A stretch of DNA of 64,000 nucleotides from Haloarcula rubra (GTDB taxonomy: Archaea > Halobacteriota > Halobacteria > Halobacteriales > Haloarculaceae), in the NCBI RefSeq assembly GCF_019599465.1, contig NZ_RKLR01000007.1, forward strand, positions 62,001 to 126,000. The letters are read 5' to 3'. Made by a program: the position numbers and the translations under genes. Shown here one piece after another: positions 1-64,000 of the stretch. Within the stretch, counting starts at the first letter, position 1. Each line of letters starts with the position of its first letter. The notes beneath the pieces were generated by a model, which made no database searches, had not been told where the DNA came from, and saw nothing but the letters and a program-made list of their open reading frames with translations.

Positions 1-38
1 CCCAAAGTATTTGCCCGTGAGGGTGCTGTCAGTCGCTC

Positions 39-1322
39 GTGCCCCTCCATCGCCGCTCCCTCCTCGCCGCACTCGCACTGTCCCCGGTAGCCGTCCGCCG
101 CGTCGGTGCGACGGAGAGACGGTCGCTTGCCGTCGACTGGCGGACGACGGTCGGTGACGCCGGACTCCTCGACAGCGCCCGGGTCGACGGTCAGACGCTG
201 TTGCTCACCGACCACGCCGACCGGACCGCCACGCTCCACGCCGTCGACGACGACGGGTCGAGCGTCTGGTCCCGGCAGTTCGACGACGTCCCCTCGCCCG
301 AGACCGTCACCGGAACCGACGACGGTGGCGTCCTCGCCGCCGGACGCACGGGGCGTGACGACCAGATGATGGTCGCACGGCTGACGGCCGACGGGACGCT
401 GTCGTGGCGACACCGCGTATCGGTGGGGTACCACGACCAGAAAACCGGCGTCCAACCGCTCGACGGCGACAGGGTCGCTCTCGTCTCCAACAGTATCGGG
501 ACACACGCCGTCTCGGCACGCCTCCAGTGTCTCGACGCGTCGGGGACCGTCCGCTGGGACCACACCCGCGACGGGTTCGCCGCGACCATCGCCGACGTGG
601 TCGACGGCGACTTGGTCGCCGGTGGCTACGCCTTCGAATCGGCGTTCGGCGGCTGGCTCGACCGAATCGATGCGGACGGCCGGCGAGTCTGGAGCCACCG
701 GTGGCCGGAGGAGTACACGGACGCCGCTCAGTTCGGACCCGGCGGCGGCGTCGCCGCGGCCGGCGTCTACGAGGACGACGGGACGGACGCGTGGCGCATC
801 AGCTACCTCTCGGCCGACGGTCGGATACAGCGCGAGTGGCGCCACAACTTCGCGGGCGACGACCGAGCGAGCCCCGGGGCGGCCCTGCGATTGGCCGACG
901 GGAGCGCCGTGTTCGTCGGCGAACGGGACGAGTCGGCTCGGGTTCGACTCCTCCGGACCGGTCCGCAGGGGTCGCCCGACACCGTCACGCTCGAACCGTT
1001 CGACGCCGCCGTCGCGCCCCACGACCTGTTCCCCGTCGACGGTGGTGTCCTGCTGACCGGCGATTTCGAGTCGGCCTCGGACGGCGGTAGTTGGGTGGTT
1101 CGCCTCGGCGACGCCGGGACGCCGACGGGGACCGCCACGCGGACCCGGACGACGCGGACGGGAACCGACACCGAGGTGACGCCCTATCCACCGCCACCGA
1201 CGGACGTGACCGAGACGACGACCGGGGACAGCGGCCCTGGATTCGGGCCACTGGCGGCGCTAGCGGGACTCGGGGCCGCGTCCCTAGCGCGACTTCGAAA
1301 CGGCGAGAAAGACGCTGATTAG
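39..1322 (+). CDS. Secreted PQQ-type beta-propeller protein with PGF-CTERM anchor
   Basis: 427 residues from a GTG start. The N-terminus carries a twin arginine and a hydrophobic stretch (HRRSLLAALAL), consistent with Tat export. The middle holds repeated blades of the type DGxxxWSxxF and DADGRRVWS, spaced about 45 residues, as in PQQ-like outer-surface propellers. A threonine-rich linker (about residues 365-400) leads to PGFGPLAALAGLGAASL followed by arginines, which is a PGF-CTERM sorting signal processed by archaeosortase A. The protein is therefore expected on the cell surface, lipid-anchored after cleavage. A TATA-like AAAGTATTT at 4-12 fits a leaderless start. It converges with the aminotransferase and overlaps its stop by four bases. 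Ligand unknown. Confidence 0.8.
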   Translation: MPLHRRSLLAALALSPVAVRRVGATERRSLAVDWRTTVGDAGLLDSARVDGQTLLLTDHADRTATLHAVDDDGSSVWSRQFDDVPSPETVTGTDDGGVLAAGRTGRDDQMMVARLTADGTLSWRHRVSVGYHDQKTGVQPLDGDRVALVSNSIGTHAVSARLQCLDASGTVRWDHTRDGFAATIADVVDGDLVAGGYAFESAFGGWLDRIDADGRRVWSHRWPEEYTDAAQFGPGGGVAAAGVYEDDGTDAWRISYLSADGRIQREWRHNFAGDDRASPGAALRLADGSAVFVGERDESARVRLLRTGPQGSPDTVTLEPFDAAVAPHDLFPVDGGVLLTGDFESASDGGSWVVRLGDAGTPTGTATRTRTTRTGTDTEVTPYPPPPTDVTETTTGDSGPGFGPLAALAGLGAASLARLRNGEKDAD

Positions 1323-2479
1323 ATGAGGTCGTGTTCGGCCAGTCGGTCGACCGCTTCCTGCAGACGCTCCTTGCTGTTCGCGTAGGAGATACGTGCGTAG
1401 CCGGGCGTCCCGAACGCGCTCCCGGGAACGGTGGCGACCTGCGCGTCCGAAATCGCGGCGTCGCACCACTCGGTGTCGTCGCCGTCGGGCGCGACTTCGG
1501 GCATCATGTAGAACGCGCCCTGCGGTTCGGGGACGTGGACGCCGTGGTCCTCGAACAGGCCGATGAGGAACTCGCGGCGTTCGGCGAAGGCCTGTCGCAT
1601 CTCCTCGACGGCCTCGTCGGTGTTCGTCAGCGCCTCGATACCGGCGTGCTGGACGAAGTTCACGGCACAGGAGACGGAGTGTGAGTGGACCTTCCCGGCC
1701 TGCGAGACGAGTTCTTCCGGGCCGGCGAAGTAGCCCAGCCGCCACCCGGTCATCGAGTAGGCCTTCGAGAAGCCGTTGAGCGTGACCGTGCGGTCCTCCA
1801 TCCCGTCGAGGGTGCCGAGGCTCGTCGCCTCGACGCCGTCGTAGGTGATCTCCTTGTAAATCTCGTCGGAGATGACGGTGATGTCGTGTTCGACGGCGAG
1901 GTCACGGACGCCTTCGAGTGCGGCGTCGGAGTAGACGGCCCCGTGGGGGTTGCCCGGGGAGTTGACGACGAGCAGTTCGGTGTCGTCGGAGACGGCGGCG
2001 GCGAGGTCGTCGAGCGCGCCCTCTAGCTGGAAGTCGTGGGCCGCGGTGTCGACCCGCGTCAGCGTGCCGCCGGCGAGTTTCGCCATCGCCTCGTAGGAGA
2101 CCCACGCGGGGTCCAGCAGGGCTACCTCGTCGCCGTCGTCGATGACGGTCTGGAAGATTTCGTAGAGGGCCTGCTTGCCGCCGGGCGTGACGATGAGGTT
2201 CTCGGCCTCGTACTGGGTGAGGCCGTCGTCGTGGAGTTTGTCGACGAGGGCGTTCTTGAGTTCGGGGATGCCGTTCGACGGCGTGTAACCGGTGTGGCCG
2301 GCGTCCATCGCGTCCTTCGCGGCGTCCTTGATGTTCTCGGGCGTGTCGAAGTCGGGTTCGCCGACCGAGAGGTCGACGACGTCCTTGCCCTCTGCTTCGA
2401 GTTCGGCGGCCTTGTTGCTAATCGCGAGTGTCGCGCTCGGTTCTACACGTTCGACGCGGGAAGCGAAGTCCATAGTCAT
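1319..2479 (-). CDS. Class I/II PLP-dependent aminotransferase, aspartate type
   Basis: 386 residues, full length for the fold-type I AspC family. Seen: VGEPDFDTP near the N-terminus, SPGNPHGA in the substrate and cofactor region, SDEIYKEI, and the PLP lysine in LNGFSKAYSMTGWR. It should transfer an amino group between an amino acid (probably aspartate or an aromatic one) and 2-oxoglutarate in the cytoplasm. The first ATG overlaps the ribH stop as ATGA, so translation is coupled and this start is preferred over the ATG two codons on. The substrate cannot be decided from sequence alone. A second paralogue lies at 24463-25608. Confidence 0.85.
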   Translation of the reverse strand: MTMDFASRVERVEPSATLAISNKAAELEAEGKDVVDLSVGEPDFDTPENIKDAAKDAMDAGHTGYTPSNGIPELKNALVDKLHDDGLTQYEAENLIVTPGGKQALYEIFQTVIDDGDEVALLDPAWVSYEAMAKLAGGTLTRVDTAAHDFQLEGALDDLAAAVSDDTELLVVNSPGNPHGAVYSDAALEGVRDLAVEHDITVISDEIYKEITYDGVEATSLGTLDGMEDRTVTLNGFSKAYSMTGWRLGYFAGPEELVSQAGKVHSHSVSCAVNFVQHAGIEALTNTDEAVEEMRQAFAERREFLIGLFEDHGVHVPEPQGAFYMMPEVAPDGDDTEWCDAAISDAQVATVPGSAFGTPGYARISYANSKERLQEAVDRLAEHDLI

Positions 2480-2880
2480 AGGTTTGCGAGTTCGATGGCG
2501 CTCGTGACGGCCGACCCGCCCTTGTGGGTGCGGGCCTCGGCCTCGTCCTTGCTCATGCCCGGACCGATGATGCCCAGCGTGACGGGGGTGTCCCGTTCGA
2601 GGGAGACGTCGGTCAGGCCCTGTGCGGCGGCGTCGGCGATGACCTGGTCGTGGTCGGTGTCGCCTTCGATGACGACCCCCAGCACTGCCACGGCGTCGAC
2701 GTCCTCCCGACGCGCCAGTCGGTCGGCCGCCAGCGGCGTGTCGTAGGCTCCGGGCACGGTCACCGTCTCGACGACGTCTGCGTCGTGGTCGGCCGCGGCA
2801 GCGCTGGCCGACTGTCTCATCGCCTCGATGACGGCACCGTGTTTGTCGTACTGGGCGACGACCAATCCGAGCTGCACCAT
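2476..2880 (-). CDS. ribH: 6,7-dimethyl-8-ribityllumazine synthase
   Basis: 134 residues, the usual length for archaeal lumazine synthase. It condenses 5-amino-6-ribitylaminouracil with 3,4-dihydroxybutanone 4-phosphate in riboflavin synthesis. Visible features are the beta-strand start LGLVVAQYD, the PGAYDTP loop, the VLGVVIEGDTDHDQ segment containing the catalytic histidine, and the phosphate-binding end HKGGSAVTSAIEL. First gene of a two-gene unit with the aminotransferase (4-base ATGA overlap) and divergent from the membrane gene at 2973; the 92-base gap holds both promoters. Confidence 0.92.
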   Translation of the reverse strand: MVQLGLVVAQYDKHGAVIEAMRQSASAAAADHDADVVETVTVPGAYDTPLAADRLARREDVDAVAVLGVVIEGDTDHDQVIADAAAQGLTDVSLERDTPVTLGIIGPGMSKDEAEARTHKGGSAVTSAIELANL

Positions 2881-2972
2881 GTCTGTGTGGGTGGCTGTGG
2901 ACCCTAAAGAACTACCGTTCCGGCACGGCGAACCAGAAGGGTTCTAATCCTGCCCCTGCTTGCCACCACCAT

Positions 2973-4910
2973 ATGGCTACGTCGAGCCGTTTCCTGCCCG
3001 CCCTCCAGAACACGCGCCGCCGCGTCAGTTCGTGGGCGCGGGCCGACGAGCACGCGACGGTCAAACTCGTCGTCGGCATCACGCTCCTCGCGCTCGCCCT
3101 GCGACTGGTCTCGCTCGGGCAACGGGTCGCGCACTTCGACGAGGGGCGCGTCGCCTACTGGGCGTGGCACTACGGCGACACCGGGTCGTTCGCCTATCGA
3201 TACATCATCCACGGACCGTTCATCCAGCACGTCGACCGGTGGCTGTTCGCCGTCGTCGGCCCCTCCGACTTCGCGATGCGGCTCCCCGTCGCCGTCGTCG
3301 GCGGCCTCATGCCGCTCGTCGCACTCCTCTTTCGCCGCCACCTCCGTCGGACGGAAGTCGTCGCCGTCGCGCTCTTGCTCGCGGTCAACCCGGTCCTCCT
3401 GTACTACTCGCGGTTCATGCGCAGCGACATCCTCGTCGCGGCGTTCATGTTCGCCGCCTTCGGCTGTATCGTCCGGTTCTACGACACCCGGAGACCGCGC
3501 TACCTCTACGCCGTCACCTTCTTCATGGCGCTGGGCTTCGCCTCGAAGGAGAACGCGCTCGTCTACGTGCTGACGTGGCTCGGCGCGACGGGACTGCTGC
3601 TCGCGAAGGTCCTCGTCCTGCCGAACGGCTTCCGCGACGCCGTGCTGTTCATCACCGACACGCCCTCGGCGGGGGAGATTCGCGACCGCGTCGTCGGCCG
3701 AGTGAGAGGCGACGTCGCACTCGTCGTCGGCACGGTCCGGTCGTTCCGCGACCGCCACGACAGCCCCCTCGGTACGTTCGGCATCTACGTGGGCCACGTC
3801 GCGCTCGCCGTCCTGCTGTTCGCTGCCGTCTCGTTGTTCTTCTACGCGCCGCGCGGTGCCGGCGTCGCCGGCATCCAGCACCCGCCAGCGCCGCCGTCCG
3901 CCGGTTCCGTCGGCTTCTGGGAGGGCGTGACCAACCCGGCGCTGTTCGGCGAGATGGTGCAGGCCACCGTCGACCGCGTCGTCGACCAGTGGAGCGAGTG
4001 GCTCAACCCCGCCTCGGAGAAGACGCTCGACGACTACGAGCGGCACCTCGGCGTGTTCGTCAAGGCGATGGCGTACGCCTCGGCCCCCCTGACGGCGTTC
4101 GCCGGCCTCGGCTACGTCCTCGACCGACTGGGGTACACCGCACCGCGACACCTCGTCCCGTTCCTCTTCTACGGCGGGTTCGTCTCCGTCTTCGGCTACC
4201 CGCTGGGGACCGACATCGGCGCCCCGTGGATCGTCGCCCACGCCGTCGTCCCCCTCGCCGTGCCCGCGGGCGTCGCCCTCGCGGCGGTGTTCCGCTGGGG
4301 ACTGGAGTCACTGTCGACCGACGACGAGACGGGCGTCGCCATCGCGGCCGTCGTGTTCCTCCTGCTGACGGTGCTGGTCGCCAACGTCGCCGTCACGCGC
4401 GTCTACACCAACACGACCGCCGACAGCAACGAACTCGTCCAGTTCGCCCAACCGGACCAGTCGGTCAGGGAGGCGCTGACCGAGATGGACCGCATCGCCG
4501 TGGCCCACGACGGCGGCCCCGACGTCGTCGTCTACCACGGCGAGACCGGCGAGGACTACGACGAGAACAACGCCTACGTCGAGGAGAGCAGGGACTCGTG
4601 GGACGACGCGTGGTGGAACACCCAGCCCACCTGTCTCAAGTGGTACAACACGCTCCCGATGCCGTGGTACTTCGCGGCCAACGACGTGAGCGTCGCCTGC
4701 GAGAACCAGGAGACGGCGCTGGGCGTGCGGGCGATGCAGAACCAGCCACCCATCGTCATCACGCAGGCGTACGACTCGACGGTGCCCAGCGAGCGCCTCC
4801 GGTCGGCGGGCTACACGAACGAGAGCTACATGATGCGCACCAGCGGCTACAAGAACACCTTCACGGTCTGGACCCACGAGGAGTACGCGGCCAACGCGAC
4901 GGCCGGGTGA
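2973..4910 (+). CDS. Agl23-like membrane protein (TIGR03663 type), flippase-associated
   Basis: 645 residues with about a dozen hydrophobic segments in the first 470 and a soluble C-terminal part of about 170. The first loop contains HFDEGRVAYW, and a later one PVLLYYSRFMRSDI; both are typical of the GT-C/PMT-like family that NCBI names flippase activity-associated protein Agl23. GT-C proteins transfer sugars from dolichol phosphates on the outer side of the membrane, and the acidic DE pair fits the catalytic position. The C-terminal domain is rich in aromatic residues and single cysteines. The role in protein N-glycosylation is inferred from family naming, with no other agl gene in the window. 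Confidence 0.72.
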   Translation: MATSSRFLPALQNTRRRVSSWARADEHATVKLVVGITLLALALRLVSLGQRVAHFDEGRVAYWAWHYGDTGSFAYRYIIHGPFIQHVDRWLFAVVGPSDFAMRLPVAVVGGLMPLVALLFRRHLRRTEVVAVALLLAVNPVLLYYSRFMRSDILVAAFMFAAFGCIVRFYDTRRPRYLYAVTFFMALGFASKENALVYVLTWLGATGLLLAKVLVLPNGFRDAVLFITDTPSAGEIRDRVVGRVRGDVALVVGTVRSFRDRHDSPLGTFGIYVGHVALAVLLFAAVSLFFYAPRGAGVAGIQHPPAPPSAGSVGFWEGVTNPALFGEMVQATVDRVVDQWSEWLNPASEKTLDDYERHLGVFVKAMAYASAPLTAFAGLGYVLDRLGYTAPRHLVPFLFYGGFVSVFGYPLGTDIGAPWIVAHAVVPLAVPAGVALAAVFRWGLESLSTDDETGVAIAAVVFLLLTVLVANVAVTRVYTNTTADSNELVQFAQPDQSVREALTEMDRIAVAHDGGPDVVVYHGETGEDYDENNAYVEESRDSWDDAWWNTQPTCLKWYNTLPMPWYFAANDVSVACENQETALGVRAMQNQPPIVITQAYDSTVPSERLRSAGYTNESYMMRTSGYKNTFTVWTHEEYAANATAG

Positions 4911-4983
4911 CGCCGCACGAGGCCCGGTCTCCTCCTCGGTCCAGAAATCAACGCTTAAGCGCTCGCCAGCGAAAGCGCGGCAC

Positions 4984-6132
4984 ATGACACGTACGTCTCC
5001 CGGCCCGACCGTCGGCGTGGTCGGCGGGGGCCAACTCGGACGCATGATGGGCGAGGCGGCCGCACCGCTGGGCGTCGAACTCGTCGTCGCCGACCCGACG
5101 CCGGACTGCCCGGCGACACCGGTCGTCCGCGACCAACTGGTCGGTGGCTTCGACGACGAGGAGACGTTCCGCCGGCTGGCCGAACGCGCGGACGTCCTCA
5201 CCTACGAGATAGAACTCGCGGACCCCGACGTCCTCGAACGGGTCGCGGAGGAGACGGGGACGCCGGTCCACCCCGACCCGGACACGCTCCGGACCATCGA
5301 GGACAAACTCGTCCAGAAGCGACGGCTCTCCGAGGCGGGCGTCCCGGTCCCCGAGTTCCGCGCCGTCGAGACGGCCGAGGAGTTGCGCGAGGCCTGCGAC
5401 GAACTGGGGTACCCCGCGATGCTGAAGGCCCGAACCGGCGGCTACGACGGCCGCGGGAACGTGCCAGTCTCCGGCCCCGAGGACGTCGAGGCGGCCATCG
5501 ACGACGTCGCGGGCCCGGCGATGGTCGAGGAGATGGTCGACTTCGAGCGCGAACTGGCGGTGATGGGCTGTCGCGGCGACGGCGAACGCGACACCTTCCC
5601 GGTCACCGAGACCATCCACGAGGAAGAGATTCTCCGCGAGAGCGTCGCGCCGGCACGCGCGAGCGAGGCGGTCCGTGACCGTGCCCGCGAGGTGGCGCTG
5701 GACGTCTTAGACGTGATGGACGGCCGCGGCGTCTTCGGCATCGAACTGTTCCAGACGGCCGACGACGAGATTCTGCTGAACGAAATCGCTCCACGCCCCC
5801 ACAACTCCGGGCACTGGACCATCGAGGGCTGTCACACCTCGCAGTTCGAACAGCACGTCCGGGCCGTGATGGGGATGCCGCTGGGCACGACCGAACAGCG
5901 CGACCCGACCGTCTCGACGAACGTCCTCGGCGACGTCGACGAACGACAGCCAGCGACGCTGTACGGCGACGAGGCGGTGTTCGCGGCCGACCGGGCGCAC
6001 CTGCACTGGTACGGCAAGCACGAGGTGTACGAGTTGCGGAAGATGGGCCACGTCACGGTGACCGGCGACGACACCGAGACGCTCCTCTCGGACGCGCGGG
6101 ACCTGCGAGACGGCCTGACCTTCCGAGACTGA
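4984..6132 (+). CDS. purK: 5-(carboxyamino)imidazole ribonucleotide synthase
   Basis: 382 residues, normal for PurK. It converts AIR, ATP and bicarbonate to N5-CAIR in purine synthesis. N-terminal VGVVGGGQLGRMM is the family signature; the ATP-grasp core shows EDKLVQKRRL, MLKARTGGYDGRGN and the metal-binding NEIAPRPHNSGHWT; the C-terminal domain ends in VTVTGDD. purE, the usual partner, is not beside it. The start follows AT-rich CGCTTAAGCG (4952-4961), a plausible TATA region. Confidence 0.93.
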   Translation: MTRTSPGPTVGVVGGGQLGRMMGEAAAPLGVELVVADPTPDCPATPVVRDQLVGGFDDEETFRRLAERADVLTYEIELADPDVLERVAEETGTPVHPDPDTLRTIEDKLVQKRRLSEAGVPVPEFRAVETAEELREACDELGYPAMLKARTGGYDGRGNVPVSGPEDVEAAIDDVAGPAMVEEMVDFERELAVMGCRGDGERDTFPVTETIHEEEILRESVAPARASEAVRDRAREVALDVLDVMDGRGVFGIELFQTADDEILLNEIAPRPHNSGHWTIEGCHTSQFEQHVRAVMGMPLGTTEQRDPTVSTNVLGDVDERQPATLYGDEAVFAADRAHLHWYGKHEVYELRKMGHVTVTGDDTETLLSDARDLRDGLTFRD

Positions 6133-6184
6133 GACGACCGTCGGCGTCCTCGTCAGGAGCAAAAAGTGGGTAACAGGGCGTCGG

Positions 6185-6484
6185 TTACGTCGACGGTTGT
6201 GAGACCGACTTCGACTCTATCTCTTCGAGGAACGTCATCTCGGGGTCGCCTACCACGCCGGCCGTCTCCATCTTCTCGCGGAGTTCGGGCGAGTCGATGA
6301 ACTCTCTCGCACCCTCCATCGACTCCATCTCGAAGATAGCGACCAACTCGTCGGGGTCCTCGCTGGTCCGGAACAGTCGGTACGACAACTGCCCAGCCTC
6401 CTCCCGCCGTGCGTCGTCTTCGTCGAACACCGGCTTCCACTCGTCGAAGTCGGCCACTTCGTGTCGAATCAGTACGTATACCAT
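6185..6484 (-). CDS. Small ABM-like (dimeric alpha-beta barrel) protein
   Basis: 99 residues. The pattern MVYVLIRHEVADFDEWKPVFDE, then LFRTSEDPDELVAIFEMESMEGAREF, matches stand-alone antibiotic-biosynthesis-monooxygenase or cyclase-like barrels that act as homodimers. No cofactor motif can be seen, so the reaction is unknown. The start at 6484 is chosen because the family begins at this methionine and the frame upstream is not protein-like. An inverted repeat lies directly in front of it. Converges with purK. Confidence 0.7.
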   Translation of the reverse strand: MVYVLIRHEVADFDEWKPVFDEDDARREEAGQLSYRLFRTSEDPDELVAIFEMESMEGAREFIDSPELREKMETAGVVGDPEMTFLEEIESKSVSQPST

Positions 6485-6507
6485 GGTGTAACACCACGTT
6501 AGTGTTA
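6485..6507 (-). promoter_or_regulatory. Inverted repeats before the ABM-like gene
   Basis: GGTGT-A-ACACC (6485-6495) is a palindrome, and TAACAC (6489-6494) pairs with GTGTTA (6502-6507) across 7 bases. A TATA-like AGTATA (6518-6523 on the plus strand) lies just upstream. The position at the expected transcription start suggests a repressor operator; this is inference. Confidence 0.35.
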
Positions 6508-6638
6508 GTTGTGCGACAGTATAGCTTCGGATTTCCAGATACGGGTCAGGTAGTCGCTCACTGCATCCGATGGTCACGGGCTCGACGGGACGGCACAGAA
6601 CCGAGGCGTCTTTGTCCGTCCGGTCCCGATGCGGGCGT

Positions 6639-7076
6639 ATGGAGCGACGGGCCTTCCTCCGGGCGGTCGGACCGGCCGCGGCGGTCGGACTCGCCGGTTG
6701 TATCGGCGGACGCGGCGCGAACACCGACTACGACGTCGGCATGGGCGCGAAGGTGTTCCGGCCACAGGAACTCCGGGTCGAACCGGGGACCACCGTGACG
6801 TGGCTCAACACGAGCAAACAGGGCCACACCGTCACCGCCTACGAGGACACCCTCCCCGAGGGCGCCGACTTCTTCGCATCGGGGGGGTTCGAGTCGGAAC
6901 AGGCCGCTCGGGACGCGTGGGGCAACAGCTCCGGTGGGACGCTGTTTCAGGGCCAGTCCTACGAACACACCTTCGAGGTGCGCGGGGAGTATCCGTACTT
7001 CTGTATCCCGCACGAACGCGGCGGGATGGTCGGCACCGTGGTCGTCACTGACGACCCGGGAACGACCGAAGAATAG
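6639..7076 (+). CDS. Halocyanin-type blue copper lipoprotein
   Basis: 145 residues. A twin-arginine N-terminus (MERRAFLRAV) and lipobox ending at Cys21 (VGLAGC) predict a Tat-exported lipid-anchored protein. The plastocyanin fold shows all four type 1 copper ligands: His63 in QGHTVTAY, then Cys122, His125 and Met130 in YFCIPHERGGM. It should carry single electrons at the outer membrane face, for example toward a terminal oxidase such as the one at 50-52 kb, though no physical link is shown. The start at 6639 begins the signal peptide; the longer upstream frame has no export signal. Confidence 0.9.
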   Translation: MERRAFLRAVGPAAAVGLAGCIGGRGANTDYDVGMGAKVFRPQELRVEPGTTVTWLNTSKQGHTVTAYEDTLPEGADFFASGGFESEQAARDAWGNSSGGTLFQGQSYEHTFEVRGEYPYFCIPHERGGMVGTVVVTDDPGTTEE

Positions 7077-7097
7077 TCGGGCGCGTGCCGAACGGAG

Positions 7098-7742
7098 TTA
7101 GGCTTCTTCGACTTCGACGTCTTCCTCGTCGACGTCGACGGCCGTCTCCTCTTCGGCGGCGACTTCCTCGGGGCGAGCCTCGAGGGTGGTCTTCTGAATC
7201 TCGACGCGGCGGAGCGGGTAGATCTCCTTGGCCTCACCGTAGATGGCCGAGGAGAGACGCCCCTCGACGACGCTGTCGACGAGTTCCTCGAAGGTGCGGT
7301 CCTTCGCGGTCTCCTCGACGAGATCGATCATCGTGCGGCGGATGGCCTTCTCCTGAGAGGCGTCGGCCTTCTTCGTCGTGACCGCGACCGGCTGAATCTG
7401 GACGCGGTAGTCGTCCGTCGTCAGCACGGTCACGAAGGCCTCGACCTTCGAGGAGCCACGGCGGACGAGCGAGCGCAGGTAGTCCCGCGTCAACTCGTGC
7501 TTGATGAACTCCGTGTACGCGGAGTCGCTGGCGACCTCGTTGATCTTGAAGGTCAGTTTCGTGTTGTTCTCGCTGGCGTCGTTCTTCAGTTCGCCCAGCG
7601 TCGTTTCGATGGTGCGACCGAGCACCTTGTCCGGTTCGTCTGCGGGTGTCTCACCGAGAACCTCCCGGTCGAACTGTTCGGGAGCCTGCACGGTGTACCA
7701 CCGCTTCTGCTGTTTGCGCTTGGAGACGCTTCGTTCACTCAT
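7098..7742 (-). CDS. rps3ae: 30S ribosomal protein S3Ae (eS1)
   Basis: 214 residues with the conserved KRWYTVQAPEQFD start, GRTIETTLGEL, and LTRDYLRSLVRRGSSK motifs of archaeal eS1, and an acidic tail. Component of the small subunit near the mRNA exit. Last gene of the operon S15 - RecJ-like - Pcc1 - S3Ae, overlapping the pcc1 stop by eight bases. Confidence 0.95.
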   Translation of the reverse strand: MSERSVSKRKQQKRWYTVQAPEQFDREVLGETPADEPDKVLGRTIETTLGELKNDASENNTKLTFKINEVASDSAYTEFIKHELTRDYLRSLVRRGSSKVEAFVTVLTTDDYRVQIQPVAVTTKKADASQEKAIRRTMIDLVEETAKDRTFEELVDSVVEGRLSSAIYGEAKEIYPLRRVEIQKTTLEARPEEVAAEEETAVDVDEEDVEVEEA

Positions 7743-7974
7743 GGTTGGATTGTGTTGGTTGGTCGGATAGCTGTGCTGCGACCCGGAGGTTGACGACGTA
7801 GTCGTCGACAGTCGACTGCAACCCGCCCGTCGAGTCGCGCTCGACGGTGGTGACCACGGCGTCGTCCTTGACGCGGGTGGTCATCTCGTCGGTGTTGTCC
7901 GGCCGGAGTGCGGCCGCGACGCGCTCTGCGCGGGTCTGTGAGCCGTGCGTCGTGCGAATCTCGGCCCGCCTCAT
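7735..7974 (-). CDS. pcc1: KEOPS complex subunit Pcc1
   Basis: 79 residues, typical size. The sequence RAEIRTTHGSQTRAERVAAALRPDNTDE is the Pcc1 beta-alpha start, followed by VTTVERDSTGGLQSTVDDYVVNL. Pcc1 dimerises the KEOPS complex that makes t6A37 in tRNAs reading ANN codons. It overlaps the RecJ-like stop by four bases and the S3Ae start by eight, so the four genes are translationally coupled. The start is the first methionine of the family; the longer frame upstream is arginine-rich shadow. Confidence 0.85.
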   Translation of the reverse strand: MRRAEIRTTHGSQTRAERVAAALRPDNTDEMTTRVKDDAVVTTVERDSTGGLQSTVDDYVVNLRVAAQLSDQPTQSNHE

Positions 7975-9089
7975 AGTGCCTCCCTGAACGCTTCGATGAG
8001 GTCCGCGGTCGGCACGTCGAAGCGCGCTCTGGCGCGGGTACCGCGTCCTGCGGCCTTGCCGTCGACGGCGTCGGCGGCGGCCCGCATCGTCGCGGCCACG
8101 TCCCGGCCGTCGGTGGCCCGGGCCGCGGCCTCGCCGTCCGTGACGACGAGCGTCACGGGTTCGGGCGCGCGGAAGTCGGCCACGAGACGGGCGACGGTGC
8201 CGACCGGCATCTGGTCGCCGCGGGCGACGAACAGGCCGTCGTATCGGCCCGTCGTCGCGTCGTCGACGGCGGCGTGGGCTCGGCGAGCGTGGGTCCGCCA
8301 CGCGGAGAGAGCGTCCTCGCGGACGCCGTCGTGACCGAGCGCGAGTGCGATGCCGACTCCGGGCCGTTCCCGGGCGACGGCGTCTAGCACGTCGGCGTAG
8401 CCGCCGACCGTCTCGAACGGCCCGCCCACGTAGGGGTGGAGGACGCGGCCGAGGGCGTCGGCGGCCCGCGGCGGCGCGTCGTCCACACCAGTGACCGACA
8501 GCGCGACCAGCGACGCGACGCGCCGGTGGTCGTCGTCGGTCGGGTCGGCGGGCAGGTCCAGTTCGGCCAGCGTCGCTCGCGCTTGCTCCTCGTCCCCCGA
8601 GAAGGGGCCCGAGAGCAGCGTCGAGTGGGCCAGCCCGTCGGCGAGGTCCGCGACCGGTATCGCGAGTCCGGGGCGGCGGTCGAGGCCCGCCTGCCCGGCG
8701 GCGCTCTCGACCGACCCGTCCACGTCGCCGCCGGCGATAGTGCCGGCGAGCGCGAGGGTCGGACTGGTCGCGGTGCCGAGTTCGCGCGCCACCTCGAAGG
8801 CGGCCGCGGCCGGCCGGTCGGCCAGCGCGTGGTCGGCGGTCGGGAGCGAGCGACCGAGGGCGACTGTCGCGTCGGCCTCCGTCGTCCGGTCGGGGTCGGC
8901 GAAGGAGGCGACGACGCTCGCCTGGAACGGCGTCCCGGCGGCGTCGAGTGCCCGCGCCACCACGCCCGCCGCGGCCAGCGAGGCGCCGGTCGCGTCGCTG
9001 ACGAGCCGAACGAAGTCGGCATCGTCGAGTGACGCGGCGACGTCACTGGCGGCGGGGGCTGGCGTCTGTTCCCGACCGGTGGTCGACAT
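7971..9089 (-). CDS. RecJ/Cdc45-like protein of the S15 operon, catalytic motifs not visible
   Basis: 372 residues between S15 and pcc1, the position where haloarchaea carry a gene annotated as exonuclease RecJ or DHH phosphoesterase. Fold-level cues remain: an N-terminal stretch VARALDAAGTPFQASVVASF in the place where an active enzyme has the HxDxDG motif, and a C-terminal DHHA1-like part (YDGLFVARGDQMPVGTVARLVADF). I find neither a DHH triad nor an HxDxD motif, so nuclease activity is doubtful. Archaeal RecJ-like proteins pair with GINS and MCM as Cdc45 counterparts; such a scaffold role is an inference. Starts on the ATG that shares one base with the S15 stop. Confidence 0.65.
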   Translation of the reverse strand: MSTTGREQTPAPAASDVAASLDDADFVRLVSDATGASLAAAGVVARALDAAGTPFQASVVASFADPDRTTEADATVALGRSLPTADHALADRPAAAAFEVARELGTATSPTLALAGTIAGGDVDGSVESAAGQAGLDRRPGLAIPVADLADGLAHSTLLSGPFSGDEEQARATLAELDLPADPTDDDHRRVASLVALSVTGVDDAPPRAADALGRVLHPYVGGPFETVGGYADVLDAVARERPGVGIALALGHDGVREDALSAWRTHARRAHAAVDDATTGRYDGLFVARGDQMPVGTVARLVADFRAPEPVTLVVTDGEAAARATDGRDVAATMRAAADAVDGKAAGRGTRARARFDVPTADLIEAFREAL

Positions 9090-9559
9090 TATTCGTCGTA
9101 GAGCAGCGCGACGGCCTTGTCGTAGCTGTAGGTGAAGTCCTCGTCGATCTCGTCACCGCGGTAGTAGTCGACGAGTCGGCGAATCTTCGACTGCGTGTTC
9201 TGGAGTGCACGCTTGTTCTGGTGGTCGCCGGGGTTCTCGTCCATGTGGTCGCGCAGACGCACTGCGCGCTCCATCAGGTTCCGGAGGTCCTCGGGCAGGT
9301 CGCCCTCGGCGTCGTTCTCCTCGAGAATCTCGGTGACCTTCTTACCGGTCGCGAGTTTGACGTTCGGGACGGGCGTGCCCTGAACACCTTCGTCGCGTAG
9401 TTTGAGGCCGATTTCGCTGGGCGAGTGGCCCTGCTCTGCGAGTTCGACGACGCGCGCTTCGATGGCGTCGTCGTCGACGTCGCTCCACTCCGGGGGTTCG
9501 TCTGCCGCGGGCTTGTCCGAGTCGGACGAGCCACGACGGCGTGTGTGCATTCGTGCCAT
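9089..9559 (-). CDS. rps15: 30S ribosomal protein S15 (uS15)
   Basis: 156 residues, normal for archaeal uS15. It begins MARMHTRRRGSS and contains LRDEGVQGTPVPNVKLATG, the rRNA-binding helix DHMDENPGDHQNKRALQNTQSKIRRLVDYY, and the end DKAVALLYDE. First gene of the four-gene operon. The start is set by the MARMHTRR family N-terminus; the frame extending upstream lacks conservation. The nearest TATA-like sequence on this strand (ACGGTTTAGTCG, about 9721-9732) would give an unusually long leader of roughly 130-140 bases. Confidence 0.95.
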   Translation of the reverse strand: MARMHTRRRGSSDSDKPAADEPPEWSDVDDDAIEARVVELAEQGHSPSEIGLKLRDEGVQGTPVPNVKLATGKKVTEILEENDAEGDLPEDLRNLMERAVRLRDHMDENPGDHQNKRALQNTQSKIRRLVDYYRGDEIDEDFTYSYDKAVALLYDE

Positions 9560-9615
9560 TGTTGTCTGGTTGGAACCGCACGAACCGCTCGTCGCTGCCG
9601 GTAGCGAGGCGTATC

Positions 9616-9669
9616 GGCATCGGTGGATGCCAAACACGGCCGCAATCCCGAGCCGTGGAAGCCCACGGC
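9616..9669 (-). promoter_or_regulatory. Structured leader upstream of S15
   Basis: The 228-base gap 9560-9787 contains two perfect hairpins: GGCATC/GATGCC with a 4-base loop (9616-9631) and GCCGTGG/CCACGGC with a 4-base loop (9652-9669). If transcription starts near the TATA-like element around 9725, both lie in the S15 mRNA leader. Bacterial S15 represses its own mRNA through leader structure; a similar role here is only a hypothesis. Confidence 0.35.
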
Positions 9670-9787
9670 GTGTCAGATTTGCGGTCGTGCTGTTCCCGTG
9701 AGTGGGTCGTCGGTCGCGCGACTAAACCGTTTCCATCTCGGGCCCGTGGCCAGTAGACATTTGTACTGGTACGTCCACCGAGGGTGC

Positions 9788-10333
9788 ATGGATAGACGTG
9801 CGTTCCTGCACAGCGGCGTCGCAGTCGCCGGCGTGGCGCTGGCCGGCTGTGGCAGCGACGCGCCGATGGGGACGCTCGCGACGTACGTCAGCGACCGCCC
9901 GGGCGACATCGGCGACTTCGACTCCTGTGTCGTCTCCGTCGACGAGATTCGCGTCCTCCCGACGGCGGCCGCGACCGAGACCGAGGACCACGAGGGGGAC
10001 GAACTGACGTTCTCCGTCGGCGGCGTCACCCTCGACCTCGTCGACCTGACCGGCGAGGCGGCCGCGCTCGCCGACACCGTCGAACTGCAGACCGGGGAGT
10101 ACGTCTACCTGAAACTCGGCGTGTCCGCCGTCGAGGCGTCGCTGTCCGACGGCGGGACGGCGATGGTGTCGACGCCAGGGAACGCCCACCTGAAGTTTCC
10201 CCATCCGTTCGAGATTCGCGCCGACGAGACGACGCGCTTCACTGCCGACTTCACGCCCGTCGCACAGGGTGAGACCGGCCGGTACGTGCTCAGTCCGGTC
10301 GCCGAGGAGACGACGGTCAGGTACGAGTCGTGA
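9788..10333 (+). CDS. DUF4382-type exported lipoprotein
   Basis: 181 residues. Twin-arginine start MDRRAFLHSG and lipobox ALAGC at about residue 21 predict a Tat lipoprotein. The body (LATYVSDRPGDIGDFDSCVVSVDEIRV, TLDLVDLTGEAAALADTVELQTGEYVYLKL) matches the DUF4382 pattern of surface proteins of unknown function. The start at 9788 opens the signal peptide. Confidence 0.8.
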   Translation: MDRRAFLHSGVAVAGVALAGCGSDAPMGTLATYVSDRPGDIGDFDSCVVSVDEIRVLPTAAATETEDHEGDELTFSVGGVTLDLVDLTGEAAALADTVELQTGEYVYLKLGVSAVEASLSDGGTAMVSTPGNAHLKFPHPFEIRADETTRFTADFTPVAQGETGRYVLSPVAEETTVRYES

Positions 10334-10396
10334 GATATCACGCTCGAAACCCGGGCCACATAGTTTATGCCTCACCGTGATTATCTAATCAAGAGA

Positions 10397-11824
10397 ATGG
10401 CGAGTGAGACGGTTCTGGAAAGTAGTCGTGGACAGAGCGGTCCACTCGGCCTCGTACTCATGTTGGCTTTAGTCGTCGCCTCGACGACCGCGGTCGTCGT
10501 CGTCGGAGCCGGTGCCATCACCGCGACCCAGAGTCAACTCGACATCGAACGCACCGAGAAGACGATGACGCAGTTCGACTCCCAAGCCGCGCTCGTCGCC
10601 CTCGGTCAGTCGAACGTCCAGCAGGTCGAACTACCGGCAGCAGGTCGCTCTAACTACGAAGTTCGTGGGAACGCGGGGTGGATGAACCTCACCTACACGA
10701 ACGCCACCGGGAACGTGACGACTATCAGAAACGGCACGCTCGGTGCCGTCGTCTACGATGGTGGCGGGACCGAAATCGCGTACCAAGGTGGTGGCGTTTG
10801 GCGTGCTGACGACGACGGCGAATCGGTCATGATCTCTCCCCCGGAGTTCCACTATCGGAGTCGGACGCTGACCCTCCCACTCGTAACTGTCTCTGGACAG
10901 GGGAATCTTGAGGGGCGGGCCAGCATCACGCGAAACGACACGACACAGTACTTCCCGGACACTGACAGAGACGAGGCGTTCCGGAACCCGCTCAACGGGA
11001 GCGACATCAACGTCACCGTCCAGAGTGACTACTACCGCGCGTGGGGGCACTACTTCGAGGAGCGGACCGATGGGACCGTGATATACGACCACCCGAACGA
11101 GACGGTGACGGCCGAACTCGTCATCCCGTTCAACGCATCTTTCGAGAACGTCGTTGCTACCACCGACCCCGGAGGGTTGTCGGTGGACGGCGCCGGCAGT
11201 CCGCCCACACCGAACGAACAGGGCGTCGCGTTCCCCTCCGTTGACGAACGGATTGAGGACGAGGTTTCGGACTGCCAGAGCGGCGGTTGTGATATTTCAG
11301 AACCATCGACAATTAATAGCGACGGGACCTACTACTACGCCAACGACCCCGGCAGTCTGACCGTAGATAACCCCGGTGGCAACGTCACCATCGTCGTCAA
11401 CACGGGTGGGACAGAGTTCGAGACCGAAGATATCGAACTTCGCGGCGTCGACGGAAACCATGGTGTGTCTATCCTTGTCAGGCATTCGCTGGGACTCGAC
11501 GGCGGCGATTCGGTCAACGTGGTTGACGGCGACCCCAGTGAACTCAAGGTACTCGTCCACTCTGATGGGGACGTCGATTTCGGCGGGAGTACCAACTTCG
11601 TGGGCCTGTTGGTGGCGCCGGGGTCGTCCTGCAATCAGAACGGTGCCGGTTACATCGAAGGCGGGATAATCTGTGAAACCGTGGAAATCAATGGCAACCC
11701 CTCGAATACCGTCACGTACAACAGTTCGGTCCAGCAGATCGACCTCGATCTAACGAACCCCAGCGACACGCAGATTACGTACCTCCACGTCTCGGTCAAC
11801 GACGTGAACGTGAGCGACGCCTAA
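10397..11824 (+). CDS. Large pilin-like surface protein (DUF7289-type)
   Basis: 475 residues from the ATG at 10397; a TATA-like CATAGTTTATG at 10359-10369 lies about 30 bases before it, which favours this leaderless start over the upstream ATG inside the promoter. After 13 residues (ESSRGQSG) comes one hydrophobic helix, PLGLVLMLALVVASTTAVVVVG, as in haloarchaeal type IV pilin-like proteins processed by PibD. The long ectodomain is asparagine/threonine-rich with many NxS/T sequons and ends in FVGLLVAPGSSC...GGIICE, a beta-solenoid-like segment seen in PilX/DUF7305-type proteins. Convergent with the pseudopilin operon at 11826-15132, two bases away. Probably an extracellular filament-associated subunit. 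Confidence 0.65.
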   Translation: MASETVLESSRGQSGPLGLVLMLALVVASTTAVVVVGAGAITATQSQLDIERTEKTMTQFDSQAALVALGQSNVQQVELPAAGRSNYEVRGNAGWMNLTYTNATGNVTTIRNGTLGAVVYDGGGTEIAYQGGGVWRADDDGESVMISPPEFHYRSRTLTLPLVTVSGQGNLEGRASITRNDTTQYFPDTDRDEAFRNPLNGSDINVTVQSDYYRAWGHYFEERTDGTVIYDHPNETVTAELVIPFNASFENVVATTDPGGLSVDGAGSPPTPNEQGVAFPSVDERIEDEVSDCQSGGCDISEPSTINSDGTYYYANDPGSLTVDNPGGNVTIVVNTGGTEFETEDIELRGVDGNHGVSILVRHSLGLDGGDSVNVVDGDPSELKVLVHSDGDVDFGGSTNFVGLLVAPGSSCNQNGAGYIEGGIICETVEINGNPSNTVTYNSSVQQIDLDLTNPSDTQITYLHVSVNDVNVSDA

Positions 11825-11825
11825 C

Positions 11826-12572
11826 CTACCGCTCGATGTCGATTCTGATGTCGTGGCTGACGACGTAGGTGCGCTCGACCGACCCGGTCGTCGGATATTC
11901 ACAGCGCATCACGGTCGACGTCTGTGTGGGACAGTCGAATCCCTGCCCGAGGAAGTAGTCGCTCCACAGTGGCGCCCGCGTCGACTCAATCTTGATTGAG
12001 ACGTTGGTCGCCGCACCGCTAGTGTCGCCGTACCGAACGGCCGACCCGTCATTGAGCGTCCGGACGAGCGCGGTCGATCCGCCGACGCTGGTCCCGTTAG
12101 ACGCGCGCAGGACGACCATATTGAGGAGGAACCGGCCGTCCCGGACCACGTGAGGTGGCTGTCGGACGAGGAGACCACCGTCCGGGTTGGTCCTGAAGAC
12201 CGCGCCCATGTTGTACACCAACCGCTGATCCCGTTCGTTGCGGTACACGATGGGCGTCGAGGTTCGATTCAGGACGTAATCCCCGTCTACGGTTACGTTT
12301 ACCGTCGCGGGATTGCCGGTGTACAGCGTCGCCTCCCCGACACTCACCTCGGTCCCACGGCTGGGGGCACCGCGTCTGTACACGTCGGCGACGTTGTCGG
12401 CGAGGATGTCGAACGCCCGCTCGCCGTTGTCGAGTTGCTCGGCGCTCTTCACGTCGTCCAGCGTGGCGAGTCCACCGACAGAGACGACCGCGACCGTAGA
12501 GACGACAAGGCTGAACACGAGGACGTACCCGAGGACCTCGCTCACCCCTCGAGAGTCGGTCGGCTCAGGCAT
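11826..12572 (-). CDS. Pseudopilin-like protein (DUF7289-type)
   Basis: 248 residues from the ATG at 12572. N-terminus MPEPTDSRGVSEVLG, then helix YVLVFSLVVSTVAVVSVGG: a short hydrophilic leader ending in a glycine, then an E at +3, close to the class III signal of pilins. The ectodomain has sequons, VYRNERDQRLVYNMGAVFRTNPDGGLLVRQPP and a single Cys pair near the end. Last gene of the five-gene minus operon; overlaps its predecessor by eight bases. Distinct from but related in layout to the large protein at 10397. Confidence 0.65.
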   Translation of the reverse strand: MPEPTDSRGVSEVLGYVLVFSLVVSTVAVVSVGGLATLDDVKSAEQLDNGERAFDILADNVADVYRRGAPSRGTEVSVGEATLYTGNPATVNVTVDGDYVLNRTSTPIVYRNERDQRLVYNMGAVFRTNPDGGLLVRQPPHVVRDGRFLLNMVVLRASNGTSVGGSTALVRTLNDGSAVRYGDTSGAATNVSIKIESTRAPLWSDYFLGQGFDCPTQTSTVMRCEYPTTGSVERTYVVSHDIRIDIER

Positions 12573-13017
12573 CGCGTACCTCCAGTGCGTCACTCGTTCC
12601 GTTGTAGGCCACCTCGACGACGCCGCCGTCGACTGTCGATACCCGGAGGTCAGTCCGGCTCGTCACGCTGACCGTGACTCTGACTTCGGGGTCCGTCGAA
12701 GTGAGGACGAGCCGCTCGGCACTCGGGTCGAGACGCGCCTGGTAGCCGCTACCCGCCACTCGTTCGGGGAAGGTCTGTCGGGTCTCGGCTTCCAGCGACG
12801 ACCCGCTACTGTTCGCCGCTACGACCAGTCTGTCGACCCGTGCGAGGTCGGCTGCGACTTGCTGGCCGACGACTGTCAGCTCTTCCCTGATGACGTTCTC
12901 CTGTCGGCCCTCGACGAAGTCTGTCCCCGCTATCAGTAGCCCTGTCACTAGGATGGCCGTGATTGACAGCGTGAGCACGTAGTTGAGTGCCGTCGAGACG
13001 GCCCGTGACTCAGACAT
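12565..13017 (-). CDS. Pseudopilin-like protein (DUF7266-type)
   Basis: 150 residues from the ATG at 13017, which overlaps the preceding stop by eight bases. N-terminus MSESRAVSTALN followed by helix YVLTLSITAILVTGLLIAG, again a charged leader, RA and one transmembrane segment. The rest is beta-strand rich (VRVTVSVTSRTDLRVSTVDGGVVEVAYNG). Fits the small minor-pseudopilin pattern; no enzymatic motif. Confidence 0.62.
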   Translation of the reverse strand: MSESRAVSTALNYVLTLSITAILVTGLLIAGTDFVEGRQENVIREELTVVGQQVAADLARVDRLVVAANSSGSSLEAETRQTFPERVAGSGYQARLDPSAERLVLTSTDPEVRVTVSVTSRTDLRVSTVDGGVVEVAYNGTSDALEVRDA

Positions 13018-13969
13018 CGGGCTCACCCGGTGCGACCCGCACCGTCGTGTTGTACCGCACGTCGGGACCGTCGTACACGAACCGGACCGTCGCGTCGTAG
13101 ATGGCGTCGCCCGACGGGGACAGTAGCGGGAGCGATAGCCCACCGTCGTCGTAGACCACCAGTTCGAACTCCCCGCTCACGCCGTTCGTGTTCTCGAAGT
13201 GGATTGCGTAGTCACTCCCACTAGCGAGGACGCCGTTCCCGTACCAGAAGTTCTCCCCGTCGTCGTTCCACCGCAGGGCATCACACGGTTGATCGTTCAC
13301 CAGTCCGGCAGTCACCTGGATGCGGTTCTCCGGTGCCGACGAAACCGAACAGTGCTCGGTCCGGTTCTCTGACGGGGTCGTCCCGTTCCGTATCGTCTGT
13401 ATCTGCACACCGCTGCTGTTCTCCCAGATACGGGCGCGCCAGCTCCGCTCGTCGCCGTCGAAATCCGTGTCGTTCACCTTCACGACCAGTGGGGGGTCGC
13501 TCCCGTCCGGAAGCCCGGAGGAGTTGAACGCCAGTCCTCTGGTCCCGTTCGCGTCCGGCACCCGCTCGACGTCGCCGACCACGGTGTAGTTATCGTCTCC
13601 CTGGTCGATGCTCCCGTTGATACGTTCTCCCTCCCGATGGTCGACGTAGGTGACGTTGACCAGCGTCCCGGATGTAGCCGACAGGTACTCGCTCTGTGTA
13701 CTCACGTTCCGGAGACTCCGATTGAACGCGGCGACCGGCGCGGACCCGTTGTAGTAGTTCGCACGGTCCATGGCCTCGCCTACGTTCGCTTCGACGCTCG
13801 CCCTGGCGGCCAGTGCACCGTCACTCCCAGCTGTCTCGCCCCGGCTCGCGAGGTTCTCGGTGAAGATGGCGGAGTTGACTACGAGAGCCAGTCCGATGAA
13901 CACGAGTGCGAGCGCCAACCCGGCGACGAGCAGGAGCTGCCCGCGCTCGTCGTCGCTCAGATCCGCCAC
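13010..13969 (-). CDS. Pseudopilin-like protein (DUF7261-type)
   Basis: 319 residues. N-terminus MADLSDDERGQLLLVAG followed by helix LALALVFIGLALVVNSAIF, then an ectodomain with many NxS/T sequons and a disulfide-capable Cys pair (HCSVSS, QPCDAL). The largest of the operon; size and single N-terminal helix recall the GspK-like tip subunit of type II systems, though homology is not shown. Overlaps the upstream gene by 13 bases. Confidence 0.62.
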   Translation of the reverse strand: MADLSDDERGQLLLVAGLALALVFIGLALVVNSAIFTENLASRGETAGSDGALAARASVEANVGEAMDRANYYNGSAPVAAFNRSLRNVSTQSEYLSATSGTLVNVTYVDHREGERINGSIDQGDDNYTVVGDVERVPDANGTRGLAFNSSGLPDGSDPPLVVKVNDTDFDGDERSWRARIWENSSGVQIQTIRNGTTPSENRTEHCSVSSAPENRIQVTAGLVNDQPCDALRWNDDGENFWYGNGVLASGSDYAIHFENTNGVSGEFELVVYDDGGLSLPLLSPSGDAIYDATVRFVYDGPDVRYNTTVRVAPGEPDV

Positions 13970-14541
13970 GACACCACCTCCACGCGGACCGTGTTGTAGA
14001 CGTTTGCCCCCCGGTCGGGAATCGGGAAGCCAGTTGCTTCCGACAGCGTCGTCTCGTTCTGCGTCCCATCGGAGTCGTAGAGGTGGTCACCGTCCATCAG
14101 CGTGACTGTGTACGAGGCCGCCACCGCGTTGTCGCTTGGACGCCCGTTGTACAGGTAGATTATCCGGCTCTGACTACCGCCGTCGCGGTACCGAAAGTAG
14201 ACGTTGTACGCGATGCCACGCTCGTCGAAGACACGTTCGAGCATCGTACCGAACGTATTGTTCGGGGGGGTGCTGGCATACTTACCAAGCCCCGTCCCGC
14301 TCTCGTTGTGGTACTTCTGGCTGCTGTTGTTCCAGTACAGCAGCGCTGGCTTGAGCGCGGCACGCTCCGCCGCAGTCGCCAACACCCCCTCGCTGACGGA
14401 CTGCTGTTGGTTCTCGATGTGCTGGCTCGACGTACTCGCCGATAGCGGGGTCACCGCCGTCATCTGTAACGCGAATATGAGCCCAGTCAGGAGCACGAGA
14501 CTGGCGACGATAGCCTCCAGTGTGTGTGCCTGCCCCCGCAC
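13957..14541 (-). CDS. Pseudopilin-like protein (DUF7288-type)
   Basis: 194 residues. It starts MRGQAHTLEAIVASLVLLTGLIFALQMT, so the RGQ sits right at the N-terminus and an E follows five residues later inside the helix, as in pilins. The ectodomain contains YWNNSSQKYHNESG and a C-terminal VYNTVRVEVVSWRI strand. It follows the first operon gene without a gap. Confidence 0.62.
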   Translation of the reverse strand: MRGQAHTLEAIVASLVLLTGLIFALQMTAVTPLSASTSSQHIENQQQSVSEGVLATAAERAALKPALLYWNNSSQKYHNESGTGLGKYASTPPNNTFGTMLERVFDERGIAYNVYFRYRDGGSQSRIIYLYNGRPSDNAVAASYTVTLMDGDHLYDSDGTQNETTLSEATGFPIPDRGANVYNTVRVEVVSWRI

Positions 14542-15126
14542 TTACCACACCTCCACGACGACGGTCACGTCCGCTCCGTTCAGCCAGACGACTCTGAGGG
14601 CCGTCACCGTCGCTTCGTTGCCTGCCGGCACTGTTTCCCCACGCGTCAGGTTCGTCCCCGTCGACGGACAGGCTGTCGACGCGACCAGCGAATCGTTGCC
14701 GTAGTCCCAACAGAGGGTGTCTCTGCTGGTCACCGTCGACGACGCGTTTCCGACGACAGTCACGTTGACGCTCTGGGTCGCCGGGTCGAGGCCGAGTTGC
14801 TTTGCTATAGGTGCCGGCGAGAACGCGCACCCAGTCGTGTTCTCGAAGAACTGGACCGTGCAGTGGGTCCGCAACGAGTGTGGGTCACGCGGTGACCCCA
14901 GCACCGATTTGGTGAGATGGTCGGCCGCTCGGTCGGCGCTCACAGTCTGCTCCTGCGCGCTCGCGGTGAACGGCGATAACAGCCCCGGAACGAAGAGAAA
15001 TATGAAGATTAATACCCCCAAAAAGAGGCTGACGCCGATGGCGAAGTCGAGGTTGGTCTGTCCTCGCGACGCAGACCCCGCCCGCGGCTCTCCGTCCGAG
15101 CACGTACGTTTCGTATCCCGTTGCAT
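14542..15126 (-). CDS. Pseudopilin-like protein (DUF7287-type)
   Basis: 194 residues from the ATG at 15126; a GTG two codons upstream (15132) is the alternative. A 20-residue polar leader ends in SRGQTNLDFAIG, then helix VSLFLGVLIFIFLFVPGLL. The ectodomain has two Cys pairs and ends in TVVVEVW. First gene of the operon; its promoter must lie in 15127-15245, where GGATAAGAGC (minus strand, about 15170) is the most AT-rich candidate. Confidence 0.62.
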   Translation of the reverse strand: MQRDTKRTCSDGEPRAGSASRGQTNLDFAIGVSLFLGVLIFIFLFVPGLLSPFTASAQEQTVSADRAADHLTKSVLGSPRDPHSLRTHCTVQFFENTTGCAFSPAPIAKQLGLDPATQSVNVTVVGNASSTVTSRDTLCWDYGNDSLVASTACPSTGTNLTRGETVPAGNEATVTALRVVWLNGADVTVVVEVW

Positions 15127-15245
15127 ACTCACTACCGACCCGTGGTACCTGCTTGAGCCTCACACTCAATGCTCTTATCCATTGTGGCGTGTGTGACTCG
15201 ACTGACGGACGGCACCGACTCGCACGCCCACCACGCTTCGATGGG

Positions 15246-15254
15246 TTTAATAAA
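15246..15254 (+). promoter_or_regulatory. TATA box of tRNA-Ala
   Basis: TTTAATAAA, centred about 33 bases before the first tRNA base, matches the archaeal box A consensus and spacing. Confidence 0.6.
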
Positions 15255-15282
15255 TGCCACCGGATACCATTTGATGCAACGA

Positions 15283-15354
15283 GGGCTCGTAGATCAGGGG
15301 TAGATCACTCCCTTGGCATGGGAGAGGCCCCGGGTTCAAATCCCGGCGAGTCCA
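15283..15354 (+). tRNA. tRNA-Ala (anticodon GGC)
   Basis: 72 nucleotides including the discriminator A. Acceptor GGGCTCG pairs with CGAGTCC; the third pair is G3-U70, the classic alanine identity element. D stem GATC/GATC, anticodon stem CTCCC/GGGAG with loop TTGGCAT (anticodon GGC, reads GCC and GCU), T stem CCGGG/CCCGG with TTCAAAT loop. No intron. CCA is not encoded. Its last 14 bases are repeated exactly at 18207-18220. Confidence 0.97.
15341..15354 (+). repeat. Left attachment-type repeat (inside tRNA-Ala)
   Basis: TCCCGGCGAGTCCA, the 3' end of the tRNA gene, is identical to 18207-18220 in the same orientation. The match stops at the last tRNA base, which is how tRNA-targeted integrases usually leave att sites. 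Confidence 0.55.
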
Positions 15355-15420
15355 CTACAATTTCTCCGCCGTAACAAGGGTTCACGACCGCAAGGTGCGG
15401 ACTCTGATACAGCCGGATTC

Positions 15421-15591
15421 GCCATTTCCGGGTTAGCAAACGCTCCCTCGAAGAGGGGAGTTCGACAGGATTGCAAGCGCGGGTCTCGCCGTCCGGCGAT
15501 TTCTGAGAGGGAAGTCTGTCGCTACTGTGGCGACTTCGCCGACCAGCACTATCGCTGTCCCGCCCTCGACGACGGGAGGTGCCGCCCATGA
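15421..15591 (+). pseudogene. Fragment of a small zinc-finger gene
   Basis: The frame ends ISEREVCRYCGDFADQHYRC...DDGRC and a TGA that overlaps the next ATG (ATGA). The CxxC...C...C pattern is convincing zinc-finger coding sequence and the coupling to the next gene looks real, but no ATG or GTG occurs in frame downstream of the tRNA, so the 5' end seems to have been lost, perhaps at integration. Confidence 0.35.
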
Positions 15592-15917
15592 CCGTCACGC
15601 TGGAGACGCCGTGTCTCACGGACGGCAACTGGGTCCGCAGGCCGGCCGACTCCCGAGGTGTCGACGGGCACGATCTCTGCGACCAGTGTTTCCCCGACGG
15701 CTGGGACACGGTCACCGAGAAAGACGTCGAGACGTTCCTGACGACCGGTCGAACGCGGTCGAAACTCCACCGAAGTATCGACACTGGCGACGACGCCGAT
15801 ACCAGCGAGTTCGGGAATCACGACTATCCCGACCGAACACTCGCCTCGCGAGTCCTGAACGACGAGGTCACGGTCGAACACGAGTTCGAGTGGGACCGCG
15901 CGGGAGGTGACGTCTAG
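15588..15917 (+). CDS. Small cysteine-containing protein of the tRNA island
   Basis: 109 residues, starting at the ATG that overlaps the preceding TGA. N-terminal TPCLTDGNWVRR and DLCDQCFPDGW suggest a zinc site; the C-terminal half is acidic (DDADTSEFGNHDYPDRTLASRVLNDE). Not recognised. Such small zinc proteins are common in haloarchaeal plasmids and proviruses. The stop is followed immediately by the ATG at 15918. Confidence 0.45.
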   Translation: MTVTLETPCLTDGNWVRRPADSRGVDGHDLCDQCFPDGWDTVTEKDVETFLTTGRTRSKLHRSIDTGDDADTSEFGNHDYPDRTLASRVLNDEVTVEHEFEWDRAGGDV

Positions 15918-16308
15918 ATGGTGTCGCACGACGACGAGTGCGAGTCTTGCGGTGCCACCGGTCGGCGACCAGAGTGCGGTGGCCCGACGGCGAGTATCGC
16001 GAGATGTGTGGCCCCTGTGAGCGGCGCTGGCTCATCGTCTGGCGGCACAGCAGGAGCACTTGCTGCTGACCGTCCTGCGAGATATGACGCCGGCCGACCA
16101 GTCGATGGCCGAGACGCTCGCGACCGACGGCGGGATGCGCGCCGAGCAGCTTGCCGACGCGACCGACACGTCGCAATCGACCGTCTACCGGATGCTACAG
16201 AGGCTTGAGGGTATCGTCACCAGCGATGACGGACACGTCCGCTCGACGTTTCGGGTTAGCAGCAGTTGTTCCCGTCGGGATTCCATTCACACGCATCGCC
16301 CGTTGTGA
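15918..16308 (+). pseudogene. Broken zinc-finger and winged-helix gene remnants
   Basis: Coding-like pieces lie in three frames. From 15918: DECESCGATG. From about 15977 in another frame: WPDGEYREMCGPCERRWLIVW, which would complete a two-CxxC zinc knuckle. From about 16045 in the third frame: LLTVLRDMTPADQSMAETLATD, then LADATDTSQSTVYRMLQRLEG, a helix-turn-helix. The last piece runs into the antisense gene at 16256 with a non-biological tail. At least two frameshifts would be needed to join them, so this is decayed DNA or several truncated genes. Confidence 0.4.
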
Positions 16309-16477
16309 GACCCTCCTCGTCGATGTGAGCGGAGAGACAGGCGTGGTTACAGAAGTACTTCGCTGACCCGCAGTCATCGGTACAGTCACGGACACAGATG
16401 GGCTCGTGGTCGAAGATACGCGACCCGCAGTACACACATACCTCGTCGACGTCGGGTGTTTCTATAGTCGTAGACAT
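16256..16477 (-). CDS. Small multi-cysteine zinc protein
   Basis: 73 residues with CVYCGSRIFDHEP, ICVRDCTDDCG, FCNHACLSAHIDEEG and a C-terminal GNNCC: ten cysteines and several histidines, enough for two or more zinc sites. The FCNxxCLSxH part resembles treble-clef or FLZ-like fingers. Function unknown; related small proteins occur in haloarchaeal mobile DNA. Begins with ATG at 16477. Confidence 0.6.
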   Translation of the reverse strand: MSTTIETPDVDEVCVYCGSRIFDHEPICVRDCTDDCGSAKYFCNHACLSAHIDEEGLTTGDACEWNPDGNNCC

Positions 16478-16841
16478 ACGTGTACTAAGGACTCTCTCAG
16501 TGAAAACGGTTCTTCACGCACCGATGGGTATGTCACCTGTTTGTAGCGGTCGTGCCGACGGAAATTTCCACTGATTCCAGTGACCGACTCGTGCTGTGTA
16601 TTCAGCACGACTTCTACAAACTATCCGGAGTGATGGTGGGATATTCGTCGACGGAGAACTAGAGTATAATCGGTTCGACGAAGAATCTGAGGACTCCGCG
16701 CTACCCTGATGATGGCTTTGGCGGTACGTACAATCACTCCGAATAAGATGAGGTCATAGAACGATTGGCAAACCACAGCTACCCGTCGGAAAATCGTTCG
16801 GTACAGAGACTGGACCCGCTTCGTACTGGTGGCCGATGGCG
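16478..16841. other. AT-richer gap with no supported gene
   Basis: This 364-base stretch holds the promoter side of the zinc protein, the inverted-repeat unit at 16539-16621 and, beyond it, no frame with convincing composition. A 77-codon minus-strand frame (16621-16854) ends exactly at the inverted repeat but has an arginine-rich, non-acidic composition unlike halophile proteins. Confidence 0.5.
16539..16621. repeat. 83-bp unit with terminal inverted repeats (MITE or IS-end like)
   Basis: Left arm 16539-16555 (GTTTGTAGCGGTCGTGC) and right arm 16605-16621 (GCACGACTTCTACAAAC) are inverted copies matching at 15 of 17 positions. Inside are two more hairpins: CACTG/CAGTG (16569-16582) and TCGTGCTG/CAGCACGA (16589-16610), the latter sharing its right half with the outer arm. 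No clear target-site duplication is seen. Confidence 0.5.
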
Positions 16842-17123
16842 TTATCGGACCCAACAGTCGACGACAACGCGGCTATCGCGCATGGGTTTCATTTTATCGA
16901 CCGGGACACCGGTCGAGTCGTCACCTTCGACGTCGATTAGGCGAGGCGCTTCGTCGACAGTCTCGTCTGGGTGGACTTGCTCGACACTGTTCGCTGCGAA
17001 TATCGTGTCCGGGGTGCTGGCTTCAGTGGGCTCATCGTCGTAACAGAGATATAGACCTGTCTCCCGGATACACACGGCTGCAAACTCGTGTTCGGAATTC
17101 GTGTCGGTGATGAGACGAACCAC
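16842..17123 (-). CDS. Hypothetical acidic protein of the tRNA island
   Basis: 93 residues from a GTG start two bases after the stop of the DUF7522-like gene, so the two form an operon. Sequence is acidic with EFAAVCIRETGLYLCYDDEPTE and TIFAANSVEQVHPDE segments, good halophile composition. No domain recognised. Confidence 0.45.
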   Translation of the reverse strand: MVRLITDTNSEHEFAAVCIRETGLYLCYDDEPTEASTPDTIFAANSVEQVHPDETVDEAPRLIDVEGDDSTGVPVDKMKPMRDSRVVVDCWVR

Positions 17124-17125
17124 GT

Positions 17126-17539
17126 TCAGTTACCGTTGTTCCCGATCGCCTCTCTGCGCTCTTGGATGGCAATCTCTCTGGCATCAGCCACCAGCCCGTG
17201 GGTATCACCAAACGCATCGCTATCCAGCGCCACTGTCGTCCCGACACCGTCCTCGATGACGAAATTCATCTCGATAACGTTCTCGAAGCACTTTACCAAA
17301 CAGGTCAATTCACCGTGGTCTTCAGAGAAGATATCGCTATAAATCGGTGCTGCTAGCGACTCCAGTCGCGAGTCGTCGATCGCCTTGTCAATTTCTTCAG
17401 TAGCATACTGGTCACCGACATCGTCTCGGAGATATATCACCGTGAAATCGCCCTGCTCGTAGTTTACGATGCTCCGGAGGCTCCCATCGGTTTCCGCGCG
17501 AAAAAACGATTCTAAACGGGAAGCCAGCCGTTGTGACAT
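17126..17539 (-). CDS. DUF7522-type haloarchaeal protein
   Basis: 137 residues. SLRSIVNYEQGDFTVIYLRDDV near the N-terminus, followed by ELTCLVKCFENVIEMNFVIEDG, matches the pattern of DUF7522 proteins, which are frequent next to haloarchaeal signalling and accessory genes; function unknown. A near-ideal box TTATATAA at 17562-17569 is centred 27 bases upstream of the ATG, indicating a leaderless transcript. Confidence 0.6.
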   Translation of the reverse strand: MSQRLASRLESFFRAETDGSLRSIVNYEQGDFTVIYLRDDVGDQYATEEIDKAIDDSRLESLAAPIYSDIFSEDHGELTCLVKCFENVIEMNFVIEDGVGTTVALDSDAFGDTHGLVADAREIAIQERREAIGNNGN

Positions 17540-17561
17540 CGAATAGTAATGACTTCTCGAA

Positions 17562-17569
17562 TTATATAA
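17562..17569 (-). promoter_or_regulatory. TATA box of the DUF7522-type gene
   Basis: TTATATAA, centred about 27 bases upstream of the ATG at 17539, the usual spacing for leaderless haloarchaeal genes. Confidence 0.55.
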
Positions 17570-17730
17570 CTCTTGGGCTGAATGTTTTGATGATTATCGC
17601 TACAATAATACTTTTTTACTTGTTGCTGGCGAGATTTGGTGATTCGGACCTTTCGACTGCCGAATCTGTTTTCGATACTATTTACAGTATGACCCTCGAT
17701 CAACGGCCGAAATATCAGAACTACCAAAAT

Positions 17731-17737
17731 TTTAATA
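17731..17737 (+). promoter_or_regulatory. TATA box of the zinc-ribbon microprotein
   Basis: TTTAATA in an AAAATTTTAATACAT context, centred about 29 bases before the ATG at 17763. Confidence 0.45.
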
Positions 17738-17762
17738 CATAGTCCTGTCAGCGCTACTGATA

Positions 17763-17888
17763 ATGAATGCAGTACAGGCAAAAGTCGAATGTAAAGAATG
17801 TGGCAACTGGCTCAGCGTGCCCAGCAACACAGAACTAGTGAGATGTGACTGTGGCGAGGTCTATGCGGTGACGGTTACACACTGTTAA
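17763..17888 (+). CDS. 41-residue zinc-ribbon microprotein
   Basis: Reads MNAVQAKVECKECGNWLSV, then PSNTELVRCDCGEVYAV and ends THC. Cys10 and Cys13 (CKEC) with Cys28 and Cys30 (CDC) form a compact zinc-ribbon-like site, with a final HC pair. A TTTAATA box at 17731-17737 lies about 29 bases upstream, so the gene looks expressed. Role unknown; DNA or protein contact is the usual job of such ribbons. Confidence 0.6.
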   Translation: MNAVQAKVECKECGNWLSVPSNTELVRCDCGEVYAVTVTHC

Positions 17889-18053
17889 ATCCGGATTGCA
17901 GATTTGTACCAGTAGTCGTATGCAGGTGTGCTAATCGGTTGTTGCAGTTTGACTAATTGAGGATCGAACTACGGTCTGCACGAGAGTAAGGGCGTCTCGT
18001 GCATCAAAATATCCGCTCTCAGAAACAAACCACTCGACGATGTGGTCTGATAT

Positions 18054-18221
18054 TCACTCATCTACTGGTCGGAGCTTCTCACCGTCGTAGTCGACTGCAC
18101 CCTCTTCGATGAGTTCCTCCAGGGCTTCCTCTACTCGCTTCGGTTGTTCGCCGGCATGTGCACAGCGTACTGTTTTGAATCCACTAAGACTGACACCGTC
18201 CGTCGGTCCCGGCGAGTCCAT
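18054..18221 (-). CDS. Small wHTH-like protein spanning the right repeat boundary
   Basis: 55 residues from the ATG at 18221, or 82 from a GTG at 18302. The C-terminal part AGEQPKRVEEALEELIEEGAVDYDGEKLRPVDE looks like the recognition half of a winged helix. The 14-bp tRNA-end copy (18207-18220) lies at its second to fifth codons, so the frame joins island and flanking DNA. It lies six bases after the MBL gene stop. Uncertain whether it is a working gene. Confidence 0.4.
   Translation of the reverse strand: MDSPGPTDGVSLSGFKTVRCAHAGEQPKRVEEALEELIEEGAVDYDGEKLRPVDE
18207..18220 (+). repeat. Right attachment-type repeat
   Basis: Exact copy of TCCCGGCGAGTCCA from the 3' end of tRNA-Ala (15341-15354), same orientation. 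Left and right of these 14 bases the two copies differ. Confidence 0.55.
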
Positions 18222-18308
18222 TTTCTTCCGCCGCTTCACTCGACCAACCACGGGGTCGCCGACCAGCGCGATGCGTCGCAGTCCCGGTTCCGTCCAGTCC
18301 ACGCCGAC

Positions 18309-19523
18309 TCACTCACCCGAGTCCTGGTCGAGTCCGAACGGACCGAGGAACCCGAAGTCGATACGCAACGACTTGATCATGGTGGCCGCGTGGCTCTGCA
18401 TGAACACGTCGGCACCGCGGAGCCGGTCGGGCCCCCACGTCTCCAGCGTGGCCTCGGCGGCGACGCGCGACGTCTCGTCGATGTAGGCCGCGAACGTCTC
18501 CCAGACGTTGGTCGGCCCGGCCTCCTCGACGACGTCAGAGAGGGTGACCGTCGAGATGGCCTCGCGGGCGTTCGCTTCGAGGTCACTGACGAAGTCCCGC
18601 TGGGTCCGGACGTCGGCGGGCGTCCCGAGGCGAGTCAGGTGGCCGGCGACGAGGGTGTCGAAGTCGTACTCGAGAATCTGGTCGTGCGCTCGAACGTAGC
18701 CCTGGATGTCCGAGGACTCGGCGAGGTTCTGGAAGGGAATCCAGCCCGGAAACACGACGTCGACGAACACGAGGACTCGGTGGTCCGGTGCGTACACGAA
18801 GATGTTGTCGACGGAGTGGTTGGGGCCGCGGTGGTCGAGTTGAAGGCGCTGGTCGCCGACGTCGAGCGTGTAGCTGTCGCCGACGACGTGGCGACGGTCG
18901 GTCTCGGTCTGCCCGCCCGGGGTGGGAGTACCGTCGGTTGGCGTACCGTCGGCCGGGGTGCCGCCGGTGTCGTCCGCCTCCTGTCGGTCGTCCTGCATCG
19001 GCGTCCTCACTTCTCTCGGGCCGAACACGGTCGTCGGCGACGGCCGGTTGTCGTCGCCGAACCGGTCGAGGAATCTGGCGGTCTCGACGTGGGCGACGTA
19101 CTCGGCGTCGTCGGGGTACAGCGTCGCGGCGCCGATGTGGTCTGCGTGGTAGTGGCTGTAGACGACGTGGGTTATCGGTTCGTCGGTCACCTCGCCGATG
19201 GCGGCGAGGATGTTCTGCCCGATGGTCGGCGGTGCGTCGACCACGACGACGCCCTCACCGGTCGTGAGAAACAGTATCTGGTAGACGCCCTCGGTAATCC
19301 AGTAGATGCCGTCGCCGAGTTCCTCGACCAGATACCCCTTCTCGGGTATCTCCGGGTCCTCGGGCGCCGACGTCTGTGCGACGAGTGCGTTCGTCGCCGC
19401 TGCGACGTCGTGTCCGGAGGCCGAACCGCTCAGTACCGGCAGCCCGAGTAGCCCCGCCGCGCTGGCGGCGAGGTAGTTCCGTCGTGTCACGTCGGGGTCG
19501 AACGAGTCGGCACGCTGTTCCAT
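18309..19523 (-). CDS. Tat-exported MBL-fold metallohydrolase
   Basis: 404 residues from the ATG at 19523. Twin-arginine signal TRRNYLAASAAGLLG. The metallo-beta-lactamase core shows VVVVDAPPT, the zinc motif SHYHADHIG, a later H in LDHRGPNHSVDN, and VAGHLTRLG. An extended low-complexity insert of GTPxDGTPT repeats (about residues 190-215) separates the core halves, encoded by a short imperfect DNA repeat near 18920-18970. Related to quinoprotein-relay or SoxH-like secreted MBL proteins; the substrate is unknown. Lies between the island and the PilC-type gene on the same strand. Confidence 0.75.
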   Translation of the reverse strand: MEQRADSFDPDVTRRNYLAASAAGLLGLPVLSGSASGHDVAAATNALVAQTSAPEDPEIPEKGYLVEELGDGIYWITEGVYQILFLTTGEGVVVVDAPPTIGQNILAAIGEVTDEPITHVVYSHYHADHIGAATLYPDDAEYVAHVETARFLDRFGDDNRPSPTTVFGPREVRTPMQDDRQEADDTGGTPADGTPTDGTPTPGGQTETDRRHVVGDSYTLDVGDQRLQLDHRGPNHSVDNIFVYAPDHRVLVFVDVVFPGWIPFQNLAESSDIQGYVRAHDQILEYDFDTLVAGHLTRLGTPADVRTQRDFVSDLEANAREAISTVTLSDVVEEAGPTNVWETFAAYIDETSRVAAEATLETWGPDRLRGADVFMQSHAATMIKSLRIDFGFLGPFGLDQDSGE

Positions 19524-19729
19524 GGTGTACGGTAACACGCCCGGGCCGCGCAAAGTTATGACCGCGATACCGATTTCGACGCGTCGGGCACCATCTCGGC
19601 CGTTCTTCGGAGCCGTGTCTCGCGAGCGTGTACGACGCCGTCGGCGTCGTGCCTACCGGGTGAGTTCGCTCGGACTACTTCGGCCGGGGGTCCGCTAAGA
19701 CGGGGTTTCGCGGCCGAGACGCGGGCCGA

Positions 19730-21769
19730 TTACCCCACGGCCATCCACACGACGAGCGCTATCGTCGAGAGGACGACGGCGAACTTCACGCCCGCCATGA
19801 GGTTCACCTCGCGGATGTACCCCGCGATGAACGAGGAGAGGAGCGCCTGCAGGGTGACGGCGTGGAAGAACAGCATCGACAGGAGGTCGACGTCGACGCT
19901 GCCACCGAACCCGCCACCAGTCGCCCCGGAGCCACCGGCACCGGATGCCTGAGTCGCCAGTCCGGACATCACGTCCAGGAACTGCGTCTTCAGCAGGGCC
20001 ATCACGCCCAGCAGGGTGAGGTAGGTCATGATGATGATGACCATCTGCATCCGGGTGCGCGACTTCCGTTCCCGTGCGATGTCGTCCTGATTCTCGGAGG
20101 CCTGTGCGGCCGTCGAGAGCACGTCCTGAATCTGGCTGGAGGCCTCCTGTGCCTCGGCGATGAGTTTCACCGTCCGGGCCAGTCGCGGGACGTGGTACTT
20201 GTTGTTGAACTCCCGGAGGGCCTCCTTGAGACTGGTCCCGTAGTTGACTTTCGCGTGCATCGTCTCGAACTCCTCTGAGAGTTTCCCGGCCGACGTCTCG
20301 GAGACCACTTTGATGGACTCCAGCAGGGTCATCCCGGTGTCGTTGGCCGAGGCGAGTTTCCGGAGGTTGTCCGAGAGGTTGCCGATGATGGCCTTCCGCG
20401 AGCGCTGGTTCCACTCGTAGAAGATGGTCAGCGGGACGAAGTTGATGTACATCGGGACGTACACCCAGAAGAACGTCCCCGGCACGGGCCGGTTTATCAT
20501 CCCTTCGAGCGACAGCGGTGCCTGTCCGAGGACGACGGCGGCGACGACAGCGAGGATGGAGAGCGGGATCGTCAGCCCCAGTACGAGCATCGGATGGTCG
20601 CGGAAGAACAGGTGTGGCTGCTTGAGAATCTGGAGGAGTTCGTAGGTCCCCTCACGGCTCTTCACGCGGTCGAAGACGGCGTAGGTGCCGGTGTACTGCT
20701 CGACGAGGCCGAGGTTGAACACGCCGATGCCCTCGTCGACGACGATGTCGTCCTCGCTGGCGTCGGGACGGAGGTAGCCGTCGCCGATGGAGTCCTGCGT
20801 GACCGTCGACACCAAGACCAAAAAGGCCATCCCGGTCAGCGGGATGAGGCCGTAGACGGTGCCGTAGATGAGCGTCTGCTGAGCGTTGCCCATCATCGAC
20901 ATGATGACGAGGATGATGATGAGCAAGAGGGGGAACAGCGAGAGGGTCATGTACATCTCGCCGAACAGTTCCAGCGTCTCCAGCATCTTCTCCTGTTCCT
21001 GCCGGGCGGTCCGCATGTGCTTCTCCTTCTGGTCCTCGAGGAACGAGGTCATGTCCCCCCCGGAGTTGATGATCGAGAGCATGTCGGTGAGGAACTGCGA
21101 GAGGCTGTCGGAGGGCGTTTCGAGGGCCTGATTCCGCACCGCGGTCCGGTAGTCCGTGTCGAAGTACTCCGTCTCCAGGACGATGGACTGGAACTCCTTC
21201 GCCACCTCGCCGTAGGTGTCGTCGGCCTTCCCCATCGCTTGCAGGATTTCGAGTTGGTTCAGCCCGCCCACGGAGAGGGCGTACATGAACGAGATGGAAT
21301 CGGAGAGGAGGATGTTGATTTCGCGTTCGCGGGCGCTCGCTCGGAAGTACGGGATAGAGACGAGCGAGCCGAATCCGATGCCGAAGCCGATAGCGCCGAA
21401 GACGACGCCGGTCACCAGCACGAGGAAGGGAATCTTCAGCGCGTCGACGACGGCGAGCAGCGTCTCGTTCTGGATGACGATACCGATGAACGTCGGCCCT
21501 TCCGAACCCGAAAAGAGGAGGGTGACGAGCAGATAGCCGAGTAGCGTGCCGACGAGCCACAGCGCGAGCCCGGCGATGACGCCCACGGCCAGCGCCCGCG
21601 CGAGGAACATCTCGACGTTGTCGGCCATCCGGGCCTCCGCGAGTTTCGTCTCGACGCTGTCGACGAAGTCACCCTCCTCGTCGAACAGCGTCTGGAAGGC
21701 CGGATAGAAGGCGTCGCCGAGAGTGCCACCGCTCCCGAGTTGTTGCTGGCCCTTCGTGTCGAGGCTCAT
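19730..21769 (-). CDS. PilC/TadC-type membrane platform protein of a type IV pilus-like system
   Basis: 679 residues with two type II secretion F domains (roughly residues 145-310 and 460-610), each followed by transmembrane helices, plus N- and C-terminal helices, the duplicated layout of archaeal PilC. Motifs: SFMYALSVGGLNQLEILQAMG, SGGDMTSFLEDQKEK and the second copy LASANDTGMTLLESIKV. It should anchor the assembly ATPase to the membrane and guide pilin insertion. A glycine-rich GAGGSGATGGGFGG loop sits near the C-terminus. Overlaps the ATPase gene by four bases. Confidence 0.85.
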   Translation of the reverse strand: MSLDTKGQQQLGSGGTLGDAFYPAFQTLFDEEGDFVDSVETKLAEARMADNVEMFLARALAVGVIAGLALWLVGTLLGYLLVTLLFSGSEGPTFIGIVIQNETLLAVVDALKIPFLVLVTGVVFGAIGFGIGFGSLVSIPYFRASAREREINILLSDSISFMYALSVGGLNQLEILQAMGKADDTYGEVAKEFQSIVLETEYFDTDYRTAVRNQALETPSDSLSQFLTDMLSIINSGGDMTSFLEDQKEKHMRTARQEQEKMLETLELFGEMYMTLSLFPLLLIIILVIMSMMGNAQQTLIYGTVYGLIPLTGMAFLVLVSTVTQDSIGDGYLRPDASEDDIVVDEGIGVFNLGLVEQYTGTYAVFDRVKSREGTYELLQILKQPHLFFRDHPMLVLGLTIPLSILAVVAAVVLGQAPLSLEGMINRPVPGTFFWVYVPMYINFVPLTIFYEWNQRSRKAIIGNLSDNLRKLASANDTGMTLLESIKVVSETSAGKLSEEFETMHAKVNYGTSLKEALREFNNKYHVPRLARTVKLIAEAQEASSQIQDVLSTAAQASENQDDIARERKSRTRMQMVIIIMTYLTLLGVMALLKTQFLDVMSGLATQASGAGGSGATGGGFGGSVDVDLLSMLFFHAVTLQALLSSFIAGYIREVNLMAGVKFAVVLSTIALVVWMAVG

Positions 21770-24276
21770 CCGCTATCTGCCTCCTTCCCGGCCTTCGGGA
21801 CGAACTGTCCGAAGTCGCTCTCGTCGTCGTCGTCCTCGGCCTCTGCCAGTGCGTCGCCGTCCATCAGCGCCGAGACGATGTCCGTCGTGTCGCCGCTGGT
21901 GAACTGGTCGAACAGCGGCCCGGCGTTGTCCAGCACCGCTTTGGTCTCCTCGACCATCTCCGGCGGGGCGTCGGGACGCGGGACCATCTCCTCTTTCTCG
22001 GGGTCGATGTTGATCTTGACAGACTCCATCTCCCGCAGGTCTTCGAGCGACTGTTCGAGTTGGTCGTTGGCGATGAGCGTGAGGATGGTCTCGGGGTCGT
22101 TGATGAACGCCTGAATCGTCGCGGCGACCTGCGTGTAGGTGTTCAGTCCCTGTTCGATGAGGTACGCCAGCACGACCTTCCGCTTGAACAGTTCCTCGTC
22201 GAGTTTCTCCTGGGTCCACCCGCGGTCGAACTTGACTTCCTCTAAAGTGTTGGAGTTACCCATCTGGATGTACTCGTCCGTCTCGGCGCGCCACTCGTAG
22301 ACGTCGCGGACGTTTATCTCGTCGTTCTCGGCGGAGTACTCGTTTATTTCCGTGAGTGACTTGTTCCGGCGCACCTTGTTGCCGTCGACCCGAGTCTGGG
22401 TCTGGATGGAGACGAGGTCCAGCGCCGTAAAGAGCGTCTTCGAGACGTTGATGGGTTCGGTCGTGAAGCGTTTGATGACCTCGCCGACGGAGTCGGCGTG
22501 GAACGTGGTGTAGGTGGTGTGGCCGGTCGACATGACCTGAAACAGGGTGCGACCTTCCTCGCCACGGATCTCACCCATGACGATGTAGTCCGGGCGCTGG
22601 CGGAGTGCGGCCTCCAGCAGGTCGAACTCGTCGACGTCGCCGGTGTCGTCCTCACCGAAGGAAGGGCGGGTGACACTGGCGACCCAGTTGCGCTGTGGCA
22701 ACTCGACCTCGCGGGTGTCCTCGATAGAGACGATTTTGGAGTTGGAGGGGATGAACAGCGAGACGGCGTTCAGGCTCGTCGTCTTCCCCGAGGCGGTCCC
22801 GCCGGCGAAGATGAGCGACTTGTGGTTCTCGATACAGAGCCAGAGGAACGCCATCTCGTCCAGCGAGAACGTGTTCCAGTTGATGAGGTCGATGGGGGTG
22901 AACGGGACGTCTTTGAACTGACGGATGGTGTAGTTGGTCCCGTGGTCCGAGACCTCCCGGCCGAGCGTCAACTGGGCACGCGACCCGTCGGGGAGCGTCG
23001 CGTCGACCTGTGGCTGTCGCTTCGAGATACCCTTCCCGGACCGCTGGGCGAGTTTGACGACGAAGTCGTCGAGTTCTGTCTGACCGTGTTCGACGTTCGA
23101 GATTATCTGCTCGTAGTCGGTGTGGTAGACGAACACCCGGGAGTTGTACCCGTCACAGGAGATGTCCTCGACGTTGATGTCGTGTTTGATGGCGTCGATG
23201 CGGGCGTAGCCGATGAAGTCCCGTTTGAGTTCGTACAGCAGTTTCTCGACCTGATACTCGTTGAGCGTCGCGGGGTCGTCCTCGAGAAACGCCGGTTCGG
23301 GCCGCGACGAGATGCCGTCGAGTTGCCCGACGTCTTCGGACTCCTCGGCCGCCTCACCCATGTCGAACAACTCTTTCACCTGGTCGAGGATGCCGCCGCT
23401 CTCGCCGCTGTCGGCACCGACCGTCCCGTCGTAGAGGTCGTATCTGGACAGGAGGTTCTCGGCCTCGCGCTGGATGACCTCGGCCCGGTCGGCGTTCGAC
23501 CCCTGAACGATGACCTCGTCCTCGGAGTACTTGATGGCCGTCTTGAGCTTTCCGGAGAGGAACTGCTTGAGGTCGTCTTCGATGGGGTTGAGATACGGTT
23601 CGACGACGTAGTACTTCTTCTCGTTCTCCTTACGAGAGTGGAAGATGACGACGCAGGCGTAGGGCTTGTTGACCCAGTACCGCTCTAACTCTTTGAAATG
23701 CGACTTCTTGCTCTGCGGGACGGCCTTCTCGAGGTCGTAGCGGTTGACGACGGTCGTGTGGCCCTGTCTGGTCGAGAAGAACGCGTCCTCGTCCAGTTCC
23801 GGGTTGACGTCGACGGTGTTCTCGTCGACGACGTCGGCCAGTTCGGACGCGAAGTCCTCGGCCCGTGAGAGGCGGTTCTCGGTGTGGTCCGGGTCGAAGC
23901 CGAGGTGCTCCTCGCCGTCGAACGGGACGACTTCGCCCTCCCCGTCCCGCGGGAGCGCACCGTCCTCGTAGTAGTACTCCTGTTTGAAGTGCTCCCACGT
24001 GTAGACGTCCTTGGTGACCGGCGTCGTCGTCGGGTCGAGGTACTCCTCGAACGGTCCGTTCAGCGTGAGGGCCGCACTCGCGGCCGCCTCCACCTTGTCG
24101 TCGAGTTGGCGTGGCTCGAACCCGAGGTACTCGCTCCGGTCGAAGCGCCCCCCGTCGTGGAACTCCCGTCGCACGTCGTCCCAGGTGTACTCCCCCACGG
24201 CCGCCGGCCGGTCGGCGCCAGTCCCACCCTCGCCGACCTCGTTCGGCTCCGTCCCCCCCGTGTCATCAATTGCCAT
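21766..24276 (-). CDS. PilB/TadA-type secretion ATPase
   Basis: 836 residues. The VirB11/PilB core has the Walker A motif GGTASGKTTS near residue 490, an Asp box SIEDTREVELPQ, Walker B-like DYIVMGEIRGEEG near residue 567 and the His box STGHTTYTTFHADS near 588. The first 230 residues hold two similar YTWDDVRREF / YTWEHFKQEY modules, perhaps a duplicated N1-like domain. A long acidic C-terminal extension follows. It powers assembly or secretion through the PilC-type partner, its downstream neighbour. Start chosen at the ATG of MAIDDTGG. Confidence 0.88.
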   Translation of the reverse strand: MAIDDTGGTEPNEVGEGGTGADRPAAVGEYTWDDVRREFHDGGRFDRSEYLGFEPRQLDDKVEAAASAALTLNGPFEEYLDPTTTPVTKDVYTWEHFKQEYYYEDGALPRDGEGEVVPFDGEEHLGFDPDHTENRLSRAEDFASELADVVDENTVDVNPELDEDAFFSTRQGHTTVVNRYDLEKAVPQSKKSHFKELERYWVNKPYACVVIFHSRKENEKKYYVVEPYLNPIEDDLKQFLSGKLKTAIKYSEDEVIVQGSNADRAEVIQREAENLLSRYDLYDGTVGADSGESGGILDQVKELFDMGEAAEESEDVGQLDGISSRPEPAFLEDDPATLNEYQVEKLLYELKRDFIGYARIDAIKHDINVEDISCDGYNSRVFVYHTDYEQIISNVEHGQTELDDFVVKLAQRSGKGISKRQPQVDATLPDGSRAQLTLGREVSDHGTNYTIRQFKDVPFTPIDLINWNTFSLDEMAFLWLCIENHKSLIFAGGTASGKTTSLNAVSLFIPSNSKIVSIEDTREVELPQRNWVASVTRPSFGEDDTGDVDEFDLLEAALRQRPDYIVMGEIRGEEGRTLFQVMSTGHTTYTTFHADSVGEVIKRFTTEPINVSKTLFTALDLVSIQTQTRVDGNKVRRNKSLTEINEYSAENDEINVRDVYEWRAETDEYIQMGNSNTLEEVKFDRGWTQEKLDEELFKRKVVLAYLIEQGLNTYTQVAATIQAFINDPETILTLIANDQLEQSLEDLREMESVKINIDPEKEEMVPRPDAPPEMVEETKAVLDNAGPLFDQFTSGDTTDIVSALMDGDALAEAEDDDDESDFGQFVPKAGKEADSG

Positions 24277-24378
24277 TGTGTTTCATCTGCCGGTTGGTGT
24301 GAAAAAACTTGGTGCCAGTGAGCTGACCCGCGATTCCCCTGACGGTGACCCTATTCTGCACAGTTTGAACGTGATTGA

Positions 24379-24391
24379 GTAGGAACCCTAC
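24379..24391 (-). promoter_or_regulatory. Inverted repeat at the secretion-ATPase promoter
   Basis: GTAGG-AAC-CCTAC is a perfect short inverted repeat. On the minus strand it directly follows a TATA-like AAGCTTAAG (about 24391-24399), so a protein bound here would block or modulate transcription of the PilB/PilC pair. The leader would be about 90 bases. Confidence 0.35.
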
Positions 24392-24462
24392 TTAAGCTTT
24401 CGGCACCTCTATTATGGTTGATAACTGGGCGTCTGCCCCGACTCGGAACGGCGTAGGCGGCG

Positions 24463-25608
24463 TTACTGGAGGAACGACTCCATGCGGTTCATCGCCTCCT
24501 TGAGGTCGTCCAGCCCCGTCGCGTACGAGAGGCGGAGGTGGCCGTCGCCGCCCTCGCCGAACGCGGTGCCCGGGACGACGGCGACGCCCTCGGACTGGAG
24601 TAGCGCCTCGGCGAACTCGTTGGCGTCGTCCCACGGACACTCCGGGAAGGCATAGAAGGCACCGGCGGCGGGGAAACAGTCCAGTCCCATCCCCCGCAAC
24701 CGGGAGAGGACGTAGTTCCGTCGCCGGTCGTACTGCGAGGTCATCTCCTCTACGTCCTCCCAGCAGTTGTCCAGCGCCTCGATGGCGGCGTACTGGGCGG
24801 TGGTCGGCGCCGACAGCATCGTGTACTGGTGGACACGGTTCATCGCTTCGACGGCCTCCGGCGGCCCCATCGCGTAGCCGAGGCGGAACCCGGTCATCGC
24901 GAACGCCTTCGAGAACCCGTTGAACACGACGGTCCGTTCGCGCATCCCCGGGAGCGTCGCGATGGAGGTGTGGTCGTGTTCGTAGGTCAGGTCGGCGTAT
25001 ATCTCGTCGGCGAACACCACGAGGTCGTTCTCGCGGCAGAAGGCCGCCACCTCGCGGAGTTCCTCGCCGGTCATCGTCGCGCCCGTCGGGTTGTTCGGGT
25101 AGCAGTAGACCAGCGCGTCGGCCTCGGCCGCACCGGAGTCTTCCAGCACCTCGCGGGTGAGTTTGAACTCGTCCTCGACGCGGGTCGGCACGTCGACGAC
25201 GTTGACGCCGGCGAACGTCGCGCCGGGGACGTAGGAGACGTAACACGGCTGGGCGACGGCGATGCTGTCGCCGGGGTCCAGCAGTGCGCGAAACGCTAAG
25301 TCGAGACCTTCGCTCGCCCCCGCGGTGACGAGTATCTCGTCGTCGGGGTCGTAGGACAGGCCGTGGCGCTCGTCCTCGTAGCCCGCGATGCGCTCGCGGA
25401 GTTCGCGCTTGCCGCGGTTGGCAGTGTAGGAGGTCTGACCCCGTTCCAGCGAGGTGATGGCGGCCTCGCGGGCGGCCCACGGCGCGGAGAAGTCCGGTTC
25501 CCCGACGCCCAGCGAGATGATGTCGTCCATCTCCTCGGCCAACTCGAAGAACCGTCGGATACCCGACGGTGGCACCGCGTCGACTCGGTCCGCTGGTTCG
25601 AACGTCAT
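24463..25608 (-). CDS. Class I PLP-dependent aminotransferase
   Basis: 381 residues, complete. Motifs: LGVGEPDFSAP, TAGASEGLDLAFRALL, YCYPNNPTGATM, VFADEIYADLTYEH, and the PLP lysine in FNGFSKAFAMTGFRLG. Probably acts on aromatic or branched amino acids or aspartate. It overlaps the upstream Lrp/AsnC gene by four bases (ATGA), so the regulator very likely controls it. This enzyme-regulator pairing is common in haloarchaea. Confidence 0.87.
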   Translation of the reverse strand: MTFEPADRVDAVPPSGIRRFFELAEEMDDIISLGVGEPDFSAPWAAREAAITSLERGQTSYTANRGKRELRERIAGYEDERHGLSYDPDDEILVTAGASEGLDLAFRALLDPGDSIAVAQPCYVSYVPGATFAGVNVVDVPTRVEDEFKLTREVLEDSGAAEADALVYCYPNNPTGATMTGEELREVAAFCRENDLVVFADEIYADLTYEHDHTSIATLPGMRERTVVFNGFSKAFAMTGFRLGYAMGPPEAVEAMNRVHQYTMLSAPTTAQYAAIEALDNCWEDVEEMTSQYDRRRNYVLSRLRGMGLDCFPAAGAFYAFPECPWDDANEFAEALLQSEGVAVVPGTAFGEGGDGHLRLSYATGLDDLKEAMNRMESFLQ

Positions 25609-26099
25609 GGCGAGACGGAGAGTCGGTCGTCGTCGTCGTGGTCGTCGAACTTCATCCCCTGTTCCTTGTACGACTCCATGATGTAGTGGGTGACCGTCTG
25701 CGTAATCTCGGGGATGGGCGCTATCTTGTCGCTGATGAAGTGCGACACCTCCCGCATGGAGTCGCCCTCGACTTCGAGGTCGAAGTCGTAGTCACCGCTG
25801 ACGAGGCGCAGCGAGGTCACTTCCGGGAACTTCCCGATGCGGTCGGCGATGTCGCTGTAGTTGGTCTCGCGGTCCAGCGCGACGTTGAGTTCGACCGTCG
25901 CGCGCACCCGCTCCTCGTCGGTGTCGACGGCGCTCCAGTCGACGACGGCCTGATACCCACAGATGACGCCGGCCTCCTCGAACTCGTCGACGATGGTCTC
26001 CACCTCGCTCTCGGTGAACCCCGTCATGTGGGCGAGGTCCTCCGTCGTGTAGCGGGCGTTCTCCCGCAGCAGGTTCAGAATCTCGCGGCGACTGCTCAT
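25605..26099 (-). CDS. Lrp/AsnC-family regulator
   Basis: 164 residues. N-terminal winged helix (REILNLLRENARYTTEDLAHMTGFTESEVETIVDEFEEAG, described in pieces: residues 5-45) and C-terminal RAM/AsnC ligand domain with ATVELNVALD, VTSLRLVSGDYDFDL and ETVTHYIMES-like end. Binds amino acids and DNA as a dimer of dimers. Cotranscribed with the aminotransferase. An AT-rich GGCTTTTGTTC element about 27 bases upstream of 26099 fits a leaderless start. Confidence 0.85.
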   Translation of the reverse strand: MSSRREILNLLRENARYTTEDLAHMTGFTESEVETIVDEFEEAGVICGYQAVVDWSAVDTDEERVRATVELNVALDRETNYSDIADRIGKFPEVTSLRLVSGDYDFDLEVEGDSMREVSHFISDKIAPIPEITQTVTHYIMESYKEQGMKFDDHDDDDRLSVSP

Positions 26100-26189
26100 A
26101 CACAGAGGCGGACGGTCCCGAACAAAAGCCTTGCTCAATGGTGAGAGGGACTGGCACGCCCCCGGTCGGTCGTCGAAACCGACGCGAGG

Positions 26190-26197
26190 TTTAATTA
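26190..26197 (+). promoter_or_regulatory. TATA box of the small HTH gene
   Basis: TTTAATTA is centred about 27 bases before the ATG at 26221, the spacing of leaderless haloarchaeal genes, and supports the short start. Confidence 0.5.
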
Positions 26198-26220
26198 GGA
26201 CGCGTCCCTCGGGTCGGCTG

Positions 26221-26553
26221 ATGTTCGAGGAGGCCGCACACGAGGAGACGGTCGACACAGGGTGGGGACACGTCGCGTCACACGACGGCGCGCCGGCGGT
26301 CATCGACGCCATCCTGCGACTCGACACCGACGCCACGTACACGAAGACGGAACTGAGCGACGAGGCCGGCGTCCCGCTGAAGACGCTGTATCTCGACGGG
26401 ACGCTGGACCACCTCGTCGAGATGGGGTTTCTGGAGAAAGAGGTGACAGAGGGCGAAGAGGTACGGTTCGGCGTCGACACGGAGACGAGCGTCTATCGGG
26501 CCGCAGTCGCCTTCGACGACGCCATCGCGGACCGGTTGGCGAGCGAGGAGTGA
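26221..26553 (+). CDS. Small helix-turn-helix regulator
   Basis: 110 residues. VIDAILRLDTDATYTKTELSDEAGVPLKTLYLDGTLDHLVEMGFLEKE spans a winged helix-turn-helix (about residues 28-75), followed by VYRAAVAFDDAIADRLASEE. Haloarchaeal single-domain regulator of unknown target; possibly the MFS transporter just downstream, 52 bases away on the same strand. The longer frame starting at 26131 is rejected because it would cover the promoter. Confidence 0.7.
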   Translation: MFEEAAHEETVDTGWGHVASHDGAPAVIDAILRLDTDATYTKTELSDEAGVPLKTLYLDGTLDHLVEMGFLEKEVTEGEEVRFGVDTETSVYRAAVAFDDAIADRLASEE

Positions 26554-26605
26554 CGCACGCCGAACCACACCGTTCTTTGCAGGGGCCCGCCCACAGGGGA
26601 CTATC

Positions 26606-27850
26606 GTGGTCTCAGACGCCCAGTCCCGTCTCGTCGTCGGTCTGGTCGGCGGCTCTCACCTCGTCAACCACGCGTACTTCATGCTGTTGCCGCCCGTCTT
26701 CGGCCCGCTGAAGACCGACCTCGGGCTGACCGACGCCCAACTGGGTGTCGCGCTGGGGACCGTCGGCGTCGTCGTCACGGCGTTGCAGTTGCCGTTCGGG
26801 TCGCTCTCGGACTCGCGGAGTCGGACGTCGGTGCTGGCCATCTCGCTCACTTTCGGTGCCCTCGGTGCGATGCTCACTGCCACTGCACAGAGCTACGAGT
26901 GGCTTCTCGTCGCGAGCGTCGTCACCGGCGTCGGTATCGCCGGTCACCACCCCGCTCACTACCCGCTCATCGGGGCCGCGACGACGGCAGACACCCGCGG
27001 TCGGGCGTACAGCGTCCACGGGTTCACCGGGGCGCTCGGCTTCGCCGCACCGCCGGCCGTCGTCGCGACGGCGACTACACTGGGAATCGACTGGCGTCTC
27101 GCCATCGGCGCTATCGCCGTCGTCGGGGGCGGCTACGGCGCCGCGTGTCTGCTCGCGTTCGACCGCCGCGTCGACGAGGCCATCACGCACCCGACGAGCA
27201 CCGAGCAGTCGCGTGACGCCCCGCTCGCGAAGCGGGTCCGGAGCGAACTCCGGACCGTCCTCGCCTCGCCACCCATCGTCGCGCTCACCGTCCTCTGGTT
27301 CGTCACGTCGATGGCCGGGTGGGGTATCAAACAGTACACCGCGACGTTGCTCTCGTCGGGCTACTCGATTCCCGACGCCACCGCGAACTTCACCGTCTCG
27401 GCGATGCTGGTCACCGGCGCGGTGCTCATCTTCGCCGGCGGGTGGCTCACCGACCGGTACTCCCCGGGACCGGTGTTGGTGGGCGGCTACGCCGCACTCG
27501 TCGTGGTCGCGGGTTTGCTGGCGCTCGGGACGGTCCCCGTTCTGGGGGCGCTGGCGCTCGTCCTCGTCCTCTCGGCCACCGTCGACGGGAGTCGGCCCGC
27601 GCGGGCGTCGCTGGCCGATGCCCTCTCCTCGGCGGACTCTGCGGGCAAGAACTTCGGCTTGCTCACCGTCGGTATCTCGGGCGGCGCGGCCGTCGCCCCG
27701 CCCGTCCTCGCAGTCGTCGTCGAACGGGCCGGGGTCGCCGCGGCGTTCTGGGCGGTCGCGGGTATCGGCGTCCTCGCTATCGGCCTGACGGCCGTCGTGC
27801 TGGCCGTCGGCGGCGGGAGTCGGCGACAGAGCGTCCAGCCCGGCGACTGA
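26606..27850 (+). CDS. Major facilitator superfamily transporter
   Basis: 414 residues from a GTG start, twelve hydrophobic segments. Signature parts: SHLVNHAYFMLLPPVFGPLKTDLG at the first helix, LPFGSLSDSRSRTS in the loop 2-3 position, GHHPAHYPLIG in helix 4, and GGWLTDRYSPGP in the second half. The HPAHYPL motif is like that of the Fsr (fosmidomycin resistance) branch, so a drug or small anion exporter is possible. Substrate not determinable. Confidence 0.8.
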   Translation: MVSDAQSRLVVGLVGGSHLVNHAYFMLLPPVFGPLKTDLGLTDAQLGVALGTVGVVVTALQLPFGSLSDSRSRTSVLAISLTFGALGAMLTATAQSYEWLLVASVVTGVGIAGHHPAHYPLIGAATTADTRGRAYSVHGFTGALGFAAPPAVVATATTLGIDWRLAIGAIAVVGGGYGAACLLAFDRRVDEAITHPTSTEQSRDAPLAKRVRSELRTVLASPPIVALTVLWFVTSMAGWGIKQYTATLLSSGYSIPDATANFTVSAMLVTGAVLIFAGGWLTDRYSPGPVLVGGYAALVVVAGLLALGTVPVLGALALVLVLSATVDGSRPARASLADALSSADSAGKNFGLLTVGISGGAAVAPPVLAVVVERAGVAAAFWAVAGIGVLAIGLTAVVLAVGGGSRRQSVQPGD

Positions 27851-27895
27851 GCGGTCCGTGGGCTTTTATCGGACGACCACGTAGCGCCTCGTGAC

Positions 27896-28486
27896 ATGGT
27901 TTCGCTCGACTCTGACTCCGAAGTACTCGAACGTGGCGACGTCGCACCGTCGTTCGAACTGCCCGGTGCCGACGGGGAGACGTACGCGCTCGACGACTTC
28001 GCCGGCTACGACGCGTTACTGGTCGTGTTCACGTGCAACCACTGTCCCTACGCGAAAGCGAAGATTCCGGAACTGAACCGACTCGCCGAGGAGTACGACG
28101 ACCTCGCGGTCGTGGGCATCAACCCCAACGACGCCGAGGCGTACCCGGACGACTCCTTCGAGCGGATGCAGGAACTCGTCGAGAGCGGCGAGGTGGCGTA
28201 CGACGCCTACCTCCGCGACGAGAGCCAGTCCGTCACGGCGGCCTACGGGGCCCGCTGCACACCCGATCCGTTCCTGTTCCGCAACGACGAGGGTCGATTC
28301 CGACTTGCCTACCACGGACGACTCGACGACGCGCCGAACCCCGACGACGAACCGAGCGACCGAGAGATGGCCGGCCACGTCGAGACGCTGCTGGCCGGCG
28401 ACGAGATTACGAGCGCCGAGAAGCCGTCGCGTGGCTGTTCCATCAAGTGGACCGCGGGCAACGAACCCGACTACTGGGACGTCTGA
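27896..28486 (+). CDS. Thioredoxin-like redoxin family protein
   Basis: 196 residues. VAPSFELPGADGETYALDDFAGYDALLVVFTCNHCPYA carries a CNHC active site (CxxC) in the AhpC/TlpA position, then KAKIPELNRLAEEY and VVGINPNDAEAYPDDS. The family (thioredoxin family protein, often DUF-labelled in archaea) also has conserved ARCTPDPFLF and SRGCSIKWT near the end. Likely reduces disulfides or peroxides in the cytoplasm; no export signal. A CTTTTAT box near 27863-27869 fits a leaderless start. Confidence 0.8.
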   Translation: MVSLDSDSEVLERGDVAPSFELPGADGETYALDDFAGYDALLVVFTCNHCPYAKAKIPELNRLAEEYDDLAVVGINPNDAEAYPDDSFERMQELVESGEVAYDAYLRDESQSVTAAYGARCTPDPFLFRNDEGRFRLAYHGRLDDAPNPDDEPSDREMAGHVETLLAGDEITSAEKPSRGCSIKWTAGNEPDYWDV

Positions 28487-28651
28487 CAGGCGAGTCGACG
28501 GCGCGACGCCGACGACCCGCCACCAGTCGCCCGTCTCAGTACCCCACGCAGTAGGGTCGCGCTCCCGTCTCGTCCGAAAACACACGCGTTCGTTCCTATC
28601 GCCCCGCTCGCTCATCTTTAAGGACTAGTGAGACGATTGTCACCACGTACC

Positions 28652-29650
28652 ATGAAGAAGCTCATCAACGACCCGGACGACGTGGTCGACGAGATGCTAG
28701 ACGGGATGGTCGCGGCGTATCCGGACCGCGTCCGTCGCCTCGACGGGACGAACGTACTGGTCCGCGCGGACGCGCCGGTCGACGGGAAGGTCGGCGTCGT
28801 CAGCGGCGGCGGGAGCGGGCACGAACCGACACACGCGGGCTATCTCGGCGAGGGGATGCTCGACGGCGCGGCCGCGGGCGAGGTGTTCACCTCGCCGACG
28901 GCCGACGAACTGGAGGAGATGATCGCCGCCGCCGACAGCGGCGAGGGCGTCCTGATGGTCGTCAAGAACTACGAGGGCGACGTGATGAACTTCGAGACGG
29001 CCGGCGAGATGGTCGAGATGGAGGGGGCCGAGGTGGCCGAAGTCGTCGTGAACGACGACGTGGCCGTCGAGGACTCGCTGTACACTTCGGGCCGGCGCGG
29101 CGTCTGTGGCACCATCCTCGTCCACAAGGCCGCCGGCGCGAAGGCCGCCGAGGGCGCGGCCCTGGAGGAGGTCCAGCGTGTCGCCCAGAAGGTGGTCGAC
29201 AACGTCGGTACGATGGGGATGGCTCTGACTTCCTGTGTGACCCCGGAGAAGGGCGAACCGACGTTCGACCTCGGCGAGGACGAGATAGAACTCGGCATCG
29301 GCATCCACGGCGAACCCGGCGTCGAGCGGACCGACATCATGGACGCCGACGCCATCACCGAGGAACTCACCGAGACGGTGCTGGACGACCTCGACCTAGA
29401 CGAAGGCCAGGAGGTCGTGACAATCGTCAACGGGATGGGCGGCACGCCGCAGATGGAACTGTTCGTCGTCAATCGGAAACTGCAGGAGATGCTCGGCGAC
29501 CACGGACTGGAGACGTGGGACGCGTGGGTCGGCGACTACATGACCTCGCTGGACATGATGGGGTGTTCCATCACGGTCTGTGCCGTCGACGACGAGTTGA
29601 AGGAGTTGCTCGGTGCGCCGGCCGACACCCCGGCACTGACGGTCCGATGA
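28652..29650 (+). CDS. dhaK: Dihydroxyacetone kinase, DhaK subunit
   Basis: 332 residues from the ATG at 28652; a CTTTAAGG box at about 28616-28623 supports it over the GTG at 28628. DhaK binds dihydroxyacetone covalently through a histidine, seen as His219 in GIGIHGEPG. Other motifs are VSGGGSGHEPTHAGYLGEG and GEVFTSP of the N-terminal domain, and MGGTPQMELFVV late in the chain. Works with DhaL, which receives phosphate from DhaM, making DHA phosphate for glycolysis or gluconeogenesis. First gene of dhaKLM. Confidence 0.95.
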   Translation: MKKLINDPDDVVDEMLDGMVAAYPDRVRRLDGTNVLVRADAPVDGKVGVVSGGGSGHEPTHAGYLGEGMLDGAAAGEVFTSPTADELEEMIAAADSGEGVLMVVKNYEGDVMNFETAGEMVEMEGAEVAEVVVNDDVAVEDSLYTSGRRGVCGTILVHKAAGAKAAEGAALEEVQRVAQKVVDNVGTMGMALTSCVTPEKGEPTFDLGEDEIELGIGIHGEPGVERTDIMDADAITEELTETVLDDLDLDEGQEVVTIVNGMGGTPQMELFVVNRKLQEMLGDHGLETWDAWVGDYMTSLDMMGCSITVCAVDDELKELLGAPADTPALTVR

Positions 29651-30354
29651 GCGACGAGGGCGCGGCAGTGGTCGCCGCGGTGCAGGCCGTCGCCGAGCGG
29701 TTGGAGGCCGAGCGGACCCACCTCACCGACCTCGACTCGGCCATCGGCGACGCCGACCACGGCGGGAACATGGCCCGTGGCTGGAAGGCCGCCGCCGAGG
29801 AAGTAGCGGCGCTGGACGACCCCGACCCGGCGACGGTGGTCAAGACGGCGGGCAAGAAACTGCTCTCGGAGGTCGGCGGCGCGTCTGGACCGCTCTACGG
29901 CGGGTCGCTCGTCTTCGCCAGTCCCGAACTCGAAGATGGCATCACCGCCGAGACCGCGGTGGCGTTCGCCGAGACCTACCTCGAGAAGGTGCAGGACCGC
30001 GGCGACGCGCGAGTCGGCGACAAGACGATGGTCGACGCGCTGGTGCCGGCGGTCCACACGTTCAAGAAGTCCGTCGAGACTGACGACCTGCCGCCCGTGG
30101 AGGCGCTGGCGAAAGCCGTCGCGGCCGCCGAACGCGGCGTCGACTTCACGGTCCCCATCCGGGCCTCGAAGGGGCGAGCGTCGTATCTCGGGTGGCGCTC
30201 GGTGGGCCATCAGGACCCCGGCGCGACCAGCACGCTGTACATCCTGGAGGAACTGCTGGCCGCCGCAGAAGAGCAGTTAGACGTGGCCGAGACGCCCCCC
30301 GTCGACGCCACGTCGCCGACGATTCCGGACGGCGAGGAGGCCGCCGAGGACTGA
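29647..30354 (+). CDS. dhaL: Dihydroxyacetone kinase, DhaL subunit
   Basis: 235 residues, ATGA overlap with dhaK. The ADP- and Mg-binding signature LDSAIGDADHGGNMARG, then SEVGGASGPLYGGSL and VGDKTMVDALVPAV, and RASKGRASYLGWRSVGHQDPGATS are all present. In PTS-dependent systems ADP stays bound and is rephosphorylated by DhaM. A C-terminal acidic tail of about 25 residues is haloarchaeal. Confidence 0.95.
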   Translation: MSDEGAAVVAAVQAVAERLEAERTHLTDLDSAIGDADHGGNMARGWKAAAEEVAALDDPDPATVVKTAGKKLLSEVGGASGPLYGGSLVFASPELEDGITAETAVAFAETYLEKVQDRGDARVGDKTMVDALVPAVHTFKKSVETDDLPPVEALAKAVAAAERGVDFTVPIRASKGRASYLGWRSVGHQDPGATSTLYILEELLAAAEEQLDVAETPPVDATSPTIPDGEEAAED

Positions 30355-30734
30355 TGGTCGGTCTCGTCGTCGTCTCACACAGTCGGAAAGCCGCCGAGGG
30401 CATCGCCGAGGTGGCCGCCGAGATGGGCGGTGACACCCGTATCGAACCCGTCGGCGGCGACGGACAGGGCGGGTTCGGGACGGTCCCCGACGACATCGAG
30501 GACGCCCTCGCGGCCGCCGACGACGGTGACGGCGTCGTCGTCCTCGTGGACCTCGGGAGCGCGGTGATGAACGCAGACGTGGCCATCGAACTGAGCGACG
30601 TGGAGGCGGTCATCGCGGACGCACCGGTACTGGAGGGGGCGGTCAACGCCGCCGTCGCGGCGACCAGTCCGAAGGCCACCGTCGAATCGGTGCGAGAACA
30701 GGCGGAGGCGGCCCGCGACGTGGACAAACTCTGA
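30354..30734 (+). CDS. dhaM: PTS-dependent dihydroxyacetone kinase phosphotransferase subunit DhaM
   Basis: 126 residues, a single EIIA-mannose-type domain. His9 in VVVSHSRKAAEG is the phospho-acceptor; GTVPDDIEDAL and VLVDLGSAVMNADVAIE complete the fold. Unlike E. coli DhaM it has no fused HPr or EI domains, so it needs the separate HPr and PtsI encoded at 31248-33212. Its ATG shares one base with the dhaL stop (TGATG). Confidence 0.93.
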   Translation: MVGLVVVSHSRKAAEGIAEVAAEMGGDTRIEPVGGDGQGGFGTVPDDIEDALAAADDGDGVVVLVDLGSAVMNADVAIELSDVEAVIADAPVLEGAVNAAVAATSPKATVESVREQAEAARDVDKL

Positions 30735-30738
30735 GCGG

Positions 30739-31179
30739 CTACTGGCCTTCGTGGCCCTCTCTGACGCCGTTCAGTTTGGATACTCGGAGCCGAAGGACCT
30801 CGAACTCGAGGTCGTCGACCGGTCTCTCGTGGACCTCGTAGTAGGGGATGTCGAGGTGTCTGGTGGCCTCCTCGACGACGGACTCGACGTCGCCCTCGGA
30901 GACGGATTCGAGGGTCCCCTCGGCCACGACGCTGATCCAGCCCTCGTCGGTCTGGTCGTAGACGACGAACGTCACGTTCTCCGCTGCCTCGAGGAACCGC
31001 CGTTTCTGACTCCCGGGCGCGTACCCCATCCGGAAGTAGATGCTCGAATCGTCCTCGCGGTAGTTGAACGAGAGTGGGACGCCGTAGCCGTCGTTCTCCC
31101 GCCCGAGACAGAGGACGCCCGTGCGCTGGGTCTCGAGGAAGTCGGTCATCTCGACGCCGTCCAGTTCGATACGGCTCAT
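30739..31179 (-). CDS. Pyridoxamine 5'-phosphate oxidase-like flavin protein
   Basis: 146 residues. ETQRTGVLCLGRENDGYGVPLSFNY and IYFRMGYAPGSQKRRFLEAAENVTFVVYD follow the split-barrel PNPOx-like pattern that binds FMN or F420. Substrate unknown. A CCTATACG box about 28 bases upstream of 31179 indicates its own leaderless transcript between the dha and pts genes. Confidence 0.75.
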   Translation of the reverse strand: MSRIELDGVEMTDFLETQRTGVLCLGRENDGYGVPLSFNYREDDSSIYFRMGYAPGSQKRRFLEAAENVTFVVYDQTDEGWISVVAEGTLESVSEGDVESVVEEATRHLDIPYYEVHERPVDDLEFEVLRLRVSKLNGVREGHEGQ

Positions 31180-31247
31180 ACGTCGTACGTTGGCACTGAC
31201 CACACGTATAGGATTGCCAATATTTTCACCGAGTGGGGACGGCGACG

Positions 31248-32930
31248 TTAGTCGAGCCGTGACGCCACCGCCGACCGCGTCTCGCAGGCGAGTACTTCCC
31301 TCGCGAGGGCGGCCGCAGTCTCGCTGTCCGTCTCGCGAATCCGGGCTTTGACTGCCGGCACGGTGACGGCGCTCATCGAGAGTTCGTCGAGGCCGAGGCC
31401 GACGAGGAGCTCGGTCAAGTCGGGGTCGCCGGCCATCTCGCCGCACATCCCCACCCACGCGCCGCGTTCGTGGGCGGCGGTCACCGTTCGGTCGATGGCC
31501 CGCAGGACCGCCGGATGCAAGGGGTCGTGCAGGTCGGCGACGCCGTCGTTCTCCCGGTCGGCGGCCATCACGTACTGCGTGAGGTCGTTCGTGCCGATAG
31601 AGAGGAAGTCTAGACGGTCCGCGAGCGCACCCGCGACGTAGGAGGCGGCGGGCGTCTCGACCATCGCACCCAGGTCCGGGATGGCGTAGTCGACGCCCTC
31701 GGCGTCGAGCGTCGCGGCGACGGCCTCGACACGGCTCAACACGTCCTCGACTTCTTCGACACGGGCCACCATCGGCACCATCACGGCGAGGTCGTCGCCG
31801 GCGTCGGTCGCCGCCGCCTTGAGGAGGGCCCGCAACTGCGTCTCGAAGAGGTCGGCGTGGTCGCCCAGCGAGAGGCGGACGCCGCGCCGACCGAGGAACG
31901 GGTTCGGTTCGTCCGGGAGGTCCAGATAGGGGACCTGTTTGTCGCCGCCAACGTCCAGCGTCCGGACGACGACTCGTTCGTCGGGGAACGCCGCCAGTGC
32001 GTCCGTGATTGCCTCGAACTGCTCGTCCTCGTCGGGCGGTGTGTCGCGGTCCAGAAAGAGGAACTCGGTCCGGTAGAGGCCGATGCCGTCGGCCCCGCGG
32101 GCCGTCGCGGGGTCCAGTTCCGCGGGCCGGCCAACGTTCGCGGCAACCTCGATTTTGCGGCCGTCGGCCGTCTCGACGTGCTCCGTGACGACTGGGGCGT
32201 CGACCCCCGAGACGCTCGCTCGTCGCTCGGCGTCGGGGTCCACGACCACCTCACCGGCCTCGCCGTCGACCAGCACGGTCGCCCCGTCGGAGACGTCTGT
32301 CAGGGCCTCGCCCACGCCGACGACGGCCGGAATCGCGAGCGACCGGGCGATGATGGCGGCGTGGGAGGTGCGCCCGCCGGTCACCGTCGCGACGCCGGCC
32401 ACCGCGTCGGGGTCCAGTCCGGCGGTGTCGCTGGGCGTGAGGCGGTCGGCCAGCAGGACCGTTCCCTCTGGAAGCGACCCGAGGTCGACGCTGTCGACGT
32501 CCAGCAGTTCCCGGAGGAGACGGTCGCGCACGTCCCGCAGGTCGTCGGCACGTTCGGCCATCCGACCCTCCATCCCTTCGAACTGCGCGATAGCGTCGGC
32601 GTAGGCGTCGGCGACGGCGTGTTCGGCAGGCGTCCCGTCGTCGATAGACTCCTCGATAGCGCCGACCAGTTGCGGGTCGTCGAGGAACTGTTCGTGGGCT
32701 TCGAAGACGGCGGCCTCGTCCTCGCCGACGGCCGCGGCCGCCCGGTCGCGGGCCTCGCGGATGGCCGCGCGGGCCGCGTCCCGCGCGTCCTCGAAGCGGT
32801 CACGCTCGGCCGCGCTATCGACGGTCGCGGGGTCGGGTCGGTCGGGCAGTTCGAGCGCCGACGGCCGGAACCAGCGAGCGGTCCCGACGCCCGACAGCGG
32901 CGTACTGCCGACGCCGGTGAACGTCGCCAC
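31248..32930 (-). CDS. ptsI: Phosphoenolpyruvate-protein phosphotransferase (enzyme I)
   Basis: 560 residues, normal for EI. N-terminal HPr-binding helices, the phosphohistidine His190 in GGRTSHAAIIAR, the PEP-binding barrel with GIGLYRTEFLFLDRD, GRRGVRLSL, FLSIGTNDLTQYVMAADRE and the catalytic Cys segment VGMCGEMAGD. It takes phosphate from PEP and gives it to HPr. No sugar-specific EII is in the window, so the chain EI, HPr, DhaM, DhaL is the likely route. Six bases from HPr, same strand. Confidence 0.94.
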   Translation of the reverse strand: MATFTGVGSTPLSGVGTARWFRPSALELPDRPDPATVDSAAERDRFEDARDAARAAIREARDRAAAAVGEDEAAVFEAHEQFLDDPQLVGAIEESIDDGTPAEHAVADAYADAIAQFEGMEGRMAERADDLRDVRDRLLRELLDVDSVDLGSLPEGTVLLADRLTPSDTAGLDPDAVAGVATVTGGRTSHAAIIARSLAIPAVVGVGEALTDVSDGATVLVDGEAGEVVVDPDAERRASVSGVDAPVVTEHVETADGRKIEVAANVGRPAELDPATARGADGIGLYRTEFLFLDRDTPPDEDEQFEAITDALAAFPDERVVVRTLDVGGDKQVPYLDLPDEPNPFLGRRGVRLSLGDHADLFETQLRALLKAAATDAGDDLAVMVPMVARVEEVEDVLSRVEAVAATLDAEGVDYAIPDLGAMVETPAASYVAGALADRLDFLSIGTNDLTQYVMAADRENDGVADLHDPLHPAVLRAIDRTVTAAHERGAWVGMCGEMAGDPDLTELLVGLGLDELSMSAVTVPAVKARIRETDSETAAALAREVLACETRSAVASRLD

Positions 32931-32936
32931 GCCGGC

Positions 32937-33212
32937 TCACCCCTCCTCGACCGGTGTCGTCAGCACGGTTTCGAGGGCGTCGAGCGCCTCGGACGCGTCC
33001 GCACCCTCGGCGACGATGCGGACCGACTCGCCGTGTTCGACGTTGAGACCGGTGACGGCCAGCATGCTGTTCGCGTCGACCATGCCGTCGTCGCCGTCGT
33101 CGGCGCGGCCGACGGTGACGGTGGCGTCGTACTGGTTGACTGTCTGGACGAACTTCGAGGCCGGGCGCGCGTGGAGTCCTGCCTCGGGGACGACCGCGAC
33201 GGTACGCTCCAT
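32937..33212 (-). CDS. ptsH: Phosphocarrier protein HPr
   Basis: 91 residues. His14 in PEAGLHARPASKFV is the phospho-carrier site. The segment VDANSMLAVTGLNVEHGE aligns with the Ser46 region of bacterial HPr and keeps a serine. First gene of the ptsH-ptsI pair, divergent from mscS with 80 bases between. Confidence 0.93.
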   Translation of the reverse strand: MERTVAVVPEAGLHARPASKFVQTVNQYDATVTVGRADDGDDGMVDANSMLAVTGLNVEHGESVRIVAEGADASEALDALETVLTTPVEEG

Positions 33213-33292
33213 ACACCCCAATGGCGTGCGTGAACTATTATCGTGTTGCTGTCACCCAACGGTTTAGTCCTCCCCTCTCGTCGGGCACTGGT

Positions 33293-34243
33293 GTGAGTCG
33301 TCCAGTCGGATATCTGTCGCTCGCGTCCGCCGTCGTCTGTGCCGCCGGCGTCACACTCGTCCAGCGAGTCGGGGTCGAGGGAAGCGTGCAGGGCGTCGCC
33401 GTCGCCTTCCTCGTCGTCAAACTGCTCTCGCTCACGGCCGTCGGGTTCGCTACCTACGGCTGTTACCGCATCCTCCTGAGCGTCTACGACCAGCGGACGG
33501 CGGACAAGCGACGGCGACACGACGCGAAGAACCTCTTCCGACTCGGCTTCGGTCTCGCCGGGACCCTCGCCGCACTCGGGGTCGTCACCGAACAGTGGGT
33601 CGGTCTCCTGTTCTCGCTGGGTATCGTCGGGTTCGCGGTCACCTTCGCGCTCCAGCAACCCCTGTTCTCCCTCATCGGGTGGCTGTACATCATGGTCAAG
33701 CGGCCGTATCAGGTCGGTGACCGCGTCGCCATCGAGGACTCGAAGGGCGACGTGGTCGAAGTCTCCTTCCTCGTGACGACGCTGTGGGAGATAAACGGCG
33801 ACCTCGTCTCCTCGAACCAGCCGTCCGGACGGACCATCACGCTCCCGAACAGCGTCGTCCTCTCCTCGCACGTGAAGAACTTCACGCAGGAGGAGTTCCC
33901 CTACGTCTGGAACGAACTCTCGGTGCAGGTGGCCTACGAGACGGACTTCGAGTTCGCCACCGAGACGATGCGCACCGTCGCCGACGACTATCTAGGCGAC
34001 GAGATGGCCGCCCGAATCGGTCGGTATCGGGAGCGCCTCGACGAGACACCGGTGGAACTGGAGGTACAGGACCGGCCGACGGTCAACGTCGTGCAAGACG
34101 AGTCGTGGGTGGAGTTCCGCCTGCGGTATCTGGCCCACCCGCGACGGGGACAGCGAGTGAAGAACGAACTGTACCGGCGCATCCTCGCGGCGTTCAACGA
34201 ACATCCCGACCGGGTGAAGTTCCCCGTCAGTCGGAACCGGTGA
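33293..34243 (+). CDS. MscS-family mechanosensitive channel
   Basis: 316 residues from the GTG at 33293; GGTTTAGTCC at 33261-33270 is a TATA-like box 30 bases before it. Three hydrophobic segments precede the pore-lining helix VGLLFSLGIVGFAVTFALQQPLFSLIGWLYIM, described here as residues about 105-137, then the beta domain VGDRVAIEDSKGDVVEVSFLVTTLW and TLPNSVVLSSHVKNF. It should release ions under osmotic downshock. A longer start at 33221 is possible but would bury the promoter. Confidence 0.85.
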   Translation: MSRPVGYLSLASAVVCAAGVTLVQRVGVEGSVQGVAVAFLVVKLLSLTAVGFATYGCYRILLSVYDQRTADKRRRHDAKNLFRLGFGLAGTLAALGVVTEQWVGLLFSLGIVGFAVTFALQQPLFSLIGWLYIMVKRPYQVGDRVAIEDSKGDVVEVSFLVTTLWEINGDLVSSNQPSGRTITLPNSVVLSSHVKNFTQEEFPYVWNELSVQVAYETDFEFATETMRTVADDYLGDEMAARIGRYRERLDETPVELEVQDRPTVNVVQDESWVEFRLRYLAHPRRGQRVKNELYRRILAAFNEHPDRVKFPVSRNR

Positions 34244-34281
34244 GGCGAGGGTTTACCGCCCACCCGGTCGGACGCCACCGT

Positions 34282-34950
34282 ATGGACGAGACGCCGCTAC
34301 CGGACGTGACCGAACAGTTCGCTCGGACGCTGGCCCCCGACCGGGACGAGGTCATCGCCGAGATGGACGCAAAGGCCGACCGCGAGGGGTTCCCGACCGT
34401 CGGCCCCGCCGTCGGGGGATGGCTCCGGATGCTCGCCCGCATGACCGACGCCCGACAGGTGTTCGAGTTCGGGTCCGGGTTCGGCTACTCGGCGTACTGG
34501 ATGGCACCGGCGATTCCCGCAGACGGTGAGATAGTCCTGACCGAAGTCGACGCCGACGAACTCGCGGAGGCCCGCGACTTCCTCGCCCGCGGCGGGTTCG
34601 CCGACCGGGCGGAGTTCGAACACGGCGACGCCATCGACGTCGTCGAGCGCTACGACGGCCCCTTCGACGTGGTGTTGATAGACAACGAGAAGGACCGGTA
34701 CGTGGAGGCGTTCGAGGCCGTCCGCGAGAAGGTGCCGGTCGGTGGCGTCGTCGCCGCCGACAACGCCATCGAGGCCGGACCGCTGGAGTTCGAGGACGTG
34801 CGGGCGCTCCTCGCGGGCGAAGACGTGGACGCCAACGCGACGAGCCGCGGTATCGCGACCTATCTCGAACGGGTGCGGGACGACCCCGACTTCGAGACTG
34901 GACTGTTGCCACTGGGCGAGGGCGTCGCCGTGAGCGTTAGAGTGGCCTGA
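34282..34950 (+). CDS. SAM-dependent O-methyltransferase family protein
   Basis: 222 residues. VFEFGSGFGYSAYWMA is the SAM-binding motif I, IVLTEVDADELAEARDFL motif II, and FDVVLIDNEKDRYVEAFEAV the metal-binding DxxK-like region of class I catechol O-methyltransferase-type enzymes. VGGVVAADNAI follows. Acceptor unknown. Starts at the ATG 36 bases after mscS. Confidence 0.82.
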   Translation: MDETPLPDVTEQFARTLAPDRDEVIAEMDAKADREGFPTVGPAVGGWLRMLARMTDARQVFEFGSGFGYSAYWMAPAIPADGEIVLTEVDADELAEARDFLARGGFADRAEFEHGDAIDVVERYDGPFDVVLIDNEKDRYVEAFEAVREKVPVGGVVAADNAIEAGPLEFEDVRALLAGEDVDANATSRGIATYLERVRDDPDFETGLLPLGEGVAVSVRVA

Positions 34951-35018
34951 CAGTTCCGGGTTGCTCGCCGACCGACCCGAAGAATGATTCGTGTCCGTGC
35001 TGATAGTTTACGCACACC

Positions 35019-35411
35019 ATGGCAGAGAGTGGTTCGGATTCCACGGCGGACATGTTCGGGCTAGACGGTGCCGTCATCGACCGGACGGCCGAGAAAGCCG
35101 AGATGGAGACGGACCGGTTGGTGGGGGCGCTCGACGTCCTCCACGCCGAACTCATCGGCCGACACTCGAACCTCGAACGCACCACGGAGTACGTTACGGA
35201 GGGCGGCGTCCGCGCGTACCGCGTCGAGGACTCCGTCTGGGACGACTTCCTCGACGAGTTCGACTTCGAGTCGAACACCGAGGCGGCCGTCCGGTACGCC
35301 CACACCGAACAGGCCCGCCTCCTGTTCGCGAAGTCGGTCCGCGGCGACGACCACTTCGGGCCCGACGAGGAGGGCGTCGTCGTCGGTATCGACACCGCCG
35401 AACAGTTCTGA
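35019..35411 (+). CDS. Hypothetical protein upstream of cheC
   Basis: 130 acidic residues. An N-terminal low-complexity part (MAESGSDSTADMFG) is followed by a helical stretch RTAEKAEMETDRLVGALDVLHAEL and VWDDFLDEFDFESNTEAAVRYAHTEQARLLFAK. No transmembrane segment and no known motif. It sits 81 bases before cheC on the same strand, so a signalling link is possible but unsupported. Confidence 0.55.
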   Translation: MAESGSDSTADMFGLDGAVIDRTAEKAEMETDRLVGALDVLHAELIGRHSNLERTTEYVTEGGVRAYRVEDSVWDDFLDEFDFESNTEAAVRYAHTEQARLLFAKSVRGDDHFGPDEEGVVVGIDTAEQF

Positions 35412-35492
35412 GCGGGCCCCATTCTCGCCTGCGAAAATGGGGGTGCATAGCTTATGTGGCAGGCCCGGCAAGTCAGCGCCACCCGAACACTC

Positions 35493-36095
35493 ATGAGTCT
35501 GATGATAGATATCCGGAAACTCGGCCTGTTCAACCAGATGGCGAAGGAGGGCGGCAACACCGTCGCCAACCACCTGAGCCAGATGACGGGGATGGAGACG
35601 GAGATGGAGATCACGAAGATCAACTTCATCGACATTCCGGACATCAAGACCCACGTCGGCGACGAGAAGCAGATCGGCATCAGCATCGAGATGGTCGAGA
35701 AACCCCACGGCCACATCCTCTTCCTGTTCAACGCCCGGAGCGCGAAGGACCTCGCACACGGCATGATAGGCGACATGGGCGAGACCGACCCCAACGCGAA
35801 CGGGTTCACCGACATGGAGCGGTCGGCGATTCAGGAGATAGGCAACATCATGACCAGCGGGTTCATCGACGGGTGGGCGAACGTGTTAGAGACGACCATC
35901 GACATCTCGACGCCGAACTTCACTTTCGGGCCCGGCAGCGGCATGGTCGACCAGCTGGTCGGCGGCCGCGACAACGAGATGGCGCTGATGTTCGACTCGC
36001 GGGTCCACGCCCTCGACTCCGACATCAACGTGAAGGTGTACACGTTCCCCGAACTGGAGGAACTGGTCGACCTGATGCAACGGATAGAGGTCTGA
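35493..36095 (+). CDS. cheC: Chemotaxis phosphatase CheC
   Basis: 200 residues. The CheC phosphatase signature ERSAIQEIGNIMTSGFIDG (Glu and Asn separated by two residues) is clear near residue 110; the second half repeats the fold but its matching signature is not obvious. CheC removes phosphate from CheY-P at the flagellar motor or binds CheD. Stands apart from any other che gene in this window. A CTTATG box at about 35450-35455 lies before the start. Confidence 0.88.
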   Translation: MSLMIDIRKLGLFNQMAKEGGNTVANHLSQMTGMETEMEITKINFIDIPDIKTHVGDEKQIGISIEMVEKPHGHILFLFNARSAKDLAHGMIGDMGETDPNANGFTDMERSAIQEIGNIMTSGFIDGWANVLETTIDISTPNFTFGPGSGMVDQLVGGRDNEMALMFDSRVHALDSDINVKVYTFPELEELVDLMQRIEV

Positions 36096-36166
36096 CGTGA
36101 AACAACGCCTAGTCCTTCACGATTAATTTACCGACCTTCTTGTAGTATGCGCTCTACCCACACGGT

Positions 36167-37819
36167 ATGCCAGGTGGCTCAGCCCAGACGCTGCGACCGT
36201 TCTTGTGGCGCGCAGATCAACTGTACCCGGACACGGAAATCGTCTCTCGCACCCACGAGGGCATCGTTCGCTACGACTACGACGAGTTCGCCGACCGGGC
36301 CGCCCAGTTAGCGAACGCGCTCGACGAGGCCGGCTACGGCGACGGCGAGCGTCTCGGGACGTTCTGCTGGAACCACCACAGACACTTCGAGACGTACTTC
36401 GGCGTGCCGGGGATGGGGGCACAACTCCACACGATAAACCCGCTCCTGCCCGACAAGCACATCCAGTACATCGTGGAGAACGCACAGGACCGGACCATCT
36501 TCGTCGACCAGTCGCTCCTGCCGAAACTGGAGGGTGCGGTGGCAGACGACCCCGATCCGTTCGAGTCCGTCGAGCGCTTCGTGGTGATGGGCGAGTCCGT
36601 GCCCGACACCGAACTGGACGCCGTCGCCTACGAGTCGTTCGTCGGCGACCAGCCGACCACCTACGACTGGCCCGACCTCGAAGAGGACCGACCCGCCGGC
36701 CTCTGTTACACGTCGGGGACGACGGGCCAACCGAAGGGCGTCGAGTACACCCAGCAGATGATGTGGAGCCACACGATGGCTATCCAGTCCCCGCAGGGGA
36801 TTCCGCTGGACGACGACGACGTGATGATGCCCGTCGTCCCGATGTTCCACGTCAACGCGTGGGGCCTGCCGTTCTCGGCGACGGCCGGCGGCGCGAAACA
36901 CGTCTACCCCGGGCCGCAGCCGGAACCGGCGGACCTCGCTCATCTCATTGAAGACGAGGGCGTCACCGTCACTGCCGGCGTCCCGACGGTGTGGCTCGGC
37001 CTGATGGAGTACGTCAAGGAGAACGACGTGGACCTCTCCTCGCTGGACCGACTGGTCGTCGGCGGGAGCGCCGCGCCGGAGGCGATGATTCGCTTCTTCG
37101 ACGACCACGACGTCGAACTCGTCCACGCGTGGGGGATGACCGAGACTGCCCCCGTCGGCGCCGTCGCCCACCTGAAGTCAGACCTCCGAGATGCTGACTA
37201 CGAGACGCAACTCCAGAAGCGGTCCAAACAGGGGCTCATCACGCCCGGACTGGAGTACCGGGTCATCGACGACGACGGGAACGAGGTGCCCGCCGACGGC
37301 GAGGCGTTCGGCGAACTACAGGTTCGCGGACCCTGGGTGACGACGGAGTACTTCATGCGCCCGGAGGCCAACGAGTCGGAGTTCGAGGACGGCTACCTGA
37401 AGACCGGTGACGTCGTCTCCGTCGACGAGGACGGCTACATCAAAATCGTCGACCGGGCGAAAGACGTCATCAAGAGCGGCGGCGAGTGGATATCCTCACA
37501 GGAACTGGAGAACGCGCTGATGGCCCACGAGGACGTCTCCGAGGCGGCCGTCATCGGCGTCCCCCACGAGCGCTGGCAGGAGCGACCGCTGGCGCTGGTC
37601 GTCCCGGGCGAGGGGGCCGACACGGACACGCTGGCCGACGAGTTACGCGACCACGTCCTCGAGGAGTACCCGAAGTGGTGGGTGCCGGACAACGTCGTCA
37701 CCATCGAGGAGGTGCCGAAGACGGCGACGGGGAAGTTCAACAAGAAGGCGCTCCGTGAGGAGTACGCCGACGAGTCGCTCGTGGAGGGCCGCGTCCCGGA
37801 GGACGCCTCGCCGGAGTAA
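36167..37819 (+). CDS. AMP-forming acyl-CoA synthetase (fatty-acid-CoA ligase type)
   Basis: 550 residues. The P-loop YTSGTTGQPKGV is at about residue 180, VPMFHVNAWG and WGMTETAPVG follow, then the adenylate site GYLKTGDVVSVDEDGYIKIVDRAKDVIKSGG (about residues 405-440) and the C-terminal lysine in TATGKFNKKALR. It activates a medium or long-chain acid to its CoA thioester via an acyl-AMP, feeding beta-oxidation with the acyl-CoA dehydrogenase at 38751. The upstream sequence TCACGATTAAT (36117-36127) recurs in the por promoter. Confidence 0.88.
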   Translation: MPGGSAQTLRPFLWRADQLYPDTEIVSRTHEGIVRYDYDEFADRAAQLANALDEAGYGDGERLGTFCWNHHRHFETYFGVPGMGAQLHTINPLLPDKHIQYIVENAQDRTIFVDQSLLPKLEGAVADDPDPFESVERFVVMGESVPDTELDAVAYESFVGDQPTTYDWPDLEEDRPAGLCYTSGTTGQPKGVEYTQQMMWSHTMAIQSPQGIPLDDDDVMMPVVPMFHVNAWGLPFSATAGGAKHVYPGPQPEPADLAHLIEDEGVTVTAGVPTVWLGLMEYVKENDVDLSSLDRLVVGGSAAPEAMIRFFDDHDVELVHAWGMTETAPVGAVAHLKSDLRDADYETQLQKRSKQGLITPGLEYRVIDDDGNEVPADGEAFGELQVRGPWVTTEYFMRPEANESEFEDGYLKTGDVVSVDEDGYIKIVDRAKDVIKSGGEWISSQELENALMAHEDVSEAAVIGVPHERWQERPLALVVPGEGADTDTLADELRDHVLEEYPKWWVPDNVVTIEEVPKTATGKFNKKALREEYADESLVEGRVPEDASPE

Positions 37820-37846
37820 GCCGCTGCTACCGTCTGTCGACGTGTC

Positions 37847-38623
37847 TCACTGCACGCCGGCGACCAGCGAGCGCACTTCCTCGCGGTAGGCTTCAGGTTC
37901 TAGACCGAGGTCGACGTCGACGGTGACGCTGATGCCCGCACTCAGGTCGCTGTCGATGCTCTGGGCGAAGTTCTCCGCGGGGTAGGCACCGCCGGACACC
38001 AGCACGTAGTCGCCGTGGTGCCACACCGCCAGCACCGCGTCGATGGCGATGTCCGTGGGGGGTATCTCGACGCTCTCGGACTCGCTGACGTCGAAACTGA
38101 TACCCTCGAAGGGGTAGACGGCGGTCAGGTCCACCGTCTCGGCCGTCTCGCCGGTGTCGACGTCGATGCTCCCGGTGCCGGTCTGTTCGATGCCCGTCAG
38201 CCCCTGGTTCTGCATCTGCTGTTCGAACTGGTTACGGGCGTTCGCCCGCACCTGGTCGACTATCTGCTCTTGTCCGACACCCGCCGGGAGGTTGTCCAGA
38301 TTCGGGCTGAAGTCGATGCGGGAGGCGAACCACACCGACAGCGCCGTCTGGACCTGTCCGAGCGTCCGGTCGGCCACAGTCTGTGCCAGTTCTGCGTCCT
38401 GATACTGGAGGGTGTGCTGGACCGCTGTCAACGTCACGGGGCCGTAGGCCTCTTCGAGAACGGTGCCGCTGTTCTCCTCGGTTTGCTCCCACCCTCCAGA
38501 TTCGAGTCGGTCGGTCGGTACCGACGGGCGCGGCGTCTCCGCGGCGGCGAAGAACGACGAACACCCGCTCAGCCCGGCGGCACCAACACTCGCTCCGATG
38601 GCTAGATAGTCACGACGGTTCAT
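37847..38623 (-). CDS. DUF6517-type Tat lipoprotein
   Basis: 258 residues. MNRRDYLAIGASVGAAGLSGC is a Tat signal with lipobox ending at Cys21. The body matches the pattern of DUF6517: an ectodomain beginning VLEEAYGPVTLTAVQHTLQY and ending in a self-contained VDVDLGLEPEAYREEV segment. Membrane-anchored outside the cell; function unknown. Sits between the ligase and acyl-CoA dehydrogenase on the opposite strand. Confidence 0.75.
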   Translation of the reverse strand: MNRRDYLAIGASVGAAGLSGCSSFFAAAETPRPSVPTDRLESGGWEQTEENSGTVLEEAYGPVTLTAVQHTLQYQDAELAQTVADRTLGQVQTALSVWFASRIDFSPNLDNLPAGVGQEQIVDQVRANARNQFEQQMQNQGLTGIEQTGTGSIDVDTGETAETVDLTAVYPFEGISFDVSESESVEIPPTDIAIDAVLAVWHHGDYVLVSGGAYPAENFAQSIDSDLSAGISVTVDVDLGLEPEAYREEVRSLVAGVQ

Positions 38624-38750
38624 ACCGGTGGGTGGCGAGTCCGCTCAAAAAGTGTGCGGTTCCGATTATCAGTATTTTCGAGGGAACAACTTCTGAGAGG
38701 TTTCTGGGAGTTCCACGAGGTATATGGTGACACCGTCCATGATACTCCCC

Positions 38751-39905
38751 ATGGAGTTACTATCTGATTACCCGGTCCCGGACCACGCACTCGACGTCAA
38801 GCAGGCGTCCCGGGAGTTCGCAGAGGAACACATCGCACCCAACGCCGCAGACTACTACGCCTCGGGGGAGTACCCCTGGGAGATTCTCGAAGCGGGGATG
38901 GACGCTGGCCTCGTCGCACAGGACCTCGGGGAAGAGGTCGGTGGCGAGGGGTACGACTTACATCAGGTGCTGGCCATCGCCGAGGAGTTCTACAAGGCCG
39001 ACGCCGGCATCGCCCTGACACTGCAGTTGGCGAGTTTCGGCGCGGAGATAGTCGAGGAACACGGCGCCGACTGGCAACACGAGGAGTTCCTCCGGCCCGT
39101 CGCCGAGAACGACCAGATTACCGGTCTCGCCGTCTCCGAACCCGAGACGGGGAGCGACCTCGCCGGGATGACCACCAGCGCCGAGAAGGACGGCGACGAG
39201 TGGGTCATCAACGGCGAGAAGTACTGGGTCGGCAACGCCGTCGAGGCCGACTGGCTCACCCTCTACGCGAAGACGGGCGACGACCCGAACAACCGCTACG
39301 GCAACTACTCGATGTTCATCGTGCCCACCGACGCACCCGGCTACCACGCCGAACACATCCCGGAGAAGATGGGCTTCCGGGCGTCGAAGCAGGGCCACAT
39401 CGTCTTAGACGACTGCCGCATCCCCGAGGAGAACCTCGTCGGCGTCGAAGGCGCCGGGTTCTACATGCTCGCGGAGTTCTTCAACCACGGCCGCGTCGTC
39501 GTCGCGGGCCACGGCATCGGCCTCGCGGCGGCCGCTATCGAGGAGGCGTGGGAGTTCGTCCACGGCCGCGAGGCGTTCGGCAAGAGCGTCGACGAGTTCC
39601 AGGCCGTCCAACACAAACTCTCGGACATGCATCTGGCCTTCCAGTCGGCCCGGTCGCTCACGTGGGACGCCGCCGACCGGGTCGCCAACCAAGAGAACGC
39701 CGGCTACTGGGCCGCCCTGGCGAAGACCGAGGCCACCGAGGCCGCGATGGACTGCGCCGAGAAGGGGATGCAACTCCACGGCGGTCGCTCGGTGCTGACC
39801 GAGAACCGCATCTCCCGCGTCTACCGCGACGTGCGTATCCCGGTCATCTACGAGGGTGCCAACGACATCCAGCGCAACCTCATCTACCGACAGGCCCCGC
39901 AGTAG
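38751..39905 (+). CDS. Acyl-CoA dehydrogenase
   Basis: 384 residues from the ATG at 38751; GGTATATGG at 38717-38725 is a TATA box about 30 bases upstream. FAD/substrate motifs LAVSEPETGSDLAGM and HIVLDDCRIPEENLVG, a helical domain with RSLTWDAADR, and the catalytic Glu in IPVIYEGANDIQRNLI. Oxidises acyl-CoA to enoyl-CoA, passing electrons to ETF. Chain-length preference not visible. Confidence 0.92.
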   Translation: MELLSDYPVPDHALDVKQASREFAEEHIAPNAADYYASGEYPWEILEAGMDAGLVAQDLGEEVGGEGYDLHQVLAIAEEFYKADAGIALTLQLASFGAEIVEEHGADWQHEEFLRPVAENDQITGLAVSEPETGSDLAGMTTSAEKDGDEWVINGEKYWVGNAVEADWLTLYAKTGDDPNNRYGNYSMFIVPTDAPGYHAEHIPEKMGFRASKQGHIVLDDCRIPEENLVGVEGAGFYMLAEFFNHGRVVVAGHGIGLAAAAIEEAWEFVHGREAFGKSVDEFQAVQHKLSDMHLAFQSARSLTWDAADRVANQENAGYWAALAKTEATEAAMDCAEKGMQLHGGRSVLTENRISRVYRDVRIPVIYEGANDIQRNLIYRQAPQ

Positions 39906-40010
39906 GGCCGCCCCGAACCCGTCGGCGTCGGGTGGTCGTCGGTGCCGAGTTTCCGGTCGTGAGTACACGTCTCACGCCGCGTTTTTGCTTTCAGAGTACC
40001 TACATCTATC

Positions 40011-40796
40011 ATGGACGATATCAGCGTCACGTTCGTGGACCGCGGGCGCGTGCAGGCAGACCGCAACTTCGTCGTCGACGGCACGAGCGTCGCGACGGCG
40101 TCGAACCCCCACCCCGACCACGAGTACGAGACCTACGTCGTCTGGAACCTCGTGATAGAGACGCCCGAGCAGACGATTCTCTGGGACACTGGCTCGCATC
40201 CCGAGGCCGGCGACGGCTACTGGCCCGAACCGCTCTACGAGGCGTTCGCCCACGTCGACGCCGCCGAACATACCCTCGCCGACGACCTCGGGGCCGTGGG
40301 CTACGGCATCGAAGACGTCGACGCCGTCGTGACGAGCCACCTCCACCTCGACCACGCCGGCGGCCTCTACAACTTCGCCGGCACGGACACGCCCATCTAC
40401 GTCCACCGCGACGAACTCCCCTTCGCGTACTACAGCGCGAAGACCGACGAGGGCTCTATCGCCTACCTCGCCAGCGACTTCGACCACGACCTGAACTGGC
40501 AGATAGTCCACGGCGACAGCTACCACCTCACCGACGGCGTCGAACTGCTCCACCTGCCGGGTCACACGCCGGGCCTGCTGGGTGCCCTCGTCGATAGACC
40601 TAGCGACCCCCTGCTGGTCGTCGGCGACGAGGCCTACGTCGAAGCGAACTACGAGGGCCACCCGATGGCGACCAGCCTGCTCTGGAACAACGGCGCGTGG
40701 AAGGACAGTCTGGAACAGTGCCGGAACATCCAGCGCGAGACTGGGGCCGAGGTTCTGCTGGGCCACGACCTCTCGGCGTTCGAAGCACTGGCCTGA
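40011..40796 (+). CDS. MBL-fold N-acyl homoserine lactonase family protein
   Basis: 261 residues with the dinuclear zinc motif SHLHLDHAGG, then LLHLPGHTPG and VGDEAYV giving the remaining metal ligands, and a late histidine in LLGHDLSAFE. The order and the YVVWNLVIETPEQTILWDTG start match the AhlD/AttM branch of lactonases. In archaea this branch may act on other lactones or esters. A TTTTTGCTTTC element about 28 bases upstream supports the ATG. Confidence 0.8.
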   Translation: MDDISVTFVDRGRVQADRNFVVDGTSVATASNPHPDHEYETYVVWNLVIETPEQTILWDTGSHPEAGDGYWPEPLYEAFAHVDAAEHTLADDLGAVGYGIEDVDAVVTSHLHLDHAGGLYNFAGTDTPIYVHRDELPFAYYSAKTDEGSIAYLASDFDHDLNWQIVHGDSYHLTDGVELLHLPGHTPGLLGALVDRPSDPLLVVGDEAYVEANYEGHPMATSLLWNNGAWKDSLEQCRNIQRETGAEVLLGHDLSAFEALA

Positions 40797-40973
40797 TCAG
40801 CCATCGTCGGGGACGAGCGTCAGTTCCTCGCCGTTCTCGGTCCGGACCGTCCACACGCCGTCTGACCTGTCGACGGCGGCCCAGACGCCGAAGAAGAGGT
40901 GCAGGTCCAGTTCGACGGCGGTGACTCGCTGGCCCGTCTCCTCGATTCGGTACGCGGCTGGGTCGGTGGCCAT
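40797..40973 (-). CDS. Small hypothetical beta-rich protein
   Basis: 58 residues: AYRIEETGQRVTAVELDLHLFFGVWAAVD then WTVRTENGEELTLVPDDG. Strand-turn-strand composition and acidic residues look genuine; no family recognised. Starts at the ATG at 40973; its stop abuts the lactonase stop. Confidence 0.5.
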   Translation of the reverse strand: MATDPAAYRIEETGQRVTAVELDLHLFFGVWAAVDRSDGVWTVRTENGEELTLVPDDG

Positions 40974-41061
40974 GGGTCTCGGACTAGATAGGTGGTTCTC
41001 GACGTGGTGGTACGACTCGCCCGTTCGCAATCAGCAGCACCTCGCCGTGCCTCGGTGTTCG

Positions 41062-41781
41062 CTACTGTTCTACGAACCCGTAACTCGTCTCCAGATGCTC
41101 GATTATCCAGTCGACCGTATCCCCGTCGTACGTCCAGAAGCCGTAGAACTGTCTCGGCTCGCGCTCCTCGGCCAACAGGGCGCACTTCTGGCTCGGGTCG
41201 CCCCCGCCGTCGAAGACGACGAACCACGAGTCGGCTATCTCGTCGCTCCGTTCGAGGTGGAGCGTGAAGGCGCTTCGTTCGGGTGGCTCGACGTCGGGCA
41301 CGGCGTAGGCGTGGACGTCGACGGCGGACTCGCCGAGTCGCTCGTACAGGTCGAGTTCGCCTTTCAGCGTCGAGAGGGTCTGGAACCCGGCGTACAGGGC
41401 GCCCTCGCCGACGCGCCACGCCCGGTCCTCTATCTCGCGGGAGGCCGCGACCATCCGGCCGATGGACCACGACGTGAACATGGTCTCGTCGAGGTGGTCG
41501 AGGATGGACCGATACGGCTGCTCGTCGTCGGTGAGGTGCCGGTCGCGATTCTCTATGGTCTCGTAGAAGGAGTCGAGGTCCGTCGCAGTGACGACGCCGT
41601 CCTCGTCGCTCAGCGTGAGGAACTCGCCGGGGCGGCCGCTCTCCGTCCGCTCCGTGACGACGCGGACGTTCCGGTCGGCGAACTGCTCTCGCAGTTCGTC
41701 GACGGCCGACTCGTCGGCGTTGAACACCGTGAGCGTTTTCTCGTGGTGTTCAACACCAGCGATAAGTTCCGTGAGCGACAT
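41062..41781 (-). CDS. DICT sensory-domain protein
   Basis: 239 residues. MSLTELIAGVEHHEKTLTVFN at the start, GRMVAASREIEDRAWRVGEGALYAGFQTLSTLKGELDLY in the middle and FVVFDGGGDPSQKCALLAEEREP are the pattern of DICT domains, which sense unknown signals in bacterial and archaeal regulators. No DNA-binding or enzyme domain is attached. TATA-like CCTAAATCGG about 31 bases upstream; an inverted repeat lies between it and the start. Confidence 0.75.
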   Translation of the reverse strand: MSLTELIAGVEHHEKTLTVFNADESAVDELREQFADRNVRVVTERTESGRPGEFLTLSDEDGVVTATDLDSFYETIENRDRHLTDDEQPYRSILDHLDETMFTSWSIGRMVAASREIEDRAWRVGEGALYAGFQTLSTLKGELDLYERLGESAVDVHAYAVPDVEPPERSAFTLHLERSDEIADSWFVVFDGGGDPSQKCALLAEEREPRQFYGFWTYDGDTVDWIIEHLETSYGFVEQ

Positions 41782-41782
41782 T

Positions 41783-41797
41783 CACACGAACAGTGTG
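41783..41797 (-). promoter_or_regulatory. Inverted repeat before the DICT gene
   Basis: CACAC-GAACA-GTGTG, perfect 5-base arms, between the TATA-like box and the start codon of the DICT gene; a possible operator. Confidence 0.25.
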
Positions 41798-41897
41798 GTG
41801 AGCGACCGATTTAGGCCTTGCGACGACGCCGTTCTGACCGCGCTTCTCGGACGGAATTCGTTTCGCCCGTTTGGCCACAAATCTGAGTCACAGGCCC

Positions 41898-41915
41898 CAT
41901 TAATCACGATTAATG
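41898..41915. promoter_or_regulatory. Palindromic operator upstream of por
   Basis: CATTAATC-AC-GATTAATG has perfect 8-base arms and lies about 20 bases before a TATA-like ATCTTTAGTC (41935-41944) and 83-100 bases before porA. The position upstream of the box suits an activator. The half TCACGATTAAT occurs again at 36117-36127 in front of the acyl-CoA ligase. Confidence 0.5.
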
Positions 41916-41997
41916 AACCTTGATGTAGTGGAAAATCTTTAGTCGTGGCCCCCCAATCTCCCGGTACGGCACCAGAGCTGGGGCCGAGGATTTCACC

Positions 41998-43896
41998 ATG
42001 ACAGACAACGAACTAATCTGGCGAATCGCTGGTGGTTCCGGTGACGGAATCGACTCGACCAGCCAGAACTTCGCGAAGGCCCTGATGCGTTCGGGACTTC
42101 ACGTTTTCACACATCGTCACTACCCGTCGCGCATCCGGGGCGGTCACACGTACGTAGAGGTACGCGCGAAGGACGAACCCGTCCAGTCGCGCGGTGACGG
42201 CTACAATTTCCTGCTGGCACTGGGCGACTCCTTCGCCCGGAACCCGCAGGAAGAGGCCTACTACGGCAAAGAGGAACTGAAACCGCTGTACGAGAACTTC
42301 GAGGAACTCCGCGAAGGCGGCGTCCTCCTGTACGACGAGGGTCTCCTCGACGAGGAAGACGTCGAAGAGATAGAACTCGAAGAGGCCGCCGAGGAGAACG
42401 GCTGGCACGTCGTCCCGATGGACCTCCGCGGCATCGCCAAGGAGCACGGCCGCGAGATCATGCGGAACACGGCCGGTATCGGCGCGACGGCAGCCATCCT
42501 CGACATCGGCACCGAGGAGTTCGAGGGACTCATCGAGCAGAACATGGCCGGCGACATGCAGGAGGCCAACCTCAACGTTCTGCAGGACGCCTACGACGCG
42601 GCGTCGGAACTCGACATCGACCACGACATCGAGGTACCCGAGAACTCCCACGACGAGGAGCAGGTCATCCTCTCGGGGTCGAACGCCATCTCCTACGGTG
42701 CGCTCGACGAGGGCTGTCGGTTCATCTCGGGGTACCCGATGACCCCGTGGACCGACGTCTTCACCATCATGTCCCAACACCTGCCCGAGTTCGGCGGTAT
42801 CTCCGAGCAGGTCGAGGACGAAATCGCGGCGGCGGCGCTGGCGCTCGGTGCGTCTCACGCCGGCGTGAAGGCCATGTCCGGGTCCTCCGGTGGTGGCTTC
42901 GCGCTGATGTCCGAACCGCTCGGTCTCGCGGAGATGACCGAGACGCCTATCGTGCTGGTCGAAGCGATGCGTGCCGGCCCCTCGACCGGGATGCCGACCA
43001 AGCCCGAACAGGCCGACCTCGAACACGTCCTGTACACCTCGCAGGGCGATTCCGCTCGGGTCGTGTTCGCGCCCGCGAACATCCGCGAGTGTTACACGCA
43101 GACCCGCGCCGCGTTCCGAATTGCCTACGAGTACCAGATTCCGGCCATCGTCGTCTACGACCAGAAGATTCAGGGCGAACTCCGGAATCTGCCGGCGAGC
43201 CACTTCGACGAGGAACCGAACGCCGACCCCGGGTCGGTGCTGACCGAAGAGGAGATTCAGGACGCCGCCCACCACTCCTCGGGCAAGTTCCAGCGGTTCC
43301 TCCACGAACCGGAAGACGGCTCGAACGTCAGTCCGCGCTCGGTCCCCGGCCAGAAGGACGGGCGCTACCTCGCCACGGGTAACGAGCACAACCCGTCGGG
43401 CCACATCAGCGAGGACCCCGAGAATCGCATCGCCCAGATGAACCGTCGGCTGAACAAGCTCGACGACATCCGGGCGGACTTAGACGAGAACGCGGGCCAC
43501 CAGACCTACTACGGTCCGGACGACGCCGACTACGGCGTCCTCGTCTGGGGGAGCCAGCAGGACACCGTCTTCGAGGCCGTCGACCGCCTCAACGAGAACG
43601 GTCACTCCGTGAAGGCGCTGGGCGTCTCCGACATGATGCCCTACCCCGTCGAAGAGGTCAGCGAGTGGCTCGACTCCGTCGACGAAGCGCTCGTCGTCGA
43701 GATGAACGCCACGGCGCAGTTCCGCGGCCTGACCCAGAAGGAGATCGGCAAGTACGGCGACAAGATGTCGAGCCTCCTCAAGTACAACGGCAACCCCTTC
43801 GAACCCGCCGAAATCGTCGACGGGTTCGAGTCCAGTATCAACGGCGAAGACCTCGCCGCGACCAACATGAAGTACCTCCCCGCAGCGGGTGACTAA
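41998..43896 (+). CDS. porA: 2-oxoacid:ferredoxin oxidoreductase alpha subunit, probably pyruvate
   Basis: 632 residues combining the gamma domain (IWRIAGGSGDGIDSTSQNFAKAL and YPSRIRGGHTYVEVR) with the alpha domain (SGSNAISYGALDEGCRFISGYPMTPWTDVF, in the stretch 218-250; GPSTGMPTKPEQADLEH). It makes acetyl-CoA and reduced ferredoxin from pyruvate and CoA without NAD. The match to the Halobacterium PorA layout is from memory; KorA (2-oxoglutarate) has the same domains, so the substrate is likely, not certain. GAGG lies 11 bases before the ATG. Two bases separate it from porB. Confidence 0.85.
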   Translation: MTDNELIWRIAGGSGDGIDSTSQNFAKALMRSGLHVFTHRHYPSRIRGGHTYVEVRAKDEPVQSRGDGYNFLLALGDSFARNPQEEAYYGKEELKPLYENFEELREGGVLLYDEGLLDEEDVEEIELEEAAEENGWHVVPMDLRGIAKEHGREIMRNTAGIGATAAILDIGTEEFEGLIEQNMAGDMQEANLNVLQDAYDAASELDIDHDIEVPENSHDEEQVILSGSNAISYGALDEGCRFISGYPMTPWTDVFTIMSQHLPEFGGISEQVEDEIAAAALALGASHAGVKAMSGSSGGGFALMSEPLGLAEMTETPIVLVEAMRAGPSTGMPTKPEQADLEHVLYTSQGDSARVVFAPANIRECYTQTRAAFRIAYEYQIPAIVVYDQKIQGELRNLPASHFDEEPNADPGSVLTEEEIQDAAHHSSGKFQRFLHEPEDGSNVSPRSVPGQKDGRYLATGNEHNPSGHISEDPENRIAQMNRRLNKLDDIRADLDENAGHQTYYGPDDADYGVLVWGSQQDTVFEAVDRLNENGHSVKALGVSDMMPYPVEEVSEWLDSVDEALVVEMNATAQFRGLTQKEIGKYGDKMSSLLKYNGNPFEPAEIVDGFESSINGEDLAATNMKYLPAAGD

Positions 43897-43898
43897 CC

Positions 43899-44837
43899 AT
43901 GAGTGCATTCAGTGCAATCGGCGAAGAACGCGAGATAGACCGTGACGAGTTTACACCCGGCATCGAACCACAGGCGACGTGGTGTCCGGGCTGTGGTGAC
44001 TTCGGCGTCCTCAAGGCGCTGAAACAGGCCATGCCCGAAGTCGGGAAGAACCCCGACGAAGTCGCGCTGTTTACGGGTATCGGCTGTTCCGGGAAGCTCA
44101 ACAGCTACTTCAACAGCTACGGCTTCCACACCATCCACGGCCGCTCGCTGCCCGTCGCCCGGGCCGCGAAACTGGCCAACCCGAACCTCGAGGTCATCGC
44201 CGCCGGCGGTGACGGCGACGGCTACGGTATCGGTGGGAACCACCTCATCCACACGGCCCGTGAGAACCACGACATGACGTACATCGTGTTCAACAACGAG
44301 ATATTCGGGCTCACCAAGGGCCAGACGTCGCCGACGTCGCCGAAGGGTCACAAGTCGAAGACCCAGCCTCACGGCTCGGCGAAGTCGCCCATCCGACCGC
44401 TCAGCCAGTCGCTGAACGCCGGCGCGACGTACATCGCCCGGACAGCGGCCGTCAACCCCAACCAGGCGAAGGAGATAATCGCCGAGGCCATCGAACACGA
44501 CGGCTTCGCGCACATCGACTTCCTGACGCAGTGTCCGACCTGGAACAAGGACGCGAAACACTACGTCCCGTACACGGACGTCCAGCAGTCCGACGAGTTC
44601 GACTTCGACGTTTCGGACCGCGTCGAAGCCGCCGAGATGATGCGAAAGACCGAGGAGCGACTGTACGAGGGCGAAGTGCTGACCGGTCGCATGTACGTCG
44701 AGGACGCACGTCCCTCCTACGGAGCGGAGAAGCGCGCCATCGGCGAGATGCCGGAAGAACCGCTCGCGGAGCGGTACTTCGACGAGGACGCGGAGTGGGA
44801 GCGGACCTACGACAACCTCCTCGAACACCACAAGTAA
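43899..44837 (+). CDS. porB: 2-oxoacid:ferredoxin oxidoreductase beta subunit, probably pyruvate
   Basis: 312 residues. The TPP-binding part shows GDGDGYGIGGNHLIHTARENHD and FNNEIFGLTKGQTSPTSP. Cysteines for the 4Fe-4S cluster: WCPGCGDFG near the start, GIGCSGK, and DFLTQCPTW. The 312-residue length is that of Halobacterium PorB as I recall it. Together with porA it forms the two-subunit halophile type of the enzyme. Confidence 0.87.
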   Translation: MSAFSAIGEEREIDRDEFTPGIEPQATWCPGCGDFGVLKALKQAMPEVGKNPDEVALFTGIGCSGKLNSYFNSYGFHTIHGRSLPVARAAKLANPNLEVIAAGGDGDGYGIGGNHLIHTARENHDMTYIVFNNEIFGLTKGQTSPTSPKGHKSKTQPHGSAKSPIRPLSQSLNAGATYIARTAAVNPNQAKEIIAEAIEHDGFAHIDFLTQCPTWNKDAKHYVPYTDVQQSDEFDFDVSDRVEAAEMMRKTEERLYEGEVLTGRMYVEDARPSYGAEKRAIGEMPEEPLAERYFDEDAEWERTYDNLLEHHK

Positions 44838-44877
44838 CTGCCCGTTCCGGGTGTCCCCGTGGCGTGTATCGGGGTAC

Positions 44878-44900
44878 CCGAACCCGGGTTTCCGGTTCGG
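44878..44900 (+). promoter_or_regulatory. Inverted repeat at the lrp promoter
   Basis: CCGAACC (44878-44884) and GGTTCGG (44894-44900) are perfect arms with 9 bases between, directly followed by an AT-rich AAGATATTTTTT box about 27 bases before the ATG at 44935. Could be an autoregulatory site or a stop signal for por transcription. Confidence 0.4.
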
Positions 44901-44934
44901 AAGATATTTTTTCGTCCATGGAAAAGAAACGTAC

Positions 44935-45363
44935 ATGAGTGCCGAGTCTACGGAGCGTCGAATCCTGTCGGTTCTGGAGGACGATGCGCAAGCATCGTAC
45001 GCAGAGATAGCGAACAGAGCGGACGTCTCGAAGCCGACCGTCCGCAAGTACATCAAGAAACTCGAGGAGGAGGGCGTCATCGTCGGGTACTCTGCCGACG
45101 TCGACCCGAAGAAACTCGCCGGGCAGTCCATCGCGATGGTGGGCATCGACGTCGCCAGCGAACGCTACGTCGAGGCCACGCGCAAGTTGAAGGAGATAGC
45201 CGCCGTCGAGTCGCTGTACACGTCCAGCGGCGACCACATGCTGATGGCCGAGGTTCGCGCGACGGACGGGGACTCGCTGGCGGCAGTCATAGAGGACGAC
45301 ATCCTCTCACTCGACGGCGTCACTGCCGCCCACCCATCGTTCCTGCAGGAACGACTGAAGTAA
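44935..45363 (+). CDS. Lrp/AsnC-family regulator next to por
   Basis: 142 residues. ERRILSVLEDDAQASYAEIANRADVSKPTVRKYIKKLEEEG is the winged helix (about residues 6-45) and VIVGYSADVDPKKLAG leads to the RAM ligand domain, with SLYTSSGDHMLMAEVRA. Placed 97 bases after porB on the same strand with its own promoter, so it may regulate por or itself. Confidence 0.87.
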   Translation: MSAESTERRILSVLEDDAQASYAEIANRADVSKPTVRKYIKKLEEEGVIVGYSADVDPKKLAGQSIAMVGIDVASERYVEATRKLKEIAAVESLYTSSGDHMLMAEVRATDGDSLAAVIEDDILSLDGVTAAHPSFLQERLK

Positions 45364-45398
45364 CGGGTTTTTAGACGCTCCGGAGCAGACCAGAAGGT

Positions 45399-46919
45399 AT
45401 GCCGTCTCGGTTGGTCCTCGGAGCGGGTTCGACCGCACTGGCGCTCATCGACGCCGCCAGCGACGGTCACGACCCGCTCCACGTCGTCACCGACGACGAG
45501 CACCGCGCCGAGACGATACGGACCGACAACGTGGCCGTGACCGTCGGTGATCCCACCGACAGGGCGACGCTCGCCGCACTCGACGTTGACCCGGACAGCG
45601 TCGTCGTCGCGACCGAGGCCCCCTCGGTCACCGTCGCCGCCGCTGAGACCGCCGGGACGCTGTTCGCCGACGCGTTCCTGCTCGGCTATCTCGGCACCGA
45701 CGCGACGGCCGAGCAGCGGTCGCGTCTCGGCGCCGTCGCAGACCGCGTCGTCGACGGTGCGACGGTCGTGGTCGACAAACTGTACCAGACCGTCGGGACC
45801 GACGGGACCCGGACCCGACACCTCCAGCAGGTACTCCGAGACATCGGCGGCCACCTCGCCATCGTCGCCCACGACAACCCCGACCCGGACGCCATCGCCA
45901 GCGCCGTCGCACTCGGGGAACTCGCAGAGCGGGCCGGCTGTACCGTCTCCATCTGCTACTACGGCGACATCTCTCACCAGGAGAACCGCGCGTTCGTGAA
46001 CTTGCTCGACTACGACCTCGTGAACCTCACCGGCGACGACCCGGACGCGCTAGACGAGTACGACGGCTTCGCGCTCGTCGACCACTCCCGCCCCGGCGTC
46101 AACGATCAGTTGCCGGAGGACCTCGCTATCGACATCGTCATCGACCATCACCCACCGCGCCTCCCGGTCGAGGCCCGCTACGTCGACCTGCGAAGCGCCG
46201 CGGGCGCGACCAGTACCTTGCTCGTCGACTACTTCCGTCGCTTCGACGTCGACATCCCCGGACCCATCGCCACGGGGTTGCTCTTCGGTATCCGGGTCGA
46301 CACGAAGGACTTCCGTCGTGAGGTCTCCGCCGAGGACTTCGAGGCCGCCGCACACCTCGTCCGACGTGCGGACATGAGCGCGCTCCAGCGCATCGAGGAC
46401 CCCAGCGTCAGCGCCGAGACGCTGTCGGTCATCGGGCGTGCCATCGACAACCGGGAGCAGGAGGGGTCGGTGCTGTTGAGTTGCGTCGGCGAACTCGGCG
46501 ACCGGGACGCACTGGCACAGGCCGCCGACAGACTGCTCGATTTGGAGGACGTCCACGCGACGATGGTGTACGGCGTCATCGACGGCACCATCTTCGCCTC
46601 CGCGCGGGCCCGCGGTGCGGACATCGACCTCGGCGAGGCCCTGCGCGACGCCTTCGGACAGATAGGGTCGGCGGGTGGCCACGCCGACATGGCCGGCGCT
46701 CAGATAACGCTCGGGGTGCTCGACTCCATCGACGACCGGGACGAGTCCCTGCACGAAATCGTCCGCTCGGTCGTCAACGACCGGTTCATCGAGTCGGTCC
46801 AGTCTCGCTCGCACCGGCTACTCGGCAGCGTCTACGGCTCTTCGGAGTACGGCCCCGAGACGTACGCCGAGATGAAACCGGACCCGGTCGGGAACTCGGC
46901 GGGCGACGGCGAAGAGTAG
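45399..46919 (+). CDS. TrkA-N and DHH-family phosphoesterase
   Basis: 506 residues in three parts. Residues 1-130 form a Rossmann fold of the TrkA-N type. Residues 145-300 are a DHH domain: HDNPDPDAIAS, FALVDHSRPG and VIDHHPPRLP supply the metal ligands. The end holds a DHHA1 domain with SAGGHADMAGAQI. Comparable fusions are cyclic-nucleotide or nano-RNA phosphodiesterases; substrate unknown. In contrast to the RecJ-like protein at 7971 its motifs are intact. Confidence 0.87.
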   Translation: MPSRLVLGAGSTALALIDAASDGHDPLHVVTDDEHRAETIRTDNVAVTVGDPTDRATLAALDVDPDSVVVATEAPSVTVAAAETAGTLFADAFLLGYLGTDATAEQRSRLGAVADRVVDGATVVVDKLYQTVGTDGTRTRHLQQVLRDIGGHLAIVAHDNPDPDAIASAVALGELAERAGCTVSICYYGDISHQENRAFVNLLDYDLVNLTGDDPDALDEYDGFALVDHSRPGVNDQLPEDLAIDIVIDHHPPRLPVEARYVDLRSAAGATSTLLVDYFRRFDVDIPGPIATGLLFGIRVDTKDFRREVSAEDFEAAAHLVRRADMSALQRIEDPSVSAETLSVIGRAIDNREQEGSVLLSCVGELGDRDALAQAADRLLDLEDVHATMVYGVIDGTIFASARARGADIDLGEALRDAFGQIGSAGGHADMAGAQITLGVLDSIDDRDESLHEIVRSVVNDRFIESVQSRSHRLLGSVYGSSEYGPETYAEMKPDPVGNSAGDGEE

Positions 46920-46956
46920 CCGAGACTTTTTCATCGTCCCCGGTCAACTCGAAGTG

Positions 46957-47751
46957 ATGGACGAATCGAGTCGGCCGACGGTCGGGGAGTACATGACGCG
47001 AGAGGTTGCGACCGTCGAACTCGACGACACGGTCGGTGAGGTAGCGAAGCGAATCGCCGAGAGCGACGAGTTCAGCGGCTTCCCGGTGACCGACGGCCGA
47101 CGCGTCGAGGGCTTCGTCAGCGCCCGTGACCTCCTGCTGGCGGGTGACCACGAACCGATGTTCCGGGTGATGAGCGGCGACATCCTCGTAGCTCACCCGG
47201 ACATGGCGGTGCAGGACGCCGCCCGGGTCATCCTCCGGTCGGGCATCCAGAAACTCCCGGTCGTCGACGACGCGGGGCACCTCGTCGGAATCATCTCGAA
47301 CGCGGACGTCATCCGCTCGCAGATAGAGCGTGCGACGCCGGACAAGGTGGAGAAACTCGGTCGGACGCTGGAGAACATCCACGGTATCACCACCCACGAG
47401 GAGCGCCGCGAGGTCGAGCTAGCCCGCCTGACGCCGACACAGAAGACGGTGTACGCCGACGAACTGGAGGGGCGGGTGTACGAACTCGAACGGGGACTGG
47501 CCGAACCGCTCGTCGTCATCGACAACGGCGGCGACCTGTTGCTCGCCGACGGCCACCACCGGGTGAAAGCGGCCGACAGACTCGGCGTGGACCGGATGGA
47601 CGCCTACGTCATCGTCCTCGAGGGGTCGGTCGAACTCGGGATGGCCGAGACGGCCGCCGACTCCGACCTCGAACGCATCGACGACATCGAGGTGGTCGAC
47701 TACGCCCGCCACCCACTGGTCGAGACGACACAGCGCTTGCAAGACGAGTGA
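46957..47751 (+). CDS. CBS-pair and ParB-like domain protein
   Basis: 264 residues from the ATG at 46957 (a GTG lies one codon before). Two CBS motifs: EYMTREVATVELDDTVGEVAKRI and VMSGDILVAHPDMAVQDAARVI, each followed by GFPVTD or KLPVVDD and a G(F/I)xSxxD turn. The C-terminal third has a ParB/sulfiredoxin-like fold with LLLADGHHRVKAADRLGV. Probably senses adenine nucleotides; the ParB-type part may be a nuclease or kinase-like domain of unknown job. Confidence 0.82.
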   Translation: MDESSRPTVGEYMTREVATVELDDTVGEVAKRIAESDEFSGFPVTDGRRVEGFVSARDLLLAGDHEPMFRVMSGDILVAHPDMAVQDAARVILRSGIQKLPVVDDAGHLVGIISNADVIRSQIERATPDKVEKLGRTLENIHGITTHEERREVELARLTPTQKTVYADELEGRVYELERGLAEPLVVIDNGGDLLLADGHHRVKAADRLGVDRMDAYVIVLEGSVELGMAETAADSDLERIDDIEVVDYARHPLVETTQRLQDE

Positions 47752-47883
47752 CCGTCGTGCGGCCTCGCGCACACTTTCACGAGGGCAACCCGTCGTAGGT
47801 CCGTCCACACGCCGCCCGTGGACGGGGCGGACGCCGACACGACCGCCCGAACACTCTTGCGGACTGGTGACATATGGCGTGGT

Positions 47884-49587
47884 ATGTACGACGAGGATGA
47901 CCTCCAGCGGATACGGGACGCCAAGGGCGAGTGGGAGCGTGAGACACTTGACCCGGTACTCGACGCCTACGGCGAACGCAGCGAGCGGTTCGCGACCGTC
48001 TCGAACCTGGAGGTCGACCGCCTGTACACCCCGTTAGACGTGGCCGACACCGACTACGAGGCCGACCTCGGCTTCCCCGGCGAGGAACCGTACACCCGCG
48101 GCGTCTACCCGACGATGTACCGCGGCCGACAGTGGACGATGCGGCAGTTCGCCGGGTTCGGCACGGCCGAGGAGACCAACGAGCGGTTCCACTACCTCAT
48201 CGACGAGGGCCAGACCGGCCTCTCGACGGCCTTCGACATGCCGACGCTGATGGGGCTCGACTCCGACGCCGCGATGGCCGACGGCGAAGTCGGCAAGGAG
48301 GGCGTCGCCGTCGACACGCTGGCGGACATGGAACGCCTCTTCGACGGCATCGACGTCGGCGAGGTGTCCACCTCGTTCACCATCAACCCCAGCGCTCCGG
48401 TCGTCTACGCGATGTACCTCGCCATCGCCGACCAGCAGGGCGTCCCACGCGAGGAGGTTCGTGGCACCCTCCAGAACGACATGCTCAAGGAGTTCATCGC
48501 ACAGAAGGAGTGGGTCGTCCCGCCGGAACCCTCGCTGAAGTTGGTCACGGACGTCATCGAGTTCGCCAGCGAGACGACGCCGAAGTTCAAGCCCGTCTCC
48601 GTCTCCGGCTACCACATCCGCGAGGCCGGGGCCACGGCCGTCGAAGAACTCGCCTTCACGCTGGCCGACGGCTTCGCCTACGTCGAGGACTGTCTGGACC
48701 GGGGACTGGACGTGGACGAGTTCGCCCCGCAACTGTCCTTCTTCTTCAACGCCCACAACTCCATCTTCGAGGAGGTGGCGAAGTTCCGCGCCGCCCGACG
48801 CATCTACGCCCGCGTGATGGACGAGTGGTACGACGCCGAGGCCGACGCCAGCAAGCAACTGAAGTTCCACACACAGACCGCTGGGCAGTCGCTGACGGCT
48901 CAGCAACCGCTCAACAACGTCGTCCGCGTGACGATTCAGGCACTCGCCGGCGTGATGGGCGGGACCCAGAGCCTCCACACCAACAGCTTCGACGAGGCGC
49001 TCGCGTTGCCCTCGGAGGACGCCGTCCGGGTCGCCCTGCGCACCCAGCAGATTATCGCCGAGGAGTCCGGGGCGGCCGACATCGTCGACCCACTGGGCGG
49101 GAGTTTCGCCGTCGAGGCGCTGACCGACGAGATTGAGTCGAAGGCCATGACCCACATCGACCACGTCCGCGACGAACTGGGCGACGGGTCGGTCCGTGAC
49201 GGCGTCCTCGCCGGCATCGAACAGGGGTACTTCCAGCGGGAGATACAGGACTCGGCCTACGAGTACCAGCGACGCGTCGAGGACGACGACGAGGTGGTCG
49301 TCGGCGTCAACGCCTACACCGTCGCGGAGGACACCGAACCGGACGTACTGAGAGTCGACGAGGACGTCCAGCGCCGCCAGCGGGACCGCCTCGACGCGGT
49401 CAAGGCCGACCGTGACGACGCGGCCGTTGAGGCCGCACTCGACGACGTGCGGGCACGCGTCGAGGCCGACGAGAACGTGATGCCCGCTATCGTCGACGCC
49501 GTGAAGGCCCACGCGACGATGGGCGAGATTATGGCCGTCTTCGAGTCCGAGTACGGCACCTACCGGGAGACCGCCGGGGTCGCCTGA
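47884..49587 (+). CDS. Methylmalonyl-CoA mutase large (catalytic) subunit
   Basis: 567 residues from the ATG at 47884. Substrate-barrel motifs YPTMYRGRQWTMRQFAGFGTAEETN, GLSTAFDMPTLMG, SFTINPSAPVVYAMYLA, KFKPVSVSGYHIREAGA, LKFHTQTAGQSLTAQQPLNN, and GGTQSLHTNSFDEALALP. It rearranges (R)-methylmalonyl-CoA to succinyl-CoA with coenzyme B12. The B12-binding small subunit is encoded elsewhere, as the chain ends before such a domain. Supports use of propionyl-CoA from odd-chain acids and amino acids. Confidence 0.93.
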   Translation: MYDEDDLQRIRDAKGEWERETLDPVLDAYGERSERFATVSNLEVDRLYTPLDVADTDYEADLGFPGEEPYTRGVYPTMYRGRQWTMRQFAGFGTAEETNERFHYLIDEGQTGLSTAFDMPTLMGLDSDAAMADGEVGKEGVAVDTLADMERLFDGIDVGEVSTSFTINPSAPVVYAMYLAIADQQGVPREEVRGTLQNDMLKEFIAQKEWVVPPEPSLKLVTDVIEFASETTPKFKPVSVSGYHIREAGATAVEELAFTLADGFAYVEDCLDRGLDVDEFAPQLSFFFNAHNSIFEEVAKFRAARRIYARVMDEWYDAEADASKQLKFHTQTAGQSLTAQQPLNNVVRVTIQALAGVMGGTQSLHTNSFDEALALPSEDAVRVALRTQQIIAEESGAADIVDPLGGSFAVEALTDEIESKAMTHIDHVRDELGDGSVRDGVLAGIEQGYFQREIQDSAYEYQRRVEDDDEVVVGVNAYTVAEDTEPDVLRVDEDVQRRQRDRLDAVKADRDDAAVEAALDDVRARVEADENVMPAIVDAVKAHATMGEIMAVFESEYGTYRETAGVA

Positions 49588-49593
49588 CCGCGC

Positions 49594-49875
49594 TCACTGC
49601 GGGTCGCGCTTGCCCGCTTCGTCGTCGGTCCGCCGCGAGACGACGACGACCAGCGCCAGCAACACGCCGAGGCCGAGGCCGACGGTGACCAACCCGTAGA
49701 TAGCGACGCCGAGCGGCGTCGGTGGGAGGGCGATGAACCCGAACAGTTCCGGTTCGAGGTCGGCCGGGCGGATGTTGCCGAGCACGAACCCCATCACGCC
49801 GGCGAGGGCGACGATGACGACGTACAACTGGACGACCACCCGCTCTCCGGACCGCCCGGCCGGTTGCTCGCTCAT
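49594..49875 (-). CDS. Small cox-cluster membrane protein (DUF7520-type)
   Basis: 93 residues, start ATG at 49875. Two transmembrane helices: VQLYVVIVALAGVMGFVLGN and GVAIYGLVTVGLGLGVLLALVVVV, with the loop IRPADLEPELFGFIALPPTPL. Conserved near haloarchaeal haem-copper oxidases as a cox cluster protein; role unknown, perhaps assembly. Confidence 0.7.
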   Translation of the reverse strand: MSEQPAGRSGERVVVQLYVVIVALAGVMGFVLGNIRPADLEPELFGFIALPPTPLGVAIYGLVTVGLGLGVLLALVVVVSRRTDDEAGKRDPQ

Positions 49876-49934
49876 GCTTCCCGCTAGGTGACAGAGACGA
49901 TTAGCCTTTTTCACTTCCAGCCCCTAGCGTGGCT

Positions 49935-50024
49935 ATGAGTCAGAAGGAACTGCTGTTCGTCGTCCTCGCCGGTATCGCCGTGATGATGTTCGTGACGGCT
50001 ATCGTGCTCGTCTCGGGCGCCTAG
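49935..50024 (+). CDS. 29-residue single-helix membrane protein of the cox cluster
   Basis: MSQKELLFVVLAGIAVMMF then VTAIVLVSGA: one transmembrane helix with a charged N-terminus. TATA-like CCTTTTTCAC (about 49901-49910) lies 28 bases upstream. Such minute helices are known as accessory subunits of oxidases (for example CydX, CcoH-like or subunit IIa), so a role with the oxidase encoded at 50088-51866 is plausible but unproven. Confidence 0.6.
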   Translation: MSQKELLFVVLAGIAVMMFVTAIVLVSGA

Positions 50025-50087
50025 CCGGGCGTCGGTCGCCTCGAACACCGCCGCTACCAGTTACTCGTCGGAAAAAACGGACCGCGT

Positions 50088-51866
50088 TCAGTCGTCGCTT
50101 CGAGCGCCGGTCAGCGCGGACTGTTCCTCGTCCTCGCCGCCGTCCGTGACGGCCGTCTCAAGTTTGCGGTCGAACCACTGGAACTCGCGGTCGAGCATCC
50201 CGTCGCGCTCGAGGTCCCACGGGTCGCCGTCCTCGACTTTCGGGCCTTCGAGCCACGACTGGACGACGTTCCAGACGAAGATGAGTTGGCCGACGAACAG
50301 GAGCACTGCGCCGACGGTGGCGAGCAGGTGGTACGTCTGGACCTGTGCCAGCGGTGCGATGGCGCCGTCGAACTGGTAGGTCGCGTAGCGGCGCGGCATC
50401 CCGAGGTAGCCCAGCGCCAGCATCGCGAAGAACGTGACGTTGGTCCCGATCATCGAGAGCCAGAAGTGGGCCTTCCCGAGGGTGCGCTGGTACATCCGGC
50501 CGGTGAACACCGGGAACCAGTAGTAGATGCCCGCGAAGGCGGCGAAGCCGATGGCACCCATGACGATGTAGTGGAAGTGCCCGACGACGTAGTAGGTGTC
50601 GTGGAGCACGAGGTCGACCGGAATCGCGGCGAGGAAGACGCCGGTGACGCCGCCGATGATGAAGTTCGAGATGAAGCCGATACAGAACAGCATCGGCGAC
50701 GTGAGCCGAAGCCGTCCGTTCCACATCGTCGTTATCCAGTTGAACGTCTTGACGGCGCTCGGGATGGCGATAGCCAGCGAGACGGCCATGAACGAGGCCC
50801 GCAGGCGCGGGTCCATGCCCGTCGAGAACATGTGGTGGGCCCAGACGCCGAAGGAGAGCACGCCGATGGCCAGCGTGGAGTAGACGACGAACTTGAAGCC
50901 GAACAGCTTCCGGCCGGCGAACTTCGGCAGGATGAGGCTCACCAGTCCCATCGGCGGGAGCACGAGGATGTACACCTCGGGGTGGCCGAAGAACCAGAAC
51001 AGGTGTTGCCAGAGGAGCGGACCGCCACCCTCGACGGCGAAGAACGTCGTCGCGAGGTTCCGGTCCAGCAGGAGCATGACGATGGCGCTGCCCAGTAGCG
51101 GGAACGCGAAGAGGATGAGCGCCGACTGGGTCAGGATAGTCCACGAGAAGATGTCGAGGTTCGCCCACGTCACCTCCTCGGCACGCTCGGTGAAGACGGT
51201 CGCGATGAAGTTGATAGCACCCATCGTGGCAGCGACGCCCGAGAGGTGCAGTCCCAGCAGCATCAGGTCGACGCCGGGGTTGGTCTGTTCGACCGACAGC
51301 GGCGTGTACATCGTCCACGCCGTCTGTGCGGGTTCGATCATGTTCTCGGTGACCGGCGCGAGGAAGAACCCGGCCCAGATGAGCAGGGCGGCCGGGGGGA
51401 GGAGCCAGAAGGCGATGGCGTTGATACGCGGGAACGCCATGTCGTCGGCGCCGATGAGCAGCGGGATGAAGTAGTTCGCGAACGCCGCGATGATGGGCGT
51501 CCCGAACAGGAACAGCATCGTGATGCCGTGACTCGTCAGGATGGAGTTGTAGGCGTTCGCGCCCAGCAACGCCCCGCCGGGGGTGACGAGCTGGAGGCGG
51601 ATGAGCATCGCCATGATGCCACCGACGGCGAAGGCGATGACGGCGTAGACGCCGTACAGTAACCCGATGTCCTTGTGGTCGACTGTCGTTAGCCAGCGAA
51701 CGATACCTGCGGGCTTCTCACGGTGGACGACGGTCTCGCCCGTCGCGGTGCCGCCACCCGCGAGCGGCGTGTACGACCGCCAGTTCTCGATGCGCGTGAG
51801 AAGCGCTGCGATACCGACGAGGAGGACGGCCATCAACCCCGTCAGCACTAGATCTCCTGCTGCCAT
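50088..51866 (-). CDS. coxA: Cytochrome c / quinol oxidase subunit I (haem-copper oxidase)
   Basis: 592 residues with about 13 membrane helices. Ligands seen: SHGITMLF (low-spin haem), WFFGHPEVYILVLPP (Cu-B histidine, cross-linked tyrosine, and the Glu of A1-type oxidases), VWAHHMFSTG (Cu-B), and VVGHFHYIVMG (both haems). A polar C-terminal tail of about 60 residues follows. Reduces O2 to water and pumps protons. No subunit II gene is adjacent; halocyanin at 6639 could be an electron donor. Confidence 0.95.
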   Translation of the reverse strand: MAAGDLVLTGLMAVLLVGIAALLTRIENWRSYTPLAGGGTATGETVVHREKPAGIVRWLTTVDHKDIGLLYGVYAVIAFAVGGIMAMLIRLQLVTPGGALLGANAYNSILTSHGITMLFLFGTPIIAAFANYFIPLLIGADDMAFPRINAIAFWLLPPAALLIWAGFFLAPVTENMIEPAQTAWTMYTPLSVEQTNPGVDLMLLGLHLSGVAATMGAINFIATVFTERAEEVTWANLDIFSWTILTQSALILFAFPLLGSAIVMLLLDRNLATTFFAVEGGGPLLWQHLFWFFGHPEVYILVLPPMGLVSLILPKFAGRKLFGFKFVVYSTLAIGVLSFGVWAHHMFSTGMDPRLRASFMAVSLAIAIPSAVKTFNWITTMWNGRLRLTSPMLFCIGFISNFIIGGVTGVFLAAIPVDLVLHDTYYVVGHFHYIVMGAIGFAAFAGIYYWFPVFTGRMYQRTLGKAHFWLSMIGTNVTFFAMLALGYLGMPRRYATYQFDGAIAPLAQVQTYHLLATVGAVLLFVGQLIFVWNVVQSWLEGPKVEDGDPWDLERDGMLDREFQWFDRKLETAVTDGGEDEEQSALTGARSDD

Positions 51867-51931
51867 GGTGGCACGTCAGGACTGGCCGATAATGAAAGGG
51901 TCGGTTCCGCGGTGCCGCGGTTTGAATCCGG

Positions 51932-52279
51932 TTACTCGTCGTCGCCGTCCGCCGAGGCGTCGTCTAGTTCCGCCTCCGCGTCGTCGCCGTCCTCTAGCCC
52001 GGTGACCTCGCCTTCCGGTTCGTTCACCGCGCTGGCTTCTTCGAGTGACTCCTGTTCCTGCTCCGCGCCCTCGATCGCTCGGCCGGCGTAGTACGTCAGC
52101 ACCGCCAGCAGGAGGAACATCGATATCATCAGCGCGAACTGCATGCCGGTGAAGACGGGGTCGGTGCCGAACGCCGGCACGACCGCGAACGCGGCGATGA
52201 AGAAGAGGATGATACCGAGTGGGATGACGTTGACGGTGAGGTCGAGTAGGGTATCCTTTTCGAACCCGAACAGTGCCAT
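51932..52279 (-). CDS. DUF6684-type small membrane protein of the cox cluster
   Basis: 115 residues. DKDTLLDLTVNVIPLGIILFF-like start (residues 7-28) and FALMISMFLLLAVLTYYAGRA form two transmembrane helices; the last 45 residues are an acidic tail (EGEVTGLEDGDDAEAELDD). Found repeatedly beside haloarchaeal oxidase subunit I. Confidence 0.75.
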   Translation of the reverse strand: MALFGFEKDTLLDLTVNVIPLGIILFFIAAFAVVPAFGTDPVFTGMQFALMISMFLLLAVLTYYAGRAIEGAEQEQESLEEASAVNEPEGEVTGLEDGDDAEAELDDASADGDDE

Positions 52280-52327
52280 GTATGGTTCGGCGTTGGCGCA
52301 GGCCAGTAAATAGGCTGTTGGTTTCGT

Positions 52328-52723
52328 TCAGACCTTGGTCTGCTCGGCGACCGAGCCGGCTCCCCCCATCGCGACCATCACGGCGCCGGCGACGACGACG
52401 GCGACCAGACGGGTGAACAGCGGGCCCTCGCCGACGTTCGCGAGCGTGAACGCCGACGTCGGCAACTGGAGGACGGCGACGAGTGCTGCGAGGACGGCGA
52501 GCAACACGCCGATGCCGACGAGCGTCGGCCACGGCCGGGTGGCGTAGCCGGACTCGGTGAGGATGCCGGCCACGCTCCCGCCGAACAGGATGAGACCGAA
52601 CACCGCGACCGGGAACAGTCCGATGAAGACGCCGATCTCCGAGAGTGCGAGACCCAGAGCGACGAACACCGGCCACGGACTCGACATCCGATACTGGTCA
52701 CTCAGACCCGGTTGTTCTTCCAT
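52328..52723 (-). CDS. DUF7541-type membrane protein of the cox cluster
   Basis: 131 residues from the ATG at 52723. MEEQPGLSDQYRMSSPWPVFVALGLALSEIGVFIGLF at the start is characteristic; four transmembrane helices follow. Upstream frame extension is shadow sequence. Function unknown; likely oxidase-associated by position. Confidence 0.72.
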   Translation of the reverse strand: MEEQPGLSDQYRMSSPWPVFVALGLALSEIGVFIGLFPVAVFGLILFGGSVAGILTESGYATRPWPTLVGIGVLLAVLAALVAVLQLPTSAFTLANVGEGPLFTRLVAVVVAGAVMVAMGGAGSVAEQTKV

Positions 52724-52905
52724 ACCGTTGGTTCGGACTCGGTCGGCATATGCCCATCGGACTCGCCGTGACGCGCCTCGTAAGTGGGTCGACGACGGAA
52801 CCGTACCCGCCCGTGGTCCCGTATTGCCCACAGAATCGGTCGCCGGGGAGACACGTGTCTGACGGGGCACAAACTATTTGTCTGCCATGCGGCTTGATGA
52901 AGGTA

Positions 52906-55209
52906 ATGAGCACGCAGACGGTAGAGCTGGTTTCAGAGTGGGACTCGGTGCCTTTCGACGGCGGGTACGAGGGGCTCCGGACACTCGCAGACCAGGAGTT
53001 CTCCGGTGCCGTCGTCACCGGCCCGACCCGGCTGTTCATGTTGAACGGGACGGTGGTCGGCATCCTGGACGGCGACATCGAGGCCTTCGAGTCCGGTAGT
53101 GGCACCGCCCGCGAAGCACCGCACGAGGCTCTCCCCCTGCTGGCAGTGATGCAGGCGAGCGCGGACGAGGTCCGTGCCAAGTACTACACTCAGGAGACGC
53201 CGATATCCGAAGTGGACCGCACGCTCGCGGACGGGAACTTCACCGGTTTCGTCGAACTCTCCGAGAACGTCCTCTCTGGCGACTACTATCTGGTCTACCA
53301 TCAGGGTCGCTCGATGAGCGTCGCCTGGGTCGGGAGCGCCGAGCGACTCATCACCGACGACGAGGCGTTCGAACAGGCGGACGGCGAAGTCGGCATCTAC
53401 GAAGTGAAGCCCGCCGAGATATCGCCTATCGAGATTCCGGCGCCGTCGACGGGGTCGGATACGGCCGACGCGGCCGGCGGCGTCGCCGCGAGCGACATCG
53501 CCGACGACGCCACGGCGACCGACGAGGGCCCGGTCGACGCCGAACCGACCGCCGAGACAGATGCCCCGGACTCCGACCGTGGCGCCGGCGAACCCGACAC
53601 GGACGAGTCGGCCGTCGACCGGGGACCGGGACCGGCCGCCGGTGGTCCCCCGGGGTCGAAAGCCGCCGGTGCGAACCAGGGCGCCGCGGCGAATCGCACG
53701 GGTGCGGTCGAGTCGTCGGACGAGGAGACCGAACCCGAGCACTCTCAGCAGTCCCAGCAGTCTCAGCAGGGTCAGCCACGGACTCGGGACGACGTGTCGG
53801 AGACTGCCGACGCCGACACGTCCGAGCGGACCCCGGAGACCGACCACCGACCGTCCGAGCCACCCTCGACGGAGTCGGTGGCTTCGTCGGCGTCCCCGCG
53901 ACAGCGTACCAGCGACCCAGAACCGGCACGAGAACCCGACTCGGAACAGCGAGCGAACCGCTCGGCCGGGGAGCCACAGACGCAACCGGAGACGACCTCG
54001 TCGAACGGGGCGAGCCAAGGTGGTGACGGCGCCGCCGTCGCGACGACGGCGGACCTCGAGACGCGCTCCATCCCGTCGCTCGACCCCGACCGGTCGACGA
54101 ACTCGCCGGACACGTCGGCAGCGAGCGACGACGTGGTCACCGGGTCGACCGGCGACCGTCCCCAGCAGACGCCGTCTGCGGACGCACAGTCCCAACCGAC
54201 GACCACCACGGCAGAACAACCCCCGGCACAGACGTCCGAGGAGCCAGTCCCCCAGTCGCCGGCGCCGGACGCGGTGGCCGACCTCGAAGCGGAACTCGAC
54301 GGAAAAGAGGCCGAAATCTCGCGCCTCCAGTCGGAGATAGACGACTTGCAGGCGACGAACGAGGACCTCCGGGCCGAGCGTGACCGCCTCCAGTCCGAAC
54401 TGGAGGAGGCGCGAGCGGAGATAGAGCGTCTGGAGGACGGACTCGCGGAGGCCCGGCGCGACGACACCCCTTCGGTCGGGACTCGCCTCTCCGTGCCGGA
54501 GGCCATCGACGGGACGAACCTCTTCGTGCGCTATCACTCGAAGGGGGAGGCGACGCTCGCCGAGGCCCACGACGGGAACGCCGACCCGACACAGGTCGAG
54601 GAGAACCTCCGGCTAGAGTACCACACGCAGTTCGACGCCACCGACGCCAGCGTCGACGGCACCGAGTTCGAGACGTTCCTCCAAGACAGCCTCCACTACC
54701 GATTCGTCGAGTGGCTGATTCGGAACCTGTTGTACGAGATCCGTGACACCGGTCACGCGAGCGCGATGCAGGTCCTGTACGACGCCCTACCCGAGATAGA
54801 CCGAGCCGAACTGAACGGCAAGGTGACGGTCACCTACGTCGAGGACGGACAGGAACACCGCTCACAGGAGCAGTTCGACGTCGTCGTCCGCGACCGGATG
54901 GGGAACCCGCTGCTCGTCGCGAACATCAACGATAGCCGCCAGCCGGCGACCGAGGGCCAGATGACCGACATCGTCCGGAACGCCGAGCGGGTCGGCAACG
55001 CCTCGGACTCGCTGGCGGCGGCGTTCCTCGTCACCAGTAGCTTCTTCGAACCAGAGGCGCTCGAGACGGCCGAAGAAGCGACTTCCAGCGGCCTGTTCAG
55101 TCGTGACAAGCGCAAGAGCTTCGTGAATCTCTCGCGAAAGGACGGGTACCACCTCTGTCTCCTCGAAGCGAGAAATCAAGAGTTCCACCTCGCCGTGCCG
55201 GAACTCTGA
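52906..55209 (+). CDS. DUF7527-type long acidic protein with coiled coil
   Basis: 767 residues from the ATG at 52906; AAACTATTTG at about 52871-52880 lies 30 bases before it. Residues 1-180 form an N-terminal globular part (LADQEFSGAVVTGPTRLFMLNGTVVG, DYYLVYHQGRSMSVAW). Residues about 185-455 are disordered, D/E/S/T/P-rich with short SQQ repeats (53747-53770). A coiled coil, LEAELDGKEAEISRLQSEIDDLQ onward, spans about 460-520. The C-terminal part VGTRLSVPEAIDGTNLFVRYHSKGE to the end is the DUF7527 region. No transmembrane helix; function unknown, a cytoplasmic scaffold is possible. Confidence 0.72.
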   Translation: MSTQTVELVSEWDSVPFDGGYEGLRTLADQEFSGAVVTGPTRLFMLNGTVVGILDGDIEAFESGSGTAREAPHEALPLLAVMQASADEVRAKYYTQETPISEVDRTLADGNFTGFVELSENVLSGDYYLVYHQGRSMSVAWVGSAERLITDDEAFEQADGEVGIYEVKPAEISPIEIPAPSTGSDTADAAGGVAASDIADDATATDEGPVDAEPTAETDAPDSDRGAGEPDTDESAVDRGPGPAAGGPPGSKAAGANQGAAANRTGAVESSDEETEPEHSQQSQQSQQGQPRTRDDVSETADADTSERTPETDHRPSEPPSTESVASSASPRQRTSDPEPAREPDSEQRANRSAGEPQTQPETTSSNGASQGGDGAAVATTADLETRSIPSLDPDRSTNSPDTSAASDDVVTGSTGDRPQQTPSADAQSQPTTTTAEQPPAQTSEEPVPQSPAPDAVADLEAELDGKEAEISRLQSEIDDLQATNEDLRAERDRLQSELEEARAEIERLEDGLAEARRDDTPSVGTRLSVPEAIDGTNLFVRYHSKGEATLAEAHDGNADPTQVEENLRLEYHTQFDATDASVDGTEFETFLQDSLHYRFVEWLIRNLLYEIRDTGHASAMQVLYDALPEIDRAELNGKVTVTYVEDGQEHRSQEQFDVVVRDRMGNPLLVANINDSRQPATEGQMTDIVRNAERVGNASDSLAAAFLVTSSFFEPEALETAEEATSSGLFSRDKRKSFVNLSRKDGYHLCLLEARNQEFHLAVPEL

Positions 55210-55226
55210 GGGCAGAGCGAAACGCG

Positions 55227-55532
55227 TTAGCCTTCTATCTCGGCCGCGTCCTCTATCTTCATTCCTTCGAGCTTCTCGATTATCTCGTCTATCTTCTCGT
55301 CCAGGTCGTCGACGAATTCGCCCGTCTGTTCGGTCGTGATGGCACCTTGGCTGGAGGGCTCGATGAGGTTCTCCTCTTCGAGGACGCGCAGCGAGTAGCG
55401 CACCTTGTGGTGGGGGTAGCCAGTCTCGTTGGACATCTTCACGATACCGATAGGCTCGTTCTCAATAACCATGCGGAGCACCTGTAGGTGACGCTCCAGC
55501 ATGTCGACTTCCTTCTCAAGCCTGTCTATCAT
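55227..55532 (-). CDS. Small HTH regulator
   Basis: 101 residues. RLEKEVDMLERHLQVLRMVIENEPIGIVKMSNETGYPHHKVRYSLRVLEEENLI is an N-terminal helix plus winged helix (about residues 4-58), followed by an acidic coiled end. A TTTTAAATCCC element about 28 bases upstream of 55532 marks a leaderless gene. It is divergent from purA with 186 bases between. Confidence 0.72.
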   Translation of the reverse strand: MIDRLEKEVDMLERHLQVLRMVIENEPIGIVKMSNETGYPHHKVRYSLRVLEEENLIEPSSQGAITTEQTGEFVDDLDEKIDEIIEKLEGMKIEDAAEIEG

Positions 55533-55718
55533 GGCAATTGTTAACTTGTGTTTGCGGGATTTAAAAGTTGCCCTCGCACACCCGTCTTTGCCGGTTTTTC
55601 CGTTCGAAGAGGTGGGTATTAAATGCGTCGTAACGTCTCCCATGCCAACCTGTCTCCCCCGCAACCGGACCGAGAGGGACCGTAATCTGTTTATCACGGT
55701 GGCCGGAACGTCCGTGCG

Positions 55719-57095
55719 ATGACCGTAACCATCGTCGGCTCGCAACTCGGCGACGAGGGGAAGGGCGGCATCGTCGACCTGTACGGCGACGACGTGGACG
55801 TCGTCGCGCGGTATCAGGGCGGCGACAACGCCGGCCACACCGTCGTCCACGAGGGCGAGGAGTACAAGCTCTCCCTGGTCCCGAGTGGAGCCATCCGCGG
55901 CAAGGTCGGCGTCCTCGGCAACGGGTGCGTCGTCAATCCGCGAACGCTGTTCGACGAGATAGATACGTTGCAGAACCGTGGCCTCGACCCGGACGTGCGT
56001 GTCGCCGAGCGTGCGCACGTCATCCTCCCGTTCCACCGCGTGCTGGACGGCATCGAGGAAGAGGTCAAGAGCGAGACGGACGACGAGGTGGGGACGACCG
56101 GTCGTGGTATCGGCCCGACCTACGAGGACAAGGCCGGCCGCCGTGGCGTCCGCGTCGGCGACTTACTCGACCCCGACGTGCTGCGTGAGCGACTGGAGTA
56201 CGTCGTCCCGCAGAAGCGCGCCGTCGTCGAGGACGTCTACGGCCTCGACGTCGCGGACCTGGATGACCCCGACGCGCTGGACGTCGACGCCCTCTACGAG
56301 GAGTTCCGCGAGTTCGGCCGCCGCTTCGAGGCCGAAGAGATGACCGTCAACGCCGGTGCCTTCCTCACGGAGGCCATGGAGAACGGCCAGAACGTCATGT
56401 TCGAGGGGGCACAGGGGACCATCATCGACATCGACCACGGCAACTACCCCTACGTCACGTCCTCGAACCCGACGGCCGGCGGGGCCGCCGTCGGAACCGG
56501 CGTCAGTCCCGGCGTCGTCGGCGGCGGCGAAGTCGTCGGCATCGTCAAGGGCTACCTCACGCGCGTCGGGAGCGGCCCGCTGCCGACCGAACTCGGCGGC
56601 GTCGTCGGCGACACGCCCGGCTACGACGAACAGGGCGAGGGCGAGAACGAAGACCTCGCACACTACATCCGCGAGGAGGGCGGCGAGTACGGCACCGTCA
56701 CCGGGCGCCCCCGCCGCGTCGGGTGGCTGGACATGCCGATGCTCCGGCACGCGACCCGCGTCTCCGGGTTCACCGGCCTCGCCATCAACCACCTCGACGT
56801 GCTGGCGGGCCTCGACGAAGTGAAGGTCGGCCACACCTACACGCTCGACGGCGAGGAACTGAGGTCGATGCCCCCACGCACCGAGCAGTGGGCGGACTGT
56901 GAGGCGAACCTCCGACGCTTCGAGGGGTGGGCGGAGTTCGACCCCGCCACCGTCGCGAGCGAGGGCTACGAGGCCCTCCCCGAGAACGCACGGACCTACG
57001 TCGAGTACATCGAGGACGAACTCGACACGCCGGCCTACGCCATCGGCGTCGGCCCCGGCCGCGGGGAGACCATCGTCCGCGAGTCGCCGTTCTAA
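55719..57095 (+). CDS. purA: Adenylosuccinate synthase
   Basis: 458 residues. It joins IMP and aspartate using GTP, first step to AMP. GSQLGDEGKGGIVDLYG is the N-terminal signature with the catalytic Asp; NAGHTVVHEGEEYKLSLVPSG, GRGIGPTYEDKAGRRGVR, VMFEGAQGTIIDIDHGNYPYVTSSNP (residues about 226-250) and VTGRPRRVGWLDM follow. Overlaps the convergent haemoglobin gene by four bases at the stops. Confidence 0.96.
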   Translation: MTVTIVGSQLGDEGKGGIVDLYGDDVDVVARYQGGDNAGHTVVHEGEEYKLSLVPSGAIRGKVGVLGNGCVVNPRTLFDEIDTLQNRGLDPDVRVAERAHVILPFHRVLDGIEEEVKSETDDEVGTTGRGIGPTYEDKAGRRGVRVGDLLDPDVLRERLEYVVPQKRAVVEDVYGLDVADLDDPDALDVDALYEEFREFGRRFEAEEMTVNAGAFLTEAMENGQNVMFEGAQGTIIDIDHGNYPYVTSSNPTAGGAAVGTGVSPGVVGGGEVVGIVKGYLTRVGSGPLPTELGGVVGDTPGYDEQGEGENEDLAHYIREEGGEYGTVTGRPRRVGWLDMPMLRHATRVSGFTGLAINHLDVLAGLDEVKVGHTYTLDGEELRSMPPRTEQWADCEANLRRFEGWAEFDPATVASEGYEALPENARTYVEYIEDELDTPAYAIGVGPGRGETIVRESPF

Positions 57096-57451
57096 CGGTC
57101 CAGTATCTCTGTTTCGAGGTCCACGACGGCCGTGAGCACCTGCTCTCTGTCGGACGGGTCGACGTCGTGTGCCCGGAGCGCCGAGTCGAGGTGGCCGGCC
57201 ACGGCCGCGAAGTCGTCCTCGGTCAGGTCCAGATGGGCGTGGGCGGCCCGCATACTCTGGCCGTCGTAGCTATCCGCGCCACCGGTGACGGCCGCGAGGA
57301 ACTGCCGCTGGTGCTCTCTGAGTGCCTCGACGTCCGTGTCTTCGAAGTACTGGGCGAGCGACTCGTCGGCCAGTACGCGGTCGTAGAACGTCTCGACGAC
57401 CGCTTCGATGCCTGCCTCGCCACCGAGGCGGTCGTACAGCGTCTCGCTCAT
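57092..57451 (-). CDS. Group I truncated haemoglobin
   Basis: 119 residues from the ATG at 57451. LYDRLGGEAGIEAVVETFYDRVLAD is the A-C helix region; MRAAHAHLDLTEDDFAAVAGHL supplies the proximal histidine (His71 or His73). Binds O2 or NO; a role in NO detoxification or oxygen delivery to the oxidase is possible. Confidence 0.88.
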   Translation of the reverse strand: MSETLYDRLGGEAGIEAVVETFYDRVLADESLAQYFEDTDVEALREHQRQFLAAVTGGADSYDGQSMRAAHAHLDLTEDDFAAVAGHLDSALRAHDVDPSDREQVLTAVVDLETEILDR

Positions 57452-57537
57452 GGGTCTCGAAGCGGACTGCGCGAGCAAATACTTCGCGGCTAGCGCCAGA
57501 CAGTACGCTTTTAGGGCTACCGGACCGACGCAGGTGT

Positions 57538-57732
57538 ATGAAAGAGGACCTGATGGACATCATCTGCTGTCCGCTGGACAAACACGACCTCGACCTCGAG
57601 GTCGAGGACCGTGACGACGAGGAGATTCTGTCCGGGCAGTTGGTCTGTACGGAGTGTGGCGAGGTGTTCCCCATCGAGGACGGCATCCCGAACCTGCTCC
57701 CACCGGACATGCGCGACGAAGCGCCGGCCTGA
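57538..57732 (+). CDS. Trm112-family methyltransferase activator
   Basis: 64 residues. IICCPLDKHDLDL and QLVCTECGEVFPIEDGIPNLLPPDM are the Trm112 pattern with zinc cysteines. Archaeal Trm112 binds and activates several methyltransferases that modify tRNA, rRNA and release factor. Start from the first ATG of the family, after AGGTGT. Confidence 0.85.
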   Translation: MKEDLMDIICCPLDKHDLDLEVEDRDDEEILSGQLVCTECGEVFPIEDGIPNLLPPDMRDEAPA

Positions 57733-57774
57733 GTCCCCTGAACCTTTTTTGCGTGTCCCCGCCGAGATTCTCAC

Positions 57775-58332
57775 GTGCCTGACTCGCTCCCCGTCCACGT
57801 CAACCGCGAGGAACTCCACGGGTTAGAGGTGCCGGCGACGTTCGAGACGAGCGAGAGTTTCGACGTCCGCCTCGTGAATCACGGGGAATCGACGCACGTC
57901 CACCTCCACCTCGACGACGCGCTATCGAGTCTCGCGAGCATCGAGGCACCCAACCACCACGTCGAACGGGACAGCGAACGCCGGGTACGAGTGACCCTGA
58001 CCCGGGACGGGGCCGTCCGCGGGAAACTGAAAGTCGTCACGGCCTACGGCGCGACGACGCGCTACGTCGACGTCGTCGTCACCGAACCGGACCGGAGCGA
58101 CGACCCGGTCGAAGTCGACGAGGACCTCGCGAAACCACAGCCCAAACCCGACCCCGGGTCCGACTCCGTCCTCGCCGACGTCCCCGACTTGCCGGTGCTC
58201 GCGGTCGGTGGCGTCGCCCTGCTCGCGGCCGTCACCGCCGCGTTCTTCGTCCAGAACGTGGTCGTGTTGCTGGCGGCGCTCGTCGTCGTCGTCGGCGTTC
58301 TCGCGACAGTGTACGCGGTGCTCGCGGCCTAG
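57775..58332 (+). CDS. DUF7524-type membrane-anchored protein
   Basis: 185 residues from a GTG start. A beta-sandwich-like N-terminal domain (FDVRLVNHGESTHVHLHLDDALS, VRVTLTRDGAVRGKLKVVT) is followed by a proline linker and two C-terminal helices (VLAVGGVALLAAVTAAFFV, VVVLLAALVVVVGVLATVYAVL). Function unknown. Its stop overlaps the convergent DR2241-type gene by four bases. Confidence 0.65.
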   Translation: MPDSLPVHVNREELHGLEVPATFETSESFDVRLVNHGESTHVHLHLDDALSSLASIEAPNHHVERDSERRVRVTLTRDGAVRGKLKVVTAYGATTRYVDVVVTEPDRSDDPVEVDEDLAKPQPKPDPGSDSVLADVPDLPVLAVGGVALLAAVTAAFFVQNVVVLLAALVVVVGVLATVYAVLAA

Positions 58333-59417
58333 TCGTCGGCGTCGGTCTCGACGCCACAGAGGTTGCCGTCGTCGTCGAACAGCTTCGCCCGGAGGAACCG
58401 TGCCCGGTAGCGGTTCGCCCCGTCCGAGGTGTCGGCCTCGCGGATGTCGGCGGCCCGGCCGTCGGCGACGGCGTCGACGATGGCCTCGACCTGCTCTTTC
58501 TCGCTGGGGGTCAACTCGAACTCGTAGGTCCGTGGCTCCTCGGCTTCGAGTTTGGTCCACTTGCGCGCGGCCGAGACGACGAGGGAACACGGCTCTCGGC
58601 AGGGAAACTCGCCGTCGCCCCCGTCGACGTCGAGGTCGGTGTCGGCGTCGTACCCCCACTCGCGGCGTTTCAGACACTGGGAGTCGTCACAGCAGGCCTC
58701 GGCGACCCAGTTGACGTGTTCGTACCCCTCGCCGCGGTCCCACGTCTTGACGACGCCGTAGATGCCGGTCTGGCGTTCGACGGTCTCGTGCCAGTGGGTC
58801 ACGTCCAGTTGGCCCTCCCGTTCCCGGTACCAGTTCTGGACCGTCGCGGGGTAGAACGCGTGGACGGCCTCGACGAGTGCGGCGGGGTCGAGCGATGGGA
58901 AAACCCACCCGGCTCGGAGCGACGGCGCGGTCTTGAGCGGTCGGTACCGTCCCCGGTCGTCGTGTTTCGCGACGTCGCGGGCGGCGGCGGGGTCCTCGTA
59001 CGTGTCCAGTTCGTCGACCGCCGTCCCGACGTCGGCCTCGTGCCGGAGGTCGTAGACCCGCCCGCCGTCCTCGGTCAGCGAGACGGTGACGGCGAGTTCG
59101 CCCCACTCGGTCGTGCGGCCGTCGGAGAGCGCGTCGTATCGCTCGGGGACCGGCGTCGTCTCGGCGCCCTCCAGCCATCGGAGGAACGCCCACCGTGGCT
59201 CGGCCTGCGGAGCGGTGGCGTGCCAGAAGTACCAGTTGGTGACGTACGGCGCGTAGTCGGCGGCCACGTCGCCGAACTCGTCGGTCGCGACGACTGTCGC
59301 CGAGCCGTCGGCCGTCTCGATGGCGTAGCTGTCGCCCTCGACCTGCGCCTCGATGCCGTCGAACGAGATACCGTCCGACGCGGCGTCGGCGAACGCCTCG
59401 ACGTGGGTCTGGTCCAT
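58329..59417 (-). CDS. DR2241-family cysteine-rich protein
   Basis: 362 residues from the ATG at 59417. The middle has ACCDDSQCLKRREWGYD and, after an acidic stretch, FPCREPCSLVVSAARKW, a five-cysteine set that could bind an iron-sulfur cluster or metal. Next to the chelatase-like gene (59476) in the same orientation, 58 bases apart, a pairing typical of haloarchaeal cobalamin or sirohaem loci. Likely a partner in metal-tetrapyrrole handling; the role is inferred from position and family name. Confidence 0.72.
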   Translation of the reverse strand: MDQTHVEAFADAASDGISFDGIEAQVEGDSYAIETADGSATVVATDEFGDVAADYAPYVTNWYFWHATAPQAEPRWAFLRWLEGAETTPVPERYDALSDGRTTEWGELAVTVSLTEDGGRVYDLRHEADVGTAVDELDTYEDPAAARDVAKHDDRGRYRPLKTAPSLRAGWVFPSLDPAALVEAVHAFYPATVQNWYREREGQLDVTHWHETVERQTGIYGVVKTWDRGEGYEHVNWVAEACCDDSQCLKRREWGYDADTDLDVDGGDGEFPCREPCSLVVSAARKWTKLEAEEPRTYEFELTPSEKEQVEAIVDAVADGRAADIREADTSDGANRYRARFLRAKLFDDDGNLCGVETDADD

Positions 59418-59475
59418 ACCGGTGCGGTAGGATTCGGACTGCAAAAAGCCGCCCGTTCCGCCCCGCGAACTACCG

Positions 59476-60357
59476 CTAGTCGCCCGTCGCCGGGTTCCCG
59501 TCGCCGGTCGCCTGTCGGACCTGCTCGATAGCCCCGCTCACGTCGGCGCCAGCGTCGGCCGCCCGCTCCAGCACCACGTCGGCCATCAGCGGTTCCGTGC
59601 CGACGGCGCCGGCGTACCAGATGTCGTGGCCGTCGACGGTCTCGGGGGTGTCCCACCCGGTCCGGTAGTCGTCGGTCAGACCCATGTCCTCCGGGATATC
59701 CTCCTGCGTGTGGTAGCCGTCGGCGACGAAGAGGGGGACGACGACGACGTCCTCGCTCTCGAAGTGGTCGGTGACGTCGTCTACCTCGGGGTCCTCGTCC
59801 ATGAACAGCGCCTGCACCTCGTCGAACCGGTCCATCTCGCCGATGCGCTGGGCGTGGTACTCGATGGCCTTCGCGGAGTTCTCGTTGCGCTCGGTGCCGT
59901 GGCCGACGACGGCGAGGCCGAACCCCTCGCCCACGTCGGGGTCGTCCGTCACCGACTTCGCCCGCTGGACGATGACGTCGCTCATCGAGTCGTGGGTCCC
60001 GACCGGCCCGCAGTAGTGGACGGTCTGGCCGGTGTCCGCGGCGGTCAGCGTCGCGTGCGTCGCGCTCGTCCCGTCGGAGTCCCACAGTTCGGGGTCCCAC
60101 TCGTCGAGGCGGAACTCCCGCGGGATGACCTGTTCGGTGAAGTACCCCTCCGAGATGAACAGCGGCACCAGATACACCTCCTCGGCGTCGACGGTGCGCA
60201 GGCCCTCCCGGAACGACGGTTCCTCCTTCCAGAAGGCCTCGCGAACCTCGGCGAACGCGCCGGTCGCACGGATGGTGTCCGCGTGTGAGAACGTCGGCGT
60301 GCTCGACTCGGCGTTGAGGTGCGAGCCGTGGGCCGCGATGACGAGCGCTTGGTCCAT
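59476..60357 (-). CDS. CbiX-type sirohydrochlorin cobaltochelatase, two domains
   Basis: 293 residues with two CbiX/SirB-like halves. First half: VIAAHGSHLNAESS with the metal-binding His and VYLVPLFISEGYFTEQVIPRE. Second half: LAVVGHGTERNENSAKAIEYHAQRI and VVVPLFVADGYHTQEDIPED. Each half keeps the HG and (S/A)xGYxT(E/Q) motifs, so both may be active or one a remnant. Inserts Co2+ or Fe2+ into sirohydrochlorin. Confidence 0.82.
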   Translation of the reverse strand: MDQALVIAAHGSHLNAESSTPTFSHADTIRATGAFAEVREAFWKEEPSFREGLRTVDAEEVYLVPLFISEGYFTEQVIPREFRLDEWDPELWDSDGTSATHATLTAADTGQTVHYCGPVGTHDSMSDVIVQRAKSVTDDPDVGEGFGLAVVGHGTERNENSAKAIEYHAQRIGEMDRFDEVQALFMDEDPEVDDVTDHFESEDVVVVPLFVADGYHTQEDIPEDMGLTDDYRTGWDTPETVDGHDIWYAGAVGTEPLMADVVLERAADAGADVSGAIEQVRQATGDGNPATGD

Positions 60358-60439
60358 ACCCGTCGTTGGGACGAACCGGTCTTAGGGGCTTCGCTGGCGG
60401 TCCACACCGCCGGCGGTCCGGTGCCCGCCGAGCACCGCG

Positions 60440-61354
60440 TTACTCCGACCCGGCGGTCAACGGCTCCGAGTCGGCCTTCACCGAGGCGAAGACCCGCTCT
60501 GCCCACTCGCGGGCCACCGGGTCGTCGGTGTCGACGAACACCTCCATCAGCCCCGTCGACTCGTCGTAGCCACCGACGCCGACGCAGTCGTCGAATATCG
60601 CGAGCCCGTACGGCAGGTTCTCGCGGGTGCGCAGCGTCAGATGGCCGCTGTCGACGGCCTCGCTGGCACGGTCGGGGTACGTCTCGAACAGTTTCTCGGC
60701 GATGTGTGGGAGGTATACTATCTCGGTGTCCGTCTCCTCGAACACCTGCTGGTGAAACGCGCCGAGGACGAGCGGCGCCATGTGCGTAGTGTTGAACCCC
60801 CGGAGTGTCTCCGACTCGCGGACGAGCGAGACGAAGCGCTCGACCGGTCGGTACGGGTCGTCGGGGGCCGCTATCGTCACCGTGGCGTCGACGAACGGTT
60901 CGATGACGAACTCCTGATGGTCCTCGCAGATGACGTCCAGCAACGGGGTCAGGCGGTGGGCCGTCCGCACGTTCGCCTCGAACCGGAGGACCTCCTCGGC
61001 GACCGTCTGGCCGCGCCCGGTGAGTCGAAATCGTCCGTCGACCTTATCGACGAACCCCTGCCTGTCGAGCCACTGCGTGAACCGGTGGCTGGTCGCCCGC
61101 GAGACGTCGAGTCGGTCCTCTATCTCCCCGCGGTCGAGCGGCCGTTCGAGGAGGGCTTCGAGGACCGGCCCGTGGCGGACGATATCGCCGAGGTAGTCCG
61201 TCCCCACCCGGTCGTCGGCGGCCGCCAACCGTTCGCCGAGATATCGACGCGTTCGCGCGTTCTCCAGAACGGATTCGAGCACCGGGGACCCCGGCGGTGG
61301 CTCCGCACGCTCGGACGCCCCCTCGGTCGTCTCGTCTGTTCGGTCCGTCGCCAT
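60440..61354 (-). CDS. FilR1-like winged-helix regulator
   Basis: 304 residues. HGPVLEALLERPLDRGEIEDRLDVSRATSHRFTQWLDRQGFVDKVDGRFRLTGRGQ (residues about 62-117) is a winged helix-turn-helix; the rest matches the FilR1-type middle domain with NTTHMAPLVLGAFHQQVFEETD and LPYGLAIFDDCVGVGGYDESTGLMEVFVDTDDP, which resemble an effector-binding domain common in haloarchaeal regulators. Divergent from the FAD oxidase, which is a candidate target. Confidence 0.75.
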   Translation of the reverse strand: MATDRTDETTEGASERAEPPPGSPVLESVLENARTRRYLGERLAAADDRVGTDYLGDIVRHGPVLEALLERPLDRGEIEDRLDVSRATSHRFTQWLDRQGFVDKVDGRFRLTGRGQTVAEEVLRFEANVRTAHRLTPLLDVICEDHQEFVIEPFVDATVTIAAPDDPYRPVERFVSLVRESETLRGFNTTHMAPLVLGAFHQQVFEETDTEIVYLPHIAEKLFETYPDRASEAVDSGHLTLRTRENLPYGLAIFDDCVGVGGYDESTGLMEVFVDTDDPVAREWAERVFASVKADSEPLTAGSE

Positions 61355-61502
61355 AGTTCTCTCTAGCTAGGTACGGTTTCGCACGGTAGTAACTCTAGCC
61401 ACGCCACGACACGAGACGCGTTGCACGGGCTGAAACGGCGTGCGCTCCGTCGAACGTTCGGTGACGAATGAGGCTAACGCCCCGCGTAGCGTTCGTTCGA
61501 CC

Positions 61503-62927
61503 ATGAGTCAGGAACACGAGACGCTCCGGGGGGTCGACCGGTTCGCGGACGATATCCACGGGACGGTGATTCGGCCGGGCGACGGGGCTTACGACGACGC
61601 CAGGGCCGTCTGGAACGGGATGATAGACAAGCGGCCCGCCGTCGTCGTCCGGTGTGCGGGCGTCGCCGACGTCGTCGAGACGGTAGCGTTCGCTCGTGAG
61701 GCGGACGTACCGCTGGCGGTCCGCGGTGGCGGCCACAACGTCGCCGGGACCGCAGTCTGTGAAGACGGTGTGGTCGTCGACCTCTCCGAGATGACCGCCG
61801 TCAGCGTCGACCCCGACGAGCGAACCGCGTGGGTGCAGGCGGGCGCGACGTGGGCCGACGTCGACCACGAGACGCAAGCGTTCGGGCTCGCGACGCCCGG
61901 TGGCGTCGTCTCGGACACCGGGGTCGCCGGCCTCACCCTCGGTGGCGGCATCGGGCACCTCCGCTGTCGGTACGGCCTGAGCTGTGACAACCTCCGGGCC
62001 GTCGAACTCGTCACCGCCGACGGCGAGTTCCTGACCGTCAGCGAGGACGAGCGTCCCGACCTCTTCTGGGCGCTCCGCGGTGGTGGAGGAAACTTCGGGG
62101 TCGTCACGGCGTTCGAGTTCGACCTCCACCCGGTCGGCCCGGAGGTGGCGACCGTACTCGTCTTCTACGACGGGTCGGCGGCGAAATCGTGTCTGCGAGC
62201 GTACCGGGAGTACGTCGAGACGGCACCCGACGACGTCAGTACGCTCACCTCGACCGGCGTGATGTACGACGAGGACCTGTTCGACGAGGCCGTCGTCGGG
62301 GACCTCAAGTTCGGCGTCATCGGCTGTCACGCCGGCCCACCCGAGGACGGCGAGGCGGCACTCGCACCGCTCCGGGAGTTGGACGACCCGCTCGTCGACC
62401 TGAGTGCGGTCCGACCGTACGCCGAGTTCCAGCGGATACTCGACGCGGATTACCCCGACGGGAGGCGCTACTACTGGAAGTCGCTGTACCTCGACGGCCT
62501 CCCGGCGTCGGCCGTCGACCGCATCGTCTACTGGGGCGAGCAGGCCCCCTCGCCGTTGTCGACCGTCGACGTCTGGGAACTCGGCGGCGCCATCACCGAC
62601 ACCGGCACCGAGGAGAGCGCCTTCGCCGGGCGGCACGCACCGTTCCTCCTCGGCGTCGAGGCGAACTGGGAGGACCCGGCGATGGACGACGCGAACGTCG
62701 CGTGGGTCCGGGACTGCCTCGCCGACATGCGGCAGTTCTCCGACGGGTCGGTGTACCTGAACTTCCCGGGGTTCCTCGAAGACAACGACGAGACGATGAC
62801 GAGGACGTTCGGGACCGCCTACGACCGACTCGTCGCGGTGAAAGACGCCTACGACCCGACGAACCTGTTCGCGCTGAACCAGAACGTCGAACCGTCCGGC
62901 GAGAGCGACGGCGAGCGTAGTGGATAG
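61503..62927 (+). CDS. FAD-binding (berberine bridge enzyme-like) oxidoreductase
   Basis: 474 residues. FAD_binding_4 domain: PLAVRGGGHNVAGTAVCEDGVVVDLS, where the histidine normally binds FAD covalently, and PGGVVSDTGVAGLTLGGGIGHL; the second covalent cysteine site of bicovalent enzymes (GVC) is replaced by GVAG. C-terminal BBE motif AYDPTNLFALNQNV. It oxidises a small alcohol, sugar or phenol and reduces O2. Substrate unknown; regulation by the divergent FilR1-like gene is plausible. Confidence 0.85.
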   Translation: MSQEHETLRGVDRFADDIHGTVIRPGDGAYDDARAVWNGMIDKRPAVVVRCAGVADVVETVAFAREADVPLAVRGGGHNVAGTAVCEDGVVVDLSEMTAVSVDPDERTAWVQAGATWADVDHETQAFGLATPGGVVSDTGVAGLTLGGGIGHLRCRYGLSCDNLRAVELVTADGEFLTVSEDERPDLFWALRGGGGNFGVVTAFEFDLHPVGPEVATVLVFYDGSAAKSCLRAYREYVETAPDDVSTLTSTGVMYDEDLFDEAVVGDLKFGVIGCHAGPPEDGEAALAPLRELDDPLVDLSAVRPYAEFQRILDADYPDGRRYYWKSLYLDGLPASAVDRIVYWGEQAPSPLSTVDVWELGGAITDTGTEESAFAGRHAPFLLGVEANWEDPAMDDANVAWVRDCLADMRQFSDGSVYLNFPGFLEDNDETMTRTFGTAYDRLVAVKDAYDPTNLFALNQNVEPSGESDGERSG

Positions 62928-62931
62928 GTGG

Positions 62932-63090
62932 TTACAGCGCCGTCAGCAGCAGGAACGCCAGCACGACTGCGGCCCCGACCAGCGCGGCGTGTCCCGCCGC
63001 ACCGACCGCGAGGACGATTCCGGCGACGATGCGCTCTACCGGTGCGAGCGGGTGCCCGAAGGCCGCCCGCTCTCGTTGTGCGATAGCCAA
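62932..63090 (-). CDS. Possible small membrane protein (TTG start)
   Basis: 52 residues if started at the TTG at 63090: LAIAQRERAAFGHPLAPVERI followed by two hydrophobic stretches (VAGIVLAVGAAGHAALVGA, AVVLAFLLLTAL). Composition and the clean stop suggest coding, and no plus-strand gene occupies 62928-63205. No ATG or GTG in frame before the upstream stop, so the start is uncertain. Confidence 0.35.
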   Translation of the reverse strand: MAIAQRERAAFGHPLAPVERIVAGIVLAVGAAGHAALVGAAVVLAFLLLTAL

Positions 63091-63205
63091 CTGTCTTCCC
63101 TCGTTCGGAGAGACGGCCGGCCTCCTATCAATACCATAGGACGGTTCTCAGTGACTGGGAGGCCCGATGGAACGGTTTTTGCGCCTGCCCTCGTGACCCT
63201 CCGGT

Positions 63206-63691
63206 ATGTCACTCGCCGCCGCCACTCGCGACGCCGTTCGAACGCGCCCGTTCCTCTACGACGCGCTCCGGGCCGGCGTCGTCAACTACACCGCCGCCGC
63301 CCGCACGTTAGATGTCGACGGGGACACGGACGCCGTCGCCACGGCACTCCGTCGCTTCGCCGAGGAACTGCCCGACGACCCGGCACACGAGAGCGAAGCG
63401 CGCGTCTCGATGCGGAGCGGACTGGGACGGTCGGGTGGGGACGGTAGTGACGGGGACGCGGTGCTCGCTATCGGCGACGCCGAGTTCGTCGACGGCACCG
63501 GCTCACTCACCGGCATCGTCGCCAGCGGGGACCTCACCCCGGCGGCGCTCGGCGACGTACTGGGCCGCTTGCGGGCCGCGGACGTGCCCGTGGAGGCGGC
63601 CGGCGTCGCCGCCGACTCGCTCGTGGTGGTCGTCGAGCGACGTGACGGGCCCGACGCGCTCCGGGTCGTCGAAGCCGCGGTGGGCCGCTGA
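63206..63691 (+). CDS. DUF7523-type protein upstream of cysS
   Basis: 161 residues. MSLAAATRDAVRTRPFLYDALRAGVVNYTAAARTLDV at the N-terminus is a helical domain; the C-terminal part LTGIVASGDLTPAALGDVLGRLRAADVPVEAAGVAADSLVVVV resembles an ACT-like fold. This small protein is regularly seen directly in front of cysS in haloarchaea; its role is unknown. A low-complexity GRSGGDGSDGD link lies in the middle. Confidence 0.65.
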   Translation: MSLAAATRDAVRTRPFLYDALRAGVVNYTAAARTLDVDGDTDAVATALRRFAEELPDDPAHESEARVSMRSGLGRSGGDGSDGDAVLAIGDAEFVDGTGSLTGIVASGDLTPAALGDVLGRLRAADVPVEAAGVAADSLVVVVERRDGPDALRVVEAAVGR

Positions 63692-63754
63692 GCGGGGCGG
63701 CCTCACAGCCCGGTTCCGACGCCTTGAAGCGGCCCGGCGCAGTGTCGTTCGACA

Positions 63755-64000
63755 ATGACGCTCCGCGTGACGAACACGCTGACCGGCGAGACAGAGCCGT
63801 TCGAGCCACGCGACCCCGACTCCGTTCTCCTGTACTACTGTGGCCTCACGACCTCCGACCCGCCGCATCTGGGCCACGCTCGCGGCTGGGTCCACGTCGA
63901 CGTGATGTGTCGCTGGCTGGAGTGGCTGGGGTACGACGTGCGCCACGTCGAGAACTTCACCGACGTCAACGAGAAGATCGTCGCCCGCGTCGGCGAGGAC
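63755..64000 (+). CDS. cysS: Cysteinyl-tRNA synthetase, N-terminal part (cut by window end)
   Basis: First 82 codons from the ATG at 63755. YYCGLTTSDPPHLGHARGWV contains the zinc cysteine (YCG) and the HLGH form of the class I HIGH motif; WLEWLGYDVRHVENFTDVNEKIV is the next conserved CysRS block. Charges tRNA-Cys. The gene continues beyond the window. Confidence 0.93.
   Translation, partial: MTLRVTNTLTGETEPFEPRDPDSVLLYYCGLTTSDPPHLGHARGWVHVDVMCRWLEWLGYDVRHVENFTDVNEKIVARVGED

What the first reader, a model, noticed from the sequence alone, without database searches (positions are those of the whole stretch)
10397..15132. Six-gene pseudopilin-like set, five in one overlapping operon
Each of the six products has a short charged leader ending in RG or RA, then one hydrophobic helix, then a sequon-rich ectodomain: RGQSG, SRGVSE, SRAVST, ERGQLL, MRGQAH and SRGQTN. 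Overlaps of 8, 8 and 13 bases couple the minus-strand genes. This looks like a full set of minor subunits for an extracellular filament or secretion pseudopilus, not the usual single adhesion pilin. The families are known only as DUFs, so the machine is essentially uncharacterised.
Basis: partly seen in the sequence, partly recalled or inferred. Interest (0 to 1): 0.65.

Follow-up and report, generated by a model that had tools for sequence, protein, structure and literature searches.

The report
Pilin set of a haloarchaeal pilus
These six genes encode the pilus subunits of an already catalogued but untested archaeal surface filament (the PilB4 type IV pilus), whose motor genes lie a few kilobases away in the same window; five of the subunits keep the same gene order across nearly all salt-loving archaea checked, and the sixth looks like an adhesive pilus tip.

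Summary
Six open genes carry a short leader, an R[GA]|[QV] processing site and one hydrophobic helix; overlaps are 8, 8 and 13 bases, and the fifth gene abuts. Pfam names them DUF7287, DUF7288, DUF7261, DUF7266, DUF7289 and, convergent, DUF7289+DUF7305. In 73 of 80 named haloarchaeal loci the five genes keep this order, and where PilC is held it is usually (59 of 67) within 300 bp upstream. The host carries a second, unbroken copy. Neighbours RecJ and S15 match H. volcanii HVO_1147-1148, so this is the PilB4 locus described computationally in 2016. Seven non-haloarchaeal loci keep the order too. Two AlphaFold models show long N-terminal helices. The sixth protein adds a beta-solenoid resembling ice-binding (DUF3494) proteins, and its homologues swap that domain. 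DUF7287 has an invariant Asp at +5, DUF7288 a Glu at +6, DUF7261 neither. Best reading: a type IV pilus minor-pilin cassette, five subunits probably priming and capping the filament, plus a modular adhesive pilin. No structural match to GspH/I/J/K was found, and the tip role is inferred. A secretion pseudopilus has no support.

The parts
10397..11824 (+). Modular pilin: DUF7289 pilin domain plus C-terminal DUF7305 beta-solenoid, convergent to the operon
   Evidence: Pfam; AlphaFold pLDDT 90.4, one 54-residue helix 15-68, beta domain 74-264, second beta domain 310-440; Foldseek top hits are DUF3494 ice-binding proteins; convergent homologue in at least 63 of 80 loci
11826..12572 (-). DUF7289 pilin, SRG|VSE
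   Evidence: Pfam E 1e-63; last gene of the conserved order
12565..13017 (-). DUF7266 pilin, SRA|VST, shortest subunit
   Evidence: Pfam E 1.5e-22; R[GA] site in 78/78 homologues
13010..13969 (-). DUF7261 pilin, ERG|QLL, largest operon subunit, no acidic residue at +3 to +7
   Evidence: Pfam E 5e-8; 0 of 73 homologues acidic at +3 to +7; two conserved Cys
13957..14541 (-). DUF7288 pilin, MRG|QAHTLE, Glu at +6
   Evidence: Pfam E 1.4e-64; AlphaFold pLDDT 89.7, helices 3-27 and 35-59 then antiparallel sheet
14542..15126 (-). DUF7287 pilin, SRG|QTNLD, invariant Asp at +5, first gene of the operon
   Evidence: Pfam E 1.3e-37; Asp+5 in 80 of 80 homologues; conserved Cys pair
19730..21769 (-). PilC/TadC platform protein (two T2SSF domains)
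   Evidence: Pfam E 6e-28, two stretches; homologue within 300 bp upstream of DUF7287 in 59 of 67 loci that hold it
21766..24276 (-). PilB4-type assembly ATPase, 836 aa, overlaps pilC by 4 bases
   Evidence: T2SSE E 6e-32 and PilB3_C E 4e-7
15283..15355 (+). tRNA-Ala(GGC) that separates pilBC from the pilin operon in the Haloarcula group (not part of the system; marks the split)
   Evidence: ARAGORN

Best explanation
The six genes encode the dedicated pilin set of the PilB4-PilC4 type IV pilus of haloarchaea. Each prepilin is inserted in the membrane, cut after R-G/A by the prepilin peptidase, probably N-glycosylated, and lifted into a filament by PilB4 and PilC4. The five operon products are most likely minor pilins that start the filament and stay at its tip: DUF7261, which lacks the helix acid, as cap; DUF7287 (Asp+5) and DUF7288 (Glu+6) below it; DUF7266 and DUF7289 joining to the shaft. 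The convergent DUF7289-DUF7305 protein is a modular pilin carrying an ice-binding-like beta-solenoid, most likely an adhesin. The shaft pilin is either DUF7266 or a PilA-type protein encoded elsewhere. Shown by computation: locus identity, fixed order, processing motif, two folds, domain swapping. Inferred: cleavage, filament, tip position, order of subunits, adhesion.
For: PilB and PilC in the window on the same strand. Second complete copy in the same genome with PilB, PilC and all five genes in one run. DUF7287-7288-7261-7266-7289 in this order in 73 of 80 named haloarchaeal loci, PilC within 300 bp in 59 of 67; same order in seven loci of other Halobacteriota. Synteny with RecJ2 HVO_1147 and Rps15 HVO_1148 and with the published PilB4 locus HVO_1160. 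DUF7288 in 138 of 145 Halobacteria; eight genomes without a sound DUF7288 also lack DUF7287, six with it have DUF7287, and all 14 keep PilA-type pilins. One Peptidase_A24 gene in the genome. Helices of 54 and about 57 (kinked) residues in two models. Acid pattern fits the rule that tip complexes are capped by a subunit without Glu5. C-terminal domains of the sixth family vary: DUF7305 37, DUF7308 22, bactofilin 10, pAdhesive_15 4 of 60; ice-binding-protein folds lead the Foldseek list at E 0.003-0.008, prob 0.99-1.00.
Against: No Foldseek or profile match to any solved pilin or pseudopilin. The Foldseek hits to ice-binding proteins do not pass E 0.001. A 2016 census proposed that the PilB4 system has its own major pilin (arCOG03926), which may be one of these five, so not all need be minor. 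PilA-type genes sit next to the locus in only 4 of 80 haloarchaeal loci (all Halobaculum or a close relative), plus the host's second copy. No experimental filament is known from PilB4. The DUF7288 motif count is partly circular because the scan was seeded on it.
Confidence: 0.6

Rival explanations
1. The five operon products are structural subunits of a mixed filament, with one (most likely DUF7266, the shortest and with a PilA-like N-terminus) as the major pilin, and no special tip complex.
For: The 2016 census assigned the PilB4 system its own major pilin and suggested the other pilins are structural parts of the filament; DUF7266 is 116-183 residues after the cut and its start resembles PilA; DUF7289 members match Pilin_N weakly.
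Against: One copy of each per operon and wide size range (145-306 residues median) look like a set of distinct roles; DUF7287 and DUF7261 bear conserved cysteines unlike DUF7266. PilA-type genes flank the locus in some genomes.
Confidence: 0.25
2. A type II-like secretion pseudopilus that pushes proteins through the cell surface.
For: Five pseudopilin-like subunits with one lacking the acid residue recall GspG-K; no long filament has been reported for PilB4 in the papers read.
Against: No structural or sequence match to Gsp proteins; the ATPase and platform group with archaeal pilus and archaellum proteins; the sixth subunit carries an adhesin-like domain; archaea of this group have one membrane and no secretin (established knowledge).
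Confidence: 0.05
3. A short membrane-bound surface-sensing or sugar-binding assembly (bindosome-like) rather than an extended pilus.
For: Ice-binding-like and bactofilin-like domains on the largest subunit; PilB4 is made only in glycerol minimal medium in the proteome survey.
Against: Bindosome ATPase model scores far below its cut-off (181.6 against 1000 bits); no binding-protein subunits in the locus.
Confidence: 0.08

Closest known systems
PilB4 locus of Haloferax volcanii (euryarchaeal type IV pilus, clade 2, Makarova et al. 2016, PMC4858521)
   Same: Long PilB with extra terminal domains, PilC, own pilin set, duplicating 250-550 aa minor pilin (arCOG02911, which fits DUF7289), near rps15 and recJ2
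   Different: In the window the motor and pilin genes are split by about 4.6 kb with a tRNA-Ala; the mapping of arCOGs to DUFs was not testable here
PilB3-PilA1-6 adhesion pili of H. volcanii
   Same: Same class of ATPase, platform and prepilin cleavage site
   Different: PilB3 locus encodes no pilins; PilA proteins are Pilin_N (PF07790), which these six are not above cut-off; genomes without the DUF7287/7288 module keep PilA
GspHIJK / PilHIJK tip complex of bacterial type II secretion and type IVa pili
   Same: Four or five distinct minor pilins, one without the acid residue near +5
   Different: No detectable sequence or fold similarity
Modular pilins of Streptococcus sanguinis (PilB, PilC; PMC9934059)
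   Same: Pilin domain with a grafted extra domain that is known (there) or suspected (here) to be adhesive
   Different: Grafted domain here is a beta-solenoid close to DUF3494 ice-binding proteins, not a lectin; adhesion untested
Tad (type IVc) minor pilins TadE/TadF
   Same: DUF7287 start Q-T-x-L-D-F-A resembles the TadE start by eye (from memory, a lead only)
   Different: No Pfam TadE match in any of 44 members at E up to 1

Membership tests
Type 4 filament (archaeal type IV pilus) system | Extension ATPase of the PilB/VirB11 family with the set | tested here: met
   T2SSE E 6e-32 at 21766-24276; homologues beside the set in dozens of genomes
Type 4 filament (archaeal type IV pilus) system | Platform protein PilC/TadC | tested here: met
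   Two T2SSF domains, 19730-21769
Type 4 filament (archaeal type IV pilus) system | Class III signal peptides on the subunits | tested here: met
   6 of 6, conserved across families
Type 4 filament (archaeal type IV pilus) system | Prepilin peptidase in the genome | tested here: met
   One Peptidase_A24 match over cut-off, G000:C22:81409-81789
Type 4 filament (archaeal type IV pilus) system | Long N-terminal alpha helix (about 50 residues) in the subunits | tested here: met
   Two of the six modelled: helix 15-68; 3-27 plus 35-59. The other four not modelled
Type 4 filament (archaeal type IV pilus) system | Actual filament made of these subunits | not testable with these tools
   Needs microscopy and proteomics
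PilB4-type locus of haloarchaea | PilB with halobacteria-specific N- and C-terminal extensions | tested here: met
   836 aa with the ATPase at 417-630; the two module-linked PilBs are the longest frames (838, 873) of eight in the genome
PilB4-type locus of haloarchaea | Synteny with H. volcanii rps15 (HVO_1148) and recJ2 (HVO_1147) | tested here: met
   S15 at 9089-9556 and the RecJ-like gene at 7971-9089 adjoin the set; the RecJ label itself rests on synteny, as Pfam gave no family
PilB4-type locus of haloarchaea | Pilin families arCOG02911 and arCOG03926 | not tested
   arCOG profiles were not available; size and duplication of DUF7289 fit arCOG02911
GspHIJK-type tip complex | Fold similarity of the ectodomains to GspH/I/J/K | tested here: not met
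   DUF7288 model and fusion model: no pilin among the Foldseek hits listed; profiles of five families negative in PDB
GspHIJK-type tip complex | One subunit without the conserved acid, others with it | tested here: inconclusive
   DUF7287 Asp+5 80/80, DUF7288 Glu+6 81/82, DUF7261 none; but DUF7266 lacks it too
GspHIJK-type tip complex | The subunits bind one another | not testable with these tools
   No multimer prediction offered
PilA adhesion pilin family (Pilin_N, PF07790) | Pilin_N match over the curated cut-off | tested here: not met
   Best window member 16 bits against cut-off 25.2
Ice-binding (DUF3494) fold, C-terminal domain of the sixth gene | Significant structural match | tested here: inconclusive
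   Top five Foldseek hits are ice-binding proteins, prob 0.99-1.00 but E 0.003-0.008

The most novel reading that the evidence does not exclude
The five operon genes are an archaeal tip-priming complex that serves the role of bacterial GspHIJK with unrelated or unrecognisably diverged heads, kept in fixed order across the Halobacteriota, and it displays an interchangeable ice-binding-like adhesin on a modular pilin.
Probability: 0.4. Interest if true: 0.6.

Novelty: new member of a known kind. Interest (0 to 1): 0.42.

Why it matters
Six Pfam families of unknown function get a concrete role as subunits of one pilus. The module is in about 95% of the haloarchaeal genomes sampled, which makes PilB4 one of the most conserved and least studied archaeal surface machines, and it gives a defined set of deletions to test in a model archaeon. 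If the tip reading holds, archaeal pili start and end like bacterial ones although the subunit heads share no recognisable similarity.

Tried and rejected
PDB sequence profiles for five families found nothing credible. Foldseek of the DUF7288 model against PDB and viral structures found nothing. TadE membership of DUF7287 was checked through Pfam on 44 members and not found. No paper in the library uses the DUF names. A duplicated tRNA-Ala 3' end that would mark an integrated element between the motor and the pilins was looked for and not found in the window. The secretion-pseudopilus reading was considered and put low for want of any Gsp-like part.
Full report
WHAT IS THERE. Pfam assigns DUF7289+DUF7305 (10397-11824, +), DUF7289 (11826-12572), DUF7266 (12565-13017), DUF7261 (13010-13969), DUF7288 (13957-14541) and DUF7287 (14542-15126), the last five on the minus strand. 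Overlaps of 8, 8 and 13 bases are exact; DUF7288 and DUF7287 abut. All six pass a FlaFind-like pattern, against 2 of 45 other genes of the window, both of which look spurious; sequon density is 7 to 21 times the background of the other genes.

The window also holds a PilB-type ATPase (21766-24276) and a PilC platform protein (19730-21769), same strand, the two overlapping by 4 bases. Between them and the pilins lie an MBL-fold protein, a DUF7522 protein and a tRNA-Ala(GGC). The genome (4.67 Mb, closest named relatives Haloarcula) has eight T2SSE matches and two DUF7288 genes. The second DUF7288 gene lies in an unbroken run PilB - 131 aa - PilC - DUF7287 - DUF7288 - DUF7261 - DUF7266 - DUF7289, with a PilA-type pilin and another DUF7289 fusion next door. 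That copy ties the five pilins to this motor directly.

HOW WIDE AND HOW FIXED. DUF7288 is in 138 of 145 Halobacteria sampled; among 14 control genomes it rings only in H. volcanii. A scan of named genomes gave 80 loci (the best 80 of 186, so biased towards closer relatives). The order DUF7287-7288-7261-7266-7289 is intact in 73; PilC is on the held stretch in 67 and within 300 bp upstream in 59; most exceptions are the Haloarcula, Halosimplex and Halomicrobium group; a convergent DUF7289 or DUF7289-7305 gene follows in at least 63. In the twelve loci of that group scanned for tRNAs, tRNA-Ala sits upstream of DUF7287, while in Halorarius and Haloferax it lies beyond the convergent gene. A DUF7288 profile also reaches genomes of the phylum outside Halobacteria. 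Seven such loci were read, and all keep the same order, one with PilC and PilB alongside. Seven genomes without DUF7288, and one with only a weak match, lack DUF7287 too; six with DUF7288 have it; all 14 have PilA-type pilins. So the set is inherited as a unit, separately from PilA.

IDENTITY WITH THE PilB4 LOCUS. The set adjoins RecJ-like and S15 genes. HVO_1147 is RecJ2 and HVO_1148 is Rps15 in H. volcanii, and PilB4 is HVO_1160. Makarova et al. 2016 (PMC4858521) describe the PilB4 locus as having its own pilin set, extra N- and C-terminal domains on the ATPase, and a duplicating minor pilin of 250-550 aa shared with the PilA system; DUF7289 fits that description. They also propose a major pilin, arCOG03926, which I could not map to a DUF. 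A 2015 review (PMC4371748) says PilB4-C4 probably assembles a pilus-like structure from two relatively large pilins encoded nearby. PilB4 was detected only in glycerol minimal medium in a proteome survey (PMC7305310) and is down-regulated during HFTV1 infection of H. gibbonsii (PMC12542753). No function has been shown in the papers read.

STRUCTURE. DUF7288: pLDDT 89.7, helix 3-27, a break at the conserved T31-P32, helix 35-59, then an antiparallel sheet. DUF7289-DUF7305: pLDDT 90.4, one helix 15-68, a beta domain 74-264, a linker helix and a second beta domain 310-440. Foldseek finds no solved pilin for either. For the fusion protein the top five hits are ice-binding proteins (DUF3494 fold), prob 0.99-1.00, E 0.003-0.008, aligned over 220-250 columns. 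The solenoid call for DUF7305 rests on this, on pAdhesive_15 (putative ice-binding-like adhesive) matches in 4 of 60 homologues and on Bactofilin matches in 10. Other homologues carry DUF7308 (22 of 60) or CARDB (1). A constant pilin part with exchanged outer domains is what defines modular adhesive pilins (PMC9934059, PMC10191384).

HOW IT LIKELY WORKS. Known type 4 filaments start from a tip complex of minor pilins capped by a subunit without Glu5. Here DUF7287 has Asp at +5 in 80 of 80 and DUF7288 Glu at +6 in 81 of 82, while DUF7261 has no acid at +3 to +7 in 73. The DUF7288 count is partly circular, because the scan used R[GA]QA[HY]T[LV]E[AG]; the independently found non-haloarchaeal copies whose start was printed also keep the Glu, and two of the DUF7287 copies keep the Asp. 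From this I infer DUF7261 as cap and the others below it. The order, the contacts and the tip position are not shown. The shaft pilin is open: DUF7266 (shortest) or a PilA-type protein encoded elsewhere, which sits beside the locus in four haloarchaeal loci, in the second copy of this genome and in two outgroup loci.

VERDICT. A real, well-conserved pilin cassette of a known but untested archaeal pilus. Confidence that it is the pilin set of a PilB4-type pilus is about 0.93 (my estimate); that the operon products act as a tip and priming complex, about 0.5; hence 0.6 for the combined statement. New relative to the literature I could read (the figures and supplements of the 2016 census were not readable here, so parts may already be in them): the DUF-by-DUF order and its reach, the acid pattern, the two folds, the exchangeable ice-binding-like domain, and the split by tRNA-Ala in the Haloarcula group.

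Noticed in passing
L047 (G000:C4:10000-28000), 4609-16764: A second, unbroken copy of the whole system in the same genome, next to a KaiC/RadA-like gene, a PilA-type pilin and a 593 aa DUF7289-fusion pilin; a 131 aa acidic protein lies between PilB and PilC.
   Followed up: partly
window 15283-19700: The stretch between tRNA-Ala and pilC varies widely in length among Haloarcula-group genomes (about 0.5 to over 9 kb), suggesting an insertion-prone site; no integrase gene was noticed and no repeat of the tRNA 3' end was found in the window.
   Followed up: partly
window 9623-10333: A DUF4382 protein with a Tat-lipobox-like start lies beside the convergent pilin; DUF4382 homologues are on about 15 of the related loci, often at the same place.
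   Followed up: no
G066 (weak DUF7288 match, E 9.5e-5): This genome has a weak DUF7288 remnant and no DUF7287 or DUF7289, possibly a decaying copy of the module.
   Followed up: no
L136 and L139: Two tandem copies of the pilin set stand side by side in genomes outside Halobacteria.
   Followed up: no
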